The notes under the pieces were generated by a model. The model was not told the DNA's origin and searched no databases. It was given only the letters and a program-made list of their open reading frames with translations. Source: Leptolyngbya sp. KIOST-1 (GTDB lineage: Bacteria > Cyanobacteriota > Cyanobacteriia > Phormidesmidales > Phormidesmidaceae). From it: DNA of 64,000 nt. Numbering within the stretch: position 1 is the stretch's first letter; each line of letters starts with the position of its first letter. Below are positions 1 through 64,000 of the stretch, in pieces. The position numbers and the translations under genes are program-made. The DNA is taken from positions 3,720,001 to 3,784,000 of the forward strand of contig NZ_JQFA01000002.1 of the NCBI RefSeq assembly GCF_000763385.1, given 5' to 3'.

Positions 1-1
1 C

Positions 2-805
2 ATTGAGTCCCTCACTAAGCGCTATCCCACCGGGGATATTGCCCTGCAATCGGTCAACCTGGAGGTGCCAGATGGTCAGGTTATGGCCCTGATTGGCCCC
101 TCTGGTGCCGGTAAGAGCACCCTAATTCGCTGCATCAACCGTCTGGTGGAGCCCACCAGCGGTCAGATTTACCTGAAGGAACTGGAGCTCACCCGTCTGG
201 GCTCGGCCCAACTGCGGCGGGCGCGGCGGCGCATGGCCATGATCTTTCAGGAATACGCCCTGGTGGAGCGGCTGACCGTGATGGAGAATGTGCTGTCGGG
301 CCAGTTGGGCTACGTCAACTTTTGGCAAAGCTGGTTCCGTAAGTTTCCCCAGGGCACGGTGGACGAAGCCTTTCGGCTACTAGACCGGGTTGGTCTGGGC
401 CAGTTTCCGGACAAGCGCGCCGATGCCCTCTCCGGTGGACAGCGGCAGCGGGTGGGCATTGCCCGGGCGCTGCTGCAAAATCCTGACATTTTGCTGGTGG
501 ACGAGCCCACCGCCAGCCTCGACCCCAAAACCGCCCGCCAGATCATGCGACTGATCTGTGAGCTGGCCCAGGAGCGGGGGCTATCGGTGATCATCAACAT
601 TCACGATGTGCCTCTGGCCCAGCGGTTTGCCCAGCGGATTGTCGGCCTCCAGGCGGGAGAAATTGTCTACGATGGCCCCCCCAGCGGCCTTACGGAGCGC
701 ACCCTGACCCAAATCTATGGGGAAGAAGACTGGAACGCGGCGACAGAGTCCGATGAAGCGCCGTCGTCGATGCTGGCTGGCACAGCCGGGGAGCGTCAGC
801 CATGA
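2..805 (+). CDS. phnC: Phosphonate-type ABC transporter ATP-binding protein, 5' end outside window
   Basis: ATPase of a phosphonate/phosphite-class importer that hydrolyses ATP at the inner face of the membrane. The frame is open to the left edge: codons before the GTG at 65 already read like the family N-terminus ([12 protein letters not shown]), so the gene starts outside the window. Visible motifs are Walker A GPSGAGKS (near 95-118), signature LSGGQRQR (near 427-450), Walker B ILLVDEP (near 490-510) and the switch His in NIHD. The stop overlaps the next start (ATGA), so the gene is translationally coupled to two PhnE permeases. The binding protein PhnD is expected upstream. The true substrate (phosphonate, phosphite or another oxyanion) cannot be told from the ATPase. 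Confidence 0.9.
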
Positions 806-1608
806 CCCAGGCCACCGTAGCGGGGCGGCGATGGTCGCCCCCTAACCTGATTAAGAACCCCTGGCTGCGCTGGGGCTTGCTGATTGGCGCGATCGTTTAT
901 ATCGTGCTGGCGGTGCAGTCCGTGGAGGTAAACCCAGCCCGGATTGCCCGGGGGATGGAGCGGGGGGTTCAGATTCTGGCGGGCTTTATCCAGCCCAATT
1001 TCGTGAGCCGTCGCACCAACATTATCAATGGCTTGATTGAAAGTCTGGTGATGACGGTGGTGGCTACGGCCATCGGCGTGGTGATTTCGGTGCCCATTGG
1101 CATTGGCGGTGCCCGCAACCTGGTGCCCCTGTCGGTCTACCTGGTGTGTCGATTGGTCATTGCCCTATCGCGCACCTTCCAAGAGGTGATCATCGCCATT
1201 TTGTTTGTGGTGATGCTGGGGTTTGGGCCGCTGGCGGGGGTGATGACCCTGGTGTTTGGCAGCATTGGCTTTGTCTCCAAGCTATTGGCAGAGGACATTG
1301 AGGAAATTGACGCTGACCAAGTGGAGGCGATGCGTGCCACCGGGGCCTCCTGGATACAGATGCTGACCTATGGGGTGCTGCCCCAGGTACTGCCCCGGCT
1401 CGTAGGGCTCTCCCTCTATCGGTTTGACATCAACCTCAGGGAGTCGGCCGTGATTGGCATTGTCGGGGCGGGGGGCATTGGTGCCACCCTCAACACCGCC
1501 ATCCAGCGGTATGAGTACAACACGGCGTCGGCCATTTTGCTGCTGATCATTGCCCTGGTGATGGCGACGGAATTGGTGTCCAGTGCGGTGCGCGAGAGGT
1601 TGCAGTAA
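802..1608 (+). CDS. phnE: Phosphonate-type ABC transporter permease, first copy
   Basis: Inner-membrane permease of the PhnE/BPD_transp_1 family, 268 aa, forming half of the channel served by the upstream ATPase. The protein has a basic N-terminal stretch, a first hydrophobic segment at about residues 24-41 and several further helices. The cytoplasmic EAA loop that docks with the ATPase is visible as EAMRATGA followed by a LPQVLP stretch. The start overlaps the phnC stop by four bases and its own stop overlaps the next start (TAATG), so the three genes form one tight operon. Two dissimilar permeases in tandem suggest a heterodimeric channel, an arrangement known for this transporter class. 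Confidence 0.9.
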
Positions 1609-2420
1609 TGCCGGTTTTAGAAAAAAACGGTCAGAAAATTTGGCAAAAGCGCGACCGCACCCAGGCGCTGTTGAGCTGGTTGGGCAGGCTGGGGGGCGTG
1701 GCCGTGGTGCTGTTCTGCTGGCAGGTGATTGCCGACAACACCAACTGGAGCTTTGTGGCCGATGCCCCGGAACAGGCCAGCAATATGATTGCCCGAGGCA
1801 TTCCCCCCAACTGGGGGTATCTCAATACTCTGTGGCAGCCCCTCTGGGACACCCTCAACATTGCCACCCTGGGAACGCTGTTGGGGGTTGCAGTCGCGAT
1901 TCCCACCGCGTTTCTGGCCGCCCGCAACACCACCCCCCACCCCCTGGTGCGCTACGTTGCCCTGCTGGTTATTGTGGGCTCCCGTTCGGTCAATTCTCTG
2001 ATTTGGGCGCTGCTGCTGGTGGTGGTGCTGGGGCCGGGGGTACTGGCCGGAATTTTGGCTATTGGCCTGCGCTCGATTGGCTTCACCGGCAAGCTGTTCT
2101 ACGAAGCGATCGAGGAAATCGACCCCAAGCCGGTGGAGGCGGTGGCCGCCACCGGGGCCAGTGCCGCCCAGGTGCTGAGCTATGGCTTTTGGCCCCAGGT
2201 GATGCCCAGCATCTTTGGCGTCAGCGTCTACCGCTGGGACATCAACATCCGCGAGTCCACCGTGGTGGGACTGGTCGGCGCGGGGGGCATCGGCATCCAG
2301 CTCCAGGCGTCGATTAACATCCTGCGCTGGAGCCAGGTGAGCATGATTCTGGTAGTGGTGTTTTTGACCGTTTTCGTCAGCGAGTGGGTGTCTGCCCAGG
2401 TGCGACGCCTGCTGATTTAA
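1608..2420 (+). CDS. phnE: Phosphonate-type ABC transporter permease, second copy
   Basis: Second PhnE-family permease, 270 aa, homologous to its neighbour but clearly diverged. Its EAA loop reads EAVAATGA and ends in FWPQVMP. The C-terminal half shares the pattern RWDINIRES followed by a glycine-rich VGAGGIG segment, which is typical of PhnE. The start ATG overlaps the preceding TAA by one base. It is the last gene of the visible operon. No clear intrinsic terminator follows before the rplU promoter. Confidence 0.9.
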   Translation: MPVLEKNGQKIWQKRDRTQALLSWLGRLGGVAVVLFCWQVIADNTNWSFVADAPEQASNMIARGIPPNWGYLNTLWQPLWDTLNIATLGTLLGVAVAIPTAFLAARNTTPHPLVRYVALLVIVGSRSVNSLIWALLLVVVLGPGVLAGILAIGLRSIGFTGKLFYEAIEEIDPKPVEAVAATGASAAQVLSYGFWPQVMPSIFGVSVYRWDINIRESTVVGLVGAGGIGIQLQASINILRWSQVSMILVVVFLTVFVSEWVSAQVRRLLI

Positions 2421-2441
2421 CCCTACGGATTGAACTCCCCC

Positions 2442-2471
2442 TTGACAGAGCGGGGATCGACTCGGAATAAT
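2442..2471 (+). promoter_or_regulatory. Predicted sigma-70 promoter of rplU-rpmA
   Basis: A consensus -35 box TTGACA lies at 2442-2447. An AT-rich -10 (GAATAA/AATAAT, 2465-2471) follows after 17-18 bases. It lies 110 bases upstream of rplU. Confidence 0.6.
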
Positions 2472-2579
2472 GGAAGACTGTGTTTATACGCTCGGATCAG
2501 GTTCCTAAGGCTAACGCCTCCCTGCGGGGAGCCCTGCTGGGGTCAGTTGGCACCTGTACGGCGGTTATGAGGTAAAGAA
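2472..2579 (+). promoter_or_regulatory. rplU 5' leader with hairpin, possible L21 leader
   Basis: The roughly 100-base leader between the predicted promoter and rplU contains a CTCCC/GGGAG hairpin (2518-2531) and G-rich segments. L21 leaders exist in other bacteria as autoregulatory RNAs. Whether this is one is only inferred from its position. The rplU ribosome-binding site is the GAGGTAAAG just before 2580. Confidence 0.3.
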
Positions 2580-2987
2580 ATGACGTACGCAATTGTTGAA
2601 GCGGGTGGAACGCAGCTGCGGGTGGAGCCGGGCCGCTTTTACGACATCAACCGCCTGGCCCTAGAGGTGGATGATACGGTTACCCTGGATCGGGTGCTGT
2701 TTGTCGATAGCGACGGCGAAGCGCTGGTGGGTCAGCCTGTGGTTGAAGGGGCGACGGTCACCGGCAGCGTGGTCAGCCACCTGCGGGGCAAAAAGATCAT
2801 CGTCTACAAGATGCAGCCCAAGAAGAAGACCCGTAAGAAGCAGGGTCATCGCCAGGAGCTCACCCGCGTGATGATCAACACCATTGAGGTGAACGGCAAG
2901 GCCGTCGCAGGCACCGCCGCCACCGCTTCAGCCGCCGAGGCCGACGAGTCCGGGGCCGAGACAGTGGAGAGCGCCGCCGACAGTTAG
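2580..2987 (+). CDS. rplU: 50S ribosomal protein L21 with C-terminal extension
   Basis: Large-subunit protein L21, which binds 23S rRNA. The first ~102 residues follow the family from [12 protein letters not shown] to the basic [16 protein letters not shown] signature. A GAGG ribosome-binding site precedes the ATG. The protein is 135 aa against about 103 in most bacteria. The extra tail (from about residue 105) is rich in Ala, Glu and Ser, as in several cyanobacterial L21 proteins. Followed 46 bases later by rpmA, the normal partner. Confidence 0.97.
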
Positions 2988-3033
2988 GTCTTTAGCGCTA
3001 GAGTAGATACTAGGTAGGTTAAGGAAAAAGGTC

Positions 3034-3312
3034 ATGGCTCACAAGAAAGGCACAGGCAGTACCCGGAACGGACGCGACTCAAACGCTAAGCGCCTGGGCG
3101 TGAAGCGCTACGGTGGCGAAGTCGTCACTGCGGGCAATATTTTGATCCGTCAGCGGGGCACCAAAATTCACCCCGGTGAGAATGTCGGTCGCGGTGGCGA
3201 CGACACCCTGTTTGCCCTGGTGGATGGGGTTGTCACCTTTGAGCGGCGCGGCAAAACTGGCAAGAAAGTCAGCGTTTACCCCGCTTCGGTTCCGGTGGCG
3301 GCACAGGCCTAG
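3034..3312 (+). CDS. rpmA: 50S ribosomal protein L27
   Basis: L27, 92 aa, whose flexible N-terminus reaches the peptidyl-transferase centre. The protein starts [17 protein letters not shown] with no cleavable Firmicute-type leader, and holds the basic GVKRYGGE and [14 protein letters not shown] segments of the family. An AAGGAAAAAGG ribosome-binding region precedes the ATG. Cotranscribed with rplU and followed by a strong terminator. Confidence 0.97.
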
Positions 3313-3380
3313 GGGGCAAAGTCCGGGGGCACCTGTCGGCTGCGCCAGCTCTTGCGCTCCTACAGGTACTCAATCCTGAC

Positions 3381-3430
3381 CTCAGCAATAAAAAAGCTCC
3401 TCGTCACTGAGGAGCTTTTTATTGCTGAGT
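3381..3430. terminator. Bidirectional intrinsic terminator after rpmA
   Basis: A near-perfect 21-bp inverted repeat with a 6-base loop (3403-3408). The inner arms are AAAAAGCTCCTC and GAGGAGCTTTTT, giving a U-run on both strands. It separates rpmA from the convergent gene ending at 3437. Confidence 0.9.
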
Positions 3431-3436
3431 TAGCGT

Positions 3437-3877
3437 TTAGTCGAGGTAGCCCATCAGAATCGAGACCGGAGGATCAACGACGTCGTTGGAGGCAATGGGG
3501 CGATCGCCGGGCAGGGTGTGAATATCGGCAATGTGTAGGGTGCTCACGGCCACCGGGCGGTGTCCGGGCAGTGTTTCGGTCGTGGCAATCTCAAAGGTGT
3601 TGCTACCAATCGGGCGAGCGCCAGCCCGATCGAGGGTGCCTACCACCTCAAAGGTGGCCAGGGCAATGGGGCGGTGGTTGGGCAGGGTGTCGGTTTCGAC
3701 AACGCGGGTGTTGTCAGCCAGCACCAGAACGTCGCCATTATCAGGGCTAGCCTTCACCAAGCCGCCGCCAGCGGAGGCGTTACGCTTGGTGCGGTTGCCC
3801 CGACTAGAACGGCTGTTACTGGCTTCCTTTTCAGGGGTATCGGCACTACCGTTGCTAGAGTCGTTGGTCGTGGTCAT
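3437..3877 (-). CDS. Repeat-containing cyanobacterial hypothetical protein
   Basis: 146-aa soluble protein of unknown function. After a hydrophilic Ser/Asn/Lys-rich N-terminus (residues 1-45), the rest consists of about four units of 20-25 residues built on the pattern T-L-P-x-x-R-P-I/V-A (TLPNHRPIA, GARPIGSN, TLPGHRPVA, TLPGDRPIA), each followed by a short predicted beta strand. The spacing suggests a small beta-repeat fold. It converges on rpmA across the shared terminator. I recognise the pattern only as a cyanobacterial conserved hypothetical and assign no function. Confidence 0.75.
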   Translation of the reverse strand: MTTTNDSSNGSADTPEKEASNSRSSRGNRTKRNASAGGGLVKASPDNGDVLVLADNTRVVETDTLPNHRPIALATFEVVGTLDRAGARPIGSNTFEIATTETLPGHRPVAVSTLHIADIHTLPGDRPIASNDVVDPPVSILMGYLD

Positions 3878-4178
3878 AGGGAAAAGTCCTTATTGCTGCA
3901 AACAGCCGCCCAGGGGGCGAAATGTTGGGGTAACTATGAAAGGAAGTTAATAATCTAGAGCTTGCCCGGGCGCATGGTGCCGATGGGCAACCCCGCCATG
4001 AACAGAACTATTAAGTAAATATTATACTTTGAGTGTTACCCTATCGAGTTTACGAAAGATTATTGGCTCCATAAGAGATTCATACTGGGCCAGGCTGGGT
4101 TAGACCTGGGGACAGCGCAGGCCATGGGCAGGGGCACCTCCCGTACGCCTACATCCCCATATACCTATACCAATGATC

Positions 4179-4184
4179 TATAAT
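4179..4184 (+). promoter_or_regulatory. -10 box of ssrA
   Basis: A perfect TATAAT sits 23 bases before the mature tmRNA 5' end. No good -35 is visible at the usual distance. Confidence 0.5.
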
Positions 4185-4206
4185 TAATCCAGAGGGTTCT
4201 ATACAG

Positions 4207-4607
4207 GGGGCTGTAACGGTTTCGACGTTTTGACGAAAGTCACGCTGTGATGCAGGCCGAGAGGGAGTCCACTCTCGCAAATCAAGGCTCAAACCAAACG
4301 TAACTGCGAACACTATCGTTCCTTTTGCTCGTAAAGCTGCACCTGTTGCCGCTTAATCTAAACCTGTTTTAGATCTAACCTAGTTAGCGAGCGTTCATAG
4401 TTTGACTCCGTTAAGAGCTATGGACAAACCCCAACGGATGCGTCAATGAATTTCCTCTGGTGAATCCATTGACAAAGACTTAGCCAGAGCATCCCGCCGT
4501 CCGGGATAAGTGGCGGTTCCGGCCCTGAGGGTTAGAGGGGCTAAGCCTGTGAATGAGTGGTGTGTTAATACTCAGAGCGGACACGGGTTCGACTCCCGTC
4601 AGCTCCA
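4207..4607 (+). ncRNA. ssrA: tmRNA, one-piece
   Basis: Transfer-messenger RNA that rescues stalled ribosomes. The 5' end GGGGCTGTAACGG pairs with the 3' end CAGCTCC, followed by an encoded CCA. The T-arm is GGGTTCGACTCCC (4585-4597). The resume codon is GCG at 4306 and the tag reads ANTIVPFARKAAPVAA with the stop TAA at 4354-4356. The tag is the cyanobacterial type and is not permuted into two pieces. Confidence 0.96.
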
Positions 4608-4635
4608 TTACCCCATACCAAGACCCATAGCATTT

Positions 4636-4690
4636 AGCCCGATTGGCCCTCAGCTTCGCTGTTGTTCCAGATCGGGCTTCTATTTATCTG
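4636..4690 (+). terminator. Terminator-like hairpin after ssrA
   Basis: AGCCCGAT (4636-4643) pairs with ATCGGGCT (4671-4678), with a T-rich tract after it. Confidence 0.55.
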
Positions 4691-4738
4691 AGCGCAGTAT
4701 AAATTCTGTGTTCGATTATTAAATATCTTTCCAACTGA

Positions 4739-4763
4739 GAGACCCAATGTTGGGTCTCTTTTT
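4739..4763 (+). terminator. Intrinsic terminator
   Basis: GAGACCCA (4739-4746), a four-base loop, TGGGTCTC (4751-4758), then TTTTT. A textbook terminator, probably the main stop for ssrA transcription. Confidence 0.85.
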
Positions 4764-4877
4764 GCATCTGCCTATACTGAGTAAGCAGCCCGGTCGAAGG
4801 CTGTGTTGCCCCCAGAATAAGCCATTTCGCGAATGCTATCTCAGCTTCGTCACTATTTATCAGACCTATTCAGAACA

Positions 4878-5036
4878 ATGCGGTTTCCCATCCTGCCCTA
4901 TCTTTATCAACCCGTTTTTTCACGCCATTACAAAACTGTCTATAATCCCTGGCGGTTTTGGCACTTGCACCAGGTGCGCTTCCTGGAGCGCTGCTGGCTG
5001 CGAGAGTACCGGCCAGAACAGCACCACAGTTCCTGA
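4878..5036 (+). CDS. Small basic, aromatic-rich hypothetical protein
   Basis: A 52-residue ORF starting MRFPILPYLYQPVF, very rich in Arg, Trp, Tyr and His (YNPWRFWHLHQVRFLERCW). Composition and third-position GC resemble coding DNA, and it fills an otherwise empty 400-base gap before mgtE. An in-frame start exists at 4833. No family is recognised, so it could also be chance. Conservation in related genomes would decide. Confidence 0.35.
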   Translation: MRFPILPYLYQPVFSRHYKTVYNPWRFWHLHQVRFLERCWLREYRPEQHHSS

Positions 5037-5181
5037 ACGACGTTGGCCCTGGACAACAACCGCTGGGCCAGGGCCGTATTTCAGCGCGACAATAACCCGC
5101 CCCAGGGTTGGTATCTAATCTCACTAGCCTCGGCTACTGTTTTAACGTACTCTGACACCGTCAGAACGTTAGAGCTAGGCC

Positions 5182-6570
5182 ATGGAATCCACCCAGACCA
5201 CAGAATCGCGATCGCCCAGGGAACTCCGCGATATCGTCACTGCGCAGCTGCTCCTGCTGATTGATCAGCGGAACCTGGAGGGGGCGAAGGCGCTGCTGGT
5301 ACCCGTTAAGGCGGTAGATGTTGCCGATGCCATTGAGGGTTTACCCCAGAATATGCAGCTGGTCGCCTTTCGACTGCTGCCCCGGGCCAAGGCGGTCGAG
5401 GTATACGAATATTGCTCCACTGAGGTGCAGGAGTCACTGATTCAAGAGTTTCAGGACCAAGAAATTCTTGACATTGTCGATACGATGGCCCCCGACGATC
5501 GGGCCAGGCTGTTCGATGAGCTGCCGCCTCAGATGGTGCGGCGGATTTTGGCCCAGCTTACTCCCGAGGAGCGCCAGACCACCGCCCAACTGCTGGGCTA
5601 CCAGCCTGAGACCGCCGGTCGATTGATGACCCCGGAGTATATTTCCCTGGGGGAATCTCTGACGGTGGCTGAGGCGAGTGAAGCGATGCGGGTGCTGGCC
5701 CGCGATCGCGAAGTCAGCTACTACATCTACGTGACCGATGCAGGGCAGACCCTGACCGGGGTGATTTCGCTGCGTGATTTGCTCTTGGCGGATCCGTCCC
5801 AACTCCTAGAGCAGGTAATGAACCGGGACGTGATCTATGCCCAGACCGATACTGATCAAGAAGAAGCCGCCCAGCTGATTCAGCGCTACGACCTGGCGGC
5901 GCTGCCGATTGTCGATCGCGAGCGCACCCTGGTTGGTGTCATCACCGTAGACGATGCCATGGATGTGCTGCAGATTGAGGCGACCGAGGACATTTACACG
6001 ATGGGGGCGGTGCGATCGGAGGGGAAGAGCTATTTTCAGTCGAATCTGCTGTCGATCACCCGTAAGCGTATTCCCTGGCTGGCGGTGCTGCTGTTGACCA
6101 ATGCCCTGACCATTTTTGTGATGAGCAACTTTGAGGAAATCCTCGACGAGGTGGTGGCCCTGGCCTTCTTTACGCCGCTGCTGATCGACACCGGCGGCAA
6201 CGTAGGAGCCCAGTCCTCGACGGTGGTGATTCGCGCCCTCAGCACCGACGAACTCAAGCACCGCAAGACCCTCTGGGTGATTCTGCGAGAGGCCGTTGCC
6301 GGAAGTATGCTGGGCATTTTGCTCGGCATCGCGGTGATTGTGCTGGCCTACGTGCTCATGGGCCAGGTGGAGATCGGCATCACCGTCGGCATCAGCCTGC
6401 TGTGCATCGCCATCATTGCCGCCACCACGGGGGCCGGGTTGCCGTTTTTGTTCAATGCCATGGGCTTCGACCCGGCGCTGATGTCGGCGCCCTTCATCAC
6501 TACCGTAGTGGATATTTTGGGGATCTTTATCTACCTCAGCATTGCTACGGCGTTCCTTGGCATTAGCTAG
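5182..6570 (+). CDS. mgtE: Magnesium transporter MgtE
   Basis: 462-aa Mg2+ channel/transporter of the inner membrane. In order it has a cytoplasmic MgtE N domain (about 10-135, alpha-helical DELPPQMVRRILAQL type), two CBS domains (about 140-265) that sense cytosolic Mg2+, a connecting helix, and five membrane helices (about 285-460). The pore region contains the conserved DTGGNVGAQSS motif, and the last helix holds VDILGIFIYLSIA. Its length is normal for the family. The ATG at 5182 is the first in frame. The stop overlaps the convergent lipid-kinase gene by four bases. Confidence 0.95.
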   Translation: MESTQTTESRSPRELRDIVTAQLLLLIDQRNLEGAKALLVPVKAVDVADAIEGLPQNMQLVAFRLLPRAKAVEVYEYCSTEVQESLIQEFQDQEILDIVDTMAPDDRARLFDELPPQMVRRILAQLTPEERQTTAQLLGYQPETAGRLMTPEYISLGESLTVAEASEAMRVLARDREVSYYIYVTDAGQTLTGVISLRDLLLADPSQLLEQVMNRDVIYAQTDTDQEEAAQLIQRYDLAALPIVDRERTLVGVITVDDAMDVLQIEATEDIYTMGAVRSEGKSYFQSNLLSITRKRIPWLAVLLLTNALTIFVMSNFEEILDEVVALAFFTPLLIDTGGNVGAQSSTVVIRALSTDELKHRKTLWVILREAVAGSMLGILLGIAVIVLAYVLMGQVEIGITVGISLLCIAIIAATTGAGLPFLFNAMGFDPALMSAPFITTVVDILGIFIYLSIATAFLGIS

Positions 6571-7871
6571 ACCGTTTTTAAGGGCGCAAACACGGTCAGC
6601 GCCTGGGGTAGGCACTCAAACACCATGGGGTTGGCCTCTAGAATTTCACCATCGATCACCAACTTTTGCGGGGGGTCGGTGGTGATTTTGATCCGGTTGG
6701 TGCGCAGGGAGGTAATATCGTCACGCTGGGTAGGATTGCCCCAGGCGGCCGCGGCCATCAGGGAGGCCAGGGCATTGATACCCTGGAGGCGCGTGGTGCT
6801 GGTGGCGATGGTCACCTCCAGCAGCCCGTCGTCGGGAATTACTTCGCCCAGCCCCTGGGCCAGCACCGAGGTCGGTGGAGCCACGTTGGCAATGGTGATG
6901 GCGGGCGTGGTCACCGTGGACTCTTCCCCCTCAATTTCTAGGGTGGCGGTGAAGGGGGCGGCGGCGGCCAGCTGCCGCACCCCAGAGAGCACGTAGGCGA
7001 GGTTGCCCAACTCGTTTTTGAGCTGACGGCTGGCCCCGTCGACCATGCCGGCCTCAAACCCCACCCCGGCTAGCAAAATCATTGGGATGTCGTTGCAGCG
7101 GGCGGCGTCGATGACGTGGGTGTTGCCAGCCAGAATCGTCTCACAGGCGGCTCGCAGGTTGGTGGGTATGCCCAGCCCTACGGAAAAGGCGTTGGCCGTG
7201 CCCCGGGGAATGACCCCCAGGGGAATGCCGGTGCCGATGGTGGCTCCGGCCACCGCAGACACGGTACCGTCGCCGCCGGAGGCAATGATCAGGCTGCGGC
7301 CCAGGTCGTGCTCATTTTTGGAAAGGATATGGTCGATAATCTCGCGAGCCTGGTCGGCGGGCTCAAGCTCGGGCTGGGTCATGATCACATTGACCAGGAT
7401 CTGTGGTTCCAGCACCTCTTTGATCAGGGCCAGGTCGGTGTTGGGATTGCCCTGGCCGGCCACGGGGTTAAAAATCAGGTAGGCAATCTGGCTTTCAACC
7501 ATCCCGCGCAGCAGTAGCGTGGCCGATATGTCGTTGAGGGCAATGGGAATGCCCTGAATCTGGCAGGCCCGCAGCACCAGGGTAAAGCTGGGGAACCCCG
7601 TGGCGATCGCCTCGGGATCGGTAAAGAAAATCACCCCGGCCACATTGCCCGCCAGGATCTGGGCCGACAGCTCAATGTCGCCGCCCTGGCTCGCGTCTTT
7701 GAGGAGCAGCAGGTCGATGGCGGTGGCCTCCCAGCTCTGTTCAATTGCCTCGGCCAGATCCGCCGCCGCAATGATTTGAAAGTGGGTCAGAACCCGCTGA
7801 TGCTTGGAAAGCCAGGCCACAACGGTGTCTAACTGGTTGGCGTGGGCGAGAATAGCGAGGGTGCTGGGCAT
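6567..7871 (-). CDS. Lipid/diacylglycerol kinase family protein with N-terminal methylglyoxal-synthase-like domain
   Basis: 434 aa, two domains. Residues 1-125 fold like methylglyoxal synthase (AHANQLD start, GGDIELSAQIL, FFTDP, IPIALNDISATLLL). Residues 128-434 are a YegS/DagK-type lipid kinase with the nucleotide motif GGDGT at 199-203 and PRGTANAF. The kinase would phosphorylate a lipid at the membrane. In the first domain, alignment from memory to E. coli MgsA keeps the first catalytic Asp (D65 here), but His98 and Asp101 correspond to Gly92 and Ser95, so synthase activity is doubtful. The MGS-kinase pairing is known in cyanobacteria. Whether the domain is now regulatory is inference. Confidence 0.85.
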   Translation of the reverse strand: MPSTLAILAHANQLDTVVAWLSKHQRVLTHFQIIAAADLAEAIEQSWEATAIDLLLLKDASQGGDIELSAQILAGNVAGVIFFTDPEAIATGFPSFTLVLRACQIQGIPIALNDISATLLLRGMVESQIAYLIFNPVAGQGNPNTDLALIKEVLEPQILVNVIMTQPELEPADQAREIIDHILSKNEHDLGRSLIIASGGDGTVSAVAGATIGTGIPLGVIPRGTANAFSVGLGIPTNLRAACETILAGNTHVIDAARCNDIPMILLAGVGFEAGMVDGASRQLKNELGNLAYVLSGVRQLAAAAPFTATLEIEGEESTVTTPAITIANVAPPTSVLAQGLGEVIPDDGLLEVTIATSTTRLQGINALASLMAAAAWGNPTQRDDITSLRTNRIKITTDPPQKLVIDGEILEANPMVFECLPQALTVFAPLKTV

Positions 7872-7927
7872 GGGGGGATCTCAAGTGTTCACCAATGCTA
7901 GCACCCGGCTCTGGCCTGCGCGGGCAT

Positions 7928-10477
7928 TTAGTTGAGGCCTTCGCCCTGGGGGTCGCGGTGTCCAATGGCCAGCTGGGCAATGGTAGTCTGCCAGTCTGCG
8001 ATCAGCCCAGGGCCACTCCAAAGCCAGTTGGTGGCCAGGGTGTTGGGGTTGACCATGGCGGGGGCCAGGGTGAGGATTTGCAGGTAATAGCTCTCGGCCT
8101 GCTGCTGCAGGGGCGATCGCTCCTCGGGTAGCAGGCCGATGGCGCTTTCTTTTTGGAAGGCCATGGCCAGGCCCGCGTAGGCGTTGACAGTGAAGGGATT
8201 GGCCAGCCGTAGGCCAGCCGCCGGATCGATGTCGCGCCGCTGGCCCTGATCGATGGCGATCGCCCGCTCCCAGGCCTGAATGGCCTGGCCGTAGTCGCCC
8301 AGAGCATAGTGAGAAAACCCCAGGCTAACCCAGGCTTCGAGAAAATCGGGGCGAGCTTCGGTGGCTGTGCTCCAGGCCCGCATCACGTCGTAGGCGGTGG
8401 TGCCCAGGGCGGGGTCGCCGCTGATTTGCTGCCAGGCCAGGCGGCCCCGCACGTAGGCAATGTCTGGATCTTGCAGCTGGGGGTCAGAGGCGGTGGCCAG
8501 GGCCGAGGCGGCTGAGACCAGATCGTTGCGATCGAGCAGTTGCTCTATCAGGGTTCTGGCGGCAGGGGTGCGATCGAGGGCCAGGGCACCAATCGCGCTG
8601 GACAGCAGGGCGGCGTTGGTGCCGGGCTGGGCTGGCGAGTCGCCGCTGGCCGCCGGGGGATCGATCTCAGGGAGCGCCGGGGGGGCCGCCACGGGCCGAT
8701 TGAAGATAGCCAGGCTGGTGAGGGAAAGCCAGAGCACGGCACCGAGCCCGGCCAGGCCCAGGCCACCCCAGACCCACAGGTTGCTAGGCCAGCGGCGCGA
8801 GTTCGTCAGCGGCTGGGCCGCAGCGCCATTGACTGTGGGGGAGTGAGAGGGCCAAAGGGCGTCTGACCCGCTAGTGCGGGGCCTTGCGTCCGGCTGGGGC
8901 AGCAGATTTTCGGTGGGGTCGGCGGCCAGGGGCGGATGGTCCCCTGAGGCCGAGCGCCCATCACCGTTGGCAGTCCTGGGCTGAGAGAGCTGCTGTACCA
9001 GGTTGGCAACGGCGGCATCGGTTGCTGCTGCCTCGGCGGGATCGCCCTCCTGAAGCCAGTCGTAGAGGGGTAAACCGCTGCCATCGGGCCGATTTACAAG
9101 GCGTTCCGTTTCGGCGTCGCTGGCCTGACGGCTGAGGATTTCGGCGGCCAGGCTTGAGATCTCGGGATCAGTGCTGTAGTCGGGGGGCATCAGGGCGACG
9201 TTGGTCAGGTCGTCCTGGCCCATCGCGTCGAGGCCCTTGAGGTCGTCGGGATGCCCTGTGTATAGATAGCCGTCGAAGTCGGGTCGCAGGTAGAGCAGCG
9301 GCAGCATCCAGAAGGGCTGATCGGAGCCGTAGGCCGACATTAGCCCCTGGCGCACTCGGCTGAGGCACAGGTCAATCGGGTATCCCTGGTGCAGGTTGCG
9401 GTACAGCAGTTGGGTAAAGGTGAGTGCCACATCGTCGGGGATACGGTCGGCCATGGCGATCACCCCCGGCACCCCCCGGTTGACCAGCGCCTGCACCAGA
9501 TTCTGGTCGCGCCAGCCCGCCTGGGCATCGTCCTGGGCCGTGTAGGCGCCCCGACAGGAATTGAATACCGCCAGGCGAATGCCGTTGTTCACCAGCAGCC
9601 CGGCCAGGTCTTCGCCGCTGAGGCGGTCGGTGAGGCCGGTCTGGGGGCTGACCAAAAACAGGTCACCGCCGGTTTCGCCCGCGTCGCTGTGGCCAGCATA
9701 GTGGAGCACCTGGAAGTTGCCCTGCTCCAGGGCCTGCACCAGTTCGGGCCGCCCTGGCTGCTCCAGAATGGTGACGGCTAGCCCCAGATGCTTCGGGTCG
9801 GCGGTCTGCAAACTGTCCATCAAGCTCTGTACCTCCTGGCGCAGGGCCAATCGCTCCTGGTCGTCGGGGGCGGAGATCACCACCAGCACGCGCAGGGGAA
9901 CGCTGGCTGGGGCCAGGGGGGCCATGGCGGCCAGGTCGGCGACTGTTTGACCCTGGTAGTAGCGGCACAGGGTGACATCGAGGCCGGTGGCCAGGGGGCG
10001 ATCGTCGCCGTAGAGCAGTTCCCAGGGCAGGCGCTGCACCCGACTGTCCTTGAACCCCAGCCGCAGTCGCAGGGGCTGGCGACGGTTTTGGGCCACGCTC
10101 TGGGCCGCCACCCAGCTGTCGCGAATGCGGCCCTGAAACAGACCCTGGTAGAGGGCCTGCCCCAGCTGCGTCCAGGGATGGTCGGCCCCGAGGCGATCGC
10201 GATCGGGACCATGGAGATTGGAAACTGGGGCCGCAGACCCCGATAGCAGGGCGTGCAGGGGGTCCTGAAATAGCGCCTCAGCCTGGGCCAGCCAGGTCTC
10301 CAGGGGCCAGGTGACCTGGGCTTCGGCCAGGGGAACTCCGGTGGCGACCGCTTCGGTGCGGAGCCAGTAGGTATCGGCTCCCAAAACGGGAGTGATTGAA
10401 ATCTGAAATTCCTGGGTCACGGCCTGGGTCACGGGCGGTAGGGATAGTCTTCTCTCACGGTAGCTTGCTGGGCACAT
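7928..10477 (-). CDS. CHAT-domain protein with transmembrane segment and TPR tail
   Basis: 849-aa membrane-anchored protein. Residues ~20-410 contain a CHAT caspase-like peptidase domain. The catalytic dyad is visible as His263 in HYAGHSD and Cys308 in FNSCRG. A low-complexity Pro/Ser linker (500-560) leads to one membrane helix (about 567-592, VWGGLGLAGLGAVLWLSL). Then come TPR-like helices (about 620-849, including a YALGDYGQAIQAWERAIA unit). CHAT proteases act in bacterial regulated proteolysis and suicide defence, but the target here is unknown. The ATG at 10477 gives a short basic N-terminus. A start about 15 codons later is possible. It diverges from the S9 peptidase. Confidence 0.88.
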   Translation of the reverse strand: MCPASYRERRLSLPPVTQAVTQEFQISITPVLGADTYWLRTEAVATGVPLAEAQVTWPLETWLAQAEALFQDPLHALLSGSAAPVSNLHGPDRDRLGADHPWTQLGQALYQGLFQGRIRDSWVAAQSVAQNRRQPLRLRLGFKDSRVQRLPWELLYGDDRPLATGLDVTLCRYYQGQTVADLAAMAPLAPASVPLRVLVVISAPDDQERLALRQEVQSLMDSLQTADPKHLGLAVTILEQPGRPELVQALEQGNFQVLHYAGHSDAGETGGDLFLVSPQTGLTDRLSGEDLAGLLVNNGIRLAVFNSCRGAYTAQDDAQAGWRDQNLVQALVNRGVPGVIAMADRIPDDVALTFTQLLYRNLHQGYPIDLCLSRVRQGLMSAYGSDQPFWMLPLLYLRPDFDGYLYTGHPDDLKGLDAMGQDDLTNVALMPPDYSTDPEISSLAAEILSRQASDAETERLVNRPDGSGLPLYDWLQEGDPAEAAATDAAVANLVQQLSQPRTANGDGRSASGDHPPLAADPTENLLPQPDARPRTSGSDALWPSHSPTVNGAAAQPLTNSRRWPSNLWVWGGLGLAGLGAVLWLSLTSLAIFNRPVAAPPALPEIDPPAASGDSPAQPGTNAALLSSAIGALALDRTPAARTLIEQLLDRNDLVSAASALATASDPQLQDPDIAYVRGRLAWQQISGDPALGTTAYDVMRAWSTATEARPDFLEAWVSLGFSHYALGDYGQAIQAWERAIAIDQGQRRDIDPAAGLRLANPFTVNAYAGLAMAFQKESAIGLLPEERSPLQQQAESYYLQILTLAPAMVNPNTLATNWLWSGPGLIADWQTTIAQLAIGHRDPQGEGLN

Positions 10478-10578
10478 CTCGGCGCTGGGGGTGGCAGGTT
10501 GTTAACAAACTCAGGCGCGATCGCCCGTTGACTGAGGGGATAGCGCTATGATGGCTTGTCTTTATTTACAGGGGCCCG

Positions 10579-12780
10579 GTGGCACATTCCTGGCGTAATT
10601 TAAGTTTTCTGGGACAGTGGACCTCGCTACAGGGTTTTCCTAAGTTGCCCAGGGGCGCGGGGCAAAGCGCGGTGCGGCGATCGCTGGGCCTGGGCCTGGT
10701 TGCGGCTACCGCCCTCGTGGTTGCGGCCCCCGCGATCGGAGAAATCGTTCCGGTGGGGCTGGAGGGGCTGGATCTCCCGCCCATGGCCGAGGCGGAACAG
10801 ATGCGGTTGGAGGCGCTGCTGGGGGTGCAGCAGATCGAGGTGCTCAGCACCCTCAGCCCCGATCGCACCACCCTGGTGATTGCCGTCAGCAGTCGGGCCC
10901 TGCCAGCGGATCGGCAGCTGTACTTTCTCAACATTCGCACCGGGGAACTCAGCGAGGCCCTGGCCCTGGAATACGACCTGATCAGCCCCGACCTGCCGCT
11001 GCGGTGGATCGACAACGACACCCTGCGCTACGTGCAGCAGGACCCTTTTGGGCCGTGGGAAACGATCACCGTGAATCGGGTGACTGAAATCGCCTCGCGC
11101 ACCCGCGTCTACCCGACCCGGTCGGAGGATGGCGAAGTGCTGGGTATGGCCCCCGACTTCTCTAAGTTCGCGGTGCGGATCTACGGCGAAACCGAAGATA
11201 TTATCCAGATCGTGTTTTTGCCCTCCCTGCGGCGGCTCGAGGTGGCCCGCCTGCCCGAGGATTTGGAGATTCGTCCCCCCGCCTGGTCGGCGACAGGGGA
11301 CCAGGTGGCGCTGGTGATGGCGGCGGCAGAGGAGCGGCGGCTGAACGATCGCACCCCCAATACCCCCAGCCTGGGCACGCCGCTGGTGCAGGATGCCCTG
11401 GGCCGCCTCGCCCCAGACGCCAATCCCTTCTACCGCCACAGCACGGTGCAGGTGTTCGACTTTTCGCGGCCAGAGCCCCTGCGGCTGAAGCTGACGGCCC
11501 CAGACCACGGCGGCGACCCCTTTGCCGAGGCCAGCCTGAGCGCCGATGGCCGTCGCCTGCTGGTCAAGCGCTACCGCCCCACGCGACTGAGCGGCCGCCC
11601 CCAGGCCTCCTACGCCTTCTCTGAGTCGGCCTACTTTGAGCTGTACGACCTGGAGGGCACCCGACTCGACACGATCGCAGCCGATGCCCTGCGGGGACCA
11701 ACGGAGTCGGAGGGGCAGTTTTTGGGCCGCGATCGCCTGCTGTTTTGGGCGACTGAGGGGCTGAACCGGCACCTGTACCTGTACGACCTGGGCGAACGCA
11801 CCCTCGCCCCCCTGCCGCTGCCGCCGGGGTCAGTGGATCCAGCGTCGATTGTGACCACCGAAACCGGCGACACGGTGGTCTACGGCTTTTCGTCGGTGAC
11901 ACAGCCGCCGGAGCTATATGCGATCGATCTGGCGGGGGAGGGGACGCCGCGATCGCTTACGACCGTCAATGCCGCTGTGGCCGACAGCAACCGGGTGCGG
12001 GTTGACGCGGTGAGCTTTTCAACTGGGCAGGGCAGTCGCCAGGGCTTTTTGGTGCAGCCAGCAGGCAGCGCCTTTCCACCCCAGGGGGTGCCGATTGTGC
12101 TGTGGCAGCAGGGAGGGCCGGGGTTCTCCATGACCCACGAGTTTGCCACCGAGGTGGAAATGCCCCTCAACCTGCTGCCCAACTTTGGGCTGGCGGTGCT
12201 GGTGGTGCCGCTGGCGGGGCGAGAGGGGTTTGGCCCAGAGCTTTACCGGGCCCTGGCCGACGGGCAAAACTTTGGCCACCTCGATGTGGGGGAGGGGGCC
12301 GACATCATTGGCCAGCTGATTCAGCGGGGGTGGACCACGGCGGCCCAGGTGGGGGTGACGGGCTGCTCCTACGGCGGCTACTACGCCGCCCAGCTGATGG
12401 CCCAGTTTCCTCAGCTGGTGGCCGCCGCCAACCCCCAGTGCTCTCTGCTCGACACCCTGACCGAGTGGCAGCTGGGCTATTCGTCCCTGCTGTCGTTTCT
12501 GATGGGGCAGACGCCCATGGAGGCCCCCCACAGCTACATCGAGGCCTCGCCGCTGTACCGTGCGACCGCCATTCGCACCCCCACCCTGCTGTTCCACGGC
12601 TCCGAAGACTTTCTACAGATTGACGTGGCCCGCAACTTCCACGATGTGATTGATCTAGCCGGGGTGCCAGTGATGCTGTACGAGTTTGAGGGGGTGGGCC
12701 ACAGCCTCTACGGATCGGGTTATCAGACTCAGGCGGCACAGCTCCAAATCGAGTTTTTTCGGCAGTATTTGCGACCCTAG
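10579..12780 (+). CDS. Secreted S9-family (prolyl oligopeptidase) serine peptidase
   Basis: 733 aa, starting at GTG. An N-terminal positively charged region followed by GLGLVAATALVVAAPAIG (about 36-53) looks like a signal peptide, so periplasmic location is likely. The middle is a beta-propeller-like region. The C-terminal alpha/beta-hydrolase domain has the nucleophile Ser597 in GCSYGG, Asp677 in HGSED and His708 in GVGHS, a complete triad in the right order. It cleaves short peptides, probably after Pro or a related residue. It is a single gene, with no obvious operon partner. Confidence 0.88.
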   Translation: MAHSWRNLSFLGQWTSLQGFPKLPRGAGQSAVRRSLGLGLVAATALVVAAPAIGEIVPVGLEGLDLPPMAEAEQMRLEALLGVQQIEVLSTLSPDRTTLVIAVSSRALPADRQLYFLNIRTGELSEALALEYDLISPDLPLRWIDNDTLRYVQQDPFGPWETITVNRVTEIASRTRVYPTRSEDGEVLGMAPDFSKFAVRIYGETEDIIQIVFLPSLRRLEVARLPEDLEIRPPAWSATGDQVALVMAAAEERRLNDRTPNTPSLGTPLVQDALGRLAPDANPFYRHSTVQVFDFSRPEPLRLKLTAPDHGGDPFAEASLSADGRRLLVKRYRPTRLSGRPQASYAFSESAYFELYDLEGTRLDTIAADALRGPTESEGQFLGRDRLLFWATEGLNRHLYLYDLGERTLAPLPLPPGSVDPASIVTTETGDTVVYGFSSVTQPPELYAIDLAGEGTPRSLTTVNAAVADSNRVRVDAVSFSTGQGSRQGFLVQPAGSAFPPQGVPIVLWQQGGPGFSMTHEFATEVEMPLNLLPNFGLAVLVVPLAGREGFGPELYRALADGQNFGHLDVGEGADIIGQLIQRGWTTAAQVGVTGCSYGGYYAAQLMAQFPQLVAAANPQCSLLDTLTEWQLGYSSLLSFLMGQTPMEAPHSYIEASPLYRATAIRTPTLLFHGSEDFLQIDVARNFHDVIDLAGVPVMLYEFEGVGHSLYGSGYQTQAAQLQIEFFRQYLRP

Positions 12781-12873
12781 ACAGAGTTTGCCCTCCCTGG
12801 CTCCCGGTCTCATTTCCCCGCCAGCGCTTACTAACGACTAGAGGGTTGTTTAGCCATTGCCGAGGGGGCGGAA

Positions 12874-13059
12874 ATGTTTAGCGAAGCGTTTCAGCAGGGG
12901 GTGAAAGGGGTGGCGGGGGCCGCGGGGCTGGTGCTGATGGGGGCGCTGCTAGCGCTGGTGCTGTCGGGGTTTCAGGGGCATCTGGAGATGGAGCTGCGCG
13001 ACGGCGGCGGCTCGTTTCGCATCGTGGGGCCAGCCGGGCACTGCCCGATTGATCCCTAG
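12874..13059 (+). CDS. Small single-helix membrane hypothetical
   Basis: 61-aa ORF preceded by a purine-rich ribosome-binding site (GAGGGGGCGG). Residues 13-32 (AGAAGLVLMGALLALVLSGF) form one membrane helix. The C-terminus is polar. Function unknown. It lies 93 bases after the S9 peptidase gene and could be cotranscribed. Confidence 0.4.
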   Translation: MFSEAFQQGVKGVAGAAGLVLMGALLALVLSGFQGHLEMELRDGGGSFRIVGPAGHCPIDP

Positions 13060-13078
13060 GCCGGATGGTTTAGAATCC

Positions 13079-13132
13079 GGCGTTGCTGAATGCAGGTATG
13101 ATTTGCCCTCCCAGCCCCCCAATTTTGGGGGG
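13079..13132 (+). repeat. MITE-end fragment plus poly-C/poly-G hairpin
   Basis: GGCGTTGCTGA at 13079-13089 matches the terminal repeat of the 100-bp MITE at 15133-15232 and again follows AGAATC. Right after it, C6-AATTTT-G6 (13115-13132) forms a short hairpin. There is no matching second end nearby, so this is a fragment. Confidence 0.5.
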
Positions 13133-13225
13133 AGTCGAAATCTCAAAGTCCTCCAGAATTGGGGAATTTAAGGGGGCGATGAGCGGATGGCAAGTTTACA
13201 GATTCACGACTCAATGGTTGCGTTT

Positions 13226-13343
13226 GCGCCCCAGGAGGGACGACGCCCCTGGTCCTAGGCCAAAGGCCGTGCGAAGCAGAGGGGCTGGAGCCAGCGAAAT
13301 GGCCCCAGCAGCACCCTGGGCTTACTGCCGCAGCTGTGGCTCG
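13226..13343 (-). repeat. Dispersed ~115-bp repeat, copy 1
   Basis: Its reverse complement aligns along nearly its whole length with 33803-33938 (shared blocks such as GGGGCCATTTCGCTGG and CTGCTTCGCAC). It ends six bases from the eno stop. Confidence 0.6.
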
Positions 13344-13348
13344 ATCCC

Positions 13349-14647
13349 TTAGGCGGCCAGGGTTTTGCGCTTAAAGGTGTTGAGACCGGCGTACTGGGCT
13401 CTGGAGCCCAGCTCTTCTTCAATCCGCAGTAGCTGGTTGTACTTCGACAGCCGCTCGCCCCGGCAGGGAGCCCCAGACTTGATCTGGCCAGTCATGGCCC
13501 CCACCACCAGGTCGGCGATGAAATCGTCGGGGGTTTCGCCGGAGCGGTGGCTGACCATGCAGGTGTAGCCCGCGTCGTGGGACATCTTGATCGCCTCCAG
13601 GGTTTCGGTGATGGAGCCGATCTGGTTGACTTTGACCAGGGTGGAGTTGCCAACGCCGTCTTTGATGGCCTGGGCAATGATGGCGGGGTTGGTAACGAAG
13701 GCGTCGTCGCCGACGAGCTGAATGCGATCGCCCAGCCGCTGGGTCATGGCCTGCCAGCCCGCCCAGTCCTGCTCACCGAGACCGTCTTCGATGGAGACAA
13801 TGGGGAACTGGTTGACCCAGCTTTCCCACAGGGCAATCATGTCGTCGGTGGATTTGCGGCTGTTGTCGGACTTGTAGAACAGGTAGCTGCCGTCTTCCTG
13901 GTACAGCTCACTAACGGCGGGGTCGAGGGCGATCGCAATGTCATCCCCCGGCTTCAGGCCCGCCTTCTCAATTCCCTTCAGGATCACCTCGATCGCTTCC
14001 ACATTGCTCTTGAGGTTGGGGGCAAAGCCACCCTCATCGCCAATGGCGGTGCTGTAGCCCGCCGCTTTGAGCACCGACTTGAGGGCGTGGTAGACCTCGG
14101 CCCCGTAGCGCAACCCTTCAGAAAAGGTGGGCGCACCTACCGGGGCAATCATGAATTCCTGGAAGTCAACGCTGTTGTCGGCGTGGGCACCGCCATTGAT
14201 GATGTTGAAGCAGGGCACCGGTAGCAGCACCGAGTCGGGGCCGCCCAGGTGGACGTAGAGGGGCACATCGGCGGCAATCGACGCAGCCCGGGCCACCGCC
14301 ATCGACACGCCCAGAATCGCGTTGGCGCCCAGGGTGCCTTTGTTGTCGGTGCCGTCGAGGGCCAGCATCTTGTGATCGACGGCGGCCAGATCCATCGCAT
14401 CCATGCCCACAATGGCCGGGGCAATGGTGTCGTTGACATTGGCCACGGCCTTGAGCACCCCCTTGCCGCCGTAGACAGCCTTGTCGTCATCCCGCAGTTC
14501 GAGGGCTTCACGAATGCCGGTAGAGGCTCCAGAGGGCACGCCCGCTCGGCCCTTTGCGCCCCCCTCCAGCACCACATCGACCTCAACCGTGGGGTTGCCC
14601 CGCGAGTCGAGGATCTGCCTGCCGTGAACCGATGTAATTGCGACCAT
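13349..14647 (-). CDS. eno: Enolase
   Basis: Glycolytic phosphopyruvate hydratase converting 2-phosphoglycerate to phosphoenolpyruvate, Mg2+-dependent, cytosolic. The start is set at 14647 ([17 protein letters not shown]), giving 432 aa, the family length, with GGAG 11 bases upstream. A longer reading to 14707 adds a non-homologous tail. Conserved elements are [19 protein letters not shown] (metal/active-site Glu region), [11 protein letters not shown], the signature [13 protein letters not shown] with the catalytic Lys, and [10 protein letters not shown]. It appears monocistronic. Confidence 0.97.
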
Positions 14648-14806
14648 GACTACTACTCCGTTGGTAATTCTGATAGACCGTTGCAGACCCTGCCCCCCAG
14701 AGCGCATGGGCTGAAGCGTTTAATGATCCTGTAGTATCCTACCGGGTGAAAGGCCGTTTCTAACGTCACCACAGCTACGGTCGGGAGCGCCGCCGATTCT
14801 GGGGCC

Positions 14807-14895
14807 CTAGTACGGGTTGTCAGAATTAGGGCAACCATTGCTGAGGGTTTCAGGTATCAGGAACAGTTAGCTGACTGATGCCACGGGGTACTAGT
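14807..14895 (+). repeat. Dispersed ~90-bp repeat, copy 1
   Basis: Begins CTAGTACGGGTTGTCAGA and ends near GGGTACTA. The second copy is at 17532-17632, same orientation. It differs mainly by an extra TGCTGGGTTTCAGG-type duplication in copy 2. Confidence 0.75.
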
Positions 14896-15125
14896 GGATG
14901 GGCTCCTGAAAAGAGACGACAGATGAGACGATGGGCACCCCAAACTGGCGTATCTGAGCCTGATGCCAGCGATCGCAATGCTCCTTTAATCTGAGCCGGG
15001 ATCTGAGCGAACAAACCCACTTGGCTCAACCCCGACGCTCTTTGCCCTCGACGCTCTTTGCCCTCGACCTTCTTTGCATAGTACTGGCTCTGCTTTAATG
15101 GCCTGTCAATTCTTAGATTCCCCTA

Positions 15126-15239
15126 AGAATCGGGCGTTGCTGATTGGGTCATGAATTTGAGTAAGGACAAACGACCGTTTGCCCCTACGGGAGTCGCTAC
15201 TTGTTTGATTCGTACCTGTGTTCAGCAACGCCAGAATCG
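15126..15239. mobile_element. 100-bp MITE with target-site duplication
   Basis: Terminal inverted repeats GGCGTTGCTGA (15133-15143) and TCAGCAACGCC (15222-15232) bound a 100-bp non-coding element. Identical 7-bp direct repeats AGAATCG (15126-15132 and 15233-15239) flank it, as expected for a target duplication. No transposase is encoded. Related ends occur at 13079 and 59739. Confidence 0.8.
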
Positions 15240-15306
15240 GCTTACCTGCAGAGGATGCGTGTTGTTTGCCCAGTTAGCCATAACGGTTCAGGAGGTTACA
15301 TTGGCC

Positions 15307-15741
15307 TCAGGTATAGTCCCTGGCCTCGACTACATCACCCTGTTGATCGTGGATGTACAGCTCTACCTTTTGCGCCCGAGCCTTTTCGTCGCACTTGTGA
15401 ATCACATCGTCTTTTGCTTGTCCCTGGGCGATGCGTTTTTGATCTTGGGTGGCCACCCAGCCCGTGCCCTCGGGATCACAAACTACATGGATGGCTTCCC
15501 CATCGCCCTTCTCAGATTCGGGGGCAACCGCTTTTCCGGTGGTGCCGCCGGTATTTTTCTTGGCGATTTGCTTGTCGCGCCGCTGGGCCCATTTTTCGGC
15601 CTGGGCGGTGGCGATCGCGATCGCCCGGCCGTCCTCGTACCCGTCGCTCAGCAGAGCATTGGCGATATCGATCGCCTTGCGCCGCACCTCAGCGGTGAGG
15701 TTTTTCATGGAGACAGGGTAATCGCTGTAGGTCCAGGGCAT
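15307..15741 (-). CDS. YdaT / DUF2188 domain protein
   Basis: 144 aa, small soluble. The N-terminus MPWTYSDYPVSMKNLTAEVR and the following KAIDIANALLSDGYEDGRA match the YdaT-type (ChaB-like) region that often precedes DUF2188. A charged linker leads to a C-terminal DUF2188 segment (about 85-142) with IHVVCDPEGTGWVA and VELYIHDQQGDV. The function is unknown, though the family is common in stress and plasmid contexts. It is downstream of the gene at 15963-16916 on the same strand but separated by a hairpin. Confidence 0.8.
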   Translation of the reverse strand: MPWTYSDYPVSMKNLTAEVRRKAIDIANALLSDGYEDGRAIAIATAQAEKWAQRRDKQIAKKNTGGTTGKAVAPESEKGDGEAIHVVCDPEGTGWVATQDQKRIAQGQAKDDVIHKCDEKARAQKVELYIHDQQGDVVEARDYT

Positions 15742-15862
15742 GGTTGATAACAGTTGAGAATAGGGTTTAGGCGTGTCATCAATGCTGGCTAATTCTGGCT
15801 AAAAACCTCGACGACTGCCTCTAGTAGTCTGCCAAGGCAATTATGAGAGGTTGGTGGGGCTC

Positions 15863-15923
15863 ACGGTGCACGGTGTACGGTTCACGGCAGCCCTTAAACC
15901 GTACACCGTGTACCTTGCACCGT
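15863..15923. terminator. Long imperfect hairpin of heptamer repeats
   Basis: ACGGTGCACGGTGTACGGTT (15863-15882) faces a related inverted segment (15897-15923). The arms are built from GGTGCAC/GGTGTAC heptamers, one more on the right. It lies just past the stop of the gene at 15963 and may end its transcript, though there is no U-run. Confidence 0.45.
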
Positions 15924-15962
15924 TAGACCGTTGGAGCCTGTCACAATCAGGTTGGTCAAGTA

Positions 15963-16916
15963 CTAGGGCAAGGCTGGCCTGTAGCGCTGGGGCTGCGGAA
16001 GACTGCCTAAATGCGCTGTGCTGTGCTGATCGGCATAGAGATCGACATACCGGTGAAAGAGCTGCATAGCCTGGCTAGGATTTCGCCGCCGCTGGGGCTG
16101 TTTGACCATCTGCTTGTAGTTGCGTTTGGCCAGGTGTTGCAGGTAGGGCAGATCTTCTAGCAGGGTCAGGCTGGCGGCCAGCAGCAGAATGGCTTTCAGC
16201 AGTTCCTTTGGCCATCTCAAATCGCTAAACATTTGAATGCACAGGTAGTGCTCTTCGCTATTTACAGGAATCACATTGAACAGCACCCGAATAAACTTCT
16301 GGCCGTAGGCGGGTACTTTTAGCTCGATCTGGTGAGGCGAGTGAATGGTCAAATCGACATCCACGCTGGGGTCGCGCCACAGTCTCAGCACGTTGAAGGG
16401 CGAATCCAGCACTGTTTTGAACCGCAGATGTCCGCCTGCCTGGGTTTCTTGAAAATGACTGACTTTGATCACCTTCAGGTTACCGAGGCTGAAGCGGTGG
16501 ACATCTTCCAAATGCTTGAGGTTGAGCAGATGATAGATCTGACACAGGGAGGGAAAAGGCAGGCGATAGCTCTGCTGAGCAATGCAGGTTGAGTCAAATG
16601 GTATTGTCTGCGTCTGGACAAGTTGGGTACCTGGCAAGCCCTCTGATTCGGATCTATCTTCAGCCAAACCAATACAGACCCAGGCCATCAGAATGATCAG
16701 GCCAATCATGCAGTAGGAGATGTCGTGGGCATTAATGGCTGACTGCGAAAAGGCTGAGAACCCTCGCTCTATAGCGCCGTAGATTAGCGCTGGGATGGCC
16801 AGCAGCCACATGCCGTAGATAAAAATATTGCGCTTTAAGGTGTCTTCAACGGGCGATCGCTGCTCGCTGATTTGGGTTAGGTAGTTTTGTAGTTTGCCTG
16901 GCTGGAACATGTCCAT
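15963..16916 (-). CDS. Hypothetical protein with two N-terminal membrane helices
   Basis: 317 aa. Two hydrophobic segments lie at about 30-48 (IFIYGMWLLAIPALIYGAI) and 68-84 (ISYCMIGLIILMAWVCI). The long C-terminal part is soluble, with a basic stretch near 260-285 and a Gln/Pro-rich end. Another weak hydrophobic patch is at about 240-252. No family is recognised. Codon use is like its neighbours. It stands alone between repeat-rich gaps. Confidence 0.6.
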   Translation of the reverse strand: MDMFQPGKLQNYLTQISEQRSPVEDTLKRNIFIYGMWLLAIPALIYGAIERGFSAFSQSAINAHDISYCMIGLIILMAWVCIGLAEDRSESEGLPGTQLVQTQTIPFDSTCIAQQSYRLPFPSLCQIYHLLNLKHLEDVHRFSLGNLKVIKVSHFQETQAGGHLRFKTVLDSPFNVLRLWRDPSVDVDLTIHSPHQIELKVPAYGQKFIRVLFNVIPVNSEEHYLCIQMFSDLRWPKELLKAILLLAASLTLLEDLPYLQHLAKRNYKQMVKQPQRRRNPSQAMQLFHRYVDLYADQHSTAHLGSLPQPQRYRPALP

Positions 16917-17531
16917 CCCCTTTCCGAGAAAAGATAATAAAGAAATATGTCGGTTAACTAGACATTAAAATCTTTCTTCATGGATCCCCCTCAATCCTGG
17001 GGTGGAGATGGCGGGTTAATCCGCAATTAGGTAGATGGAAAAACCGCCATAAAATCCTTCCAGGGACAATATTGGCGGCCTAAGGATAGAGCATTTTTAA
17101 AGGGCCACATTTTTAAGAGGCCATGGTCAGCGAAGCTGATCACTTTGGAAGGGTGCATCCCAGTTATGTAACTCACCCTGCGGGAAGCAAGCTACACCCT
17201 AAAGCTCTCTCCCTCAAGGAGAGGGACTTTAGAAATTCGGCTCCCCTTTTACCTGGAGGAGAAGGGGTTGGGGGATAAGGTCGGCAACCTTGTGAAAATG
17301 GGAGGCACCCCCTTGGGAGCTTGAATTTACGCTACTGAAACAGCGATATCATCTGCCAGATGATGTCGTAAACCCGGTGATTAGGTAGTCCTAATTCAAC
17401 GCTTCTGTAGAGAAAGTTGTGGTGTTCATAGCTCAGCGCAACCCTGGGGCCCAGCCTGGTGCGCCAGGCCAAATGATGTCATACCCTGCAAAAAATAAGG
17501 TGCTCTACCGATCAGCTGCTGCTTAATTTGT
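16917..17531. other. Gene-free repeat-rich stretch
   Basis: No convincing ORF. Contains a GGAGAAGGGGTTGGGGGAT-type sequence and CTCTCCCTCAAGGAGAGGG hairpin (about 17201-17280), which resemble repeats common in filamentous cyanobacteria. Confidence 0.5.
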
Positions 17532-17632
17532 CTAGTACGGGTTGTCAGAAATAGGGCAACTATTGCTGAGGGTTTCAGGTGCTGGGTTTCAGGTTTCAGG
17601 AACAGTTGGCTGACGTATGCCGCAGGGTACTA
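17532..17632 (+). repeat. Dispersed ~90-bp repeat, copy 2
   Basis: Same orientation as 14807-14895 with an internal expansion. Its terminal GGGTACTA supplies the stop codon (TAG on the minus strand) of the gene at 17630-18760. Confidence 0.75.
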
Positions 17633-18760
17633 AGGTATTTGAGTTGCGGACTCAGCCTGCCGAACAACTTCGTGAATGGTCAGTTGCCGCGATGTCATTG
17701 TTTCTTTAAAGAGATCGGTCGAAAGGGCTTGTTCGACCGGGTAAACCCCTGGCCGCTTGAGCCGCCCCTGGAGCATGAGTTCAGCGATGCTGCCGGTGCC
17801 GAGGCCGGTCGCGATCGCTGCATTTGCGTGGGCAAAGGTGCTGACGTAGTGAGTTTCCCTGCCCTGCTGCTGTCCCTTGATATCGCAGCGCATCGCCACT
17901 CCCGTACCGCTGAAGTGGTCGGTGACATCGGTCATGGAGTGGCTGACATTGGCCAAAAATTCTACGGTTTGAGGGCTGCGCAGCACCGCTGGCGGCAGCC
18001 AGTGGGCCATAGCCCAGGTGGCGTGGTTATAGAAGTCGGGCACGACCCCAAACTTGGTAATCACGCTTTTGACCGGGAAGGTTTGCTGGAGGGTAATGGC
18101 TTCGGGCATGTCGTACCAGTAGACGTTGGCGCGACCGTAGGGGGGGGGAAACTCGAGGGTTTCCCGCTCGGTGTAGGGTTTGATTGGCTGCCAGGCCCCG
18201 TTGATCCAGGCTTCAAAGGGGCGCTGGAGACCGATAAACGTGGTGCGCATGACGGTCACCCCAGCCCCACCCGACCCGGCGACAATGTAGCTGAGCTGAA
18301 TAGACTCCGCCTCGTCCAGGGTTTCTACCCCCTGGCGCACCATGCTGTTGGAGATACCGGGAAACACCCCTGTGTTGATCACCGCTGTCACCCCAGCTGC
18401 TTCCGCCTCGGGGTGCATGGCCAGGGCCTTGCGGGTAAAGCTGCGCTCGTCGCTCACGTCGGTGTAGTCAACCCCACACTCAATGCAGGCCCGCAAAATC
18501 CCGCCATCGCGGTAGTGGAAGGGCCCGGCCGAATGCACGACCAGGTCGGCTTTTTCCACCGCCGATCGCACCTCCTGTGGGTTGGCCAAATCGAGTACCT
18601 GAAACTGCACCTTGGCCCCCAGCCGTTCCAGGGCGGCCATTCCTAGCTGGGGGTTACGCCCGGTGATGGTGACTTCGACCTCTGCTGTGTGGGCCAGAAT
18701 ATCGCGGGCAATGCTGCTGCCAATGCGGCCGCAACCGCCAATTATCAGTACTCGTTGCAT
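17630..18760 (-). CDS. Saccharopine dehydrogenase-like NAD(P)-binding oxidoreductase
   Basis: 376 aa. An N-terminal Rossmann fold with GGCGRIGSSIA (residues 8-18) binds NAD(P). The Sacchrp_dh_NADP-type core continues with VVHSAGPFHYRDGG and CGVDYTDVSDE. The C-terminal domain is the family's mixed sheet with an INTGVFPGISNSM loop. The reaction is not predictable from sequence, as many cyanobacterial members are uncharacterised. The gene ends inside a dispersed repeat (TAG from GGGTACTA), so its last few residues (SATQIP) may have been altered by that insertion. Confidence 0.8.
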   Translation of the reverse strand: MQRVLIIGGCGRIGSSIARDILAHTAEVEVTITGRNPQLGMAALERLGAKVQFQVLDLANPQEVRSAVEKADLVVHSAGPFHYRDGGILRACIECGVDYTDVSDERSFTRKALAMHPEAEAAGVTAVINTGVFPGISNSMVRQGVETLDEAESIQLSYIVAGSGGAGVTVMRTTFIGLQRPFEAWINGAWQPIKPYTERETLEFPPPYGRANVYWYDMPEAITLQQTFPVKSVITKFGVVPDFYNHATWAMAHWLPPAVLRSPQTVEFLANVSHSMTDVTDHFSGTGVAMRCDIKGQQQGRETHYVSTFAHANAAIATGLGTGSIAELMLQGRLKRPGVYPVEQALSTDLFKETMTSRQLTIHEVVRQAESATQIP

Positions 18761-18934
18761 AGTGCGGTGCTAGTATCTACAAAGCCCCACCCGGACTAAA
18801 GATGCCGGGTAAGCCAGACGGGATCACTGCATAAAGCGTAAAAAAGTTTTGGCCCAGCAGCATCAATCCTGGGGTATGAATAGTTACACTGCCCCCCGGT
18901 GGGTCTTGGCGTGGGGCCAATCGCAATTTTCCCA

Positions 18935-20344
18935 TCAACTGATCTGCTTGCGCAGAATCTCGGTGCGATCGGCCAACTGCTCGCCGCCAACTTCGGCTAG
19001 GGTCTTCACGTAGTTGAGCTTGAATTTTTCCAGGGCACTGATCAAACGCTGCTCAATATTTTGCCGGGTATTGTGCTGGCTGAGCGCTTGGGCAACGGCG
19101 GCGCGCAAATTGTGCTGTAGACGGGCGGTAATTTCTTCGGCTTTGGGATCTGCCAGGCTGCTGGTGAGGGTGTGGTACAGACCCTGGGCCAGTGAGTGGG
19201 ATAAACCCTGCTTGATCTGGGTCGAAAGCTGCTCTAAACCAGGCAAACCGCTGGTTTTGGGATAGCCCGGCAATTGCTCCAGAGTTTGGGCGATGCTGTG
19301 CTGTACCAGGTCTTCAATGTCGGGCTGAACCTGGGGCAAAATATCCTGCACGCCAACGATGTAGAGCTGATTGGCGATCGCCGTTATCTCCTCCTCGGCC
19401 ACAATTTCAACCTCGCTGTGGGTCGTGACATCGGGATCAATCCACGAAACCCAGTCCAGCAGTTCGCCCTGGCGAATAGAACTCTGCATCTGCTCAATGA
19501 TCTCTATGCCGGCAATACCAGCAATGTCGGCCCCAACGGTCACAACCACGTCCCGCTGGGCCTCTGCTCGCAACGGTTCCAGGTTGAGCATGTCGACCTG
19601 ATACAGCCGCAGCGCCACGGGCAGGACCCGCAGCCCACGCCAGAATGGCAGCAGCAGAAACAGGTCGTACCAGCGGCGCAACGCCGCTTCTACCCAACTC
19701 AGGTGAGGATTGCGCCGGTGGGACATGCGAATCCGGTTGACGATATCGATGCCAAAAATCAGCACGAAGGGCAGATCAATCAGCCAGAAATAGTCAACGG
19801 GCATCCCCAGCCCAGTAATTTGCCGAAAGTAATTGGCCTCCAAGTAGGGGCGAATCTGGCTATTCCAGAACGCCAGCTCCGATTGCCAGCCCTGCTGGTT
19901 CAGGTACTCTGTACTCCAGAATTGATCAAAGGCGGCCTGGGGAGAGGGTTGTCCGGTTCTTTGCTGCAGCAGCTGCTGCAGCGTGGCCAGGGAATGGTCG
20001 CCGTTGGGGGTGGTGAAAACCCGTTCTGTCGTTAGCGGCTGGCTCAGACTGCGTAGGCTAGACAGGGAGGTTTCGACCTGCGATCGCTCCGAGTTTGGGG
20101 CCGCCAATTGCTGAATTAGCGCGTTGACTTGGTCCTGGTAGGCCTCGGTTTGCGGATGGGAAACAATTCCCTTTACCGGGTCATAGATGCGGACAACAAC
20201 GGGTGTATATTGCCGGTAGACGGGCCGCAGGCTGATGTAGGAAAGATCGAAAAAAACTAGCCCCAGATTGATTAGAGCGATCGTGGCAATGATCCGCTCT
20301 AATTTTGGGTAATGACGCTCGAAGTAAGATCGAAACTTAACCAT
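18935..20344 (-). CDS. Membrane protein resembling an ion-channel transmembrane region, unknown function
   Basis: 469 aa. Hydrophobic segments lie at about 20-37 (ATIALINLGLVFFDL), 182-200 (DYFWLIDLPFVLIFGIDIV) and 225-245 (YDLFLLLPFWRGLRVLPVALRLY). The last has Arg spaced in hydrophobic context, recalling the S4-like helix of ion-transport proteins. A large soluble loop (40-170) separates the first two. The C-terminal 200 residues are Gln/Leu-rich and probably helical. Cyanobacteria have a conserved hypothetical of this layout. Channel activity is not shown, and no pore or selectivity motif is visible. Confidence 0.65.
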   Translation of the reverse strand: MVKFRSYFERHYPKLERIIATIALINLGLVFFDLSYISLRPVYRQYTPVVVRIYDPVKGIVSHPQTEAYQDQVNALIQQLAAPNSERSQVETSLSSLRSLSQPLTTERVFTTPNGDHSLATLQQLLQQRTGQPSPQAAFDQFWSTEYLNQQGWQSELAFWNSQIRPYLEANYFRQITGLGMPVDYFWLIDLPFVLIFGIDIVNRIRMSHRRNPHLSWVEAALRRWYDLFLLLPFWRGLRVLPVALRLYQVDMLNLEPLRAEAQRDVVVTVGADIAGIAGIEIIEQMQSSIRQGELLDWVSWIDPDVTTHSEVEIVAEEEITAIANQLYIVGVQDILPQVQPDIEDLVQHSIAQTLEQLPGYPKTSGLPGLEQLSTQIKQGLSHSLAQGLYHTLTSSLADPKAEEITARLQHNLRAAVAQALSQHNTRQNIEQRLISALEKFKLNYVKTLAEVGGEQLADRTEILRKQIS

Positions 20345-20807
20345 GGGCCGGGGATATAGTTATCAGTATTAACTGTGGAGTCAGCAGGAAAATTTGTCTG
20401 GGCACCCTTACCGCAGAACAGACCATTAGCCCCCGCCTCATTAAGGTTTGATTATCAAGCCTTCCCATGGCTTCAGCATCAACCGTGGGGATTAGTTACC
20501 TGCGCGTGTTTGCGCTGGGTAAGCGGTCCTAATTAAGCAATGCTGAAGGATTTGCTGTAGGGAGGTCTAAAGTACCGTTGGCCCCAGGCAGGGTGGTCAC
20601 GCCAGACGAGCACACACCCTATTAGTACCTGCTGATAGTACCTGCTGACCATTTTGGGTAGCGCTCTGGCTAATTTGAACGCCGTTGTAGTCACCGATTC
20701 AGAGGGAGAGCGTGCGTGTCTCTCCCAGGGTAGATCTTTTTTGGGAAGGGGCTTTGCTATGGTCGTCTGCATAGATCCTGCGGTGAGTTTTCACCAGAGT
20801 CTGGGCT
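20345..20807. other. Intergenic region before glgX
   Basis: Shared by the divergent genes at 20344 and 20808. The only clear structure is a perfect tandem duplication of TAGTACCTGCTGA (20623-20635, 20636-20648). Short ORFs here show no coding signature. Confidence 0.5.
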
Positions 20808-22994
20808 ATGTCTCAGGCCCAGACTCTGCATCCCTTCAAAAAATCCCTTCAAAAAAAGCTTCAACCTATGCATGTTGCAGTTTGGCCTGGTAACGTCTAT
20901 CCGCTCGGAGCCACCTGGGATCATAAGGGAACCAACTTTGCCCTCTTTTCTGAGCACGCCACCGGGGTAGACCTCTGCCTGTTCGACAAAAATGGCGAAG
21001 AGACCACGGTGCCGCTGACGGAGGTCAGCAACTTTGTCTGGCATAGTTATTTGCCCGGCATTGGCCCAGGGCAGGAGTACGGCTTCCGGGTACACGGTCC
21101 CTACGCCCCCCACGAGGGGCATCGCTTCAACCCTCACAAGCTCCTGATTGACCCCTACGCCAAAGCCATCTCTGGAGAAGTTGGCAACGGCCCCGAACTC
21201 TTTGGCTACGACTGGAACAGTCCAGAGGAAGATCTTTCCTTTTCTGATCTCGACAGCGCGCCGCTGATGCCCAAGTCGGTGGTAGTGGATGAAACCTTTG
21301 ACTGGGAAGGGGACACCCTGCTGCGGACTCCCTGGCACGAAACTGTAATCTACGAAGTTCACGTCAAAGGGTTTACCCGGCTGCACCCTGACATTCCCGA
21401 GGAGTTGCGGGGCACCTATGCCGGAATGGCTCACCCGGTTGCCATCGAACATTTGCAGCGGCTTGGCATTACCGCCGTGGAGTTGATGCCCATCCACCAC
21501 TTTCTCTCGCGCCCCGGTCACCTGGTGGATAAGGGGCTGCGCAACTACTGGGGCTACGACTCAATCAACTTTTTTGCGCCGTTCTCAGGCTACAGCTCCA
21601 GTGGCGTCTTGGGGGAGCAGGTACAAGAGTTTAAGGAGATGGTGAAAGCTCTCCACCAGGCGGGCATTGAGGTCATTCTCGACGTGGTCTACAACCACAC
21701 CGGGGAGGGCAACCACTTTGGCCCCACGGTGTCGCTGCGGGGGGTGGACAACGCCAGCTACTACCGCTTGGTGGAAGACGATCCCCGCTACTACATGGAC
21801 TTCACCGGCTGCGGCAATTCTCTCCACATGCGCAGCCCCCAGGTGCTGAAGCTGATTATGGACAGCCTGCGTTACTGGGTAATTGATATGCACGTGGACG
21901 GCTTCCGGTTTGATTTGGCTTCGGCCCTGGCGCGGGAACTGTACGACGTGGACCGCCTGTCCGCCTTCTTTGACCTGATTCACCAGGATCCGGTGTTGGC
22001 CGGGGTAAAACTGATTGCCGAGCCCTGGGATGTGGGCACAGGCGGCTACCAGGTGGGCAACTTTCCAGTCAACTGGTCAGAGTGGAACGGCAAGTACCGC
22101 GATACCGTGCGCGACTTCTGGCGCGGGCAAGATGAGACTCTGGGCGAGTTTGCCTACCGTCTCACCGGCAGCCCCGACCTGTATTTTCAAATGAATGGTC
22201 GTCAGCCCAACGCCAGCATCAATTTTGTCACGGCCCACGACGGCTTTACCCTCAACGATTTGGTCAGCTACAACGACAAGCACAACGAGGATAACGGTGA
22301 AGACAACCGAGATGGCGAAAGCAACAACTCCTCGTGGAACTGTGGGGAGGAAGGGCCAACGGATAAACCCGAGGTGCTGAAGCTGCGGGAACAGCAGCGG
22401 CGCAACTTTTTGACCACGCTAATGCTGTCCCAGGGGGTGCCCATGCTGCTGGGTGGCGACGAAATTGGGCGCACTCAGCTGGGCAATAACAACGGCTACT
22501 GCCAGGACAACGAGATTTCCTGGTTTGACTGGAACCTGCCCGAGGGCAACCAGGATCTGATTAACTTCTGTCGGGAGCTGATCTACTACCGCAAACAGCA
22601 CCCGGTTTTTCGGCGACGCAAGTGGTTTCAGGGGCAAGCCATTCACGGCATTGGCGTGACCGACATCAGCTGGCACAACCCTGACGGCACCGAAATGACC
22701 CAGGATCAGTGGGATATTGGCTATATCAAGTCGATGGGTGTGTTTTTAAACGGGGACAAAATTCCCAGTCCCGGCAGTCAGGGAGAGCGCATCAGCGACA
22801 ATGACTTTTTCATGTTTTTCAACGCCCATTACGAAACCATTAAGTTTCAGCTGCCGAAGCTGTTTCGGGAGTATCCATGGATCGTTGAAATTGACACCAA
22901 AGAACCTCGGTTTGTAACCGAAGAGCGGACCTTTACCGCTGAGCAAGCTATTCCGGTAGCGGCGCGATCGCTGATGGTTTTGAAACGTCTGTGA
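20808..22994 (+). CDS. glgX: Glycogen debranching enzyme GlgX
   Basis: Isoamylase-type alpha-1,6-glucosidase of glycogen breakdown, GH13, cytosolic, up to 728 aa. An N-terminal CBM48 segment (YPLGATWDHKGTNFALFSE) precedes the TIM barrel. Catalytic signatures are DVVYNHTGEGN, the nucleophile in GFRFDLAS (near 21900-21921), the acid in LIAEPWD (near 22012-22032) and FVTAHDGFTLNDLV. The start is uncertain: homologues usually begin at the MHVAVWPG equivalent, which here is the ATG at 20868, and neither start has a strong ribosome-binding site. Confidence 0.95.
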   Translation: MSQAQTLHPFKKSLQKKLQPMHVAVWPGNVYPLGATWDHKGTNFALFSEHATGVDLCLFDKNGEETTVPLTEVSNFVWHSYLPGIGPGQEYGFRVHGPYAPHEGHRFNPHKLLIDPYAKAISGEVGNGPELFGYDWNSPEEDLSFSDLDSAPLMPKSVVVDETFDWEGDTLLRTPWHETVIYEVHVKGFTRLHPDIPEELRGTYAGMAHPVAIEHLQRLGITAVELMPIHHFLSRPGHLVDKGLRNYWGYDSINFFAPFSGYSSSGVLGEQVQEFKEMVKALHQAGIEVILDVVYNHTGEGNHFGPTVSLRGVDNASYYRLVEDDPRYYMDFTGCGNSLHMRSPQVLKLIMDSLRYWVIDMHVDGFRFDLASALARELYDVDRLSAFFDLIHQDPVLAGVKLIAEPWDVGTGGYQVGNFPVNWSEWNGKYRDTVRDFWRGQDETLGEFAYRLTGSPDLYFQMNGRQPNASINFVTAHDGFTLNDLVSYNDKHNEDNGEDNRDGESNNSSWNCGEEGPTDKPEVLKLREQQRRNFLTTLMLSQGVPMLLGGDEIGRTQLGNNNGYCQDNEISWFDWNLPEGNQDLINFCRELIYYRKQHPVFRRRKWFQGQAIHGIGVTDISWHNPDGTEMTQDQWDIGYIKSMGVFLNGDKIPSPGSQGERISDNDFFMFFNAHYETIKFQLPKLFREYPWIVEIDTKEPRFVTEERTFTAEQAIPVAARSLMVLKRL

Positions 22995-23172
22995 GCAATC
23001 TTGCCTAGCACTCTAGCTGGTTAGATGCGGTCAATAGTTAATATCCTTCAAAGCCCATGGCCGCTCAATGATCGTTGTGCATCGCAAAACAAGCTCAGAA
23101 GGACAGTAAAACCAAAAAAAGACCTGTGATTTAACTCCTGTGATTCGACTAATTAGCGTTCAGGTATAAGCT

Positions 23173-24162
23173 ATGTCTACTTCTATGCAAGAACCTATTG
23201 TTGTTGCCTGTGCAGCCGACGATTTCTTCGCCATGCCTTTGGCTGTAACAACCTTTTCGGCCTTTAAAAATCTAAATCCTCAGCGCCGGATGGTCTTGTT
23301 TATCCTGGACGGCGGTATCAGTGCTGTCAACCAAAAAAAGCTGCTTCAAACCCTCGACTCAAGCCGGATTGATGTCCATTGGATTAAGCCTACCGCAGAC
23401 CAGATTAAAGCCACACTGATGAAGTGCAAGGCCAGCAACCATCCCATTTCAACTTATTATCGGTTGCTATTGCCGGCTATTGTTCCGCCGCAGTACAAGA
23501 AGGTAATTTATTTGGATTCCGATACTGTAGTAGAACAGGACCTGGAACAACTCTGGAATCAGGATCTGAAAGGCAATGCCTTGCTGGCCGTCCAGGATCA
23601 GGCCATTGGTAAGGATCTAGATGTCGTCGAACACTTTGAATCTATAATTCCAGAGAGTTCAGAAATAGAAAAGATAGGTCACAGGTATCTAAATTCGGGG
23701 GTCTTGGTCATGGACCTTGAAAAGTGGCGACAAAACCATGTCGCCGATTCGGCGCTGAAGTTTATCAATGATCACCCAGATTTGCCGTATCCCGACCAGG
23801 ACGCCATAAATATGGTTTTGGCAGATCAGTGGGGCGAGCTTGACCCCAAATGGAATCAAATTTACGCGATCTACTCCTACGACTCGTACCAAGACAGTCC
23901 TTACGACAAGACTACGTACCTGGAACTACTGCAACACCCATTTATTATCCACTACACAACTAGACCTAAACCCTGGGGAAAAAACTGTGTTCATCCCCGA
24001 GCCGACAGATTTTTTCACTACTTGGATCAGACCGCATGGAAGGGCTGGAGAAATAACGCCCTCAATTACACGACTACCCTTGTGCGTCGTGGCGTTCGCC
24101 GAGTCAAAACATCGGTTTTCAAGCAATTCAGTCGACTGCTGTCCCGTGAGCTAACGGCATAA
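23173..24162 (+). CDS. Family 8 glycosyltransferase
   Basis: 329 aa, retaining GT8 (GT-A fold) transferring a sugar from a nucleotide sugar. The metal-binding DxD motif is DSD in VIYLDSDTVVEQD. Other family marks are the N-terminal IVVACAADDFFAMPLAVT, the STYYRLLLP segment, YLNSGVLVMDLEKWR, PDQDAINM, and IHYTTRPKPW near the end. A basic C-terminal tail suggests membrane association. The likely product is a lipopolysaccharide or other surface glycan. Followed by a strong hairpin. Confidence 0.85.
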   Translation: MSTSMQEPIVVACAADDFFAMPLAVTTFSAFKNLNPQRRMVLFILDGGISAVNQKKLLQTLDSSRIDVHWIKPTADQIKATLMKCKASNHPISTYYRLLLPAIVPPQYKKVIYLDSDTVVEQDLEQLWNQDLKGNALLAVQDQAIGKDLDVVEHFESIIPESSEIEKIGHRYLNSGVLVMDLEKWRQNHVADSALKFINDHPDLPYPDQDAINMVLADQWGELDPKWNQIYAIYSYDSYQDSPYDKTTYLELLQHPFIIHYTTRPKPWGKNCVHPRADRFFHYLDQTAWKGWRNNALNYTTTLVRRGVRRVKTSVFKQFSRLLSRELTA

Positions 24163-24209
24163 AAGCCTATCCGAAAAAGCTAGCGCAGCGTCAAAGCTAA
24201 AAAAAATTA

Positions 24210-24257
24210 GGGTTCCTGTCGTTGGGTAAAGCGGAGCGTACCCAACGACAGGAACCC
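24210..24257. terminator. 18-bp perfect hairpin after the GT8 gene (REP-type)
   Basis: Arms 24210-24227 and 24240-24257 are perfectly complementary around a 12-base loop. The sequence belongs to the GGTTCC...GTTGGG repeat family. Another member, GTTGGGTT...ACCCAAC, follows at 24260-24290. Confidence 0.75.
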
Positions 24258-24383
24258 TTGTTGGGTTCTGCTAGGGCGCCACCCAACCTACAAACTTAGG
24301 TTTGACAGAGCACTAGTCTTTTTTGGGGACAGGCGTGGCAATGCTTGTAATACCAGGCTTCTGGCCAGAATCGATGGCATGCC

Positions 24384-24776
24384 CTAGGGCGTAGATAGAC
24401 TGCCCTGGCAGCGGGGGCAGAGACCAAAAAACTCCAGCGTGTGGTAGAAAATTTTGAACTGGTGGGCCTGGTGCAGGTCTTTTTCCAGGCTGTGCACCGG
24501 ACACTCATCGATCGCGATAGTGATGCCGCATTGCAAGCAGGTGAGGTGGTGGCGGTCTTCCTGAGGCAGACTGTAGAGCGACTCGCCCGAGGGCAGCGTG
24601 CGCATCTGCACCGCCCCTTCCAGCTTGAGAGCATCCAGCGCCCGGTAGACCGTGGCCAGGCCCATGGTGTTGCCCTCCTGACGCATTTCCACGTAGAGAT
24701 CTTGAGCCGAAATGGGCTTACTCAGGCCCTTTAAAACGGTTAAAACTTTCTCTTGGCTGCGGGTGCGTCGTACCAT
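24384..24776 (-). CDS. zur: Fur-family metal regulator, probably zinc-responsive Zur
   Basis: About 130 aa when started at MVRRTRSQEK (24776). A longer frame adds a tail antisense to purS and is rejected. The winged-helix domain includes AQDLYVEMRQE and GLATVYRALDALKLEGAV. The metal domain has DRHHLTCLQCG, the ECPVH segment and a C-terminal CPRC, giving the two CxxC pairs of a structural zinc site. The wording of these motifs recalls cyanobacterial Zur (FurB) more than Fur or PerR, but that is from memory. Divergent from purS, with about 96 bases between starts. Confidence 0.8.
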   Translation of the reverse strand: MVRRTRSQEKVLTVLKGLSKPISAQDLYVEMRQEGNTMGLATVYRALDALKLEGAVQMRTLPSGESLYSLPQEDRHHLTCLQCGITIAIDECPVHSLEKDLHQAHQFKIFYHTLEFFGLCPRCQGSLSTP

Positions 24777-24872
24777 ACTGCTCACTTGTACTGCCTCAAG
24801 TTTATCAACTGAGCGATACGGTAGGATGGGGACTGTTGACGATCGCGATTTTCTCTGCCTTTGGAGTCTGCC

Positions 24873-25136
24873 GTGCCCCACTACAGCGCCCGCATCTATG
24901 TGACCCTGCGCCCCTCTGTCCTCGACCCGGCAGGGACCGCTGTGCAGTCGGGACTGGCCCACATGGGCTACAGCAACGTCGGCCCAGTGCGGATTGGCAA
25001 GTACATTGAACTCACCCTGGAGGCCGATTCTGAAGCGGCGGCCAGCCAGCAGCTCGATCGCATGTGCGATCAGCTTTTGGCCAACCCGGTGATCGAGAAC
25101 TATCGGTTTGAACTGCAAACGCTAGCCACGGCTTGA
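24873..25136 (+). CDS. purS: Phosphoribosylformylglycinamidine synthase subunit PurS
   Basis: 87-aa small subunit of the three-part FGAM synthase of purine synthesis, bridging PurQ and PurL. The start is GTG at 24873, because GGAG at 24863-24866 is then a well-spaced ribosome-binding site. The alternative TTG at 24861 would place that site inside the gene. Family features are the N-terminal YSARIYVTLRPSVLDPAG and GKYIELTLEA. Twelve bases separate it from purQ. Confidence 0.93.
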   Translation: MPHYSARIYVTLRPSVLDPAGTAVQSGLAHMGYSNVGPVRIGKYIELTLEADSEAAASQQLDRMCDQLLANPVIENYRFELQTLATA

Positions 25137-25148
25137 AGTAAGGTAAGC

Positions 25149-25844
25149 ATGAAATTCGGCATCATTGTTTTCCCTGGCGCTAACTGCGATCGCGATGTCG
25201 CCTACGTCACCCGCGACATTCTGGGCCAGCCCACGCGCATGATCTGGCACGAAGATAGCGATCTGGACGATCTGGACCTGGTGGTGGTGCCGGGCGGCTT
25301 TAGCTATGGGGACTATCTGCGCTGTGGGGCGATCGCGCGTTTTTCCCCCGCCATGCGAGCCACGGTGGAGCACGCCAACCGGGGTAAGCCGGTGCTGGGC
25401 ATTTGCAACGGGTTTCAAATTTTGACTGAGGTAGGGCTGCTGCCGGGGGCGCTGATGCGGAACCGGGATATGCGGTTTATCTGCGATCGCGTTCCCCTCA
25501 AGGTGGAGCGCACCAACCTGCTGTGGACCGCAAATTATGAATCTGGTCAGGTGATTACGCTACCCATCGCCCACGGAGAGGGTTGCTACTACGCCGATGA
25601 GGCTACCCTGGCCGAGCTTGAGACCCACGATCAGGTTGTGTTTCGCTACTGCGGTCCCGATGGCGGAGTAGAGGCCCACCACAACCCCAACGGGTCTTTG
25701 GGCAACATTGCGGGCATTTGCAACCGCCAGGGCAATGTACTGGGCCTCATGCCCCACCCCGAGCGGGCCGCCGACCCAGTGCTCGGTGGCATCGATGGTC
25801 TGCCCCTGTTCCAGAGCCTGGTGCAGGCGCTAGTGGCTGCTTAG
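25149..25844 (+). CDS. purQ: Phosphoribosylformylglycinamidine synthase subunit PurQ
   Basis: 231-aa class I glutaminase subunit that hydrolyses Gln and feeds ammonia to PurL. The catalytic Cys lies in LGICNGFQ. The His/Glu pair of the triad is in the final MPHPERA. The N-terminus [15 protein letters not shown] is typical. Operon with purS. purL is not in this window. Confidence 0.96.
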
Positions 25845-25932
25845 AAAGGCGTGTTGCCATCGTTTGGTTCTGGGGCTAGCGGAGAATTAGCCACAGATGT
25901 GCCCGCCCCAAGTCGCACGGTAGGTTGGGAAA

Positions 25933-26184
25933 TTATTCCAGGCGATCGCGCTGGGGCATCCAGCTGGTGAAGAGGCCGATGCTAAAGGCCAAAAGCACCA
26001 GCGGCAGTAGGTTAAAGCGAATTCCGCTACCGCTGTCCTCGTTGCGCCAGCTCAACCACATAAAGGGGTGGCTGCCAATGGCAAAAGAGGGAGTGTCAAA
26101 GAGTTTCAGCACCGCGGGCAGCGCCACAAACAGTAGCAGCAGCACCACCAATGTCTGGCAGAAAATTTTTAAGAACCGTATCAT
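25933..26184 (-). CDS. Small two-helix membrane protein, hypothetical
   Basis: 83 aa starting MIRFLKIFCQTL. Hydrophobic segments lie at about 9-24 and 59-76 (LLPLVLLAFSIGLFTSWM). The frame stays open to 26340, but the upstream part does not resemble the rest. The short start is preferred and keeps the first helix N-terminal. Function unknown. Confidence 0.5.
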   Translation of the reverse strand: MIRFLKIFCQTLVVLLLLFVALPAVLKLFDTPSFAIGSHPFMWLSWRNEDSGSGIRFNLLPLVLLAFSIGLFTSWMPQRDRLE

Positions 26185-26432
26185 TGTCTCTTGTGATGCA
26201 CGCCAATGGACCAGAGCATCCCCTAGCCCGATGGCTAACCAGGGTGAGCATAGGAAAGCCTTAGCTAAGGATTCCCGTACTACATCCCCCTGTGAGATGT
26301 TGGCTGCATCTATAGTCTGAGATTTCACCGCATCTGCCATCTACCCAGGGACAACAAATCCTGTCGATGATGACACGGCTGGTTGTGTTACCGTCTGGGG
26401 CAGGCTAAAAACCGGTCGCATAGCGAGGTTCC

Positions 26433-26753
26433 ATGGCAGGCTCCCCGGCTTCCCCCGCTTTACCAAAACGCTGGTTGGTACAGGTGTGCCGACACCGATC
26501 CTGCGATCGCGGTGGCTCGGCGGCGGTGCTGGCAACGTTTAGGGAGTACCAGAACTCTCAAATCCTGGTGGCCGAGAGTGACTGCATGGGCCAGTGCAGC
26601 GCTGGGCCTACCGTCAAAGTGATGCCCGGCAATACCTGGTACTGCCGGGTCACTGCCGAAGATGTGCCGAGAATTGTGGACCAGCATTTGAACCAGGGGG
26701 AACCGGTGCGCGATCGCCTCCACCCCCGCTTTCATCCTTCCGATCTCGTCTAG
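26433..26753 (+). CDS. Thioredoxin-like [2Fe-2S] ferredoxin domain protein
   Basis: 106 aa. Four cysteines fit the thioredoxin-like [2Fe-2S] fold: Cys19 and Cys24 (VCRHRSC) and Cys51 and Cys55 (SDCMGQCSAGP). The helix VPRIVDQHL near the end is also typical. Such proteins shuttle electrons, and the partner is unknown. Common in cyanobacteria as a stand-alone 2Fe-2S protein. It converges on desC. Confidence 0.85.
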   Translation: MAGSPASPALPKRWLVQVCRHRSCDRGGSAAVLATFREYQNSQILVAESDCMGQCSAGPTVKVMPGNTWYCRVTAEDVPRIVDQHLNQGEPVRDRLHPRFHPSDLV

Positions 26754-26780
26754 GCAATAGAGCATTGGTACAGTACGGCA

Positions 26781-26848
26781 AGATCCCAGGGCTCTTGGGC
26801 GGATTGGCCAAGACTTTTGAGACATCCAAGGTTAGAAGCCTGGGATCT
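26781..26848. terminator. Long-stem inverted repeat between convergent genes
   Basis: AGATCCCAGG (26781-26790) and CCTGGGATCT (26839-26848) form a perfect 10-bp stem around a ~48-base loop. It may end both transcripts. There is no U-run. Confidence 0.4.
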
Positions 26849-26872
26849 GTACCGGTGTTCTAGGGGAGTCAT

Positions 26873-27733
26873 TTACCGCTGCTTTTGGGCCAGGGCCTCC
26901 GCCGGGGGCCGGATTACGCGCCGGGCCAGGCCCAGTTTTTCCAGGGTCCAGATGGCGTACCAGGTGGCGTCGATCTCCCACCAGCGCCAGCCGGCGGGGG
27001 CCACATTGGGGTAGGCGTGGTGGTTGTTGTGCCAGCCCTCGCCGTAGGTAAGCAGTGCCGTCCACCAGAGGTTGCGGGAGCCATCTTCGACATGAAAGCG
27101 ACGCTTGCCCCACATGTGGGTGGCGGAGTTGATCAGCCAGGTGGAGTGCCAGAGGGTGACGATTCTCAAAAAGCCGCCGTAGATCACGAAGGGCCAACCG
27201 CCGAGGGCAAAAAGAGCGATCGCAATCGGCACTTGCAGCAGCAGAAAGTTGCGATCGAGCCAGCGGTAGTAGGGGTCGCGGGCAATATCTGGGGCGTAGC
27301 GGCTGTAAATCTGGCCGTTGAAAATCGCCGGGTTGCGGTAGATCATCCACAGCATGTGGCTCCACCAAAATCCCCGACTGGCGGCGTAGGGGTCTTTTTC
27401 GGCGTCTTCAGTGTAGAGGTGGTGCTGGCGGTGCCCCGCCACCCAAAAGATGGGGCCACCCTGGAGAGCCATGGCCCCAATGGTGGCGAAGGTGTACTCC
27501 AACCAGCGGGGCACCTGCAAACTGCGGTGGGTAAGCAAGCGGTGGTAGCCCAGGCAGATGCCGATGCTGCCGAACAGCCAGTGCAGGGCGATCATCACCC
27601 CCAGGGCCGACCAGGAAAAGAACCAGGGGGCCAGCAGAGCCACCCCGTGCAGGGCGGCAAAAAAGCCCACCAGGGTCCAGTCGAGGTTGGCGATACCCGG
27701 CAGTTTGGGGCGGGGTTTTAACGTTGTTGTCAT
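26873..27733 (-). CDS. desC: Delta-9 acyl-lipid fatty-acid desaturase
   Basis: 286-aa membrane di-iron enzyme introducing the first double bond at C9 of lipid-bound acyl chains, using ferredoxin. Three His boxes are present: HRLLTH (64-69), HRQHH (101-105) and HNNHH (235-239). Hydrophobic segments around residues 20-60 and 165-190 anchor it. Length and box spacing match cyanobacterial DesC. It is divergent from a TetR-type gene, with candidate operators between them. Confidence 0.92.
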   Translation of the reverse strand: MTTTLKPRPKLPGIANLDWTLVGFFAALHGVALLAPWFFSWSALGVMIALHWLFGSIGICLGYHRLLTHRSLQVPRWLEYTFATIGAMALQGGPIFWVAGHRQHHLYTEDAEKDPYAASRGFWWSHMLWMIYRNPAIFNGQIYSRYAPDIARDPYYRWLDRNFLLLQVPIAIALFALGGWPFVIYGGFLRIVTLWHSTWLINSATHMWGKRRFHVEDGSRNLWWTALLTYGEGWHNNHHAYPNVAPAGWRWWEIDATWYAIWTLEKLGLARRVIRPPAEALAQKQR

Positions 27734-27836
27734 AGCAAATCCTTTTCAGCCGTAGGGTTGAAGCGATCGCCCCAGGCCGTTCTGGCCAAGACGATGGGTA
27801 AGCCCTTGACCCATGCTCCCCAACCGGGAAAGCAAT

Positions 27837-27853
27837 TGCAAGTGTCGCTTACA
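27837..27853. promoter_or_regulatory. Candidate operator 1 in the desC/TetR gap
   Basis: Imperfect palindrome TGCAAG-N5-CTTACA. A second copy, TGCAAG-N5-CTTTCT, lies at 27884-27900, eight bases before the regulator's ATG, in the same orientation. Confidence 0.4.
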
Positions 27854-27883
27854 TCCACCACCCTAACAACTCCCCTGGTAAAA

Positions 27884-27900
27884 TGCAAGTAATGCTTTCT
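27884..27900. promoter_or_regulatory. Candidate operator 2, next to the regulator start
   Basis: TGCAAG-N5-CTTTCT, matching 27837-27853 in its left half and spacing. The position would suit autoregulation. Confidence 0.35.
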
Positions 27901-27907
27901 TTTTGCC

Positions 27908-29224
27908 ATGGTAGCCCAGCGACAATCGGCCCGGCAGCGGCTTGTAAATGCGGCCTTTCAGCTTTTTGCTACCCAGGGGGTAGCGGCTACCACCACCCGC
28001 CAGGTGGCCGATCTGGCGGGGGTGAACGAGGTGACGCTGTTTCGCCAGTTTGGTAGCAAGCATGGCTTGCTTGCAGCGGTGATGACCGAGGCGGAGGTGT
28101 TGCCCCCATCCCCGGTGGACCCGGTGGCGGTGGGGCAAACCCCGGTCGAGCAGGCGCTGCGGGATTTTTTGGCCCAGTGTCTGGAGGCCCTGGATCCCCT
28201 GTCGGAGCTGGTGCGATCGGTGATTGGCGAGGCGGGCCAGTTTTCCGCCGCCCACAGCCAGGCCATGGGGCAGGGGCTCCACACCATCCGCGACTACATG
28301 GCGGAGTACCTGGAGACCCTGCTGGGCAGCGGCTCTGTGCTGCCCCCAGGGGAGGTGGCGGGGCTGGTGATGGCGCTGCTGCTGGGCTATGCGGCGATCG
28401 ACGGCACTACCTCGGGGACTACCGATACCGACGCCGAGGGGACCACCGAGGGGGGCTCTGGCCTCTGGCCCAACCGGGACGCGTTTATTGCGAGTGTGGT
28501 GGGCTGGCTGCTGAGCCTGCGGACCCCGGCGGCTGATCTGTCTGCGGGGGGCGATCGCCCAACCGGGGATTCCCCCACCCCAGATCCCCTCGACACCGCC
28601 CATTGGATCGACCTGCCCGCCCCGATTGTCCACCAGATTATGCAGGCGGCCCGCAAGGCTGGCCCCCAGCCCTACGCCCTGGTCTACGTGCTGCTGGGGG
28701 CGGGGGTGGCGGCCGCCGAGGTGCCGCTGCTGACCCGCAGCAGTGCCCTCTACGACAGCAGCCAGCACATTTTGCTGGTGGGCCCCCACCACCGCCAGGT
28801 GCCCCTCAACCAGTGGATCTTGGGCAAGCGCTACGGCACCTACAGCAAAAATCCCCTCACCCGCTGGCTCAAGGGCCGCAGCGACAGTTCCCCGGCCCTG
28901 TTTCTGGGGCCCAACGACCAGCCCATGACCCCGCGCAGGGTGCGGCAACTGTGGGCAGAGGTGACCGCCGATATTCTGGCCCCTTCCGGCGAACCGCTGC
29001 GGGTTGACCAGGCCCGGGCCACCTGGTGCGTGGAGATGCTGCTGCGGGGTCTCAGCCGCCAGGACCTCAGCCTGCTCAGCGGGCTTTCGGTGGAGGAGCT
29101 GGAGCCGCTGGTGCAAAAGGCCCAGGCGCGATCGGCCCTGGCCCAGGCGCTGCGGCTGGATCAGCAGGCCGGGGGAGGGAAAGTCAGCCCGGCTACCCCG
29201 GCCACTGGTATCGATGAAGGTTAG
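27908..29224 (+). CDS. TetR-type regulator fused to a degenerate tyrosine-recombinase-like domain
   Basis: 438 aa. Residues 1-60 are a TetR helix-turn-helix (AAFQLFATQGVAATTTRQVADLAGVNEVTLF, read in part). Residues 60-200 fit a TetR ligand domain, ending in a low-complexity linker. Residues ~235-405 follow the tyrosine-recombinase catalytic pattern: YALVYVLLGAGVAAAEVPLL, then VGPHHRQVPL, MTPRRVRQLW, LRVDQARATWCVEMLLRG and LSLLSGLSVEELEPLV. The catalytic Arg of GxRxxE, the His of HxxR and the final Tyr appear replaced, so it should not cut DNA. It probably regulates desC or membrane fluidity, an inference from divergence. Confidence 0.75.
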   Translation: MVAQRQSARQRLVNAAFQLFATQGVAATTTRQVADLAGVNEVTLFRQFGSKHGLLAAVMTEAEVLPPSPVDPVAVGQTPVEQALRDFLAQCLEALDPLSELVRSVIGEAGQFSAAHSQAMGQGLHTIRDYMAEYLETLLGSGSVLPPGEVAGLVMALLLGYAAIDGTTSGTTDTDAEGTTEGGSGLWPNRDAFIASVVGWLLSLRTPAADLSAGGDRPTGDSPTPDPLDTAHWIDLPAPIVHQIMQAARKAGPQPYALVYVLLGAGVAAAEVPLLTRSSALYDSSQHILLVGPHHRQVPLNQWILGKRYGTYSKNPLTRWLKGRSDSSPALFLGPNDQPMTPRRVRQLWAEVTADILAPSGEPLRVDQARATWCVEMLLRGLSRQDLSLLSGLSVEELEPLVQKAQARSALAQALRLDQQAGGGKVSPATPATGIDEG

Positions 29225-29242
29225 GAGGCATCGGATGCGGCC

Positions 29243-29794
29243 TTATGCCCCTGCTGCCCAGCCGGGCCAGGGCCCGGGGGGCTGGGGGGGTAAGTCCTTG
29301 GGGGCGGTGCGGGTATCGTAGAGGCTGAAGCCTCGGGCCTCGTAGTTCTTCAGGGCGGCGGGGCCATCCAGGCTACAGGTGTGGACCCACACCCGGCGGT
29401 GGGCGACCTGCCAGGCCCGCTGCACCCCCACCGTCAGCAGGTGGCCCCCCAGCCCCTGACCCACGAACTGAGGTAGCAGACCAAAGTAGGCGATCTCCAC
29501 CTGGGCGGCGGGCTGGGCCTCCAGCTCGATGTAGCCTGCGGGGGTGCCCGCCAGGTAGGCCACCCAGGTTTCCACCTGAGGGCGATCGAGGTAGGCCAGC
29601 CAGCGATCGCGGCTCCAGCCCAGGCGATCGCACCAGTACCAGGCACCCCCCACGCTGGCGTAGAGAAAGCGGCTGAACTCGGGACAAGGAACCGTGGCCT
29701 GGCGAATCTCTAGCTGGGGATGGTCGATCAGCTTGGGCCGCAGCTGGGCTGGGTCCAGCATTTCCAGGTACCAGGTGGTGACTTCAACCGGCAT
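29243..29794 (-). CDS. GNAT-family N-acetyltransferase
   Basis: 183 aa. The acetyl-CoA site pattern is IAYFGLLPQFVGQGLGGHLL, with the Q-G-x-G pyrophosphate loop, followed by VWVHTCSLDGPAALKNYEARGF. The N-terminal half holds the acceptor site, so the substrate is not predictable. The start overlaps the phzF stop by one base (TGATG), so the two genes are coupled. Confidence 0.85.
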   Translation of the reverse strand: MPVEVTTWYLEMLDPAQLRPKLIDHPQLEIRQATVPCPEFSRFLYASVGGAWYWCDRLGWSRDRWLAYLDRPQVETWVAYLAGTPAGYIELEAQPAAQVEIAYFGLLPQFVGQGLGGHLLTVGVQRAWQVAHRRVWVHTCSLDGPAALKNYEARGFSLYDTRTAPKDLPPQPPGPWPGWAAGA

Positions 29795-30582
29795 CAGTGC
29801 AGCAGTTCTCCCCGCAGCACCGTCACCGCCTGGCCGCTGAGGTGGATGCGATCCCCTTCATCGCGCACCTTCACCACCCCGCCCCGGGTCGACGACTGGT
29901 GGGCCAGAAACGTAGTTTGGCCCAGCTTTTCGCGCCAGTAGGGGCTGAGGCAGCAGTGGGCCGCCCCGGTCACCGGGTCTTCATCAATGCCCAGGTTGGG
30001 GGCAAAAAAGCGCGAGACAAAGTCGTAGGGGGCTTCGCCCACGCTGGTGACAATCAGGCCGTGGACAGGAAATTGCCCCAGGACGGCAAAGTCGGGCTGG
30101 AGATCGCGCACCGTCGCCGCTGAGTCTAGCTCCACCAGATAGCCCAGGGAATTTTCCACCACCGCCAAGGGCTTGGCCCCCAGGGCCGCCGCCAGGCCGG
30201 GCGGTTCTGCGATGGGCTGAGAGGGGTTGGCGGGAAAATTTAGCTCAATCCAGTCGCCCAGGCGGCGGGCGGTGAGCACCCCACTGCGGGTGTAGAAGGT
30301 GGCGGGGCGATCGCCGGGCAAATGTCCCTCGCTCCACAGCACGTGGCAGGTAGCCAGGGTGGCGTGGCCGCAGAGGTCTACCTCCACCGTGGGGGTAAAC
30401 CAGCGCAGCCGATAGCCTTCGGCCTCGGGGTAAAAGAAGGCGGTTTCGGACAGGTTCATCTCCTGGGCCACCCGCTGCATCCACCCGTCGGGGCGGGGGG
30501 CAGGAAGGGCGCACACGGCGGCGGGGTTGCCGCCGTAGGCGACATCGGTAAAGGCATCGACCTGAGTCAGTGGAATGGCCAT
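29794..30582 (-). CDS. PhzF-family isomerase/epimerase
   Basis: 262 aa, diaminopimelate-epimerase-like fold. Features are QVDAFTDVAYGGNPAAVC at the N-terminus, the probable catalytic Glu in MNLSETAFF, and DLCGHATLA. The C-terminal half has DPVTGAAHCCLSPYW. Family members isomerise small metabolites such as the phenazine precursor, but no phenazine genes are near. Coupled to the GNAT gene. Confidence 0.88.
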   Translation of the reverse strand: MAIPLTQVDAFTDVAYGGNPAAVCALPAPRPDGWMQRVAQEMNLSETAFFYPEAEGYRLRWFTPTVEVDLCGHATLATCHVLWSEGHLPGDRPATFYTRSGVLTARRLGDWIELNFPANPSQPIAEPPGLAAALGAKPLAVVENSLGYLVELDSAATVRDLQPDFAVLGQFPVHGLIVTSVGEAPYDFVSRFFAPNLGIDEDPVTGAAHCCLSPYWREKLGQTTFLAHQSSTRGGVVKVRDEGDRIHLSGQAVTVLRGELLH

Positions 30583-30621
30583 GGCGCTACGCCCCTTTTC
30601 AAAGTAGTCAGTTCAAAGTCG

Positions 30622-31443
30622 TCAACTTAGCATAAACACCTGCCGCAGTTGGTCAGCGGTCATGAAGCAGCGGTCGGCCGGAAAATCGTCGGCCACGGCT
30701 TTGGCGACCTCGGACAGAGTGTTGGGGGACTGCCCCTGCAAGCGACCCAGTAGGGCATAGCTCGCCAGGCCCAGGTACTCTCTGATGGCGAGCAGCGATC
30801 GCTCCCGATAGCCCACGGTGGCAGGCAGGGGCTCCACGTGGGGCATCACCGTAAATCCTAGCCCCCTGAATGTGAGCCAAGCCCGCAGCATGTGCGGCGT
30901 ATCGGTAATTAGCACAATGTTTTGCAGACCCTTCGCTCCCAGGGCGGCGGCGGCAGACTCTGCTTCCTGCTTGGTGGTTTGAACGCAAACAGCGCTGACC
31001 AGATGGGGCGACAGATGGCGCTGATCGAGGGCTTTGACTACATCCGCCCCCTGAGAACGGCCCATGATCAACAGGTTGGGCGATCGCCCGGTAGCGACCA
31101 TATCTAAAGCGGTCTCGTAGCGATCGCCCTGGAGGCGTCCAGCCCGGGCCAGCACCACCACGGCATCGGCAGGCTGCCCCGAATCGGCGGGCACGAAGCT
31201 CGACAGCAGGGCCGTAGCCGGGGCCGAAAACAGCGGCGAGAGCAGGAACAAGTAGGCGACCAGCAGAGCCATACAGGCCCCCATCATCCGCCGCCGATAC
31301 CTGGGTCTGCTGACTATCAGGGCGACTACGGCGATCGCCAGCAGCGTCAGCGTTACTTTTTTGGGGCTAATAAACCAGTAATACAATTTCCAGGTCAATT
31401 TTGGCCAGTAGAGGCCAAAAACGCTCCGCAGTAGTTCTAGCAT
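30622..31443 (-). CDS. YdcF/ElyC (DUF218) family membrane protein
   Basis: 273 aa. Two N-terminal membrane helices (about 33-47 and 55-72) anchor a DUF218 domain. That domain has DAVVVLARAGRLQGDRYE, NLLIMGRSQG, TTKQEAESAAA and VLITDTPHMLRAWLTF, matching the family's conserved Ser/Thr and metal-site pattern. Homologues act in envelope and lipid-carrier metabolism. The exact role is unknown. Confidence 0.8.
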   Translation of the reverse strand: MLELLRSVFGLYWPKLTWKLYYWFISPKKVTLTLLAIAVVALIVSRPRYRRRMMGACMALLVAYLFLLSPLFSAPATALLSSFVPADSGQPADAVVVLARAGRLQGDRYETALDMVATGRSPNLLIMGRSQGADVVKALDQRHLSPHLVSAVCVQTTKQEAESAAAALGAKGLQNIVLITDTPHMLRAWLTFRGLGFTVMPHVEPLPATVGYRERSLLAIREYLGLASYALLGRLQGQSPNTLSEVAKAVADDFPADRCFMTADQLRQVFMLS

Positions 31444-31472
31444 GGGGAGTTCTAGACAAGAGGAGTAATCAT

Positions 31473-31508
31473 AGATTTGAGAAAATTTATGGAAAAATTC
31501 TCAAATCT
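31473..31508. terminator. 11-bp inverted repeat
   Basis: AGATTTGAGAA (31473-31483) and TTCTCAAATCT (31498-31508) with AT-rich surroundings. It is downstream of the gene ending at 31606. Confidence 0.5.
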
Positions 31509-31605
31509 AGCCTACTCACTGGCGCTTTTAAGACCGTAAATTCTTCACTGCGCCAAGCAAAGTTCATATAAGGATGTAGTCACCGCAAACTCAGCGGCAG
31601 GTAGA

Positions 31606-31902
31606 CTACTCGTAGTAGCGCCGGTCGGCCCACGCCCGTAGATCCTGTTCAGAGTCAAAGGTATGGCGCTGTTGGGTCACCGCGTCGTAGACCACAAATG
31701 CAGTCTGGCCCTGGCGATCGCGCCTGACCGTCACCCTCACATCGGCATCTCCGCACAGGTAACCCACCAGGCGGTTGGACAGGGGGCGCAGACGCGCTTT
31801 CGCCCTGGCCCAAACTCGACCCATGGCATAGTCGGACTGAACTGACTGCTCTGGAGTCTCTGGAATCAGCTCAAGCTGAGCATACAAACTGTTCGGTTTC
31901 AT
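31606..31902 (-). CDS. Conserved cyanobacterial hypothetical, 98 aa
   Basis: Starts at MKPNSLYAQLELIPETPEQS (31902). An upstream in-frame extension is not supported. A soluble basic protein with SNRLVGYLCGDADVRVTV and a C-terminal DLRAWADRRYYE. It resembles a cyanobacterial family of unknown function, and no catalytic motif is visible. Confidence 0.6.
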   Translation of the reverse strand: MKPNSLYAQLELIPETPEQSVQSDYAMGRVWARAKARLRPLSNRLVGYLCGDADVRVTVRRDRQGQTAFVVYDAVTQQRHTFDSEQDLRAWADRRYYE

Positions 31903-32039
31903 GGCGCTGTCCTCATAAAAACGGCAAAGCCTGGGGAGCAGCACGAATCGATTCGGCCTGGTAGCAGTTTCTGCGATCTGCCCCTGGCCGAACAGAGGCA
32001 GTTGGCGTAAATTGTTTTGGTAACAGTTTAATTTATCCC

Positions 32040-32155
32040 GACTGTTCTGCTCCCCTCCCCCCAAAACTGTTACTCCCGCACCCATCCCCCCCCTCCCCTA
32101 CCCGCCCACCCATCCCCCCAACATGCCCCTCTCCCCCCTCCCCCTCTCCCCCCAG
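32040..32155 (+). repeat. C-rich, strand-asymmetric low-complexity tract
   Basis: Almost all C and T with runs such as CCCCCC. It covers the start region of the MocR gene and probably reduces confidence in its start codon. Confidence 0.6.
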
Positions 32156-33595
32156 CAGGTGCTCTACGAGCAGGTGGCCAATCGCCTGCAGCAGCTGATT
32201 ACCGACGGTACGCTCAAGCCGGGCGATCGCCTGCCCTCGGTTCGCAAGCTGCGGGCCCAGCTCTCGGTCAGCACCTCCACGGTGATGGAAGCCTACCGCC
32301 TGCTGGAGGACCGAGGTCTGGTGGTGGTGCGGCCCCAGTCGGGCTACTACGTCAAGCAGACCACCCTACAGCTGCCCCAGGAGCCCACCCCCACCGCGCC
32401 CCCCCGCCACGCCACCGACATCGACATCTCCCTGGCCTTCGAGGTGATGAGCCTGATGCGCGATCCGGGACTGATTCAGCTGGGGGCGGCGCTGCCCGAT
32501 CTGGCCATGCTGCCCCTGGCCCAGCTCAACCGATTGATGGGCAAAGTGCTGCGGGAGGAGCCCACCCTGGCCCACGGCTACGGCAGTCCCCTGGGCCTGT
32601 CCACCCTGCGGGCCGAGCTGGCCAAACGCATGCTCGATGCGGGGTGCTCGGTCCACCCCGACCAACTGGTAGTCACCAACGGGGCCAACGAGGCGATCTA
32701 CCTCTGCCTCCAGGCCCTCACCCAGCCCGGCGACACCGTGGCGATCGAGTCACCCACCTACTTTGCCATGCTGGAAGCGCTGAAATGCCTGGGGCTCAAA
32801 GCGCTCGCCCTGCCCACTCACCCCCGCGAGGGCATCAGCCTGCCCCACCTGGAAGAAGCGCTGCAAACCGGGGAGGTTAAGGTGGTCATGCTGGTGTCAA
32901 ACTTCAACAATCCCCTGGGCAGCTGTATGGACGATCGCAAAAAGAAACGCCTGGTGGAGTTGCTCAACCAGTACGACCGACCGCTGATCGAAGATGACGT
33001 CTACGGCGACCTCTGCTTTGCTGGCACTCGCCCCAAGGCGATCAAGGCGTTTGATACCGAAAACCGGGTGCTCTACTGCGCTTCGGTGAGCAAAACCCTG
33101 TCGCCGGGGCTGCGGGTGGGCTGGTGTGCCGGTGGGCGCCACCACAGCGACATCGCCCACCGCAAGTCGATGATCAACCAGCACACGGCGGTGCCCGCCC
33201 AGCTCACGGTGGCGGCCTTTTTGGCCAACGGCGGCTACGATCGTCACCTGCGCCAGCTGCGTCGCACCTACCACGAGCAGATGCTGCGGATACAGCAGAC
33301 CATTCGCGCCTATTTCCCCGCCGAAACCTGCGTGACGCGCCCCACGGGGGGCCACGTGCTGTGGCTGGAAATGCCCAAGGGGTTCGACGCCCTGCGGCTG
33401 TACAAAGAGGCCCTGACGGCGGGGATCGCGATCGCCCCTGGGGTGATGTTTTCGGCTTCGGGCCAGTGCTACGGCAACTGCTTTCGGCTGAATACGGCGG
33501 TGGCCTGGTCAGACGAACTGGAGCAGGCTCTGCAAACCCTGGGCCTGCTGGCCAAAAAGCAGCTAGCCGAACAGCTGCTGCGTGAAGACCATTAG
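32123..33595 (+). CDS. MocR-type GntR regulator with aminotransferase domain
   Basis: 490 aa. An N-terminal GntR winged helix (about 12-80, LYEQVANRLQQLITDG, GDRLPSVRKLR, STVMEAYRLLEDRGLV) is joined to a fold-type I PLP aminotransferase domain. That domain has LVVTNGANEAIYLCLQ, NFNNPLGS and the Schiff-base Lys in CASVSKTLSPGLRVGW. MocR proteins use PLP to sense an amino-acid-related ligand. The ATG at 32123 lies in C-rich sequence, and the GTG at 32159 is an alternative start. The target genes are not evident. Confidence 0.9.
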   Translation: MPLSPLPLSPQQVLYEQVANRLQQLITDGTLKPGDRLPSVRKLRAQLSVSTSTVMEAYRLLEDRGLVVVRPQSGYYVKQTTLQLPQEPTPTAPPRHATDIDISLAFEVMSLMRDPGLIQLGAALPDLAMLPLAQLNRLMGKVLREEPTLAHGYGSPLGLSTLRAELAKRMLDAGCSVHPDQLVVTNGANEAIYLCLQALTQPGDTVAIESPTYFAMLEALKCLGLKALALPTHPREGISLPHLEEALQTGEVKVVMLVSNFNNPLGSCMDDRKKKRLVELLNQYDRPLIEDDVYGDLCFAGTRPKAIKAFDTENRVLYCASVSKTLSPGLRVGWCAGGRHHSDIAHRKSMINQHTAVPAQLTVAAFLANGGYDRHLRQLRRTYHEQMLRIQQTIRAYFPAETCVTRPTGGHVLWLEMPKGFDALRLYKEALTAGIAIAPGVMFSASGQCYGNCFRLNTAVAWSDELEQALQTLGLLAKKQLAEQLLREDH

Positions 33596-33802
33596 CTCGA
33601 CAGTTTGGCCTGCTATATTTCTGCTGGCCCAGGGCGTGGCATCAATTGGGGCGAAAAGCCCGGTATATCAAGCCTTGCCACGCCCGATCCAAACGCCACG
33701 CTAGGGGCTGTAACGCTTAATTTTTGAGCGTTTAGCCGCTAATTGGTGACAGTCCCCAGAGCGTCGGTACAGTATTTGTTTGGCAGGGAGGCTCGGGGCA
33801 TG

Positions 33803-33938
33803 CGAGCCACAACTGCGGCGGTAGCCCAAGCTGCTACTGGGGCCATTTCGCTGGCCCCAGCCCCCCTGCTGCGCGCGTCCTGCTTCGCACAGGCTTCGCC
33901 CTACGGCCTACGAGGGGCGTCGCCCCTACTGGGGCGCT
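33803..33938 (+). repeat. Dispersed ~115-bp repeat, copy 2
   Basis: Aligns with the reverse complement of 13226-13343, with a roughly 20-base expansion in the TGCGCGCGTCCTGCTTCGCA part. Confidence 0.6.
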
Positions 33939-34115
33939 AACGCGAACATTGGCCGCCCTGGACCCGACGGAAAGGATCGATCATCGGTTTAAACCTTTGT
34001 TCTGCCAAGGAATCGGTAGGGATCTGTAGACCCTGCGGTGGCAGATTCAAGATTGCGGCCATACTAAACCGGTGCTCTAGCGCAGCGTTAAAGCCAAAAA
34101 TTAGGGTTCCCGTAG

Positions 34116-34142
34116 GTTGGGCGAAACGCAGTGGAACCCAAC
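34116..34142. repeat. REP hairpin left of the RAYT relic
   Basis: GTTGGG (34116-34121) and CCCAAC (34137-34142). It is inverted relative to the partner at 34763-34797. Other family members are at 24260-24290 and 38768-38792. Confidence 0.6.
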
Positions 34143-34161
34143 ATCCCCATCCCAAACGGCC

Positions 34162-34703
34162 CTACTCCCGACCAATTTTCTCATCAAACTCCACGGACTC
34201 CATCGCACCCCAATCGGCAGAATAAGCCCCATCGGCAACATAGCGATGAAAGCTCGAATGGGGCCAATCTCTCGGCGCACCGACCTGGCCATGCTTTACG
34301 GGGTTGTAGTGAATATAGTCAACGTGCTGGCTAAAGTCGGCTTCGTTGTGAATTTGATGTTCCCAAAATCGCCGTTGCCAGATGGTTTGTTCCCCTTTGC
34401 TTTGGCGAGAAATGGAGCGTTGCTGCTGATACGTGTCAGAACATTTCAAGCTAAATCGAGCTTTGATGCGCTGCCAGCGAGAGGAAAATCGGCATCTCCG
34501 CCCGGCAAGGTCCAACTGCTGTGGAGGCGATCGGGTAGGACGACGATGGCGTCGATGGTGAAGGGTGATTGTGCTTTTACGGTGTGGAAGGCTTGGCGGA
34601 GTAGGGCGATGGTTTCGGTGCTGTGGAAGAGGGGTTGGCGATCGCAGGTGACGATGGTGAAGAAGTAGGTTGCCCCTGAGGTTTTGGCGCAGCGGTAGTG
34701 CAT
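34162..34703 (-). pseudogene. RAYT (REP-associated Y1 transposase), frameshifted and catalytically altered
   Basis: Reads MHYRCAKTSGATYFFTIVT at the start (34703) and DYIHYNPVKHG near the end, both diagnostic of RAYT. Two lesions are visible. The HUH-type His pair is Arg-Leu-His in LPDRLHSSW instead of His-Leu-His. The frame shifts near GDADF (about 34490), as if one T were lost, after which the second frame continues FSSRWQRIKARFS and runs to 34162. It is flanked by inverted REP copies as expected for this family, but cannot be active itself. Confidence 0.8.
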
Positions 34704-34762
34704 GGGCGACGGGCAAAGTTTTTGCCGGTGGAGTGGGTTATTGGATGGGGGAGTCATCACCT

Positions 34763-34797
34763 GTGTTGGGTTCCGCTGCGATACACCCAGCCCACAT
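34763..34797. repeat. REP copy right of the RAYT relic
   Basis: GTTGGGTTCCGCTGCG... resembles the reverse complement of 34116-34142. Together they form an inverted pair around the transposase. Confidence 0.55.
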
Positions 34798-34812
34798 TGC
34801 TAAAACGAAATA

Positions 34813-35493
34813 TTATGTGCAAGTTTTCTCATGAATTAAATTCACGAAGTTTCTCACAATACATTCCGCCCCCGCTGAATATGAAGAAGTTGGGCTAGAT
34901 CCTGACCCCCAACTTGAAAAACTAAAATTAGGAGTTATACCCAAATGAGAATCAGCCACTTCATCACCAATCTCAATATTAAATTCTTCCTCAAGTGCCA
35001 TAATTAATTCGACCATGTCCAAATCATCCGCACCCAAATGATTAGAAAGATGACAATCAAGATTTACTTCCTCCTCCTCCACCCCAAGCTGTTCAGAGAT
35101 TATCTTTCTAACTCTCAGAAAAACTTGGGTCTTTTCTTCGTCACCACCAAACCTTCCAATATTTTTCCTGATCTCATTTTTTTGGACTGATAATTCTTCA
35201 TCTATTTCGATTTGACTGTCGCGAACAGAGGGATTTTGTGGGGTCGCTGTTTCCAACCTTTTTCTGGCATCAGATTCTTCCCTCATCTCTATGCGAGAGT
35301 CAAACAAATCACGTATTTGGGAAAACGGAATTTTCCGACCGCTTTGGGTATAAATTTTTCGAGCTATATCAAAAACAATCTCTTCACGGCTTATTTTAAG
35401 ACCATCCAAGTTATTTTTGCTGCCCTCAACTATTTCGTCAATTAGTTTCAATGCCACTGAGCTAAGAACTTTGAGCTCATATTCATCGTTCAT
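34813..35493 (-). CDS. Acyl-carrier-protein-like protein lacking the phosphopantetheine serine
   Basis: 226 aa, distinctly AT-rich against its surroundings. The N-terminal ~75 residues are an unrecognised helical region, and residues 80-120 are charged. Residues ~123-170 match ACP very well ([17 protein letters not shown], then [19 protein letters not shown]), but the carrier Ser of DSL is Asp157. After EVADS a Ser/Gly-rich insert of about 28 residues replaces the usual loop before a last helix ([12 protein letters not shown]). It cannot carry a 4'-phosphopantetheine in the usual way. Likely horizontally acquired. Function unknown. Confidence 0.7.
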
Positions 35494-36667
<1,174 letters not shown>

Positions 36668-36844
36668 GCGAACCACTGCGCCTGGGGGCGGCCAACGGCC
36701 TCAGCGGCAGAAACGGTGAAGGTATCTCCCAATCCAGCCATCGAATCGCGGTTTTGGAGGCCCTAAAGGGTGATATTTGCTACTTTCCCAAAATTTCCCC
36801 GTGGTATGTTGTGCGCCATCGACCGACAGTGAGGCCCAATAGCG

Positions 36845-38077
36845 ATGGCGGATACCCTGATCAAAATCGATTTGACCCAATCTCCCTACGAGAACGACGC
36901 GATCCACAACCGCTGGCATCCCGACATTCCCATGGTGGCCATGGTCAAACCGGGGGATGACTTCATCGTCGAGTGCTACGACTGGACCGGCGGCCAGATT
37001 GCCAACGACGACAGCGCCGACGACGTCCGGGATGTCGATCTGAGCCAGGTGCACTTTCTCTCCGGGCCGGTGGGCGTAGAGGGGGCCGAGCCGGGGGACC
37101 TGCTGGAGGTGGATATTCTGGACATTGGGGCCTTTGAGGCCAGCCAGTGGGGGTTCAACGGCTTCTTCTCCAAACAGAACGGGGGCGGCTTCCTGACCGA
37201 ACATTTCCCGGAGGCCCAGAAATCCATCTGGGATTTCAACGGCATGTTCACCAAGTCTCGCCACGTTCCTAATGTGGAGTTTGCCGGCCTGATCCACCCC
37301 GGGCTGATTGGCTGTCTGCCCTCCAAAGAGATGCTGGCGGAGTGGAACCAGCGGGAGCGGGCCCTGTTTGAAACCGAGCCCGACCGGGTGCCGCCCCTGG
37401 CCACCCTGCCCTACGCCGAAACCGCCCACCTGGGCCGCATGCCCGCCGACCAGGCCAAAGCCGCCGCCGCCGAAGCGGCCCGCACCGTGCCGCCCCGAGA
37501 GCACGGCGGCAACTGCGACATCAAAGACCTCTCCCGCGGGGCCAAGGTCTACTTCCCGGTGTACGTGAAGGGCGGTGGCCTGTCGGTGGGGGACCTGCAC
37601 TTTAGCCAGGGGGATGGGGAGATCACCTTCTGCGGGGCGATCGAAATGGCCGGGTGGATTCACCTGCGGGTGAACCTGATCAAAGACGGCATGGCCAAGT
37701 ACGCTATCAAAAACCCGATCTTCAAGCCCAGCCCGATCAAGCCCCGCTACGACGATTACCTGATCTTTGAGGGCATTTCGGTGGACGAGCAGGGCGAACA
37801 GCACTACCTCGATGTCCACATCGCCTATCGCCAGGCCTGCCTGAATGCGATCGCCTATCTGACCAAGTTTGGCTATAGCCGGGCCCAGGCCTACGCCATC
37901 CTCGGCTGCGCTCCGGTGGAGGGGCACATCAGCGGCGTGGTCGATATCCCCAACGCCTGCGCCACCCTGTGGCTGCCCACCGACATCTTCGACTTTGACA
38001 TCAAGCCCGGCGCAGACGGGCCCCAGGCCCAGGCCAGTGGCACCATGGATGTGCCCCTTTCCCCCGACCAGGAGTAG
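36845..38077 (+). CDS. fmdA: Formamidase
   Basis: 410-aa acetamidase/formamidase family enzyme hydrolysing formamide to formate and ammonia. Family landmarks are HNRWHPDIP near the N-terminus, CYDWTGGQI, GDLLEVDILDIG, FAGLIHPGLIGC, EHGGNCDIKDLS and GVVDIPNACATLWLP. Length is normal. fmdB follows after five bases, the usual pair. It supplies nitrogen, so nitrogen control is plausible, but no NtcA box was identified. Confidence 0.95.
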   Translation: MADTLIKIDLTQSPYENDAIHNRWHPDIPMVAMVKPGDDFIVECYDWTGGQIANDDSADDVRDVDLSQVHFLSGPVGVEGAEPGDLLEVDILDIGAFEASQWGFNGFFSKQNGGGFLTEHFPEAQKSIWDFNGMFTKSRHVPNVEFAGLIHPGLIGCLPSKEMLAEWNQRERALFETEPDRVPPLATLPYAETAHLGRMPADQAKAAAAEAARTVPPREHGGNCDIKDLSRGAKVYFPVYVKGGGLSVGDLHFSQGDGEITFCGAIEMAGWIHLRVNLIKDGMAKYAIKNPIFKPSPIKPRYDDYLIFEGISVDEQGEQHYLDVHIAYRQACLNAIAYLTKFGYSRAQAYAILGCAPVEGHISGVVDIPNACATLWLPTDIFDFDIKPGADGPQAQASGTMDVPLSPDQE

Positions 38078-38082
38078 CGCCC

Positions 38083-38451
38083 ATGCCCCTCTACGACTAC
38101 AAGTGCCGCGACCATGGCCTGTTTCAGGAGCTGGCGATGGTTTCAGACAGTGCCCAGCCCCAGCCCTGCCCCCAGTGCGATTCCCCCTCGGCGCGGGTGA
38201 TCGTGCTGACCCCGGCGCTGCTGGGGCTGGACCCGGCCCAGCGAGAGGCCCGAGAACGCAGCGATCGCAGTCGCCATGAGCCGCTGTTTTCAACCCCAGA
38301 GCAGCGGGCCGAGGCGCAGGAACGGCACCAGCACCGCCATGGGCCGGGCTGCGGCTGTGGCGATGGGGCAGTCAGCCAGCCCCAGGTGTTCTACACCGCC
38401 GACGGCAAAAAGTGGTTTCCCTCCGCCAGACCCTGGATGATTAGCCACTAA
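38083..38451 (+). CDS. fmdB: FmdB-family zinc-ribbon protein
   Basis: 122 aa. The N-terminal MPLYDYKCRDHGLFQE with CPQC forms the FmdB/CxxC zinc ribbon (Cys in YKC and the CPQC pair). The C-terminal half is charged, with a His/Cys-rich GPGCGCGDG. FmdB proteins accompany formamidase and are thought regulatory. The ribosome-binding region lies in the fmdA end. Confidence 0.88.
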   Translation: MPLYDYKCRDHGLFQELAMVSDSAQPQPCPQCDSPSARVIVLTPALLGLDPAQREARERSDRSRHEPLFSTPEQRAEAQERHQHRHGPGCGCGDGAVSQPQVFYTADGKKWFPSARPWMISH

Positions 38452-38573
38452 CCCGGCGAAAGTTGGCACCTGCTCAATCTGGACATTACGTCCGTTCGAT
38501 GCCGATGCAGCCTGTCCACAGCTACCATCGGCTACTCCGCCTCGTGCCTGCTCTCATCCACAAACAAGCTGCC

Positions 38574-38607
38574 CTGAGCTGAGCGATGGGGCGATCGCTC
38601 AGCTCAG
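38574..38607. terminator. 14-bp perfect hairpin downstream of fmdB
   Basis: CTGAGCTGAGCGAT (38574-38587), loop GGGGCG, ATCGCTCAGCTCAG (38594-38607). There is no U-run. Confidence 0.55.
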
Positions 38608-38767
38608 GACTACAAGCAGGTGGTATAGCGAGTGTTGCAGGGCTACCCGGTGCATGCGATTGGTCTTTGGGCTGCACCGATTAACTCAAGTGAGCTTGCG
38701 GTTGACGATAAGTAGGTGAGCCGATTCAAATGTGGGATGGGTTAGCGATAGCGTAACTCTTGCGGGC

Positions 38768-38792
38768 GTTGGGTTTCGTGCCTCAACCCAAC
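38768..38792. repeat. REP hairpin
   Basis: GTTGGGTT (38768-38775) and AACCCAAC (38785-38792). Same family as the repeats beside the RAYT relic. Confidence 0.55.
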
Positions 38793-39106
38793 CTACATGG
38801 TCTTATGTTTGATTATGCCTTCCCACTTACAGGCGGGGTGTTTCCATGAGCCTGGCCTTGGTTGGGGAATTTAAGCCTTCCATGACATGCCCCGCTCAAC
38901 CCACCTTGTCTCCTTTGAGATGCTTTGCACAGCAACCCTGTCAAGACTTTTCTGCGCCACTAAAGCAAGTCCCCTGTCAACGACCTGCTTTATCGCAGGA
39001 GAAAATGGCAACATCATTAAATCAAGCTGGAATTCATGGGTTCTGAGTTCAGGCTGAACTACAATTGGGGCCAATGCTTTTTCAATCCAGACCTAACGAG
39101 TCCGTA

Positions 39107-39164
39107 GGGTTTTAGAGCTAGGAGGTCAGGTTCAACGCTGGCGTTGACCGCAGATCTAAAACCC
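39107..39164. other. Two-stem folded element of unknown nature
   Basis: Outer stem GGGTTTTAGA (39107-39116) with TCTAAAACCC (39155-39164). Inner hairpin TCAACG-CTGG-CGTTGA (39131-39146). It lies about 90 bases before the DUF1963 gene. Confidence 0.4.
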
Positions 39165-39254
39165 GTGGATCTCAGCCCCAGTTCCGCCACCATTTGATGG
39201 ATTGCAAGCTCATTCCCGAAGCACCGATTACCTACAATAAAGTGGGATTGACCT

Positions 39255-40088
39255 ATGCTGAATCAGCCTCAGTCTGAACCCCAGATTTTGCATGATCTTC
39301 CTGCTGAATTTGAGGTCGTCAAGCCCTTACTTAGGGAAAACCTGATTCCATATATCCAGATTTCTGAGATAGAAGTTGACGAAAGTCACCCTGACTATCC
39401 CTTGAGCCGTTGGCACAGCAAGATCGGTGGCGACCCCTATTTCCCTAGCCATGAGGCTTATCCCACTAGCTCTGTCAATGGGGCTCCGATGCCCCTATTG
39501 GCCCAGATAAATTGCGCTGACGTACCTCCTATTGCCGGTTTTGACTTCCCGACTAAAGGTATGCTTCAGTTTTATGTGGGTGGTCTTCAATTTTATGAGG
39601 CCGTCCCCAACAAGGACTTTCAGGTGGTTTATTTCCCAGAGATTCTTGAGGATGAAGAACTGTTGGTGACAGACTTCAGCTTTATTGACTTGGCGGAAAC
39701 CTTCAGAAGATCCTATGACTACATCTTTGAGCTGAAGTTTTCTGAGCGCCGTGATCTCTTCTGGTATCTCCAATCATCTAATTATCTATACAGCCATGAA
39801 GATGTTCCCAGGGATCTCTGTGAGAAGCTCGATAGATGGATAACCGACTATTACTACGAAACCCAGCCCGATGGAAGAGAATTAGATCAGCTAGGGAGTA
39901 AGCTGGGTGGATACCCTGACATCCACGGCACTATTGAGGAGGAGGTTGTGGATGTGGCCGAGGGCAGGCTTTTGCTTGAGTTTAGTGGATTTCAGGGGTA
40001 TGACGACTACCTATTCTTTTATATTAAAGACGACGATTTAAGAGCTTGCGATTTTAGCAACGTTGAATTTTTTCAGTGCAGTGACTAG
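39255..40088 (+). CDS. DUF1963 (YwqG-like) protein
   Basis: 277 aa, soluble. Matches the family pattern with SKIGGDPYFP, MPLLAQINCADVP, GMLQFYV, KLGGYPDIHG and LLLEFSGFQGYDDYLFFYI. The structure known for YwqG is a beta fold of unknown function, often near polymorphic-toxin immunity genes. No toxin is seen here. Moderately AT-rich compared with the flanking core genes. Confidence 0.85.
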   Translation: MLNQPQSEPQILHDLPAEFEVVKPLLRENLIPYIQISEIEVDESHPDYPLSRWHSKIGGDPYFPSHEAYPTSSVNGAPMPLLAQINCADVPPIAGFDFPTKGMLQFYVGGLQFYEAVPNKDFQVVYFPEILEDEELLVTDFSFIDLAETFRRSYDYIFELKFSERRDLFWYLQSSNYLYSHEDVPRDLCEKLDRWITDYYYETQPDGRELDQLGSKLGGYPDIHGTIEEEVVDVAEGRLLLEFSGFQGYDDYLFFYIKDDDLRACDFSNVEFFQCSD

Positions 40089-40138
40089 GGGGCATCTCAG
40101 TACAGGGGCAAAAATCGACGGCATCCGCCTGTCATTTT

Positions 40139-40163
40139 TGGCCCAAGTCCATTAGTTGGGCCA
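40139..40163. terminator. Hairpin after the DUF1963 gene
   Basis: TGGCCCAA (40139-40146) and TTGGGCCA (40156-40163), perfect 8-bp stem with a 9-base loop and no U-run. Confidence 0.45.
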
Positions 40164-40358
40164 CGGTCACATCTTGGTTTTCGGCCAGTACCAGTAATAG
40201 TGTGGCTATAGTGTGGCTGCTGTACCGGCAGTCTTGGTGATCGATGGGGTCTCGGCTGAGCCCGAGGGTACTCTACGGAAAGACACCTCTCGGGAGTGTT
40301 TCTGAGTTAGGCAGGGATCAAAAGATCCAACGTATTTCCATAGCAAGGAGCGCATTCC

Positions 40359-40691
40359 ATGCAGCATCCCCCTTCCAAAGCGAACAACACCAGCATGATG
40401 GCCCTGACCCACATTTTGGGTCTATTGACAGGATTCATTGGCCCCCTGATCATTTACCTCACCACTCAAGAACCCGAGGTGAAGCGCCACGCTAGACTCG
40501 CCTTGAACTGGCAAATTAGCTGGATGATCTATTTCCTGGTCTCTTTGCTTTTAGTCTTTGTTTTGATTGGGATACTTTTACTCCCCATCGTAATCGTGCT
40601 GGATCTGGTCTTTTGTATCATGGCGGCGGTGAAGGCGAGCGATGGCGTTGCCTGGCAATATCCCCTGACTATTTCCTTAATTAAGGAATAG
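40359..40691 (+). CDS. DUF4870 membrane protein
   Basis: 110 aa. THILGLLTGFIGPLIIYLT, KRHARLALNWQISW and the terminal VAWQYPLTISLIK match DUF4870 (Tic20-like small membrane proteins). Three hydrophobic segments lie at about 16-33, 54-80 and 82-92. Function unknown. The ATG follows AGCAAGGAGCG, a good ribosome-binding site. Confidence 0.85.
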   Translation: MQHPPSKANNTSMMALTHILGLLTGFIGPLIIYLTTQEPEVKRHARLALNWQISWMIYFLVSLLLVFVLIGILLLPIVIVLDLVFCIMAAVKASDGVAWQYPLTISLIKE

Positions 40692-40849
40692 TTTGGTGGT
40701 TCTGTTTTGCAAGAGGCGAAGGCAACCCACCGTTTGCCCCGATGGGATACTTGGTGGGATCACCCTGCCGGGTATGCTGTGGCGTTTGGCTACCCCTTTA
40801 CGGTTAGAATGGCGCTACCTGGAGTGTGCTGCTGTGGTGCTCGGCCCGT

Positions 40850-41521
40850 ATGAGAACTCTAAGCCTATTCGAGAATGACCGCCTCTCCCTCGATCGCAGC
40901 ATTGAGCTATCGGCGGAGTCGCTGCGCCACTATGGGTCTTTGTACCGGCATTGGGCGATCGCCTTCTCCGGTGGTAAAGATTCTTCAGCCACCGTTACAT
41001 TAGTTGCCGATCTGCTCGACAGGGGCTTGGTGCCTCGGCCTGAGAGTGTCACGGTGCTCTACGCCGATACCCGCCAGGAGCTGCCGCCGCTGCACAATGC
41101 GGCCCTGGCGCTGCTAGCCAAGCTGCGCGAAAAGGGCTTCGATACCCGCGTTGTGCTGCCCAAGCTCGACCATCGCTACTTTGTCTACATGCTGGGGCGG
41201 GGGGTGCCGCCGCCCTCCAATACCTTCCGCTGGTGTACGCCCAAGCTCAAGGTGATGGCCATGGAGCGGGAGCTAGAAACCCTGCGCCAAGAGCGGGGCG
41301 AGAAGTTTCTCATGCTCACAGGGGTGCGCATTGGCGAATCGGCGGCGCGGGACCAGCGGATTGCCCTGAGCTGTAGCCGCGATGGCGGCGAGTGCGGCCA
41401 GGGCTGGTTTCAGCAGACTACCTCTAGCGCGGTGGCCGATACCCTAGCGCCGCTGCTGCACTGGCGGGTCTGCCATGTGTGGGATTGGCTGGTGCAGGCG
41501 GATGTGGAGCTTGGGACTTAG
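40850..41521 (+). CDS. dndC: DndC-like phosphorothioation sulfurtransferase, 3'-truncated
   Basis: PAPS-reductase-like PP-loop enzyme of DNA phosphorothioation, 223 aa from MRTLSLFEND. The ATP-pyrophosphatase loop is FSGGKDSSATV. RWCTPKLK and the GVRIGESAARDQR segment are typical. Full DndC proteins go on past the HVWDWL point to a Cys cluster for a 4Fe-4S centre. Here the frame leaves the family and stops ten codons later, at the point where it meets the 3' end of an oppositely oriented dndD fragment. Hence probably inactive. No dndB or dndE is nearby. Confidence 0.8.
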   Translation: MRTLSLFENDRLSLDRSIELSAESLRHYGSLYRHWAIAFSGGKDSSATVTLVADLLDRGLVPRPESVTVLYADTRQELPPLHNAALALLAKLREKGFDTRVVLPKLDHRYFVYMLGRGVPPPSNTFRWCTPKLKVMAMERELETLRQERGEKFLMLTGVRIGESAARDQRIALSCSRDGGECGQGWFQQTTSSAVADTLAPLLHWRVCHVWDWLVQADVELGT

Positions 41522-42544
41522 ATCAGCCGTCGCCAGAACGTCTAATAACTTTTGATCGCGTTCAGCAATTAGGTCTTGGGACATTTCAATTTGCTGGCGG
41601 CGCAGTTCTTTTTGGCCCTGAGCCTGAACTTTTTTCAGCAGGGGCTGAATCAGCAGTAGGGGTAGTTCGGCGGCGGCGCAGGCGCGGAGTTGGTCACGAA
41701 TGTCGTTAGCAGATTGTTGCAGGGCGGCAAGTTTGGCCTCTAGCTGGGGGCGATCGCTGGCAATGTCTCCCCCTCGGGCTTTAAAGTTGGCTTCAGCAGT
41801 TTGAAGGACTGCGGTAGCCTGCTCAACCTGGGTTTTGAGGTGTTCAAGCTGAGTTGCGGCTGACTCCCGGGCGGTTTTTTGCTCGGCTAGGCGGTGCTCA
41901 ATGCGTTCTAGGTCGTGAAGTTCTTGGGTATTGGCGAGGGCTTTTTGTTTGCGCTGGGTGAGTAAGTCCAGATCCAGGGCCAGCCGATCGGCCAGTTCTA
42001 GGCCCAGCATGGCGCGAATCGCCTCCACCACTGGGGTCGGGGGAATGGCTTGCTCAGCCAGTTCTTTGATTTGTTCGCCATCAAATAGGAAAAGGCTGGA
42101 AATGCCCAGGGGCAAGACGGTCTCAATCCATTCATCCCAGGTTTGCACCAGCACATCGTCGGCCCAGTCATCGACGGTGACATCCAGGGTGTCTTTGCCG
42201 CCCTTGGGCTGGCGGCTCCAGGTGCGCTGCACCCGAATGGTTTTGGGGACGCCATTGAGAATGTACTCAAAGGCCAGTTCAACGCCAGCAATTGCATCAT
42301 CAGGGGCCGCATAGTGAACGCACTGGCTAAGGAAATCGCTGTAGCTAAGGCCGCGTCGGGTGGAGCACTGGGATCGCGCCCCGTACAGCGCCAGCCGCAG
42401 CGCATCGAGCAGGGTGGTCTTGCCGCCCCCATTCATGCCGCCAATAAGGATGATGGGGCAACCCTCTGTACCGGGACTCAGATCTAGCACCTGCCGTCCT
42501 CGATAGGGGCCAAAGTTTTGTAGAACCAGCTCCAGCAGAATCAT
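41444..42544 (-). CDS. dndD: DndD-like ATPase, 3'-truncated
   Basis: SMC-like ATPase of the Dnd system, 366 aa instead of ~650. Walker A GGMNGGGKTTLLD is at the N-terminus, the family block FLFDGEQIKELAEQ follows, and then a coiled coil begins (about 190-330). The second coil and the C-terminal signature/Walker B half are missing. The last ~20 residues appear to be antisense dndC sequence (41444-41495). The start ATG overlaps the HEPN gene stop (ATGA), so it is coupled to the MNT-HEPN pair. Not expected to form a working ATPase head. Confidence 0.8.
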   Translation of the reverse strand: MILLELVLQNFGPYRGRQVLDLSPGTEGCPIILIGGMNGGGKTTLLDALRLALYGARSQCSTRRGLSYSDFLSQCVHYAAPDDAIAGVELAFEYILNGVPKTIRVQRTWSRQPKGGKDTLDVTVDDWADDVLVQTWDEWIETVLPLGISSLFLFDGEQIKELAEQAIPPTPVVEAIRAMLGLELADRLALDLDLLTQRKQKALANTQELHDLERIEHRLAEQKTARESAATQLEHLKTQVEQATAVLQTAEANFKARGGDIASDRPQLEAKLAALQQSANDIRDQLRACAAAELPLLLIQPLLKKVQAQGQKELRRQQIEMSQDLIAERDQKLLDVLATADLSPKLHIRLHQPIPHMADPPVQQRR

Positions 42545-42942
42545 GAGCCTTGCAGATACTCTCTTACTTGACTCAGGAAATCTTCAGCATAGGAAAGACA
42601 TTCTCTAGCATCATCTATAGATGAATCAACCAGATCGGCGTAATCAGCTTCTAACCGCTGTTCAAAGGCAAAATGCAGACCCGCTGACATCTGCTTGCTG
42701 AAGACACCAGTTTTTACAAACTCGCGATCAAAGAGAGCAATTGCTCCTTTGTGCTTTGATGTACCCAGTTGGCGAGTTACTAGCAGTGCTAAAACAGCAT
42801 AAAACATGGAATAGTAAAAGCGATTTATGGAATCAGCATAAAAGTTTTGCTCAAACAGCAGCTCACCTGCTTCTAAAGCTTTTTGTGCTTGCTGTAGTCG
42901 TGCCTGTACTAAAGCAGAAATATCTTCTTCTGAATAATTCAA
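42541..42942 (-). CDS. HEPN-domain toxin-like protein
   Basis: 133 aa. Pattern NRFYYSMFYAVLALLV and TSKHKGAIALFDREF is typical of HEPN proteins paired with minimal nucleotidyltransferases. The MNT stop and HEPN start overlap by four bases, and the HEPN stop overlaps the dndD start. By analogy it is the RNase-like toxin that the MNT protein would neutralise. Confidence 0.8.
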   Translation of the reverse strand: MNYSEEDISALVQARLQQAQKALEAGELLFEQNFYADSINRFYYSMFYAVLALLVTRQLGTSKHKGAIALFDREFVKTGVFSKQMSAGLHFAFEQRLEADYADLVDSSIDDARECLSYAEDFLSQVREYLQGS

Positions 42943-43271
42943 GCTGCAATACCTTCTTTGAGGATATTACTAACTAGAGGGCTCGCTGAATAAAGCCTAC
43001 TATTAAACTGCTGGCGTGAGTATTTCACAGTAGTAATAATGACATCGTGGCAAAAGCCTACGTCCCAGGCAATATAGCTAATTTCTTTCCAGACTTTTCG
43101 GTCTAGCTCCTCAACTACAACACAGATATCCAAATCTGACTCGGGTTGCCCGTCTCCTCTCGCCCGTGAGCCAAAGGCCCAAATACTCGCTTGGGGAAAT
43201 TGCTCTCGAATTTTATCAGCAAACTCTATCAAGATGCTTTGATCGTGGTTTGACATCATGGCCGGTTGCAA
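42939..43271 (-). CDS. Minimal nucleotidyltransferase (MNT) domain antitoxin
   Basis: 110 aa, or about 105 from the second Met. The polymerase-beta fold motif is FGSRARGDGQPESDLDICVV (GS...DxD). A nucleotidyltransferase of a HEPN/MNT toxin-antitoxin pair, which in characterised pairs AMPylates the HEPN toxin. Operon with 42541-42942. Confidence 0.85.
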   Translation of the reverse strand: MQPAMMSNHDQSILIEFADKIREQFPQASIWAFGSRARGDGQPESDLDICVVVEELDRKVWKEISYIAWDVGFCHDVIITTVKYSRQQFNSRLYSASPLVSNILKEGIAA

Positions 43272-43303
43272 AGTTCCAGGATCAACGGCACCTTCATTTT
43301 ATC

Positions 43304-43561
43304 CTAGCCGTAGTCGGCCTCGGGCTCGGCGGCTCTGGGACTGGCTGCAAACCGGATGGCTCCCCAGTCGGTGAGGGCTTTGACCTGCTCGACATCGCCC
43401 TCGGCGGCGGCGGTTTTGAGGTCGTGGCGGTGGTAGGCCTGGGCGATCGCCTCGTCGCGCGATCGCGAGCTGCTGTCAAAGCATTTTTCGATGGCTTCAA
43501 AGATGCCGACCCGGCGGCCCATGGTGGCGTACTGCCGCTCGGTGTCGAGCAGTTTGGCCAC
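43304..43561 (-). CDS. Hypothetical protein, 85 aa
   Basis: Starts at GTG (MAKLLDTERQYATMGRRVG), 12 bases after the upstream gene, so probably cotranscribed. Soluble, helical, with HRHDLKTAAAEGDVEQVK. A shorter start at the Met of MGRRVG is possible. No family recognised. A plus-strand frame covering the same DNA looks like a shadow. Confidence 0.45.
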   Translation of the reverse strand: MAKLLDTERQYATMGRRVGIFEAIEKCFDSSSRSRDEAIAQAYHRHDLKTAAAEGDVEQVKALTDWGAIRFAASPRAAEPEADYG

Positions 43562-43572
43562 TGGCTCGGCCC

Positions 43573-43878
43573 CTATTCCCTGGGCAAGTACTTCACCAAC
43601 GCTTTCATGACCTCATCGGGGCCAAACTGGAGGGGGCGATCGGCGTTGGGGGCGCTGAGGAAGTCTGTCCACTCAAAGATTTCGGCAAAACCATGCTGGT
43701 GGAGGGCAACGACAATGGAACTTACAGCCCGCTTGCTGCCAATGACAAGGATTTTGACAGGTTCGCGATCGGGGTGAGGGTAGCTGTGGAGCTTGAGGGT
43801 GAGTTCGAGGTGAACTGGCCCAGAAGATTCAGGGTTGAGGATGCGGGCACTGTAGCGGGCAGTGGGGCTAGAGGACAT
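43573..43878 (-). CDS. Hypothetical protein, 101 aa
   Basis: Starts at MSSSPTARYSARI (43878), where AGGAG lies nine bases upstream. The longer reading to 43914 lacks support. Mixed alpha/beta protein with VKILVIGSKRAVSSIVVALH, perhaps a small nucleotide- or RNA-related fold. No family is recognised. Upstream partner of 43304-43561 and divergent from the XRE gene. Confidence 0.5.
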   Translation of the reverse strand: MSSSPTARYSARILNPESSGPVHLELTLKLHSYPHPDREPVKILVIGSKRAVSSIVVALHQHGFAEIFEWTDFLSAPNADRPLQFGPDEVMKALVKYLPRE

Positions 43879-43989
43879 AGCAAGCTCCTGCTTTGGCGTC
43901 AAAATGGATGCCAAGATTGTAGCGTCAGTTTTGACTACGTCAACCCTTTAGATGCTGGAGAGATTATCATCCTCTGAAAAGATAGGGGC

Positions 43990-44217
43990 ATGGGAAAAGC
44001 AGGAGCCGCCCTCAAGCAGGTGCTTGAGACTTACAACATCAGCCAGTACAGCCTTGCCGCCGTGCTGGATGTCGAGCGCAACAATGTCTACCGATGGGCA
44101 AACGAGAAACGTGACCCATCGGCAGAAACCGTTGTTGAAATTGTCAGAGCACTAAAATCTATGAACCCCGAAGCCGCTGAGTTTTTTGTCAAGTTTTATC
44201 TAGGCAACGAAATCTAA
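43990..44217 (+). CDS. XRE-type helix-turn-helix regulator
   Basis: 75 aa. SQYSLAAVLDVERNNVYRWANEKRDP gives the Cro/CI helix-turn-helix (helices 2-3 in that span, residues ~18-43). GTG/ATG choices are few, and the ATG after a GGGGC tract is used. Single-domain proteins like this are often antitoxins or prophage/defence regulators. Divergent from the hypothetical pair to its left. Confidence 0.8.
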   Translation: MGKAGAALKQVLETYNISQYSLAAVLDVERNNVYRWANEKRDPSAETVVEIVRALKSMNPEAAEFFVKFYLGNEI

Positions 44218-44309
44218 TACGCTGTATTCCCTGGAAGGCTTGGCAGCATCTGCTCTATTTTCTGGCTCACCAATTAATTCAAGGGTAGTCCGGCCTTATG
44301 CTTGAAAAT

Positions 44310-45761
44310 CTATGCTGAAATTATTTTTTTCAAAACTTCTATCCTTCTTTTCATCGCCGAGTCGTTCCTCATTTTTTCCAACGGGCCACTGTACCTATTT
44401 ATCTCCTTAATAAGTTCCTGGGCAGCAGGCATCGATATCTTATGGATCATCAAATTCAAGAGTTTCCTAAACTTTTCCTGACATAGAGGAAGCTGAAGTC
44501 TGCTTGAAATCTCAAGTTCGTTGAAAGACAGAACGGCAATGAGTGCTTGCTCAGGACTAAAGTTGTCAAACAAGTCGATGTATATAGGCTCTGCATTCCA
44601 TGCAACACCGTTCCCGTTCGTGAGGAAAACCTCAACTAGACATAGAACGTATTCATTGTTGATCGCCGACGGAACTTTGCCTTCATTGCCCACTAATCGT
44701 TGTAACTGCCTTGCGAAAGGAGGCTCATTATAAAAGTTGTTAACCGCTCGGTGAGCAAGCAGGAGATTCTCTATTGCGGCTTGTATTTCAGCTGTTCTTA
44801 TATTGTCAGGGATGTAAGAAAGGCCGGATACGGTTTCTAAAAACTCTCTAGAGAGCTTTTGCTTGTCTTGATCATTATTAAAAACAAATCTAGCATATTT
44901 AACGCCAAATCTTTGACGTGTATGTTCGTCAAGACGGCTCCAGAGATCAGACACCAAAAACCGAATATTTTGTCGTGTTTGAGTAGTTGTGTCTTCCTTT
45001 GTATATATCCCAAAGAATCCTTCGGCTAGGGTTACTACTCTCTCCATTGGGAGATCCGCAAAGAATATAAGAATTTGTTTGGCCTCTGATTCTGATATTT
45101 TGTTATTTTTGATATTTGACAACAGTTTTTTGATTTCTCCAACCACTGTTGACAATGGAAGAGTTATCACTTCCAAAATGCAAGTCTCAAGCATTCCAAT
45201 CAGTTGTAAGCCTGTAATTTCGTTTTGATTGGGATGTGCGGCGCTTGCCCAATTACGCATATATCTAACATAATCAAGATGCCTAAAGCCCAAGTCAGAA
45301 ACTAGTCCTATCTCTTGAGCCCCTTTTATAAGCTCACTGTCATCTATTTTGAGTAAGTCTTCCTCTGTGTTGAGTTTTTTGCGACGATCTGAACTGCTAC
45401 CAACCGCAGCATCAAAAAAATACTCAAGATCATACTGTGCAACCCTTCTTCTCAACTCATATATGGTTTCATCCCAAAGATAATTTAATGCAGCGTCAAA
45501 TAAGCCTGCTGCAGAAGCGGCAATAAATTTGGATATATAAATGGATCTTTGGCGTTGATCAGCTTCGATCCTCTCAACAACATCTTCGACATTTCGAAAC
45601 ACTCTTAGCCGCTCGGGAACTCCAACCAAAACTTGCTCTGTTGGGAGTCCATAACGCCCTATGAATCCTAGAAGATTATTTTCAAATGCCGATATTTGAG
45701 ATGAATAGTCTGAGCTAGGAACAAGATTGCTTGAGTCATCTGCACTTTTGGAATTACTCAT
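44310..45761 (-). CDS. Large HEPN-like hypothetical protein of the defence island
   Basis: 483 aa, AT-rich against its neighbours, so probably acquired. Around residue 165 the segment VRYMRNWASAAHPNQNEI contains R-N-x5-H, the RX4-6H pattern of HEPN RNases. The flanking helices fit such a fold. The C-terminal 250 residues are helical and unrecognised. Several related proteins occur in defence islands. RNase activity is inference. Upstream lies the HNH gene on the same strand (76 bases). Confidence 0.55.
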   Translation of the reverse strand: MSNSKSADDSSNLVPSSDYSSQISAFENNLLGFIGRYGLPTEQVLVGVPERLRVFRNVEDVVERIEADQRQRSIYISKFIAASAAGLFDAALNYLWDETIYELRRRVAQYDLEYFFDAAVGSSSDRRKKLNTEEDLLKIDDSELIKGAQEIGLVSDLGFRHLDYVRYMRNWASAAHPNQNEITGLQLIGMLETCILEVITLPLSTVVGEIKKLLSNIKNNKISESEAKQILIFFADLPMERVVTLAEGFFGIYTKEDTTTQTRQNIRFLVSDLWSRLDEHTRQRFGVKYARFVFNNDQDKQKLSREFLETVSGLSYIPDNIRTAEIQAAIENLLLAHRAVNNFYNEPPFARQLQRLVGNEGKVPSAINNEYVLCLVEVFLTNGNGVAWNAEPIYIDLFDNFSPEQALIAVLSFNELEISSRLQLPLCQEKFRKLLNLMIHKISMPAAQELIKEINRYSGPLEKMRNDSAMKRRIEVLKKIISA

Positions 45762-45837
45762 GAGTTTCCCATTTAATTTATTCTTAATTACTAGGCCGAT
45801 ATTCTTTAAGTTATTTTAGTATGCAGAATTTATGTTC

Positions 45838-46791
45838 TTATCGTATCATCCATTTTTCTCTGTGCCATCTTAAGCTCTTCAGGCTAGGTGGAAACTGTCC
45901 ATTTCTTGGCAAAAATATCTCTTTCCCTCTGAATTCTTGTATTTCTTGACTCTTCTCCAAAGTCTCTTCTGTAAACCTATCCCACGGAATTAAAATTCGG
46001 TAATCATCGTCTACTCCAAACCAGCCGTGGTCAAAGGCCCAGTGGTGGTTCTTGCAGAGCGCTAGCCCATTCACAAAGCGATCATCCCGAAACTCCGCAA
46101 ACGGCTGAATGTGTGCCCCATCCACCATATTCACCCCATCCCACCCCACCACCCGCACCTTGCAAAACGCACACCGCTGGTCATACAGCTTCACCACATT
46201 CCGCCGAAACGCCGCATTGCGAACAAAAATCCTGTCCTCATCCCGCAGATCCTCCACATTGTAGGTTGCCCCGCCCGAGTCAAACAGCGATCGCTGCACC
46301 GCTTCAAACTCGTCATACTTAAACGCTTTCGCAATCTCACCCCCCCGATCCGGAAACCACGCCTGAATCAAAATCGTAGTCAGCTCCGTGCGGCTCTGGG
46401 GGTTTTGCAGCAGCGCAAACAGTTCCCCATCCAGGTAGGCATACTTCACCGCCGATCGCAGCACAGGCAGCGTGCGAAACTTCACCCTGGCTGCGATCGC
46501 CGCCTCAAAGCCAGGGTTCGGCATCAGGTGCCAAAACCTATCCCCCGTCAGGTGAAAAAACGGCAGAGCAATATTCGAGTGGTGGTCGCTATCGACAAAC
46601 TGGTGCCAAAACTTGAGAAAATTTGCCGTCAGCTCCGGCGACAGGTAGATCTCATTGCGGTTAATCAGCCCCTTCTCGCACAGATCCAGCACCGTCAGTA
46701 GCAAGATCGGCTTGTGGGGAGCTGTTCCCCGAGCCTTGTCTACTCTGAGCTTGGCAAATCTCTTGGCGTAAAATAAAAAGTCTTTCTCCAT
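45838..46791 (-). CDS. HNH endonuclease, Dnd-island type
   Basis: 317 aa. The C-terminal HNH_2-type nuclease reads CAFCKVRV, DGAHIQPF and ALCKNHHWAFDHG, giving the zinc Cys and His-Asn-His residues. The N-terminal ~190 residues begin FLFYAKRFAKLRVDK and probably recognise DNA. Such HNH proteins are known as modification-dependent restriction enzymes and are frequent beside Dnd genes. Whether this one reads phosphorothioate DNA is untested. Confidence 0.85.
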   Translation of the reverse strand: MEKDFLFYAKRFAKLRVDKARGTAPHKPILLLTVLDLCEKGLINRNEIYLSPELTANFLKFWHQFVDSDHHSNIALPFFHLTGDRFWHLMPNPGFEAAIAARVKFRTLPVLRSAVKYAYLDGELFALLQNPQSRTELTTILIQAWFPDRGGEIAKAFKYDEFEAVQRSLFDSGGATYNVEDLRDEDRIFVRNAAFRRNVVKLYDQRCAFCKVRVVGWDGVNMVDGAHIQPFAEFRDDRFVNGLALCKNHHWAFDHGWFGVDDDYRILIPWDRFTEETLEKSQEIQEFRGKEIFLPRNGQFPPSLKSLRWHREKWMIR

Positions 46792-46817
46792 AGGTTTGAG
46801 GCAAATTCCCCCTCCAC

Positions 46818-47270
46818 CTATAGAAACTTAGACAAATCAAAATCTTTGTCAGCCTGCTGGGTTTGTTTTCTCAGCTTTAGAATTAGAAGAACCTGGTCTG
46901 AGTAGTCTACGCTGCCGCTCAACTCAGAAGCCAAAATCTCTAGGCCACCATTCACATATTGCTCAAAAATTTCAACTCGTATGTAGTCATGCACCTCATC
47001 ATCATGCAGAATTTCTGGGTCTTGAGTGTGGGCCAAGGCGATCAAATTAATAATCTCAGCGTTGCGAATTTGCTCTTGAAGAACGGCATCCGGATCTTTT
47101 CTAGAATAGGTGCCCAGCGGTACTCGCCGAGAGCTATAGAAACCTAGCGCAGCAGCAAAGGTCACAATGTCTGCATAGGTACGAAAAGGCCCGATCGCAC
47201 CATCGCTGGAGCGCAAATTTCGTACCAGCTCTGCCTTGTCTTCTGCAATGTGAACCCTTGCCAGCGCCAT
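46818..47270 (-). CDS. DNA phosphorothioation-associated protein 4-like
   Basis: 150 aa. The pattern IAEDKAELVRNLR, GPFRTYADIVTFAAALGF and YVNGGLEILASELSGSVDYSDQ fits, from memory, the Dnd-associated protein 4 family. The biochemical role is unknown, and the family is found beside dnd and other restriction genes. 27 bases separate it from the downstream HNH gene. A truncated relative lies immediately upstream. Confidence 0.65.
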   Translation of the reverse strand: MALARVHIAEDKAELVRNLRSSDGAIGPFRTYADIVTFAAALGFYSSRRVPLGTYSRKDPDAVLQEQIRNAEIINLIALAHTQDPEILHDDEVHDYIRVEIFEQYVNGGLEILASELSGSVDYSDQVLLILKLRKQTQQADKDFDLSKFL

Positions 47271-47279
47271 TTGTATTGA

Positions 47280-47390
47280 TCAACTAAATTTTTCTAATTT
47301 GCGAGAGCCAGTAATCATATCACTCCCATCCCTCAACGCCCTCACCAGTTCCAACCTATCCTTCGCAATCCGAATCCTACTCTCTGCCAT
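47280..47390 (-). pseudogene. N-terminal remnant related to the Dnd-associated protein 4 gene
   Basis: 36-codon ORF reading MAESRIRIAKDRLELVRALR, clearly similar to the first 23 residues of the next gene (MALARVHIAEDKAELVRNLR). It then turns into unrelated sequence and stops. It looks like a decayed tandem duplicate or the end of a deleted paralogue. Confidence 0.6.
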
Positions 47391-47411
47391 ACTCTAGCCT
47401 ATCGAAATGGT

Positions 47412-47873
47412 TTAGTTTAGGTGAGCTTGAGCAAACTTCTCTGGGGTCAAACATTTAAATGTCTTACTGTTTTCTACCATTGAGGCAATTAGCTTATGAT
47501 TTGATGACACAAAGCACTCTGCCTTTCCTTGCTTTGCAGTTAAGTAAACCCCAATATCTTCCCGTGGTATTTGCAAAGCCTCTGCTTCAGGGATTTCTTG
47601 CGTATCCAACAAAACATAAACAAGATTGAAGTTTTGCCAAACCCTAGCCATTAGTTTGCCCGCCCAGTCTTTGCCCTTTAAACGTTTGCCCACCCTAAGA
47701 ATCTGCTCCACCAGTTCCTTAGAGATCACCACCTCAGGAGCATTTGCATTTTTCTCCTCAAACCCTAAGAACTCCAGAATCTTCCCCTCAGGGCAACTGG
47801 GGTCAGCCGCGCCAACAATATAAACGTTAGTATCCAAAAAAATGCGACCATATTTTTCTATGGAATCTGGCAT
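47412..47873 (-). CDS. PIN-domain toxin (VapC-like)
   Basis: 153 aa. PIN acidic sites: Asp in FLDTNVYI, Glu in ELVEQIL, Asp in REDIGVYLTA. The fourth position is Asn in SSNHKLI, where Asp is usual, so activity may be reduced. The upstream gene ends three bases before its start and probably encodes the antitoxin. Confidence 0.75.
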   Translation of the reverse strand: MPDSIEKYGRIFLDTNVYIVGAADPSCPEGKILEFLGFEEKNANAPEVVISKELVEQILRVGKRLKGKDWAGKLMARVWQNFNLVYVLLDTQEIPEAEALQIPREDIGVYLTAKQGKAECFVSSNHKLIASMVENSKTFKCLTPEKFAQAHLN

Positions 47874-47876
47874 AGC

Positions 47877-48224
47877 CTAATCATTAACGTGTTGTTCATG
47901 CCACATTTCTCGCTTTACTTCCTGCACAAGTTCAACAACTTGATCCTTCGAGTTATAGCCGCTTGCCGTTAAAGCCTCATTCAGCTCACGCTGAATTTGT
48001 GAAACTGGGCTAAGAAAGTATTGTGACGAGAACATTTCTCCTAGCGCCTCAGACCTTGAGGCATCTTCAAGGGAAACAATCGATTCTCGATCGCCAGATA
48101 TGACTCGAATAGTTTTTGTTTGCCTACTTTTTTGCTTCAAGTAGCGCAAAAAATCAAGCACTTCTCCCAGAATGGGATCTGGTGTTTGTTCTAGTTCTTG
48201 CAGTATTAACTCTCTGTTGGTCAT
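47877..48224 (-). CDS. Probable antitoxin of the PIN pair
   Basis: 115 aa from MTNRELILQELEQTPD (48224), with GGAGG eight bases upstream. The longer start at 48251 is rejected since it overlaps the hepT relic. The N-terminus is DUF2281-like (LGEVLDFLRYLK). The rest, SQIQRELNEALTASGY, is unrecognised. Place and spacing suggest an antitoxin of the adjacent PIN protein. Confidence 0.6.
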   Translation of the reverse strand: MTNRELILQELEQTPDPILGEVLDFLRYLKQKSRQTKTIRVISGDRESIVSLEDASRSEALGEMFSSQYFLSPVSQIQRELNEALTASGYNSKDQVVELVQEVKREMWHEQHVND

Positions 48225-48237
48225 TGCGGTACCCTCC

Positions 48238-48483
48238 GAATAAATAATCATGGATTAGAACATCTCGAAAACCGGCAATTTGCCTCTAGGGAATATCAGG
48301 ATTAGAGTTTCGCAATTCTTCTGACAGTCGTTTAACGGCCTCTCCCATAACCTCAAAGTTGCGAATAACGGCATCCTGTATCATACGATTTCTCATAAAG
48401 GCTTCCCTGTCATCGGATATATAAAGCTCAATTTGATTAATGCATTCCAAAATATTGCTTAGGTATAGCGCATCTCCCCTCAC
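48238..48483 (-). pseudogene. hepT: HepT (DUF86) toxin broken by an amber codon
   Basis: The first 65 codons follow HepT (YLSNILECINQIE, IRNFEVMGEAVKRLSEEL, NPDIP), then a TAG stands at 48286-48288 where homologues have Trp. The same frame goes on after it with RQIAGFRDVLIHDY, including the RX4HxY catalytic motif. It loses similarity after about Y-L-F (48238), beside the next gene's ribosome-binding site. So the toxin is cut off before its active site and also 3'-truncated. Readthrough or suppression cannot be excluded. Confidence 0.8.
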
Positions 48484-48773
48484 AGTGGTACCGCCTCCGC
48501 CATAACCTGATCTCTAATTCGCTCATGGAGTGTTCGAGGAGTAGCAACGTCTACAGGGTGCCCTAAAAGGTCTTCCAAATCCTGTATTAAAGCAATACGA
48601 TCAATTAAGCTATGCCCTTGCTCCATATCTACAAGCAAGTCAACATCACTGCTAGCAGAGTCACTTCCCCGTGCCACAGAGCCAAATACTCGAATATTAG
48701 ACGCACCATATTTAGTGGCGATCGCGATCACCCGATCTCGATTCGACCTTAGAGATTGCATTAAGTTGCCCAT
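48480..48773 (-). CDS. mntA: MntA-type nucleotidyltransferase antitoxin
   Basis: 97 aa. VFGSVARGSDSASSDVDLLV has the GS and DxD nucleotidyltransferase residues. The C-terminus LIDRIALIQDLEDLLGHPVDV is the usual helix and strand for this family. Its stop overlaps the hepT start. It is intact although its toxin partner is broken. Confidence 0.85.
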   Translation of the reverse strand: MGNLMQSLRSNRDRVIAIATKYGASNIRVFGSVARGSDSASSDVDLLVDMEQGHSLIDRIALIQDLEDLLGHPVDVATPRTLHERIRDQVMAEAVPL

Positions 48774-48794
48774 GACTACCTCTCAAATACTCCC

Positions 48795-50870
48795 TCAGCC
48801 CTGGCGATGCACCTCCACAATTTCGGTGAACTCAAACTCATCAGGGCTTTGCCGAATCAGCGGGTAGGTTTCGCTGCCCAGGCGCATCGTCGTAGCGCCC
48901 TGCAGATCATCCCTGGGAGAATTGTAGACCAGCACATATTCTCGTCCAATGCGGGGCAGCATTTCTTCTTCCACCTCGCCGCGCCACTGGGTCGGGCTAG
49001 CCATTACGATTAGCTGATCCGCCAGCCCTGGCAGCAGCTTAGACACCTGCCGCCGATAGATCTCATCCAGGCTACCAAAGGGCGAATCCATTACCAGCGG
49101 GAACGTGCTGCTGTCTGGCCCCATCACCAGCTTATTTTCGCTCCACTGGCGAATGCGCTCCACCACGCTGCCGATGAACGACAGGCTGAGAATCTGGTTT
49201 TCGCCAGTCGAAGCGCCTACCAGTACCTCCTGGTTGCCCACCCGCTCCACCAGGTTTAGCTCATACTTCTCGCTGATGCGGGGAATGTAGGCCTTGAACG
49301 AAATGTCGCTGTAAAGGGCGCTGAGGGTGTCTTGCAGCTCCTGGCGAAACAGAATATCTTGATTTTGCTTCAGTTCCTTGAGGCGATCGATCGCATCCTG
49401 GGCCGCTTCAATGCGCTTTACCGCCAGCTGCTGCTTGCTCTGGTTTTGCTTGCGATCGCGCATCTGTTTCCGCAGCTGGCTAGTCTCGGTAGCCAGCAGG
49501 GCAATGCGCTCTTGGTTGCGGCCCTTTTCTAAAATCAGGCGCTCACAGGTGCCATCGACCTCATCAATGCGCTCCTGGAGCTGGCGAATGTCTTCGCGGG
49601 GGCTGGTGCGCAGCTGGTCGCGCAGATCTTCCAGGTCAATTTCGATCTGCGAGAGCTTTTGCTTGCAGTGGTTGATGGTGGCCTGCTCCTGATCGACCTC
49701 GCGCCAAAAGTCCTCCTGCTGGTCTTCCTGCTGGTTCACCCACCCCTCCAGGCGATAGACCGTCGATTGCACATCCGCCAGCCCGGTCTTTTGCAGCCAG
49801 GCCTCCACCGCCTCGCGGTGGGGGGTGCCGGGGTGCAGCTCCATGCCGCAGATACAGCGCTGCATTTCCAGCAGCTCCTGCACAAATTTGGGCTTCACAT
49901 CGGCGGGGAGCTGGCCCTTCTCTTCCTTGTCTCGCACGATCGCCCGAAAGGTCTCGATCACCGAGGGCAAAAATACCGTATAACCCCGGTTCGAGATCGC
50001 CTGCTTGAGCACCTTTTTGGCGTCCTGGAGGCGATCGCGCAGTTCCCGCTCCTGCTCCGTGAGCTGATCCATCCGCCGCTGCAGCGACTCAAACTCCCCC
50101 GACTCCCGCAGGCGCAGGCTGTACTCCTGCTTCAGGGTGGCCTGGTGGGCCAGCTCCTGATCGATCTCGGTCTGGCGGGTTTCCAGGGCGTCGTGGGTGG
50201 CTTCTTTTTCCCGGCGCTGGGCCAGCAGGCTTTTGGTTTCGGCGTCGCCAATGCCCGACAGCTCATCTTCCAGGGTTTTGCGGGCGGCGTTGAGGTGCTT
50301 GATCGCATTGTCGAGCACCTTTACCCCCAGCAGCTTTTGGGTGGCCTCGGCGATCTCGGCTCGGTTGTCGGTGCGCACCAGCTGCTCAATCCGCTCCCCA
50401 TCGAAGAAAAAGTACTGGTGCAGGCTCTTGGGCAGCATCCGCCCCACCACATCGTCGGGGTTTTTCGAGGCGGGCAGGGTAGACCAGCGGCCATCGTCGC
50501 CCACAAACTGCATCGCTACCTCGCTGGCCGACTGGGTGACGTCATCCCCCCGCCGGGTGGCCTGGCACGATCGCCGCACCCGGTACTGCTTACCGTCGTG
50601 GTCAAAGGCCACCTCCACCCAGCAATCGACCCGCTCCTGCTCTGCCGCCTCCGCCAGCGCCCGCCGGTTCACCAGCTGGTCGGGCGAGGCCAGCGCGGCG
50701 GTGAAGCGTTCGTACAGCGCCCAGGTAAAGGCGTTGAGCAGGGCGGTTTTACCCGAGCCATTGTTGCCGTGGATGACGGTGATGTTGCGATCGGCGGTCT
50801 TGGCGAAGCTCAGCCCGTGCTCGCCATGAAACGGGCGAAAATTGTAGAGTTTCAGGCTCAACAGCTTCAT
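48795..50870 (-). CDS. SMC/Rad50-like ATPase related to DndD, with zinc-hook cysteines
   Basis: 691 aa. N-terminal head: MKLLSLKLYNFRPFHGEHG and Walker A GNNGSGKTALLNAF, followed by FFFDGERIEQL, the block shared by DndD and related defence ATPases. A long coiled coil (about 200-530) is interrupted near 345 by RCICG, a CxxC zinc-hook candidate. The C-terminal head has GENQILSLSFIGS (signature) and LVMDSPFGSLDE (Walker B). It probably dimerises and binds DNA ends. The start overlaps the stop of a 56-aa ORF (ATGA). Which system it belongs to is not settled. Confidence 0.85.
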   Translation of the reverse strand: MKLLSLKLYNFRPFHGEHGLSFAKTADRNITVIHGNNGSGKTALLNAFTWALYERFTAALASPDQLVNRRALAEAAEQERVDCWVEVAFDHDGKQYRVRRSCQATRRGDDVTQSASEVAMQFVGDDGRWSTLPASKNPDDVVGRMLPKSLHQYFFFDGERIEQLVRTDNRAEIAEATQKLLGVKVLDNAIKHLNAARKTLEDELSGIGDAETKSLLAQRREKEATHDALETRQTEIDQELAHQATLKQEYSLRLRESGEFESLQRRMDQLTEQERELRDRLQDAKKVLKQAISNRGYTVFLPSVIETFRAIVRDKEEKGQLPADVKPKFVQELLEMQRCICGMELHPGTPHREAVEAWLQKTGLADVQSTVYRLEGWVNQQEDQQEDFWREVDQEQATINHCKQKLSQIEIDLEDLRDQLRTSPREDIRQLQERIDEVDGTCERLILEKGRNQERIALLATETSQLRKQMRDRKQNQSKQQLAVKRIEAAQDAIDRLKELKQNQDILFRQELQDTLSALYSDISFKAYIPRISEKYELNLVERVGNQEVLVGASTGENQILSLSFIGSVVERIRQWSENKLVMGPDSSTFPLVMDSPFGSLDEIYRRQVSKLLPGLADQLIVMASPTQWRGEVEEEMLPRIGREYVLVYNSPRDDLQGATTMRLGSETYPLIRQSPDEFEFTEIVEVHRQG

Positions 50871-51037
50871 TGCACCGCTTCCTTCACAATCCGCAAAATG
50901 TCGGCATTGACCAGACCGCGATCGTTGCGATCGAGCCGGTCTTTCTCGATTTCGAGCACCTGCTGAATAATCTGCCGCACCTCGGGGGAAGCGGTGTCGA
51001 TGGGCCGATGCACGTCCTTAGCGGTCAGTTTACTCAT
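50867..51037 (-). CDS. 56-aa ORF coupled to the SMC-like ATPase
   Basis: Reads MSKLTAKDVHRPIDTASPEV, with a helical, charged middle and DILRIVKEAVQ at the end. Both ends overlap neighbours by four bases (ATGA), so the gene order DUF4058, this ORF, ATPase is translationally coupled. No family is recognised. Its size and place suggest an accessory subunit of the ATPase. Confidence 0.65.
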   Translation of the reverse strand: MSKLTAKDVHRPIDTASPEVRQIIQQVLEIEKDRLDRNDRGLVNADILRIVKEAVQ

Positions 51038-51816
51038 TGGGTTCCGTCTTCCCTGATCTGGAGCTGCTCTGTAACCCAGTCGCTATCTGCCGGGGCTAAG
51101 GGCGGCACTGGCGGCTGGCTGTAGTCAATGGCCATAGCGTATCGCCCTTTGTCGTAGACGTACTGTAGCAGGGGCTGTAGGGCCAGCATGGGTTCTGGTT
51201 CCTGGACGATTAGCGGTATCGGTATCGGGGGAATCGGCTGCTGGAGGTTGAATCGGTATAGGTCGGCCAGGGGACGGCGATCGCCCCGCGATACCAAAAT
51301 TCGGTAGTGGCTGGACTGCTCGCCCGACATCGGCAGGGGTTGCCCGCCCCGCAGGAGGTCAATTTCCACCAGGTGTGAGGCACTGGCTAAAGCCTGGTTG
51401 CGTTTCCGCAGGTAGGCTATCCTCCCCTCCCCAGGGCGCTTATTTTTAGGCGACAGTAGCTCAAGCACGGTAACCACGGTTCCCGTCGCCGCCTCGCGAA
51501 TTTCGAGGTAGCGCTCCGTCACTTCCTCCGCCATCGGCACTTTGACCTGTTCAGGCTGCACGGTCGGCGCTGGGGTGGCGGTGGCCGTAGGGGCCTGAGT
51601 CCGTTGATGGGTCACCACGGCGACGTCTGGAATGCCGACTAAAACCGAGTCCTCATCGCTGAAAAAGTAGGTGCGCTTTTCAATCTCAACCCGGTACTTC
51701 TCACTGAGATGCTCCACCAGGTCGTCGGCGATCGCCACAATCAACCGGCTGTGGATAGATGACCACAGCTCAGGATTTTCAAGGTAGGGGTTCATGCCTG
51801 GAAAGGGCGATCGCAT
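51034..51816 (-). CDS. DUF4058 protein
   Basis: 260 aa. The family start MRSPFPGMNPYLENPELW and ERYLEIREAATGTVVTVLELLSPKNK are clear, as are DLLRGG and HYRILVSR. DUF4058 is a cyanobacterial/planctomycete family of unknown function, with a core that recalls restriction-endonuclease-like folds (from memory, unverified). Overlaps the 56-aa ORF start by four bases. The overlap could mean a functional link or be chance. Confidence 0.85.
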   Translation of the reverse strand: MRSPFPGMNPYLENPELWSSIHSRLIVAIADDLVEHLSEKYRVEIEKRTYFFSDEDSVLVGIPDVAVVTHQRTQAPTATATPAPTVQPEQVKVPMAEEVTERYLEIREAATGTVVTVLELLSPKNKRPGEGRIAYLRKRNQALASASHLVEIDLLRGGQPLPMSGEQSSHYRILVSRGDRRPLADLYRFNLQQPIPPIPIPLIVQEPEPMLALQPLLQYVYDKGRYAMAIDYSQPPVPPLAPADSDWVTEQLQIREDGTQ

Positions 51817-51877
51817 AGGTCATCCTGGCCGCTCAGACGATGCTTCTAAAGCCAAATATGGGTATCAAGCAGCAGGT

Positions 51878-52123
51878 TTACTGTAAAACTTCCCACTCGC
51901 TTTCAGCCAGGGCTGGAGACACAATATCTCCCTGAATTTGCCCTGTCTCTTTCATGCAACCAAACGTTCGGCGTTGAGCTGTGGGCTCGTTCGCTTGAGC
52001 AGGCTGCACCTGAGTTAGTTCATCCTTTAAAGATTGCAACAACAACTCAATCAAGTTGATGCGTTCCTGAATGGAAGCCTGTTGCATCGTTTGTAAAATC
52101 TCAGATTGAATCATTGTGCTCAC
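51878..52123 (-). CDS. Small antitoxin-like protein
   Basis: 81 aa. ILQTMQQASIQERINLIELLLQSLKDEL is the helical N-terminal pattern of small addiction-module antitoxins. The C-terminus is polar. An alternative start is the second Met (MIQSE). No toxin is evident beside it. Confidence 0.5.
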   Translation of the reverse strand: MSTMIQSEILQTMQQASIQERINLIELLLQSLKDELTQVQPAQANEPTAQRRTFGCMKETGQIQGDIVSPALAESEWEVLQ

Positions 52124-52186
52124 TCCATCGTTAACAACGCCCCAGCCGCCTTACCCCATTGTAGGGTTCCCCTTCACAGCCCGGCT

Positions 52187-54346
52187 TCACATATCCAAGA
52201 GGCCGTAGCGCTTTTGCAGGTCGAGGAGCTGCACTCTGGCCTCCCCCGCATTGTCGGCTAGGTGCGCGAACTCCACAAAGCGCCGTAGCTCCTTTTTTAG
52301 CAGCCCCCGCTCCACCGCCAGCGACTCGCCCTCCAGGGCCGGGGGCACGACGATCATGTCAAAAAGGGTCGCCCGATCTTTGCCGGGGGCACGCCGCAGC
52401 ACCCGGCCCCGCCGCTGCACAAACTGGCGCGGGTTGCCGCTGCTGGCCATGATCACCGCCGTCTGAGTAGCGGGGATATCAACCCCTTCATCCAGGCAGC
52501 GGATGGCGACTAGCCCCTGGAGTTCTCCGGTTTCAAACTGCCGCCGCAGGTCTTCCCGTTCCTCCAGGGATGTATCGGCAGTGTAGGTGTTGACCCGGTA
52601 GCCCAGCTCTTTGCCCAGCAGCACCGTGACCGCTTCAACGTAGCGGTAGTTCTCCTGAGATACCTCGTCCTCCACGCTGCCGTCGCCGCAGTAAAACAGC
52701 GTGTGGGAGGTGTCGAGACGATCGCCCATCAGCGATCGCAGCGCCTGCAATTTATTGGCCGCATTACCCACCAGCCGCGATCGCTGGTTGAGCAGTCCCT
52801 TGAGTTTCTCCTCCAGCTCACTGTCGCCCATGGAGGCTAGCTGGCCAATTTTCTGGGTGAGCGCAGCGTAGCGCTGGGCCTCCTCCTCCGTCAGCTCGAC
52901 CAACACAGGGTAGTAGCGGTAGTGGACAAGGGCACCCTGGGCGATCGCATCGGCCAGGGTAAACTCCGGCTCCAATACCGGCCCAAAGTAGTTGAAAATG
53001 CCCTCGGTGCCCGCTTCGTCAAAGTAGCGCTCCGGCGTTGCTGACAGCGCCAGCCGCAGCCCCACCGTACGGGGCAAGCTCTGCTCTAGCCGTTTAGCCC
53101 CCAGGTTGTGGGCTTCGTCCCCAACAATTAACGTCTTTTCGGGAAAATAGGGCAACTGCGACTGCAACCCATCACCCATCAGCGTGGCATTGGTCGTGAG
53201 CACAGTTACAAAGGGCTGATAGCCCGATCGCACGCTGTAGAGCTGGCTCGACAGTCGATCTTGCCACTGCCTGACGTTCTCGTAGGCCAAAATGGGCTCT
53301 AGGCCAAACTTGCGGCACTCCCTCGTCCACTGGGTGACTAAATGGCGGTACGGACACACCACAATCAGTGCCTGCAGCTGAATTTTGTCGTAGAGTGCCG
53401 CTGCGATCGCCAGCGCCGTAATCGTCTTACCGCTGCCCGTCGCCATTTTCAGCGTGCCGCGCCCTTTATTGGCAAACCAGTTGGCGATCGCTTGCTGCTG
53501 GTAGGGGCGCAGAGTGATGCTCGGCGGTAGGTTGGGAACATCCCCTCTAGACATCTCTGTCGGTAAAGAATCATCTATTTTGTAATCACCTTGCCCACTG
53601 GCAACTCTGGGCTCTTGAGTGGGCGGTTGAGTTGGACAGAGCTTGAGCAGCGATCGCGCCACCGCCTGTGGAAACGCCATCACCTCCACATGCTTCGTCT
53701 GGTCATTCCACAAATCCTGAAAGTTTCTCGCTTTCTGCAACGCTCGCTGCCTCACCCCCGCATCCCAGGAGCAAAACACATCCAAACACTCAAAGTTGTC
53801 AATCAGCGCACTGGCACTCTCATTGGCCGACCCTGTAAAAGCCACCACATGGCCCTCACCATCGACAAAAAGGCCCAGCTTTTCGTGGTAAATCCCCCGC
53901 CGCCGCAGGGTTTTGGGGATCGCCAGCTTAATTTCTAAGAGTCCCCTACTGAGCAGCCACACCAACGCCGCCAGCCGGTCTTGCACCACCTGGGGCAGCT
54001 CCACCTCCAGCTCCCGCAGCAGCGCCGCCTCAACCACCTGCTCTCGGTTCTTCAGCCCCTGCTCGATGGCCCGCACATCTTCCTCCGACAGCTGCGGCGA
54101 CGTGATCAGGCGCATCTGCCCGCCCGATCGCACAAACGCCGACAGCCCCTGGGCCACGCAGGCCATTGACGAGCTAGAGAAATAGCCCACCGCCCGGTTG
54201 TACACCGTCGCCTGCTCCAGACACGGGATGTAGAAATCCTGGACGATATCGCGATCGCTGCTCCGGTACTCGTCCTGAATCGTCAGATCCTTCAGACTCA
54301 CGTAGGCTCCTTCAGGCAGGCACTGTCTGAAGTCTAGCCAAGCCAA
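52187..54346 (-). CDS. PLD-nuclease / SF2 helicase defence protein
   Basis: 719 aa. The N-terminal ~230 residues form a phospholipase-D-like domain with HEKLGLFVDG and FTGSANES, the HxK...D and S motifs. Then follows an SF2 helicase: Walker A ATGSGKTIT, DEAH, SATP, and C-terminal GEARVQ after QRRGRVLRR. The layout fits the helicase family that is often called a phosphorothioation-system restriction enzyme in dnd clusters. This is from memory. It would translocate on and cut non-self DNA. Confidence 0.85.
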   Translation of the reverse strand: MAWLDFRQCLPEGAYVSLKDLTIQDEYRSSDRDIVQDFYIPCLEQATVYNRAVGYFSSSSMACVAQGLSAFVRSGGQMRLITSPQLSEEDVRAIEQGLKNREQVVEAALLRELEVELPQVVQDRLAALVWLLSRGLLEIKLAIPKTLRRRGIYHEKLGLFVDGEGHVVAFTGSANESASALIDNFECLDVFCSWDAGVRQRALQKARNFQDLWNDQTKHVEVMAFPQAVARSLLKLCPTQPPTQEPRVASGQGDYKIDDSLPTEMSRGDVPNLPPSITLRPYQQQAIANWFANKGRGTLKMATGSGKTITALAIAAALYDKIQLQALIVVCPYRHLVTQWTRECRKFGLEPILAYENVRQWQDRLSSQLYSVRSGYQPFVTVLTTNATLMGDGLQSQLPYFPEKTLIVGDEAHNLGAKRLEQSLPRTVGLRLALSATPERYFDEAGTEGIFNYFGPVLEPEFTLADAIAQGALVHYRYYPVLVELTEEEAQRYAALTQKIGQLASMGDSELEEKLKGLLNQRSRLVGNAANKLQALRSLMGDRLDTSHTLFYCGDGSVEDEVSQENYRYVEAVTVLLGKELGYRVNTYTADTSLEEREDLRRQFETGELQGLVAIRCLDEGVDIPATQTAVIMASSGNPRQFVQRRGRVLRRAPGKDRATLFDMIVVPPALEGESLAVERGLLKKELRRFVEFAHLADNAGEARVQLLDLQKRYGLLDM

Positions 54347-54473
54347 ATTCCCTGGTTAGGCGATCGCCGCCACTTGCGGAAATTTCTTTACACGGTGTTT
54401 TGTCCCACCAGCGCCGCCGCCCACTAGTTCCACCTCGGCTCACCCAGCTCCACTGTCCCAAAGCACCGCAAAC

Positions 54474-54494
54474 TTTACCCCAAATTTACCCCAA
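54474..54494 (+). repeat. Paired decamer, left arm of the tRNA-Cys attP-like site
   Basis: TTTACCCCAA twice at 54474-54483 and 54485-54494, 11 bp apart. The same pair stands right of the tRNA-Cys core (54692-54712). Confidence 0.6.
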
Positions 54495-54600
54495 TCCGCC
54501 AGGCCAGCCCTTGGCCAACGATCCCAAAGCCAAGCGCAATCAAAGCCACCCATACCAGCCTCGAAGGCGTTCAAAGGCTAGATCTAGTCGGATTTTCCCA

Positions 54601-54647
54601 AGGCGACACCCGGATTCGAACCGGGGGTGGAGGTTTTGCAGACCTCT
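54601..54647 (-). other. tRNA-Cys 3' half, attP/att core
   Basis: On the minus strand: GAGGT-CTGCAAA-ACCTC anticodon arm (GCA), variable region, T-arm and TGTCGCC acceptor strand with T discriminator. The 5' half (acceptor, D-arm) is absent and replaced by unrelated bases, so it is not a functional tRNA. Decamer pairs flank it on both sides. Confidence 0.7.
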
Positions 54648-54679
54648 ATAAACCACGGATTCGCAGTACTTTCAGCCGA

Positions 54680-55104
54680 GTGCCCCTACACTTTACCCCA
54701 ATTTTACCCCAATGGCAGACTGGCCCCTACAGCCCCATGATAGTCTCCCTGTTGAGGCCCCTGTGGCCTCAGCAGGGGTATCTGGAATACGTTTGCTTGG
54801 TGACGATGGAAGCTCAGAGCTATCCCGATCTCTACCGGGATTATGTGAGCAGCGATCTGGCTGCATTCAGCTCGACCAGAAGGTGACGGCGGCAGCGCTG
54901 GGGGCAGGGGAACAGGGAGAGGCCGTAGCGGCACTGCTGCACCAGGGGCCGTATGCCCGGTTCCAACAAGATTTGCAGGGGGTGACCCTACCCACGATTG
55001 AGCAGTACGCCCGAGGGACGGTGGCTCAAGTGCAGGCGATTCAGGCGCTCCAGGTGGGGCAACCCTCCCAACGTATTAGCCGGGTTAGAGGTGTAGAGCG
55101 ATAA
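54680..55104 (+). pseudogene. Mobilisation-type gene relic, frameshifted
   Basis: Two overlapping frames give LEYVCLVTMEAQSYPDLYRDYV (54680-54886, read in part) and, in another frame, LDQKVTAAALGAGEQGEAV with the TVAQVQAI helix (54712-55104). Together they resemble a segment that I associate, from memory, with relaxases of cyanobacterial plasmids. Frame change near 54880. Low-confidence assignment. Confidence 0.35.
54692..54712 (+). repeat. Paired decamer, right arm of the tRNA-Cys attP-like site
   Basis: TTTACCCCAA at 54692-54701 and 54703-54712, same orientation and spacing as the left pair. Confidence 0.6.
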
Positions 55105-55202
55105 GGGTTAATCTTGTCGTAGCATGACTCGCCCAACTTACTGCTGATGTATTGGCAGATCCAAACCGCAGATACACTTTTTGAACTTTTAACAACTCGG
55201 CT

Positions 55203-55886
55203 CTAAAGGGTTTGTTCTAGGAGGGCACCATGCTCTTTGAGCCATCGTTTGGCTTTATCCATAGTGGCAAGTTGAGAGCGAATAATGCCCCAAAATCGCG
55301 GAGTGTGATTGGGCTCCAGAAAATGTACCAACTCGTGTACGACTATGTAGTCAATAACGAACATAGGAGCTTTGATCAATCGCCAGTTAAAGGTGACGTT
55401 GTCATTGGGAGTGCAGGAGCCCCAGCGAAATTTGCTGTTGGTAATTTTGGCGTGATTGAACGTGACGCCAAGCCGTTTGGCATAGAGGTTGACGCGGGGC
55501 AAAATGACGGCTTTGGCCTGCTGAATGTACCACTGTTGAAAGACATTGCCTCGCTGCCTAGCTAGATGACTGGGCACTAATAAGCGATCGCCTTCGAGCT
55601 GAATATCACTGACGGTATCGACCAGCTCTAGACGGTGGGAGCGCCCCAAATAGAGGAGTGACTCACCATTGACTAGCTCCTTGCCGGGGGGATGGAGGGG
55701 GACTTGGTATTTTTGGGGATGGTTAATTTTTTCGTAGAGCCATTGACGGCGAGAGTTGACCAACTGGTTGATTTTTTCGGGGGAGGTGCCCACTGGGGCT
55801 CTAACCACTACCGAGCGATCGCGCTCTACGGTAATGGTAAGGGTTTTGCGTCGAGGGGAGTAGACAATGTCGTAGTCAAGCTGCAT
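55203..55886 (-). CDS. YgjP/SprT-like metallopeptidase (M48-type)
   Basis: 227 aa. Zinc motif VVHELVHFLEPNH (HExxH) plus FRWGSCTPN, and an N-terminal DYDIVYSPRRKTLTITV. Genes of this family often end type I restriction operons, and here it lies just downstream of the hsdR C-terminal fragment on the same strand, as expected. Substrate unknown. Confidence 0.88.
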   Translation of the reverse strand: MQLDYDIVYSPRRKTLTITVERDRSVVVRAPVGTSPEKINQLVNSRRQWLYEKINHPQKYQVPLHPPGKELVNGESLLYLGRSHRLELVDTVSDIQLEGDRLLVPSHLARQRGNVFQQWYIQQAKAVILPRVNLYAKRLGVTFNHAKITNSKFRWGSCTPNDNVTFNWRLIKAPMFVIDYIVVHELVHFLEPNHTPRFWGIIRSQLATMDKAKRWLKEHGALLEQTL

Positions 55887-55921
55887 GATCGGCGGGGCAC
55901 CCGGTGCTAAGCGTCGAAGGG

Positions 55922-56224
55922 TTACTCGGCGTAGAGAATACGGTCGTTATTCTTCTCGGCAATTTCCATAATCTTGGTAATTAGAGTGCTGCGCTTGGCA
56001 AACCGATCGGGCACCGCACTGAACTCTGGGGAAAGCAAGGTCACTTGCAGTTCGGTTTCTAGGCGCTTGCGTGCAGGAATGCTCTCCCAGAACCCGGCCA
56101 GCTGTAGCTCTCGCTCCACGATGATAATCACCTGCTGAGTCAACGATACTAATTGGGAGATGGTATCATCCCCCAGCTCAACCTCGCTAAAACATTCACG
56201 TTTGAACATGCGAAAGAAGGGCAT
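55922..56224 (-). pseudogene. hsdR: C-terminal fragment of type I restriction subunit HsdR
   Basis: 100 codons reading MPFFRMFKRECFSEVELGDD then LVSLTQQVIIIVERELQ and AKRSTLITKIMEIAEKN, the typical HsdR C-terminus. Its first base abuts the IS3 partial copy (56225), so the frame was cut there. The N-terminal portion survives at 60713-62503. About 300 internal residues are missing relative to a usual ~1000-aa HsdR. Confidence 0.8.
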
Positions 56225-56540
56225 TGAAGTGAACCCTTAGATTCGGACAGTAGATCAAGGGAATTAAGAGATCTACTCTTTTATATCATGCTTTTTCTTT
56301 TGTTGTTCATTCCATTTTTGTTCGTATTCTTCAGGTGTTAGATAACTTAGAGAGGAATGGATTCTTTTCTTCATATACACATCCTCCAAGAAGTGTTCGA
56401 TCTGTTGATACGCCTCTGTAAAGTTTCGATATTCCGATAGATCAACTTCCTCCTCTTTTATGGTTCTCATTAATCGTTCGGCATAGCCGTTCTGCCAAGC
56501 TTGTCCGACTTCTGCCATGCTAATTTGGACTCCCTTCTCT
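56225..56540 (-). mobile_element. IS3 partial copy (left 316 bp)
   Basis: Identical to 56598-56913 as far as I can read, including the terminal repeat TGAAGTGAACCC and the last third of orfB. Divergence starts sharply after CCCTTCTCT. Confidence 0.85.
56273..56518 (-). pseudogene. 3' end of IS3 orfB (partial copy)
   Basis: 81 codons identical to the end of orfB, including the third catalytic Glu region (NGYAERLMRTIKEEE). The frame continues upstream into 57 bases of foreign DNA. Confidence 0.85.
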
Positions 56541-56597
56541 TGAGCCTTCGGCTCAATCTGGTAGCCCTGCTGCCTCAGCGCGACGGCCAGTTCATTC
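56541..56597 (-). other. 57-bp foreign spacer between the IS copies
   Basis: On the minus strand it reads NELAVALRQQGYQIEPKA, which resembles a relaxase-type segment (inference from memory). It is in frame with the partial orfB by chance. Confidence 0.35.
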
Positions 56598-56645
56598 TGA
56601 AGTGAACCCTTAGATTCGGACAGTAGATCAAGGGAATTAAGAGAT

Positions 56646-57491
56646 CTACTCTTTTATATCATGCTTTTTCTTTTGTTGTTCATTCCATTTTTGTTCGTAT
56701 TCTTCAGGTGTTAGATAACTTAGAGAGGAATGGATTCTTTTCTTCATATACACATCCTCCAAGAAGTGTTCGATCTGTTGATACGCCTCTGTAAAGTTTC
56801 GATATTCCGATAGATCAACTTCCTCCTCTTTTATGGTTCTCATTAATCGTTCGGCATAGCCGTTCTGCCAAGCTTGTCCGACTTCTGCCATGCTAATTTG
56901 GACTCCCTTCTCTTTCAGCAAGTTGATATAGTCATTAGCCGCGTATTGCACGCCTTGATCAGAATGATGAATCTCAGGAACACCTTTTTCTAAGCCTCGA
57001 GTCAAGGCTGCGATGGTGAGACTTTGGTCCATGCTTCGAGCCAACTGCCAACCACGGATGCTACGGGTGAAGACGTCCATCAAAACGGCAAGGTAGACAA
57101 ATTCCTGTTGCAATCGGATGTAAGTGATATCGCCCACCCAGACCTGCTCAGGACGCTCGATCGCCAGATTCATCACTCGATTCGGGTAGCGTTGGAAGCC
57201 ATGCTGACTGTTGGTGGTGCGTTTCCGCTTGACCGGTGGTTTGTCCGTCAGGCCTAACTCCCGCATTAATCGAGCGACTCGTTTGTGGTTCACCCCATGG
57301 CCTTGGCGGTTTAGCATCGCCGTGATGCGACGGTAGCCGTAGGTCGGATGCTGACCTACCAGTGTCAGAATCGAACCTTTCAAATCATCCTCATCGTTAG
57401 CAGATTGGGGATGGTAATAGACCTGACTGCGGGGATAGTCAAGTACCTGGCATACCGTGGTAATCGGATATGTCTCAATCAGTTGCATCAC
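56646..57491 (-). CDS. IS3 transposase OrfB
   Basis: 281-aa DDE integrase-fold transposase. The HTH_21-like start (YPRSQVYYHP, HPTYGYRRITAMLNRQG) precedes the rve domain. DDE residues are in VGDITYIRLQ, HHSDQGVQYA and NGYAERLMRTIKEEE. Overlaps the orfA stop (ATGA), as usual for IS3 with frameshifted OrfAB. Intact. Confidence 0.92.
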   Translation of the reverse strand: MMQLIETYPITTVCQVLDYPRSQVYYHPQSANDEDDLKGSILTLVGQHPTYGYRRITAMLNRQGHGVNHKRVARLMRELGLTDKPPVKRKRTTNSQHGFQRYPNRVMNLAIERPEQVWVGDITYIRLQQEFVYLAVLMDVFTRSIRGWQLARSMDQSLTIAALTRGLEKGVPEIHHSDQGVQYAANDYINLLKEKGVQISMAEVGQAWQNGYAERLMRTIKEEEVDLSEYRNFTEAYQQIEHFLEDVYMKKRIHSSLSYLTPEEYEQKWNEQQKKKHDIKE

Positions 57492-57793
57492 AACCTGCCG
57501 CTTTTGTCCAGATTCAAGGACTGCGAGGCTTTTTTTGCAATCTCTAATTTCATCGTCAATTGGCCCACCAATCGCTCCAGCTCGGCAATCCGTTGTTGGT
57601 CAGCCTCATGGCCTGAATCGGCCTCAAATATCGTGGTCGCGTGATCTAAAAATTCCTTTCGCCAGCGATTAAGCACGCTGGAATGGAGTTTGTGGCTTCG
57701 GCAAATCTCGGCTGACGTTTTCTCTCCCATTAGCATTTGCAACACCACTTTGGCCTTAAATTCAGCTGTGTACTGTCGTCGGTTTGCGCTCAT
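57488..57793 (-). CDS. IS3 OrfA
   Basis: 101 aa. RRQYTAEFKAKVVLQML begins an HTH_Tnp_1 domain (LHSSVLNRWRKEF), followed by a leucine-zipper helix (RIAELERLVGQLTMKLEIAK). Confidence 0.9.
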   Translation of the reverse strand: MSANRRQYTAEFKAKVVLQMLMGEKTSAEICRSHKLHSSVLNRWRKEFLDHATTIFEADSGHEADQQRIAELERLVGQLTMKLEIAKKASQSLNLDKSGRL

Positions 57794-57858
57794 AGTTGCC
57801 CCCTCCTGTGGAACAAGGATACTGCTCTTAGCCTTGTGTCCGAAAATCGGGGGTCACT

Positions 57859-58365
57859 TCACAGGCAGCGCTTAGCCGCATCCGGGGTCAGCTTCGCCAG
57901 CAGATGGTCTCGAATCAGAATAGCCTCGTCTAGAGACCGACTGGGGAACCGGCTGATGTGATTTTTCTGCTTGGTGAAGTCCTTGGCGTAGGTGCTGGGG
58001 CTGATCTGAGGTTTCTTGAACTGGGCGTACTTCTCCCAAATCTCATCCAGCCCTATCTCAGGGGCTGCGGGCGGATTGGGGGAAATGGGGGAAACCGTGG
58101 TTAGCGATCCAACGGTCTGGTACTTCTGTAGGCTCAGATCCACCTCTCTATAGTCGATATCTCGCTGAATCGCCCTGACGGTGTCGCCTACCCGCTGGCG
58201 GTTTAAGGGGGTGTCGTCAAAGCCCGTGGAAATGTAAAACCGCTTGCGCTGCACCTCCCCATCCACCTCAAAGGGGTAGGAAAAGACGATTTGCAGCCGT
58301 CCTTTAGTGTTTTTGAACTGAACTGAGCCTTTTTTGCCTTTGCTTCTTGGGGTGACCGAGTACAT
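57859..58365 (-). pseudogene. Tyrosine integrase, 3'-truncated by the IS
   Basis: 168 codons. N-terminal arm-binding part (KGRLQIVFSYPFEVDGEVQRKR is the beta-sheet stretch, read in part) and the start of the SAM-like core-binding domain (LDEIWEKYAQFKKPQISPSTY). The stop (TGA) is made by the IS terminal repeat at 57859-57861. The catalytic domain is gone. The gene lies next to tRNA-Phe, the usual target position. Confidence 0.85.
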
Positions 58366-58433
58366 GGCAGCACCGGGGAATAAAGAGCATTCGTACTATC
58401 CCCTCTTCGGATACCGTGGCAATTGTCCGGAGA

Positions 58434-58478
58434 TTCCCCCAAAAAATTCCCCCAATTTTCCCCCAATCCGTCCCCCAA
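58434..58478 (+). repeat. Direct repeats near the integrase start, possible arm sites
   Basis: TTCCCCCAA at 58434-58442, 58447-58455 and 58458-58466, then GTCCCCCAA at 58470-58478, spaced 11-13 bp. The pattern recalls the decamers around the tRNA-Cys half. Confidence 0.5.
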
Positions 58479-58583
58479 ACTCGCCTAAAGGTGTCCAAAA
58501 ATGGACAACGCAAAAAATACGAGGCCCCAAAGCAAAAGCCCTGAACCGTTGAGATTCAGAGCTTTTCACTTGGTTTGGTTGAA

Positions 58584-58656
58584 TGCCAGGAGGCGGACTT
58601 GAACCGCCGACACGAGGATTTTCAGTCCTCTGCTCTACCAGCTGAGCTATCCCGGC
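58584..58656 (-). tRNA. trnF: tRNA-Phe (GAA)
   Basis: Complete cloverleaf. Acceptor GCCGGGA with TCCTGGC, D-arm AGCTCAGCTGG, anticodon loop CTGAAAA (GAA), T-arm CGGTTCAAGTCCG, no encoded CCA. Its 3' side faces the truncated integrase. Confidence 0.95.
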
Positions 58657-58740
58657 AGGGAGCGCAATTTCCAGCGCTCACTTAAGATAGCAAGCTGGTG
58701 TCACCCCTGACAAGGCTCCGGGGAAAAAATACTGAAATCT

Positions 58741-59334
58741 CTACTGGACCTCCCGCAGGCGGGCCACTTTGAGAAAGAAGTTGCCTGTGCCCTGGCCTGC
58801 GTAGGCCTGCACCCGCACTGTGTAGGTACCGGACTCTTTGATGCGAGCGAAGAGCAGGGAGTTCGTGGTGCCGTCGGGACCATCGTCGTTTTCGCCGATG
58901 ATGACGCCGTCTTTGTTCATCAGGATCACCAGGGTGTCGAAGTCGTCGGAGGTGACATCGATCGCCACCTGGTCACCGGCCTCAAAATAAACGGTGTAGT
59001 CGCGGGCAAAGCCTCCGACCCCGGTGGGAACCAGCGGCGCATTTTTGAGCGCCACCACCTCAGGCAGCTGCTTCAGCCACTGGGCCAACCCCGCCACCAC
59101 CGGCTTCGTCAATCCGTTGACGGTCCACTGGTAGGTCTTCCCCGCTTGCAGTTGCAGGCTGCGGCTCTGGGTCGAAAACTGACCGCTCAGGCCAGAAAGG
59201 TTAAAGGCTTTGTCTGTCTCGCCATCGTGCAGCTGCGCCGACAGCGCCGGGTCAAACGCCTGAATCTGCTGCAAAAACCAGGCGTGCAGGCCGATGGTGT
59301 ACTGCGGGTACAGCTCGTAGCCATGGTCGGCCAC
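58741..59334 (-). CDS. Cas6 N-terminal segment fused to a PPC domain
   Basis: 197-aa single ORF. Residues ~1-90 (YPQYTIGLHAWFLQQIQAFD, LHDGETDKAFNLSGLSG, AGKTYQWTVNGLTKPV) match, from memory, the start of a Cas6 CRISPR endoribonuclease. Residues ~95-197 (VAIDVTSDDFDTLVILMNKDG, read in part; ENDDGPDGTTNS, SGTYTVRVQAY) are a PPC beta-sandwich as found on secreted proteins. The rest of Cas6, including its RNase half, is absent, so this looks like a chance fusion. A lone CRISPR-like repeat lies just upstream. Confidence 0.65.
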   Translation of the reverse strand: MADHGYELYPQYTIGLHAWFLQQIQAFDPALSAQLHDGETDKAFNLSGLSGQFSTQSRSLQLQAGKTYQWTVNGLTKPVVAGLAQWLKQLPEVVALKNAPLVPTGVGGFARDYTVYFEAGDQVAIDVTSDDFDTLVILMNKDGVIIGENDDGPDGTTNSLLFARIKESGTYTVRVQAYAGQGTGNFFLKVARLREVQ

Positions 59335-59382
59335 TAGGTCCCCTCTAAAACCCGCTCTGAATAATGTTTTCAGAACAGGTGA

Positions 59383-59416
59383 CTTTCAAACCACTTCCCC
59401 GCAAGGGGACGGAAAC
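59383..59416 (+). repeat. Solitary CRISPR-like repeat
   Basis: 34 bases starting CTTTCAAACCAC, with a central CCCC-GCAA-GGGG hairpin and ending GGACGGAAAC, the form of cyanobacterial CRISPR repeats. Only one copy is present, with no spacer series. Confidence 0.6.
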
Positions 59417-59766
59417 TACTGTCGTTCTTCTCTGCTGGTAGCCCTTCGGGCCGAAATAACCCGAATCACCTCATCGTTTCGTCTATAGACATGGCATACC
59501 AACAGCAGTCGAGAGGCTTCACTCATTCCCAAGATTAGGTACCGATCTTCATCGAATGAGTTGTCAGGGTCGAAGATCACGCGAGCGCTTTCGTCGTAAA
59601 AAACCGTGACAGCTTCATCAAAGCTAATCCCATGCTTCGCAACGTTGGCCCTGGTTGACTGACAAAAGTTGGCTGAAAGCTGTTGAACAGCTCGTGACGC
59701 GGTAGTTTCAGGGATCTGAGGAGGGGGCAAGGCGGTGAGGCGTTGCTGAACACAGGTATGAATCAA
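59416..59766 (-). pseudogene. brnT: BrnT-type toxin relic, 5' end replaced
   Basis: The C-terminal part fits BrnT (NVAKHGISFDEAVTVFYDE, then YLILGMSEASRLLLVCHVY, VISARRATSREER). The usual N-terminus is not there. Instead the frame starts at TTG inside a MITE-type repeat (59739-59777), and the first ~35 residues look non-BrnT. No brnA follows. Likely non-functional, though a shorter start is possible. Confidence 0.6.
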
Positions 59767-59778
59767 AAATTCAACGCC
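59739..59778 (+). repeat. MITE-type inverted repeat fragment
   Basis: GGCGTTGCTGAACACAGGTA at the left and the complementary short end near TCAACGCC at 59771-59778. The left end nearly matches the right end of the 15133-15232 MITE read in reverse. Confidence 0.5.
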
Positions 59779-60448
59779 TCTCGTACGAGATAACCTACCC
59801 CACCCCTACCCCTTCCGGTCGGGGACAGGTAGCTAGCTTTTGCAGGAAATCTCTTAACCCGAATTTAGGTTATCCTACACAATCGGCAGCAAGTTTCATT
59901 AAGACGCTCGGAATTCTGCCTGTCTGGGGCAGGGGTGCGATCGCCCCAACTTCACCACTTAACACCAATCGTCCCTGCCGCTGACCCGGTACCCCCAACG
60001 CTGAAAATCGTAGGGTGCATCCGCGCAGCGATGCACCATTTTCCTGGCAATAGCCTTGGCAATGGTGCATCGCACAACCCCGATTTAAGACCGGAGACCA
60101 CCGTAGGGGCAAACGGCGTTTGCCCACCCCAGTCGAGGGCATTCAGACGACCCAAGGGGAGCCGATATCAAGCCATCGTTGTCCTCTCTTGTCGCTGCCC
60201 CATAACCCACGAAGCCCATTCCTTGTGGGAAAAACAACCGCTTCTCTTGACAATGAGTCCTGAATCAGGCTCAATGCTTATTGATATAGTTTGTCAACAA
60301 AGGTCATGGACATCACCCTGCGGCGGGTGGCATTGGGATGTCAGAGGAGACAAGGATAGGGCTTTGGGCCGTCGATGGGTTTCCGCAGAGCGCCATTTTT
60401 GGTAAACCAGGGGTTTCAGTTTCACTTTGACAGGGAAGGACTTAAGCG
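59779..60448. other. Gene-free region with palindromic repeats
   Basis: GGTGCATCCGCGCAGCGATG palindrome (about 60013-60039) and GGGCAAACGGCGTTTGCCC (60107-60125). The latter is like 15167-15190. No ORF with a recognisable product. Confidence 0.5.
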
Positions 60449-60562
60449 ATGCGGAATCTCGATACGGCGGCGACAACGGAGTTGCTGAACCAGATTATGG
60501 AATTTGAGCTGGCGGGGGTGGTGCGCTACACCCACTATTCCCTTGCCCAAGGCACTGATTGA
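60449..60562 (+). pseudogene. Bacterioferritin-like N-terminal fragment
   Basis: 37 codons reading MRNLDTAATTELLNQIMEFE then LAGVVRYTHYSL, matching the N-terminal helix of cyanobacterial bacterioferritin-like proteins, then breaking off with a stop. The ferritin helices after this are missing. Confidence 0.6.
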
Positions 60563-60712
60563 CCCAGCCAGGCGTTCAAGGCATTGTAGAGAGGGGAGTT
60601 TTTTTCACAGCGTTTACGCTTTTGAGTGGTATCTAAGCTTAGAACGCTGACTCCCCCTTGACCTCTTCAATCTCCGAAACCACCGCTTAGCAGGCCTCTC
60701 CGTCGCCTAAAT

Positions 60713-62503
60713 TCAACTTTTGTCAGTCAACCAGGGGTTGGCCTGCTCTAGGGGAGTCAGTTGGGCGGCGATCGCTTCATCAAGGGCAGTTTTGTAGCGC
60801 ACCGCTGCCTCGCGGGATGTGGTCACCACCTGGGCCTTATAGCCGTTGGGGAAAATATGTTGCAGGTAGTGGGCCACCATATCGGCGGCTTTGGCCTGGA
60901 TGGTGGGCAGGGCTTCTAGGTAGGCATCACGGGAGCCATAGCCCAAAATTTGCATCCGCTCTTGCAGGTTGTAGTCGCTAAAGACATCCTCAAAGGCGGC
61001 ATCCATGGCGGCCTGGTCGGGCACTTCGGCGTTGTGGGTGCGGCCTTCGTAGACAATTTCGAGGGTGACTTTATCGTCGATCGCCTCTCGCATGGTGTAC
61101 TTGTCGATGTAGTCGCCAAATACTTTCTCGGTTTTGTCGATGGGGGTGCCGGTATAGCCAAAGCGGGTGGCATTGGGCAGGGCTTTGTCGAGGTTGGCCC
61201 CCAGCAGGGCGTACTGCGAGCGGTGAGCCTCGTCGGTCATCACCAGAATGTGGGTGCTGGGGTTTAGCTCTGGAAAGGTTTCCGCCAGGTCACGCTCCTG
61301 AAATTTGTGGATCATTGCCATCACCAGATCCGAGGTATCGGTGCGCAGCAGGGCCTTGAGTTTGGCAATGCTGTCGGCGGGTTTGACGGTAAAGCCGATG
61401 TTCTGGCCGGTTTCCGCCAACTGCTGCTCTAGCTGGGTGCGATCGGTCACAAACACCACCTTCCACTGAGAGAGGTTGGGATGGCGATACATGACTCTCA
61501 CCATAAACATCATGGTGAGGGATTTGCCCGAGCCCTGGGTGTGCCAAATAATGCCGCTGCGATCGCGCGGGGTGGTGCCGGTTAGCAGACGATCAATGGC
61601 TTTTTTGACGGCGCGATACTGCTGGTAGCGCCCGACGATTTTGATGGTTTCGCCCTTGTCGCTGACCGAGAAGAGGATAAAGTTGCGGAGGATGTCGAGC
61701 AAGTTGTGGGGGTCGAGCATGCCCGCCACCAGGCGCTGCTGGTCGTTGGGGGCGCTGCTGCCGTGGGCCAGGTCGTCGAGGGTGCGGGGGTAGGGGTCGG
61801 CCCAGCGATAGAAGTATTTTTCGCTGTGGGTGGTGATGGTGCCCACTTTGGCCTGGTTGCGACAGGTAGCGACCACAAACTGGTTGTAGTAAAACAGCGG
61901 GGCGCTGCCTTCGCCCTTGGCCCCCCGCTGCTCGCTGTAGCGCAGCATTTGGTCGATGGCTTCAGGAAGGGGTTCTTTGGCCTTAGGCGATTTGCACTCG
62001 ACCACCACCACAGGCAAGCCGTTGAGAAACAGCACGATGTCGGGGATGATGTGGTACTCGGTGCCCAAAATCCGCACTTTGAACTGGCAAACGGCGATAA
62101 AGCGGTTGTTGGCGCAGCGCTCAAAGTCGATGAATTTAACGGTGGGGCTGGGGTCGCCGGTTTGGCGGTTTTGGGAAACGCTGGTGTTTTCTTGCAGCAG
62201 GGTGAAGATGTGGCGGTTATTGTCGAGCAGGCTGTTGCTGGGGAAGCTGGCGGTGAGTTGTTTAACGACTTCCTCTACCTGGTCGTCTTCTAGCCAGGGG
62301 TTAATGACTTTGAGCTGCGCCCGGAGCACGGGCAGCATCACCACTTCGGTAAAGCTGTCGCGGTGGGTGTCGGCTGGGGTTTGGCTGCGCTCTAGATCCA
62401 GCACTTCCCACCCTAGCCCGGCCAGTTGGTCGAGAAAGGGCTTTTCGACGTGGTTGCGTTCGTCGATTTTGATGGCGGGTGGGGTTTTGTCTGAATGTGG
62501 CAT
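60713..62503 (-). CDS. hsdR: HsdR, N-terminal two-thirds (truncated)
   Basis: Type I restriction motor/endonuclease, 596 aa from MPHSDKTPP (62503). The nuclease domain has PDIVLFLNGLPVVVVECKSP with the DxxK-type residues. The SF2 motor has HTQGSGKSLTM (Walker A), TDEAHRSQ (DEAH) and GYTGTPI. The C-terminal helicase part and helical domain are missing. The frame ends ANPWLTDKS after 60736. The final ~100 residues of an HsdR survive at 55922-56224. Start lies five bases after the vapC stop. Probably no active restriction. Confidence 0.88.
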   Translation of the reverse strand: MPHSDKTPPAIKIDERNHVEKPFLDQLAGLGWEVLDLERSQTPADTHRDSFTEVVMLPVLRAQLKVINPWLEDDQVEEVVKQLTASFPSNSLLDNNRHIFTLLQENTSVSQNRQTGDPSPTVKFIDFERCANNRFIAVCQFKVRILGTEYHIIPDIVLFLNGLPVVVVECKSPKAKEPLPEAIDQMLRYSEQRGAKGEGSAPLFYYNQFVVATCRNQAKVGTITTHSEKYFYRWADPYPRTLDDLAHGSSAPNDQQRLVAGMLDPHNLLDILRNFILFSVSDKGETIKIVGRYQQYRAVKKAIDRLLTGTTPRDRSGIIWHTQGSGKSLTMMFMVRVMYRHPNLSQWKVVFVTDRTQLEQQLAETGQNIGFTVKPADSIAKLKALLRTDTSDLVMAMIHKFQERDLAETFPELNPSTHILVMTDEAHRSQYALLGANLDKALPNATRFGYTGTPIDKTEKVFGDYIDKYTMREAIDDKVTLEIVYEGRTHNAEVPDQAAMDAAFEDVFSDYNLQERMQILGYGSRDAYLEALPTIQAKAADMVAHYLQHIFPNGYKAQVVTTSREAAVRYKTALDEAIAAQLTPLEQANPWLTDKS

Positions 62504-62508
62504 TTCTA

Positions 62509-62895
62509 TCACCAAATTACTGGCAAATACTGCCATTGCCGGATCTTCTCATCTTTTGAAATTAAGGAAGCCTTATGAATTAAGCTACTCGCTACAATTA
62601 ATCGATCAGCAGGATCTCCATGAAAATCTCCTGGTAGACGGGTGGATAGTACGGCAATCTCAGGAGTTAAAGGTAATAGAATCACCCTAGGACGTTGGAA
62701 TGCAATGTCAAGCCAGACCTGCACATCCATAGATAAACTGATCCTGCCTTTGGAGTCCAGCATGGCTAGTTCCCAGCAGCTAATTGCAGGAATTGCAATT
62801 TGGTCAGCATTAGCAATCGCATTGATGGCTTTTCGGGAGAGAGCGCTAGATTCATTCATCCACCAAATCCAGGCGTGAGTATCTAAGATGATCAT
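62509..62895 (-). CDS. vapC: VapC-type PIN toxin
   Basis: 128 aa. PIN acidic residues in ILDTHAWIWW, SCWELAML and FHGDPADRLIVA. The ATG overlaps the vapB stop by four bases, and it sits between hsdS and hsdR in the operon. Probably an intact ribonuclease toxin. Confidence 0.85.
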   Translation of the reverse strand: MIILDTHAWIWWMNESSALSRKAINAIANADQIAIPAISCWELAMLDSKGRISLSMDVQVWLDIAFQRPRVILLPLTPEIAVLSTRLPGDFHGDPADRLIVASSLIHKASLISKDEKIRQWQYLPVIW

Positions 62896-63104
62896 TGATC
62901 AGCATCCCATTCAACATCAATGGGCGAAATGATATCCTGCTCGAATAACACACTTCCTTTCAGTGGATTAAAATCAACGTCATTATCGGGTTGATTTGGG
63001 TTAATGGCTGGTCGCTTGAAAGCCAAAATAATACGATGCAAAATGTCAAGATAGGCTTCATCAAGCGTGTCAATTTCTAGCTTTAACTTTTCGCGACTCA
63101 TCAT
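62892..63104 (-). CDS. VapB-like antitoxin
   Basis: 70 aa. LDEAYLDILHRIILAF is the N-terminal helix pattern of small VapB partners. Overlaps the toxin start. Poor similarity beyond that. Confidence 0.65.
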   Translation of the reverse strand: MMSREKLKLEIDTLDEAYLDILHRIILAFKRPAINPNQPDNDVDFNPLKGSVLFEQDIISPIDVEWDADQ

Positions 63105-63153
63105 AATAAATAGCTCCTAGGCTAATGTGAGAAATGTTAACGAAATCCTGGGG

Positions 63154-64000
63154 TTAGGCTTGGCCAAAGGGTGTCGGCTCTAGCAAGGGGGTAACGGGTA
63201 CTTTGCCAGTAAGAAGGTCTTGCATTAATCCTAATTTCTGTCGCTTGATTTTCGAACAACTTTCTTCAAGGATATTTTCTGCTTGTTCAATTTCTCTAAG
63301 ACGCTCTTCAATCAAAACTTGCTCTTCATACTTTGGCAGAGAAATTTTTAGCGAAGCCATGATTCCAATATTTAGATTCACCATTGTTGAGCCAACAGCC
63401 TGTATGCCGATTTGTAGTTGTGTCGTGTAGTATCTATATATTTCAGCCATCCATTTCGATGAGAGGGCTTTCTGAGGCGGTCTCATCAAAAAGCACCCAG
63501 AGCCGCAAACCCATCCTTTCTGATCCTGCTTAATGAAGGCACATCTGGACAGATCGCCGCGCCGAGCAAATATCAGATCATTCGGCAACATCCTATGCCT
63601 TTCTAAGTCATTGGCCCGATCTTCTGGAATTCGCGCAACATTTTTCTCGGAAATATCGGGGCTTTGAATATCTTGAGGCATAACGAATGGCACCCCATCA
63701 GCAACATATTCTGAAGCATGTAATTGACTTCCAAAGGGGCCAGTTTGTAATTTTCCACCATATTTTTCAAGTATTTGACCAATCGTTGTACATTCCCAGT
63801 CTTCGGGGATACGGCCTAGGGGAGAGTCTTTGAAGCGATGAGTGGATTCACTGCGGATGTTGCCGTTTTCGTCGATGCCTTTGGTTAGCAGGTCTTGCAT
63901 TAGCCCGGTTTTGATGCGCTGCTGTTTGGCAATCAGGGTCTCGGTTTGGGCGATCGCGCGGTCAACCGTCGAGAGAACAGTAGCAATTTGAGTTTGTTCA
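63154..64000 (-). CDS. hsdS: HsdS specificity subunit, N-terminal part outside window
   Basis: Open to the right edge. The central conserved helix is present (IATVLSTVDRAIAQTETLI and QQRIKTGLMQDLL), then target-recognition domain 2 (RIPEDWECTTIGQ to about 63300), then the second repeat (EERLREIEQAENIL, LMQDLLTGKVPVTP). TRD1 lies beyond the window. The apparent start at 63900 is an internal Met. hsdM is expected further right. Confidence 0.88.
   Translation of the reverse strand, partial: EQTQIATVLSTVDRAIAQTETLIAKQQRIKTGLMQDLLTKGIDENGNIRSESTHRFKDSPLGRIPEDWECTTIGQILEKYGGKLQTGPFGSQLHASEYVADGVPFVMPQDIQSPDISEKNVARIPEDRANDLERHRMLPNDLIFARRGDLSRCAFIKQDQKGWVCGSGCFLMRPPQKALSSKWMAEIYRYYTTQLQIGIQAVGSTMVNLNIGIMASLKISLPKYEEQVLIEERLREIEQAENILEESCSKIKRQKLGLMQDLLTGKVPVTPLLEPTPFGQA

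Follow-up and report, generated by a model that had tools for sequence, protein, structure and literature searches.

The 239 bp from 54474 to 54712 of the window, the 64,000-nucleotide stretch analysed here (G000:C2:3720001-3784000), have the sequence make-up of an integrase attachment site: a tRNA-Cys core with arms on both sides, an attP-like arrangement. The site is probably an accretion junction (a 'chimerical attI') between two islands stacked at tRNA-Cys. The genome, G000, amounts to 6.32 Mb in 13 contigs, and the site lies inside contig C2, which is 3.84 Mb long. Its parts are the following.

54474..54494, + strand: left (P) arm, exact paired decamer TTTACCCCAA with a period of 11 bp
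54495..54601: spacer from left arm to core, 107 bp
54602..54647, - strand: core, the tRNA-Cys 3' half from the anticodon arm to the 3' end; the 5' half is absent
54648..54691: conserved P' spacer, common to the tRNA-Cys far ends of G024, G017 and G001, weaker in G009, G023 and G046
54692..54712, + strand: right (P') arm, a decamer pair; its position relative to the core start, +90/+101, recurs in Rivularia locus L069, G024 and G017

Both decamer pairs are exact, lie on the + strand and have the arrangement TTTACCCCAA-N-TTTACCCCAA. A preliminary description of this DNA had reported the identical pairs at these positions, with their 11-bp period, and had read them as the arms of an attP-like layout; the pairs are exact and unique in the genome, and the layout holds, as the tRNA-Cys core is flanked on both sides and such pairs stand beside integrases at tRNA genes elsewhere. 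The same description placed a tRNA-Cys 3' half at 54601-54647. The half is present, with its anticodon GCA, but starts 1 bp later, at 54602. Is this a complete tRNA-Cys that was misread? Neither ARAGORN nor Rfam calls a tRNA at 54602-54647, which rules this out and indicates that the 5' half is truly missing. The sole intact tRNA-Cys found in the host is at C4:19116-19187. An intact gene with the same 46-bp core had been proposed as a check; there is an intact gene, but it matches the window half at 86% only. A further tRNA-Cys half, at C4:8138-8184, matches it at 85%. Several genus members have tRNA-Cys 3' halves that equal the 46 bp of the window core, and the 3' half of the intact host gene equals that of the C4 element, not the window core. 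From these sequences, it is likely that the C4 element replaced the 3' half of the host tRNA-Cys after the window half had been laid down.

How would such a layout arise? Insertion of a second island beside an older one at a tRNA 3' end gives P(older)-core-P'(newer), which is the layout observed. In this scheme, an older island with Dnd/Pbe cargo, D, would first have occupied the host tRNA-Cys, its tRNA-proximal P arm lying next to the 3' end of the gene. Recombination of a newer island, A, whose integrase is of the TTTACCCCAA class, with that same 3' end would then have placed A between the tRNA and D. A 3'-half copy would remain, bordered on the left by the P arm of D and on the right by the far-end P' arm of A. 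The N-terminal arm-binding domain of the integrase would bind the decamer pairs, and strand exchange, judging from what is known of the family, would take place in the tRNA core. Later, D would have lost its integrase, that of A would have decayed to a fragment, and element B, represented by tandem copies on C4, would have inserted between A and the tRNA. This order of insertion events is the one that we infer.

With a spacer of 0-2 bp, the exact TTTACCCCAA pair occurs at two places in the genome, both at the site, and the backward control pattern at none; when up to three mismatches are allowed, there are nine places, again with none for the control. Four copies of the exact single decamer were found in 380,158 bases of the genome, all within the site. 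These counts rule out that the decamers are common genome-wide repeats, an outcome that would have spoken against the preliminary description. Chance repeats beside a tRNA pseudogene are likewise so improbable that they can practically be set aside: for 6.32 Mb, a first-order Markov model of the C2 end and the C4 start predicts about 1e-5 exact pairs, versus the two observed at the site, the +90 spacing of the P' arm is common to other species, and no evidence that would support chance repeats was found.

A scan of GTDB species genomes for the exact pair yielded 80 stretches with 83 pairs. ARAGORN places a tRNA gene within 400 bp in 41 of the 83, and all 41 genes have their 3' end turned towards the pair. 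In 45 of the 83, tblastn finds a match to at least one of the five integrases used as references, within 600 bp and on the expected side. The tRNA types at pairs with an integrase match include Cys, Phe, Gly, Met, Thr and Arg, in other cyanobacteria. By title, 22 of the 80 loci are non-cyanobacterial; many of these pairs may be chance occurrences, as a nearby tRNA is found in only 5 of the 22 and an integrase match in 1. In 9 of 36 sites laid out, the pair and the start of an integrase open reading frame are 4 to 79 bp apart, and in two more the distances are 134 and 160 bp. The reference integrase of locus L033 carries PF00589 (Phage_integrase) and PF12167 (Arm-DNA-bind_2); a 378-aa integrase from Rivularia (L069) is not recognised as an integrase by Pfam but matches the PHROG integrase family phrog_1, and a 357-aa integrase on C4, with Pfam recognition below cut-off only, also matches phrog_1. 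Since the pairs in other cyanobacteria adjoin tyrosine integrases and stand at the 3' ends of tRNA genes, the TTTACCCCAA pair is very probably an arm-type binding site of the integrase. The paired arms presumably resemble the paired arm sites of P2-like systems. The window site has several of the features expected of an attP: a core that is the end of the target gene, direct arm repeats on both sides, and arms of a known integrase class.

Integrases with TTTACCCCAA repeats beside them, for which the preliminary description proposed a search, are found in other genomes, and the window genome has one of the same class with a variant pair. At G000:C2:1724832-1726043 (L172), an open 404-aa integrase of the same family stands at tRNA-Gly(CCC) with the arm pair TCTACCCCAAACTTACCCCAA, which has two mismatches. 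A viral contig (L111, 4889-4942) has overlapping decamer pairs in a row beside a 413-aa open reading frame; by our own reading, the neighbouring frames look unrelated. Neither a phage nor a plasmid was found to carry the window site, and both sources were discarded: there is no match among 50,697 phage records, and the one match among 72,556 plasmid records, in a Klebsiella plasmid, covers just 44 query bases, all of them in the tRNA core.

A cognate integrase was not found beside the site: the 1500 bp to the left of the core give no match. Across C2:3660001-3842158, the five reference integrases match only a relic at tRNA-Phe and a 39-aa relic at C2:3839 kb. Could the site then belong to a live non-autonomous element, i.e. 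an integrase-less Dnd/Pbe island that keeps its arms and is moved by an integrase in trans? The exact arms and core would fit, and the genome encodes both the 404-aa integrase at tRNA-Gly and the open 357-aa tRNA-Cys integrase on C4. Moreover, the G009 island stretch (L132, L133) and a stretch of Nodosilinea LEGE 07088 have no match to the five reference integrases; the latter (L088/L149) has the exact P pair at an intact tRNA-Cys, lacks such a match over 16.6 kb and is possibly an integrase-less island. Yet the Dnd cluster of the window is itself broken, with truncated DndC-like and DndD genes, and exact arms may merely reflect a young junction, and a live element of this kind appears unlikely. 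A broader form of the idea is likewise speculative and improbable: TTTACCCCAA pairs might be an arm code common to one cyanobacterial integrase family with at least six tRNA targets, such that integrase-less defence islands that keep the code, e.g. Dnd/Pbe, could be moved by any resident integrase of the family regardless of its tRNA target, the exact arms being under selection and not a scar. In open-licence papers, the decamer motif was not found described as a family-wide arm code, and among the matches listed in a literature search with the decamer strings, none was by title about cyanobacterial islands.

The accretion junction implies two different flanks. The left one looks like the end of a Dnd/Pbe island, as in G009, and the right one like the far end of a second island.

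40791..54397: Dnd/Pbe defence cargo of the left island, in decay, with patchy homology to the tRNA-Cys island of G009
52187..54346, - strand: DNA phosphorothioation system restriction enzyme (PbeA-like helicase; PbeA), the last left-island gene before the site; TIGR04095, 642.8 bits versus a cut-off of 600
54770..55064, + strand: relic of a 223-aa open reading frame, with homologues beside tRNA-island ends in relatives

The G009 counterpart of window 40791-54397, a Dnd/Pbe cluster, belongs to a tRNA-Cys island; the end with the helicase adjoins the intact tRNA-Cys. There is no decamer pair in that helicase-tRNA interval. Decay in the window is evident: the DndC-like gene has 231 aa versus 491 in G009, DndD has 366 versus 616, and of the 441-aa DndC equivalog of G009 (TIGR03183, over cut-off) only an 86-aa match is left, at 43310-43567. 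At 40826-42544, the DndC-like gene and dndD are fused tail to tail, with a difference of about 3 kb from G009, where both are longer. A second tRNA-Cys half that would bound the Dnd/Pbe island on its left was not found in C2; one half-site was detected in this contig, not the two retained att ends of a CIME. An NmrA-like gene at 35891-36667 (the name is our own reading) was tried as the left boundary of the array and rejected; it adjoins tRNA-Cys or lies near it in G003 and G012, but in 10 of the 12 relatives searched it is megabases away or on a different contig.

On the right, core plus P' occurs at the far ends of other tRNA-Cys islands. Homologues of the 223-aa frame adjoin island ends in G017, G023 and G001 and in the tRNA-Phe island on C4, on varying sides of the half: in G017 and G023 they are on the opposite side. 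The full-length frame in G017 has no NCBIfam match. Where is the integrase of this second island? What is left of it is probably a 39-residue relic at C2:3839 kb, a C-terminal fragment of the int410 type (C2:3838946-3839062; 61.5%, E 5.6e-9). The adjacent DNA, C2:3837931-3839011, matches DNA that directly precedes integrase and tRNA-Cys in G005, and a shorter part of it flanks the same integrase at tRNA-Cys in G017. The P' end in the window and the relic, 64 kb from the site, would then belong to one island, A.

A comparison of 14 tRNA-Cys half-sites with 13 intact tRNA-Cys genes shows how the arms are distributed. The exact P' pair at +90/+101 is present in 4 of the 14 (the window, Rivularia L069, G017 and G024), G001 and G046 have the pair with mismatches, G009 and G023 have a single decamer, and six half-sites have other far ends. 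In G001, the core is reduced to the anticodon end. An exact left pair of the same class is found in the window, L069 and G013; G024 has one decamer and an integrase relic, G009 and G012 have an arm relic without decamers, and seven of the 14 are without a recognisable left arm. At the half-site C4:8140, the arms belong to a different, tandem element. None of the 13 intact genes has a right arm, and 7 of them have a left arm of the TTTACCCCAA class or its relic.

Relatives were blasted against the C2 end and the C4 start. In G013, counterparts of window 45948-54401 and of C2:3791-3834 kb stand on one contig and are followed by an exact arm pair with an integrase of the int410 type, a tRNA-Cys half and the intact tRNA-Cys, the order being that of G000. 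The junction itself is absent there: 490 bp after 54401 comes C2:3791453. The 17 kb that carry the junction were either lost in G013 or gained in the window genome. The DNA beyond the far (left) end of the G013 stack matches C4:23.8-40 kb and runs opposite to the C4-like DNA that adjoins the tRNA-Cys of G013, which indicates that the chromosome was rearranged there. The start of C4 (L007, 1-19161) consists of tandem copies of an 11-kb element with the open 357-aa integrase, followed by tRNA-Cys; one copy has an array of perfect 985-bp repeats at the contig start, and a 640-aa protein has weak tail/tape-measure PHROG matches. By sequence comparison, C2 would run into C4, and the array would end at the intact tRNA-Cys of the same orientation, an arrangement supported by synteny with G013, G005 and G017. 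If C2 joins C4, the distance from the site to the intact tRNA-Cys is at least 86.7 kb (67,556 + 19,117 bp and a gap), and the site would be the inner junction of an island stack. A search of 12 relatives with C2:3804001-3824000 gave mostly repeats and little beyond G013. Type I restriction-modification genes are at 60713-63900 of the window and at 470-3295 of L009, hsdR/hsdS by PADLOC and hsdM-like by our own reading.

A comparison with relatives had also been suggested in the preliminary description; synteny with G009 and G013 would place the site inside one large island stack. Stacking fits this collinearity, the integrase relic at C2:3839 kb and the examples of similar structures in Rivularia and on C4. 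In Rivularia sp. MS3 (JAHCMI010000007, L069), an exact pair, a tRNA-Cys half and an exact pair also follow each other, with P' at +90/+101. The difference is that the 378-aa integrase is open, 6 bp from the left pair, and that the left pair is at -209 versus -128 in the window. An intact tRNA-Cys lies 66 kb to the right of that junction in the same orientation, with a 92% identical integrase, and both integrases are open. The tandem junction at C4:8140 similarly has half a tRNA-Cys core between the left arm region and the far-end region of tRNA-Cys elements, but both sides are copies of one element of about 11 kb, with an open 357-aa integrase and no TTTACCCCAA arms.

The structure is of a known kind, but the probable binding sites to either side of its core are unusually complete. 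For Streptococcus agalactiae, a review reports a chimerical attI where a decayed ICE meets an IME in a stack at tRNA-Lys (PMC5704250). The likeness to that ICE/IME/CIME composite is in the succession of decayed element, junction att and second element at the 3' end of one tRNA; the window site differs in being cyanobacterial, at tRNA-Cys, with TTTACCCCAA pairs on both sides and neither integrase intact. Fragments of tRNA genes that arise from element integration are described in a paper that regards them as annotation errors (PMC9897764). The window half resembles them as a partial tRNA duplicated by an integrating element; it differs in its arm sites, of which the excerpted part of that account makes no mention.

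In cyanobacteria, tRNA-targeting islands with tyrosine recombinases are known as tycheposons, and the window site is like them by description. An attP-like site in a chromosome can be read as a seam between stacked islands. The motif TTTACCCCAA, twice with an 11-bp period, marks island ends at several cyanobacterial tRNA genes even after integrase loss, and would help in automatic boundary finding of decayed defence islands.

The accretion junction is rated as probable and no higher because G013 is without the junction, an outer left half-site is missing, G009 is without the left pair, the left-arm spacer is without a relative (among 178 loci, its best non-self match is no better than E 0.12) and C2 and C4, whose join follows from synteny, are separate contigs. 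The rearranged chromosome of G013, the seven half-sites that have no recognisable left arm and rearrangements of IS type close to the site also speak against it. Might the site instead be the attP of one circular element, entered by homologous or IS-mediated recombination or at another tRNA? P and P' are both exact and of one decamer class, the segment from 54401 to about 71453 is the one missing from G013, and a transposase-like frame (L009 6660-7325, our own reading) lies at its right edge. A re-opened circle of island D, however, predicts G009-like far-end genes after P'; of the six far-end proteins, those of 205, 478, 117, 502 and 697 aa lack a match in the window, and the 174-aa one matches at 40114-40206, which is to the left of the cluster, just as it is in G009. 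This indicates a linear, not a permuted, gene order, and circular permutation of a single G009-like Dnd island is unsupported. Instead, the tRNA-Cys locus has an integrase relic nearby. A circular element is improbable.

The preliminary description had suggested such a circle, with entry, for example, at the tRNA-Phe 4 kb away. This suggestion falls away, as tRNA-Phe has ATTCCCCCAA arms and an integrase relic of its own, and its segment is a separate, near-identical duplicate of a C4 locus. Stacking of two islands at tRNA-Cys explains the attP-like site directly, and no other entry route is needed.

57859..58365, - strand: N-terminal relic of a tyrosine integrase beside tRNA-Phe, 53% identity to int410 over 176 aa; weak Arm-DNA-bind_2 (19.0 bits versus a cut-off of 22)

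This relic is not part of the tRNA-Cys site. Beside it, at 58430-58480, are about four repeats of the ATTCCCCCAA type, a variant of the arm code; in some of them the first letters differ. The segment 57511-59030 (about 1.5 kb, with a PPC-domain end, tRNA-Phe, arm repeats and the integrase N-terminus) is a 99.9% identical copy of C4:1107025-1108544. Joined to it in permuted order is 59031-59340, 100% identical to C4:1115328-1115637. Recent duplication, insertion of a circle or an assembly chimera may account for the whole of 57511-59340, in which a Cas6-like N-terminus and a PPC domain have become fused (names by our own reading).

Could an assembly chimera also have joined two att ends at the tRNA-Cys site? 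The 13 contigs, an estimated contamination of 4.17% and the 99.9% identical 1.5-kb duplicate 3 kb away could be taken as pointers to it. P, core and P' nevertheless span just 239 bp inside a long contig, and comparable junctions exist in Rivularia, G024 and G013 (in G013, the left arm only is of this class), which makes a chimera very unlikely. IS3-type transposase genes (our own reading) are at 56225-56914, beside the broken tRNA-Phe integrase, with a perfect 317-bp duplication (56225-56541 = 56598-56914) and a matching stretch on C7.
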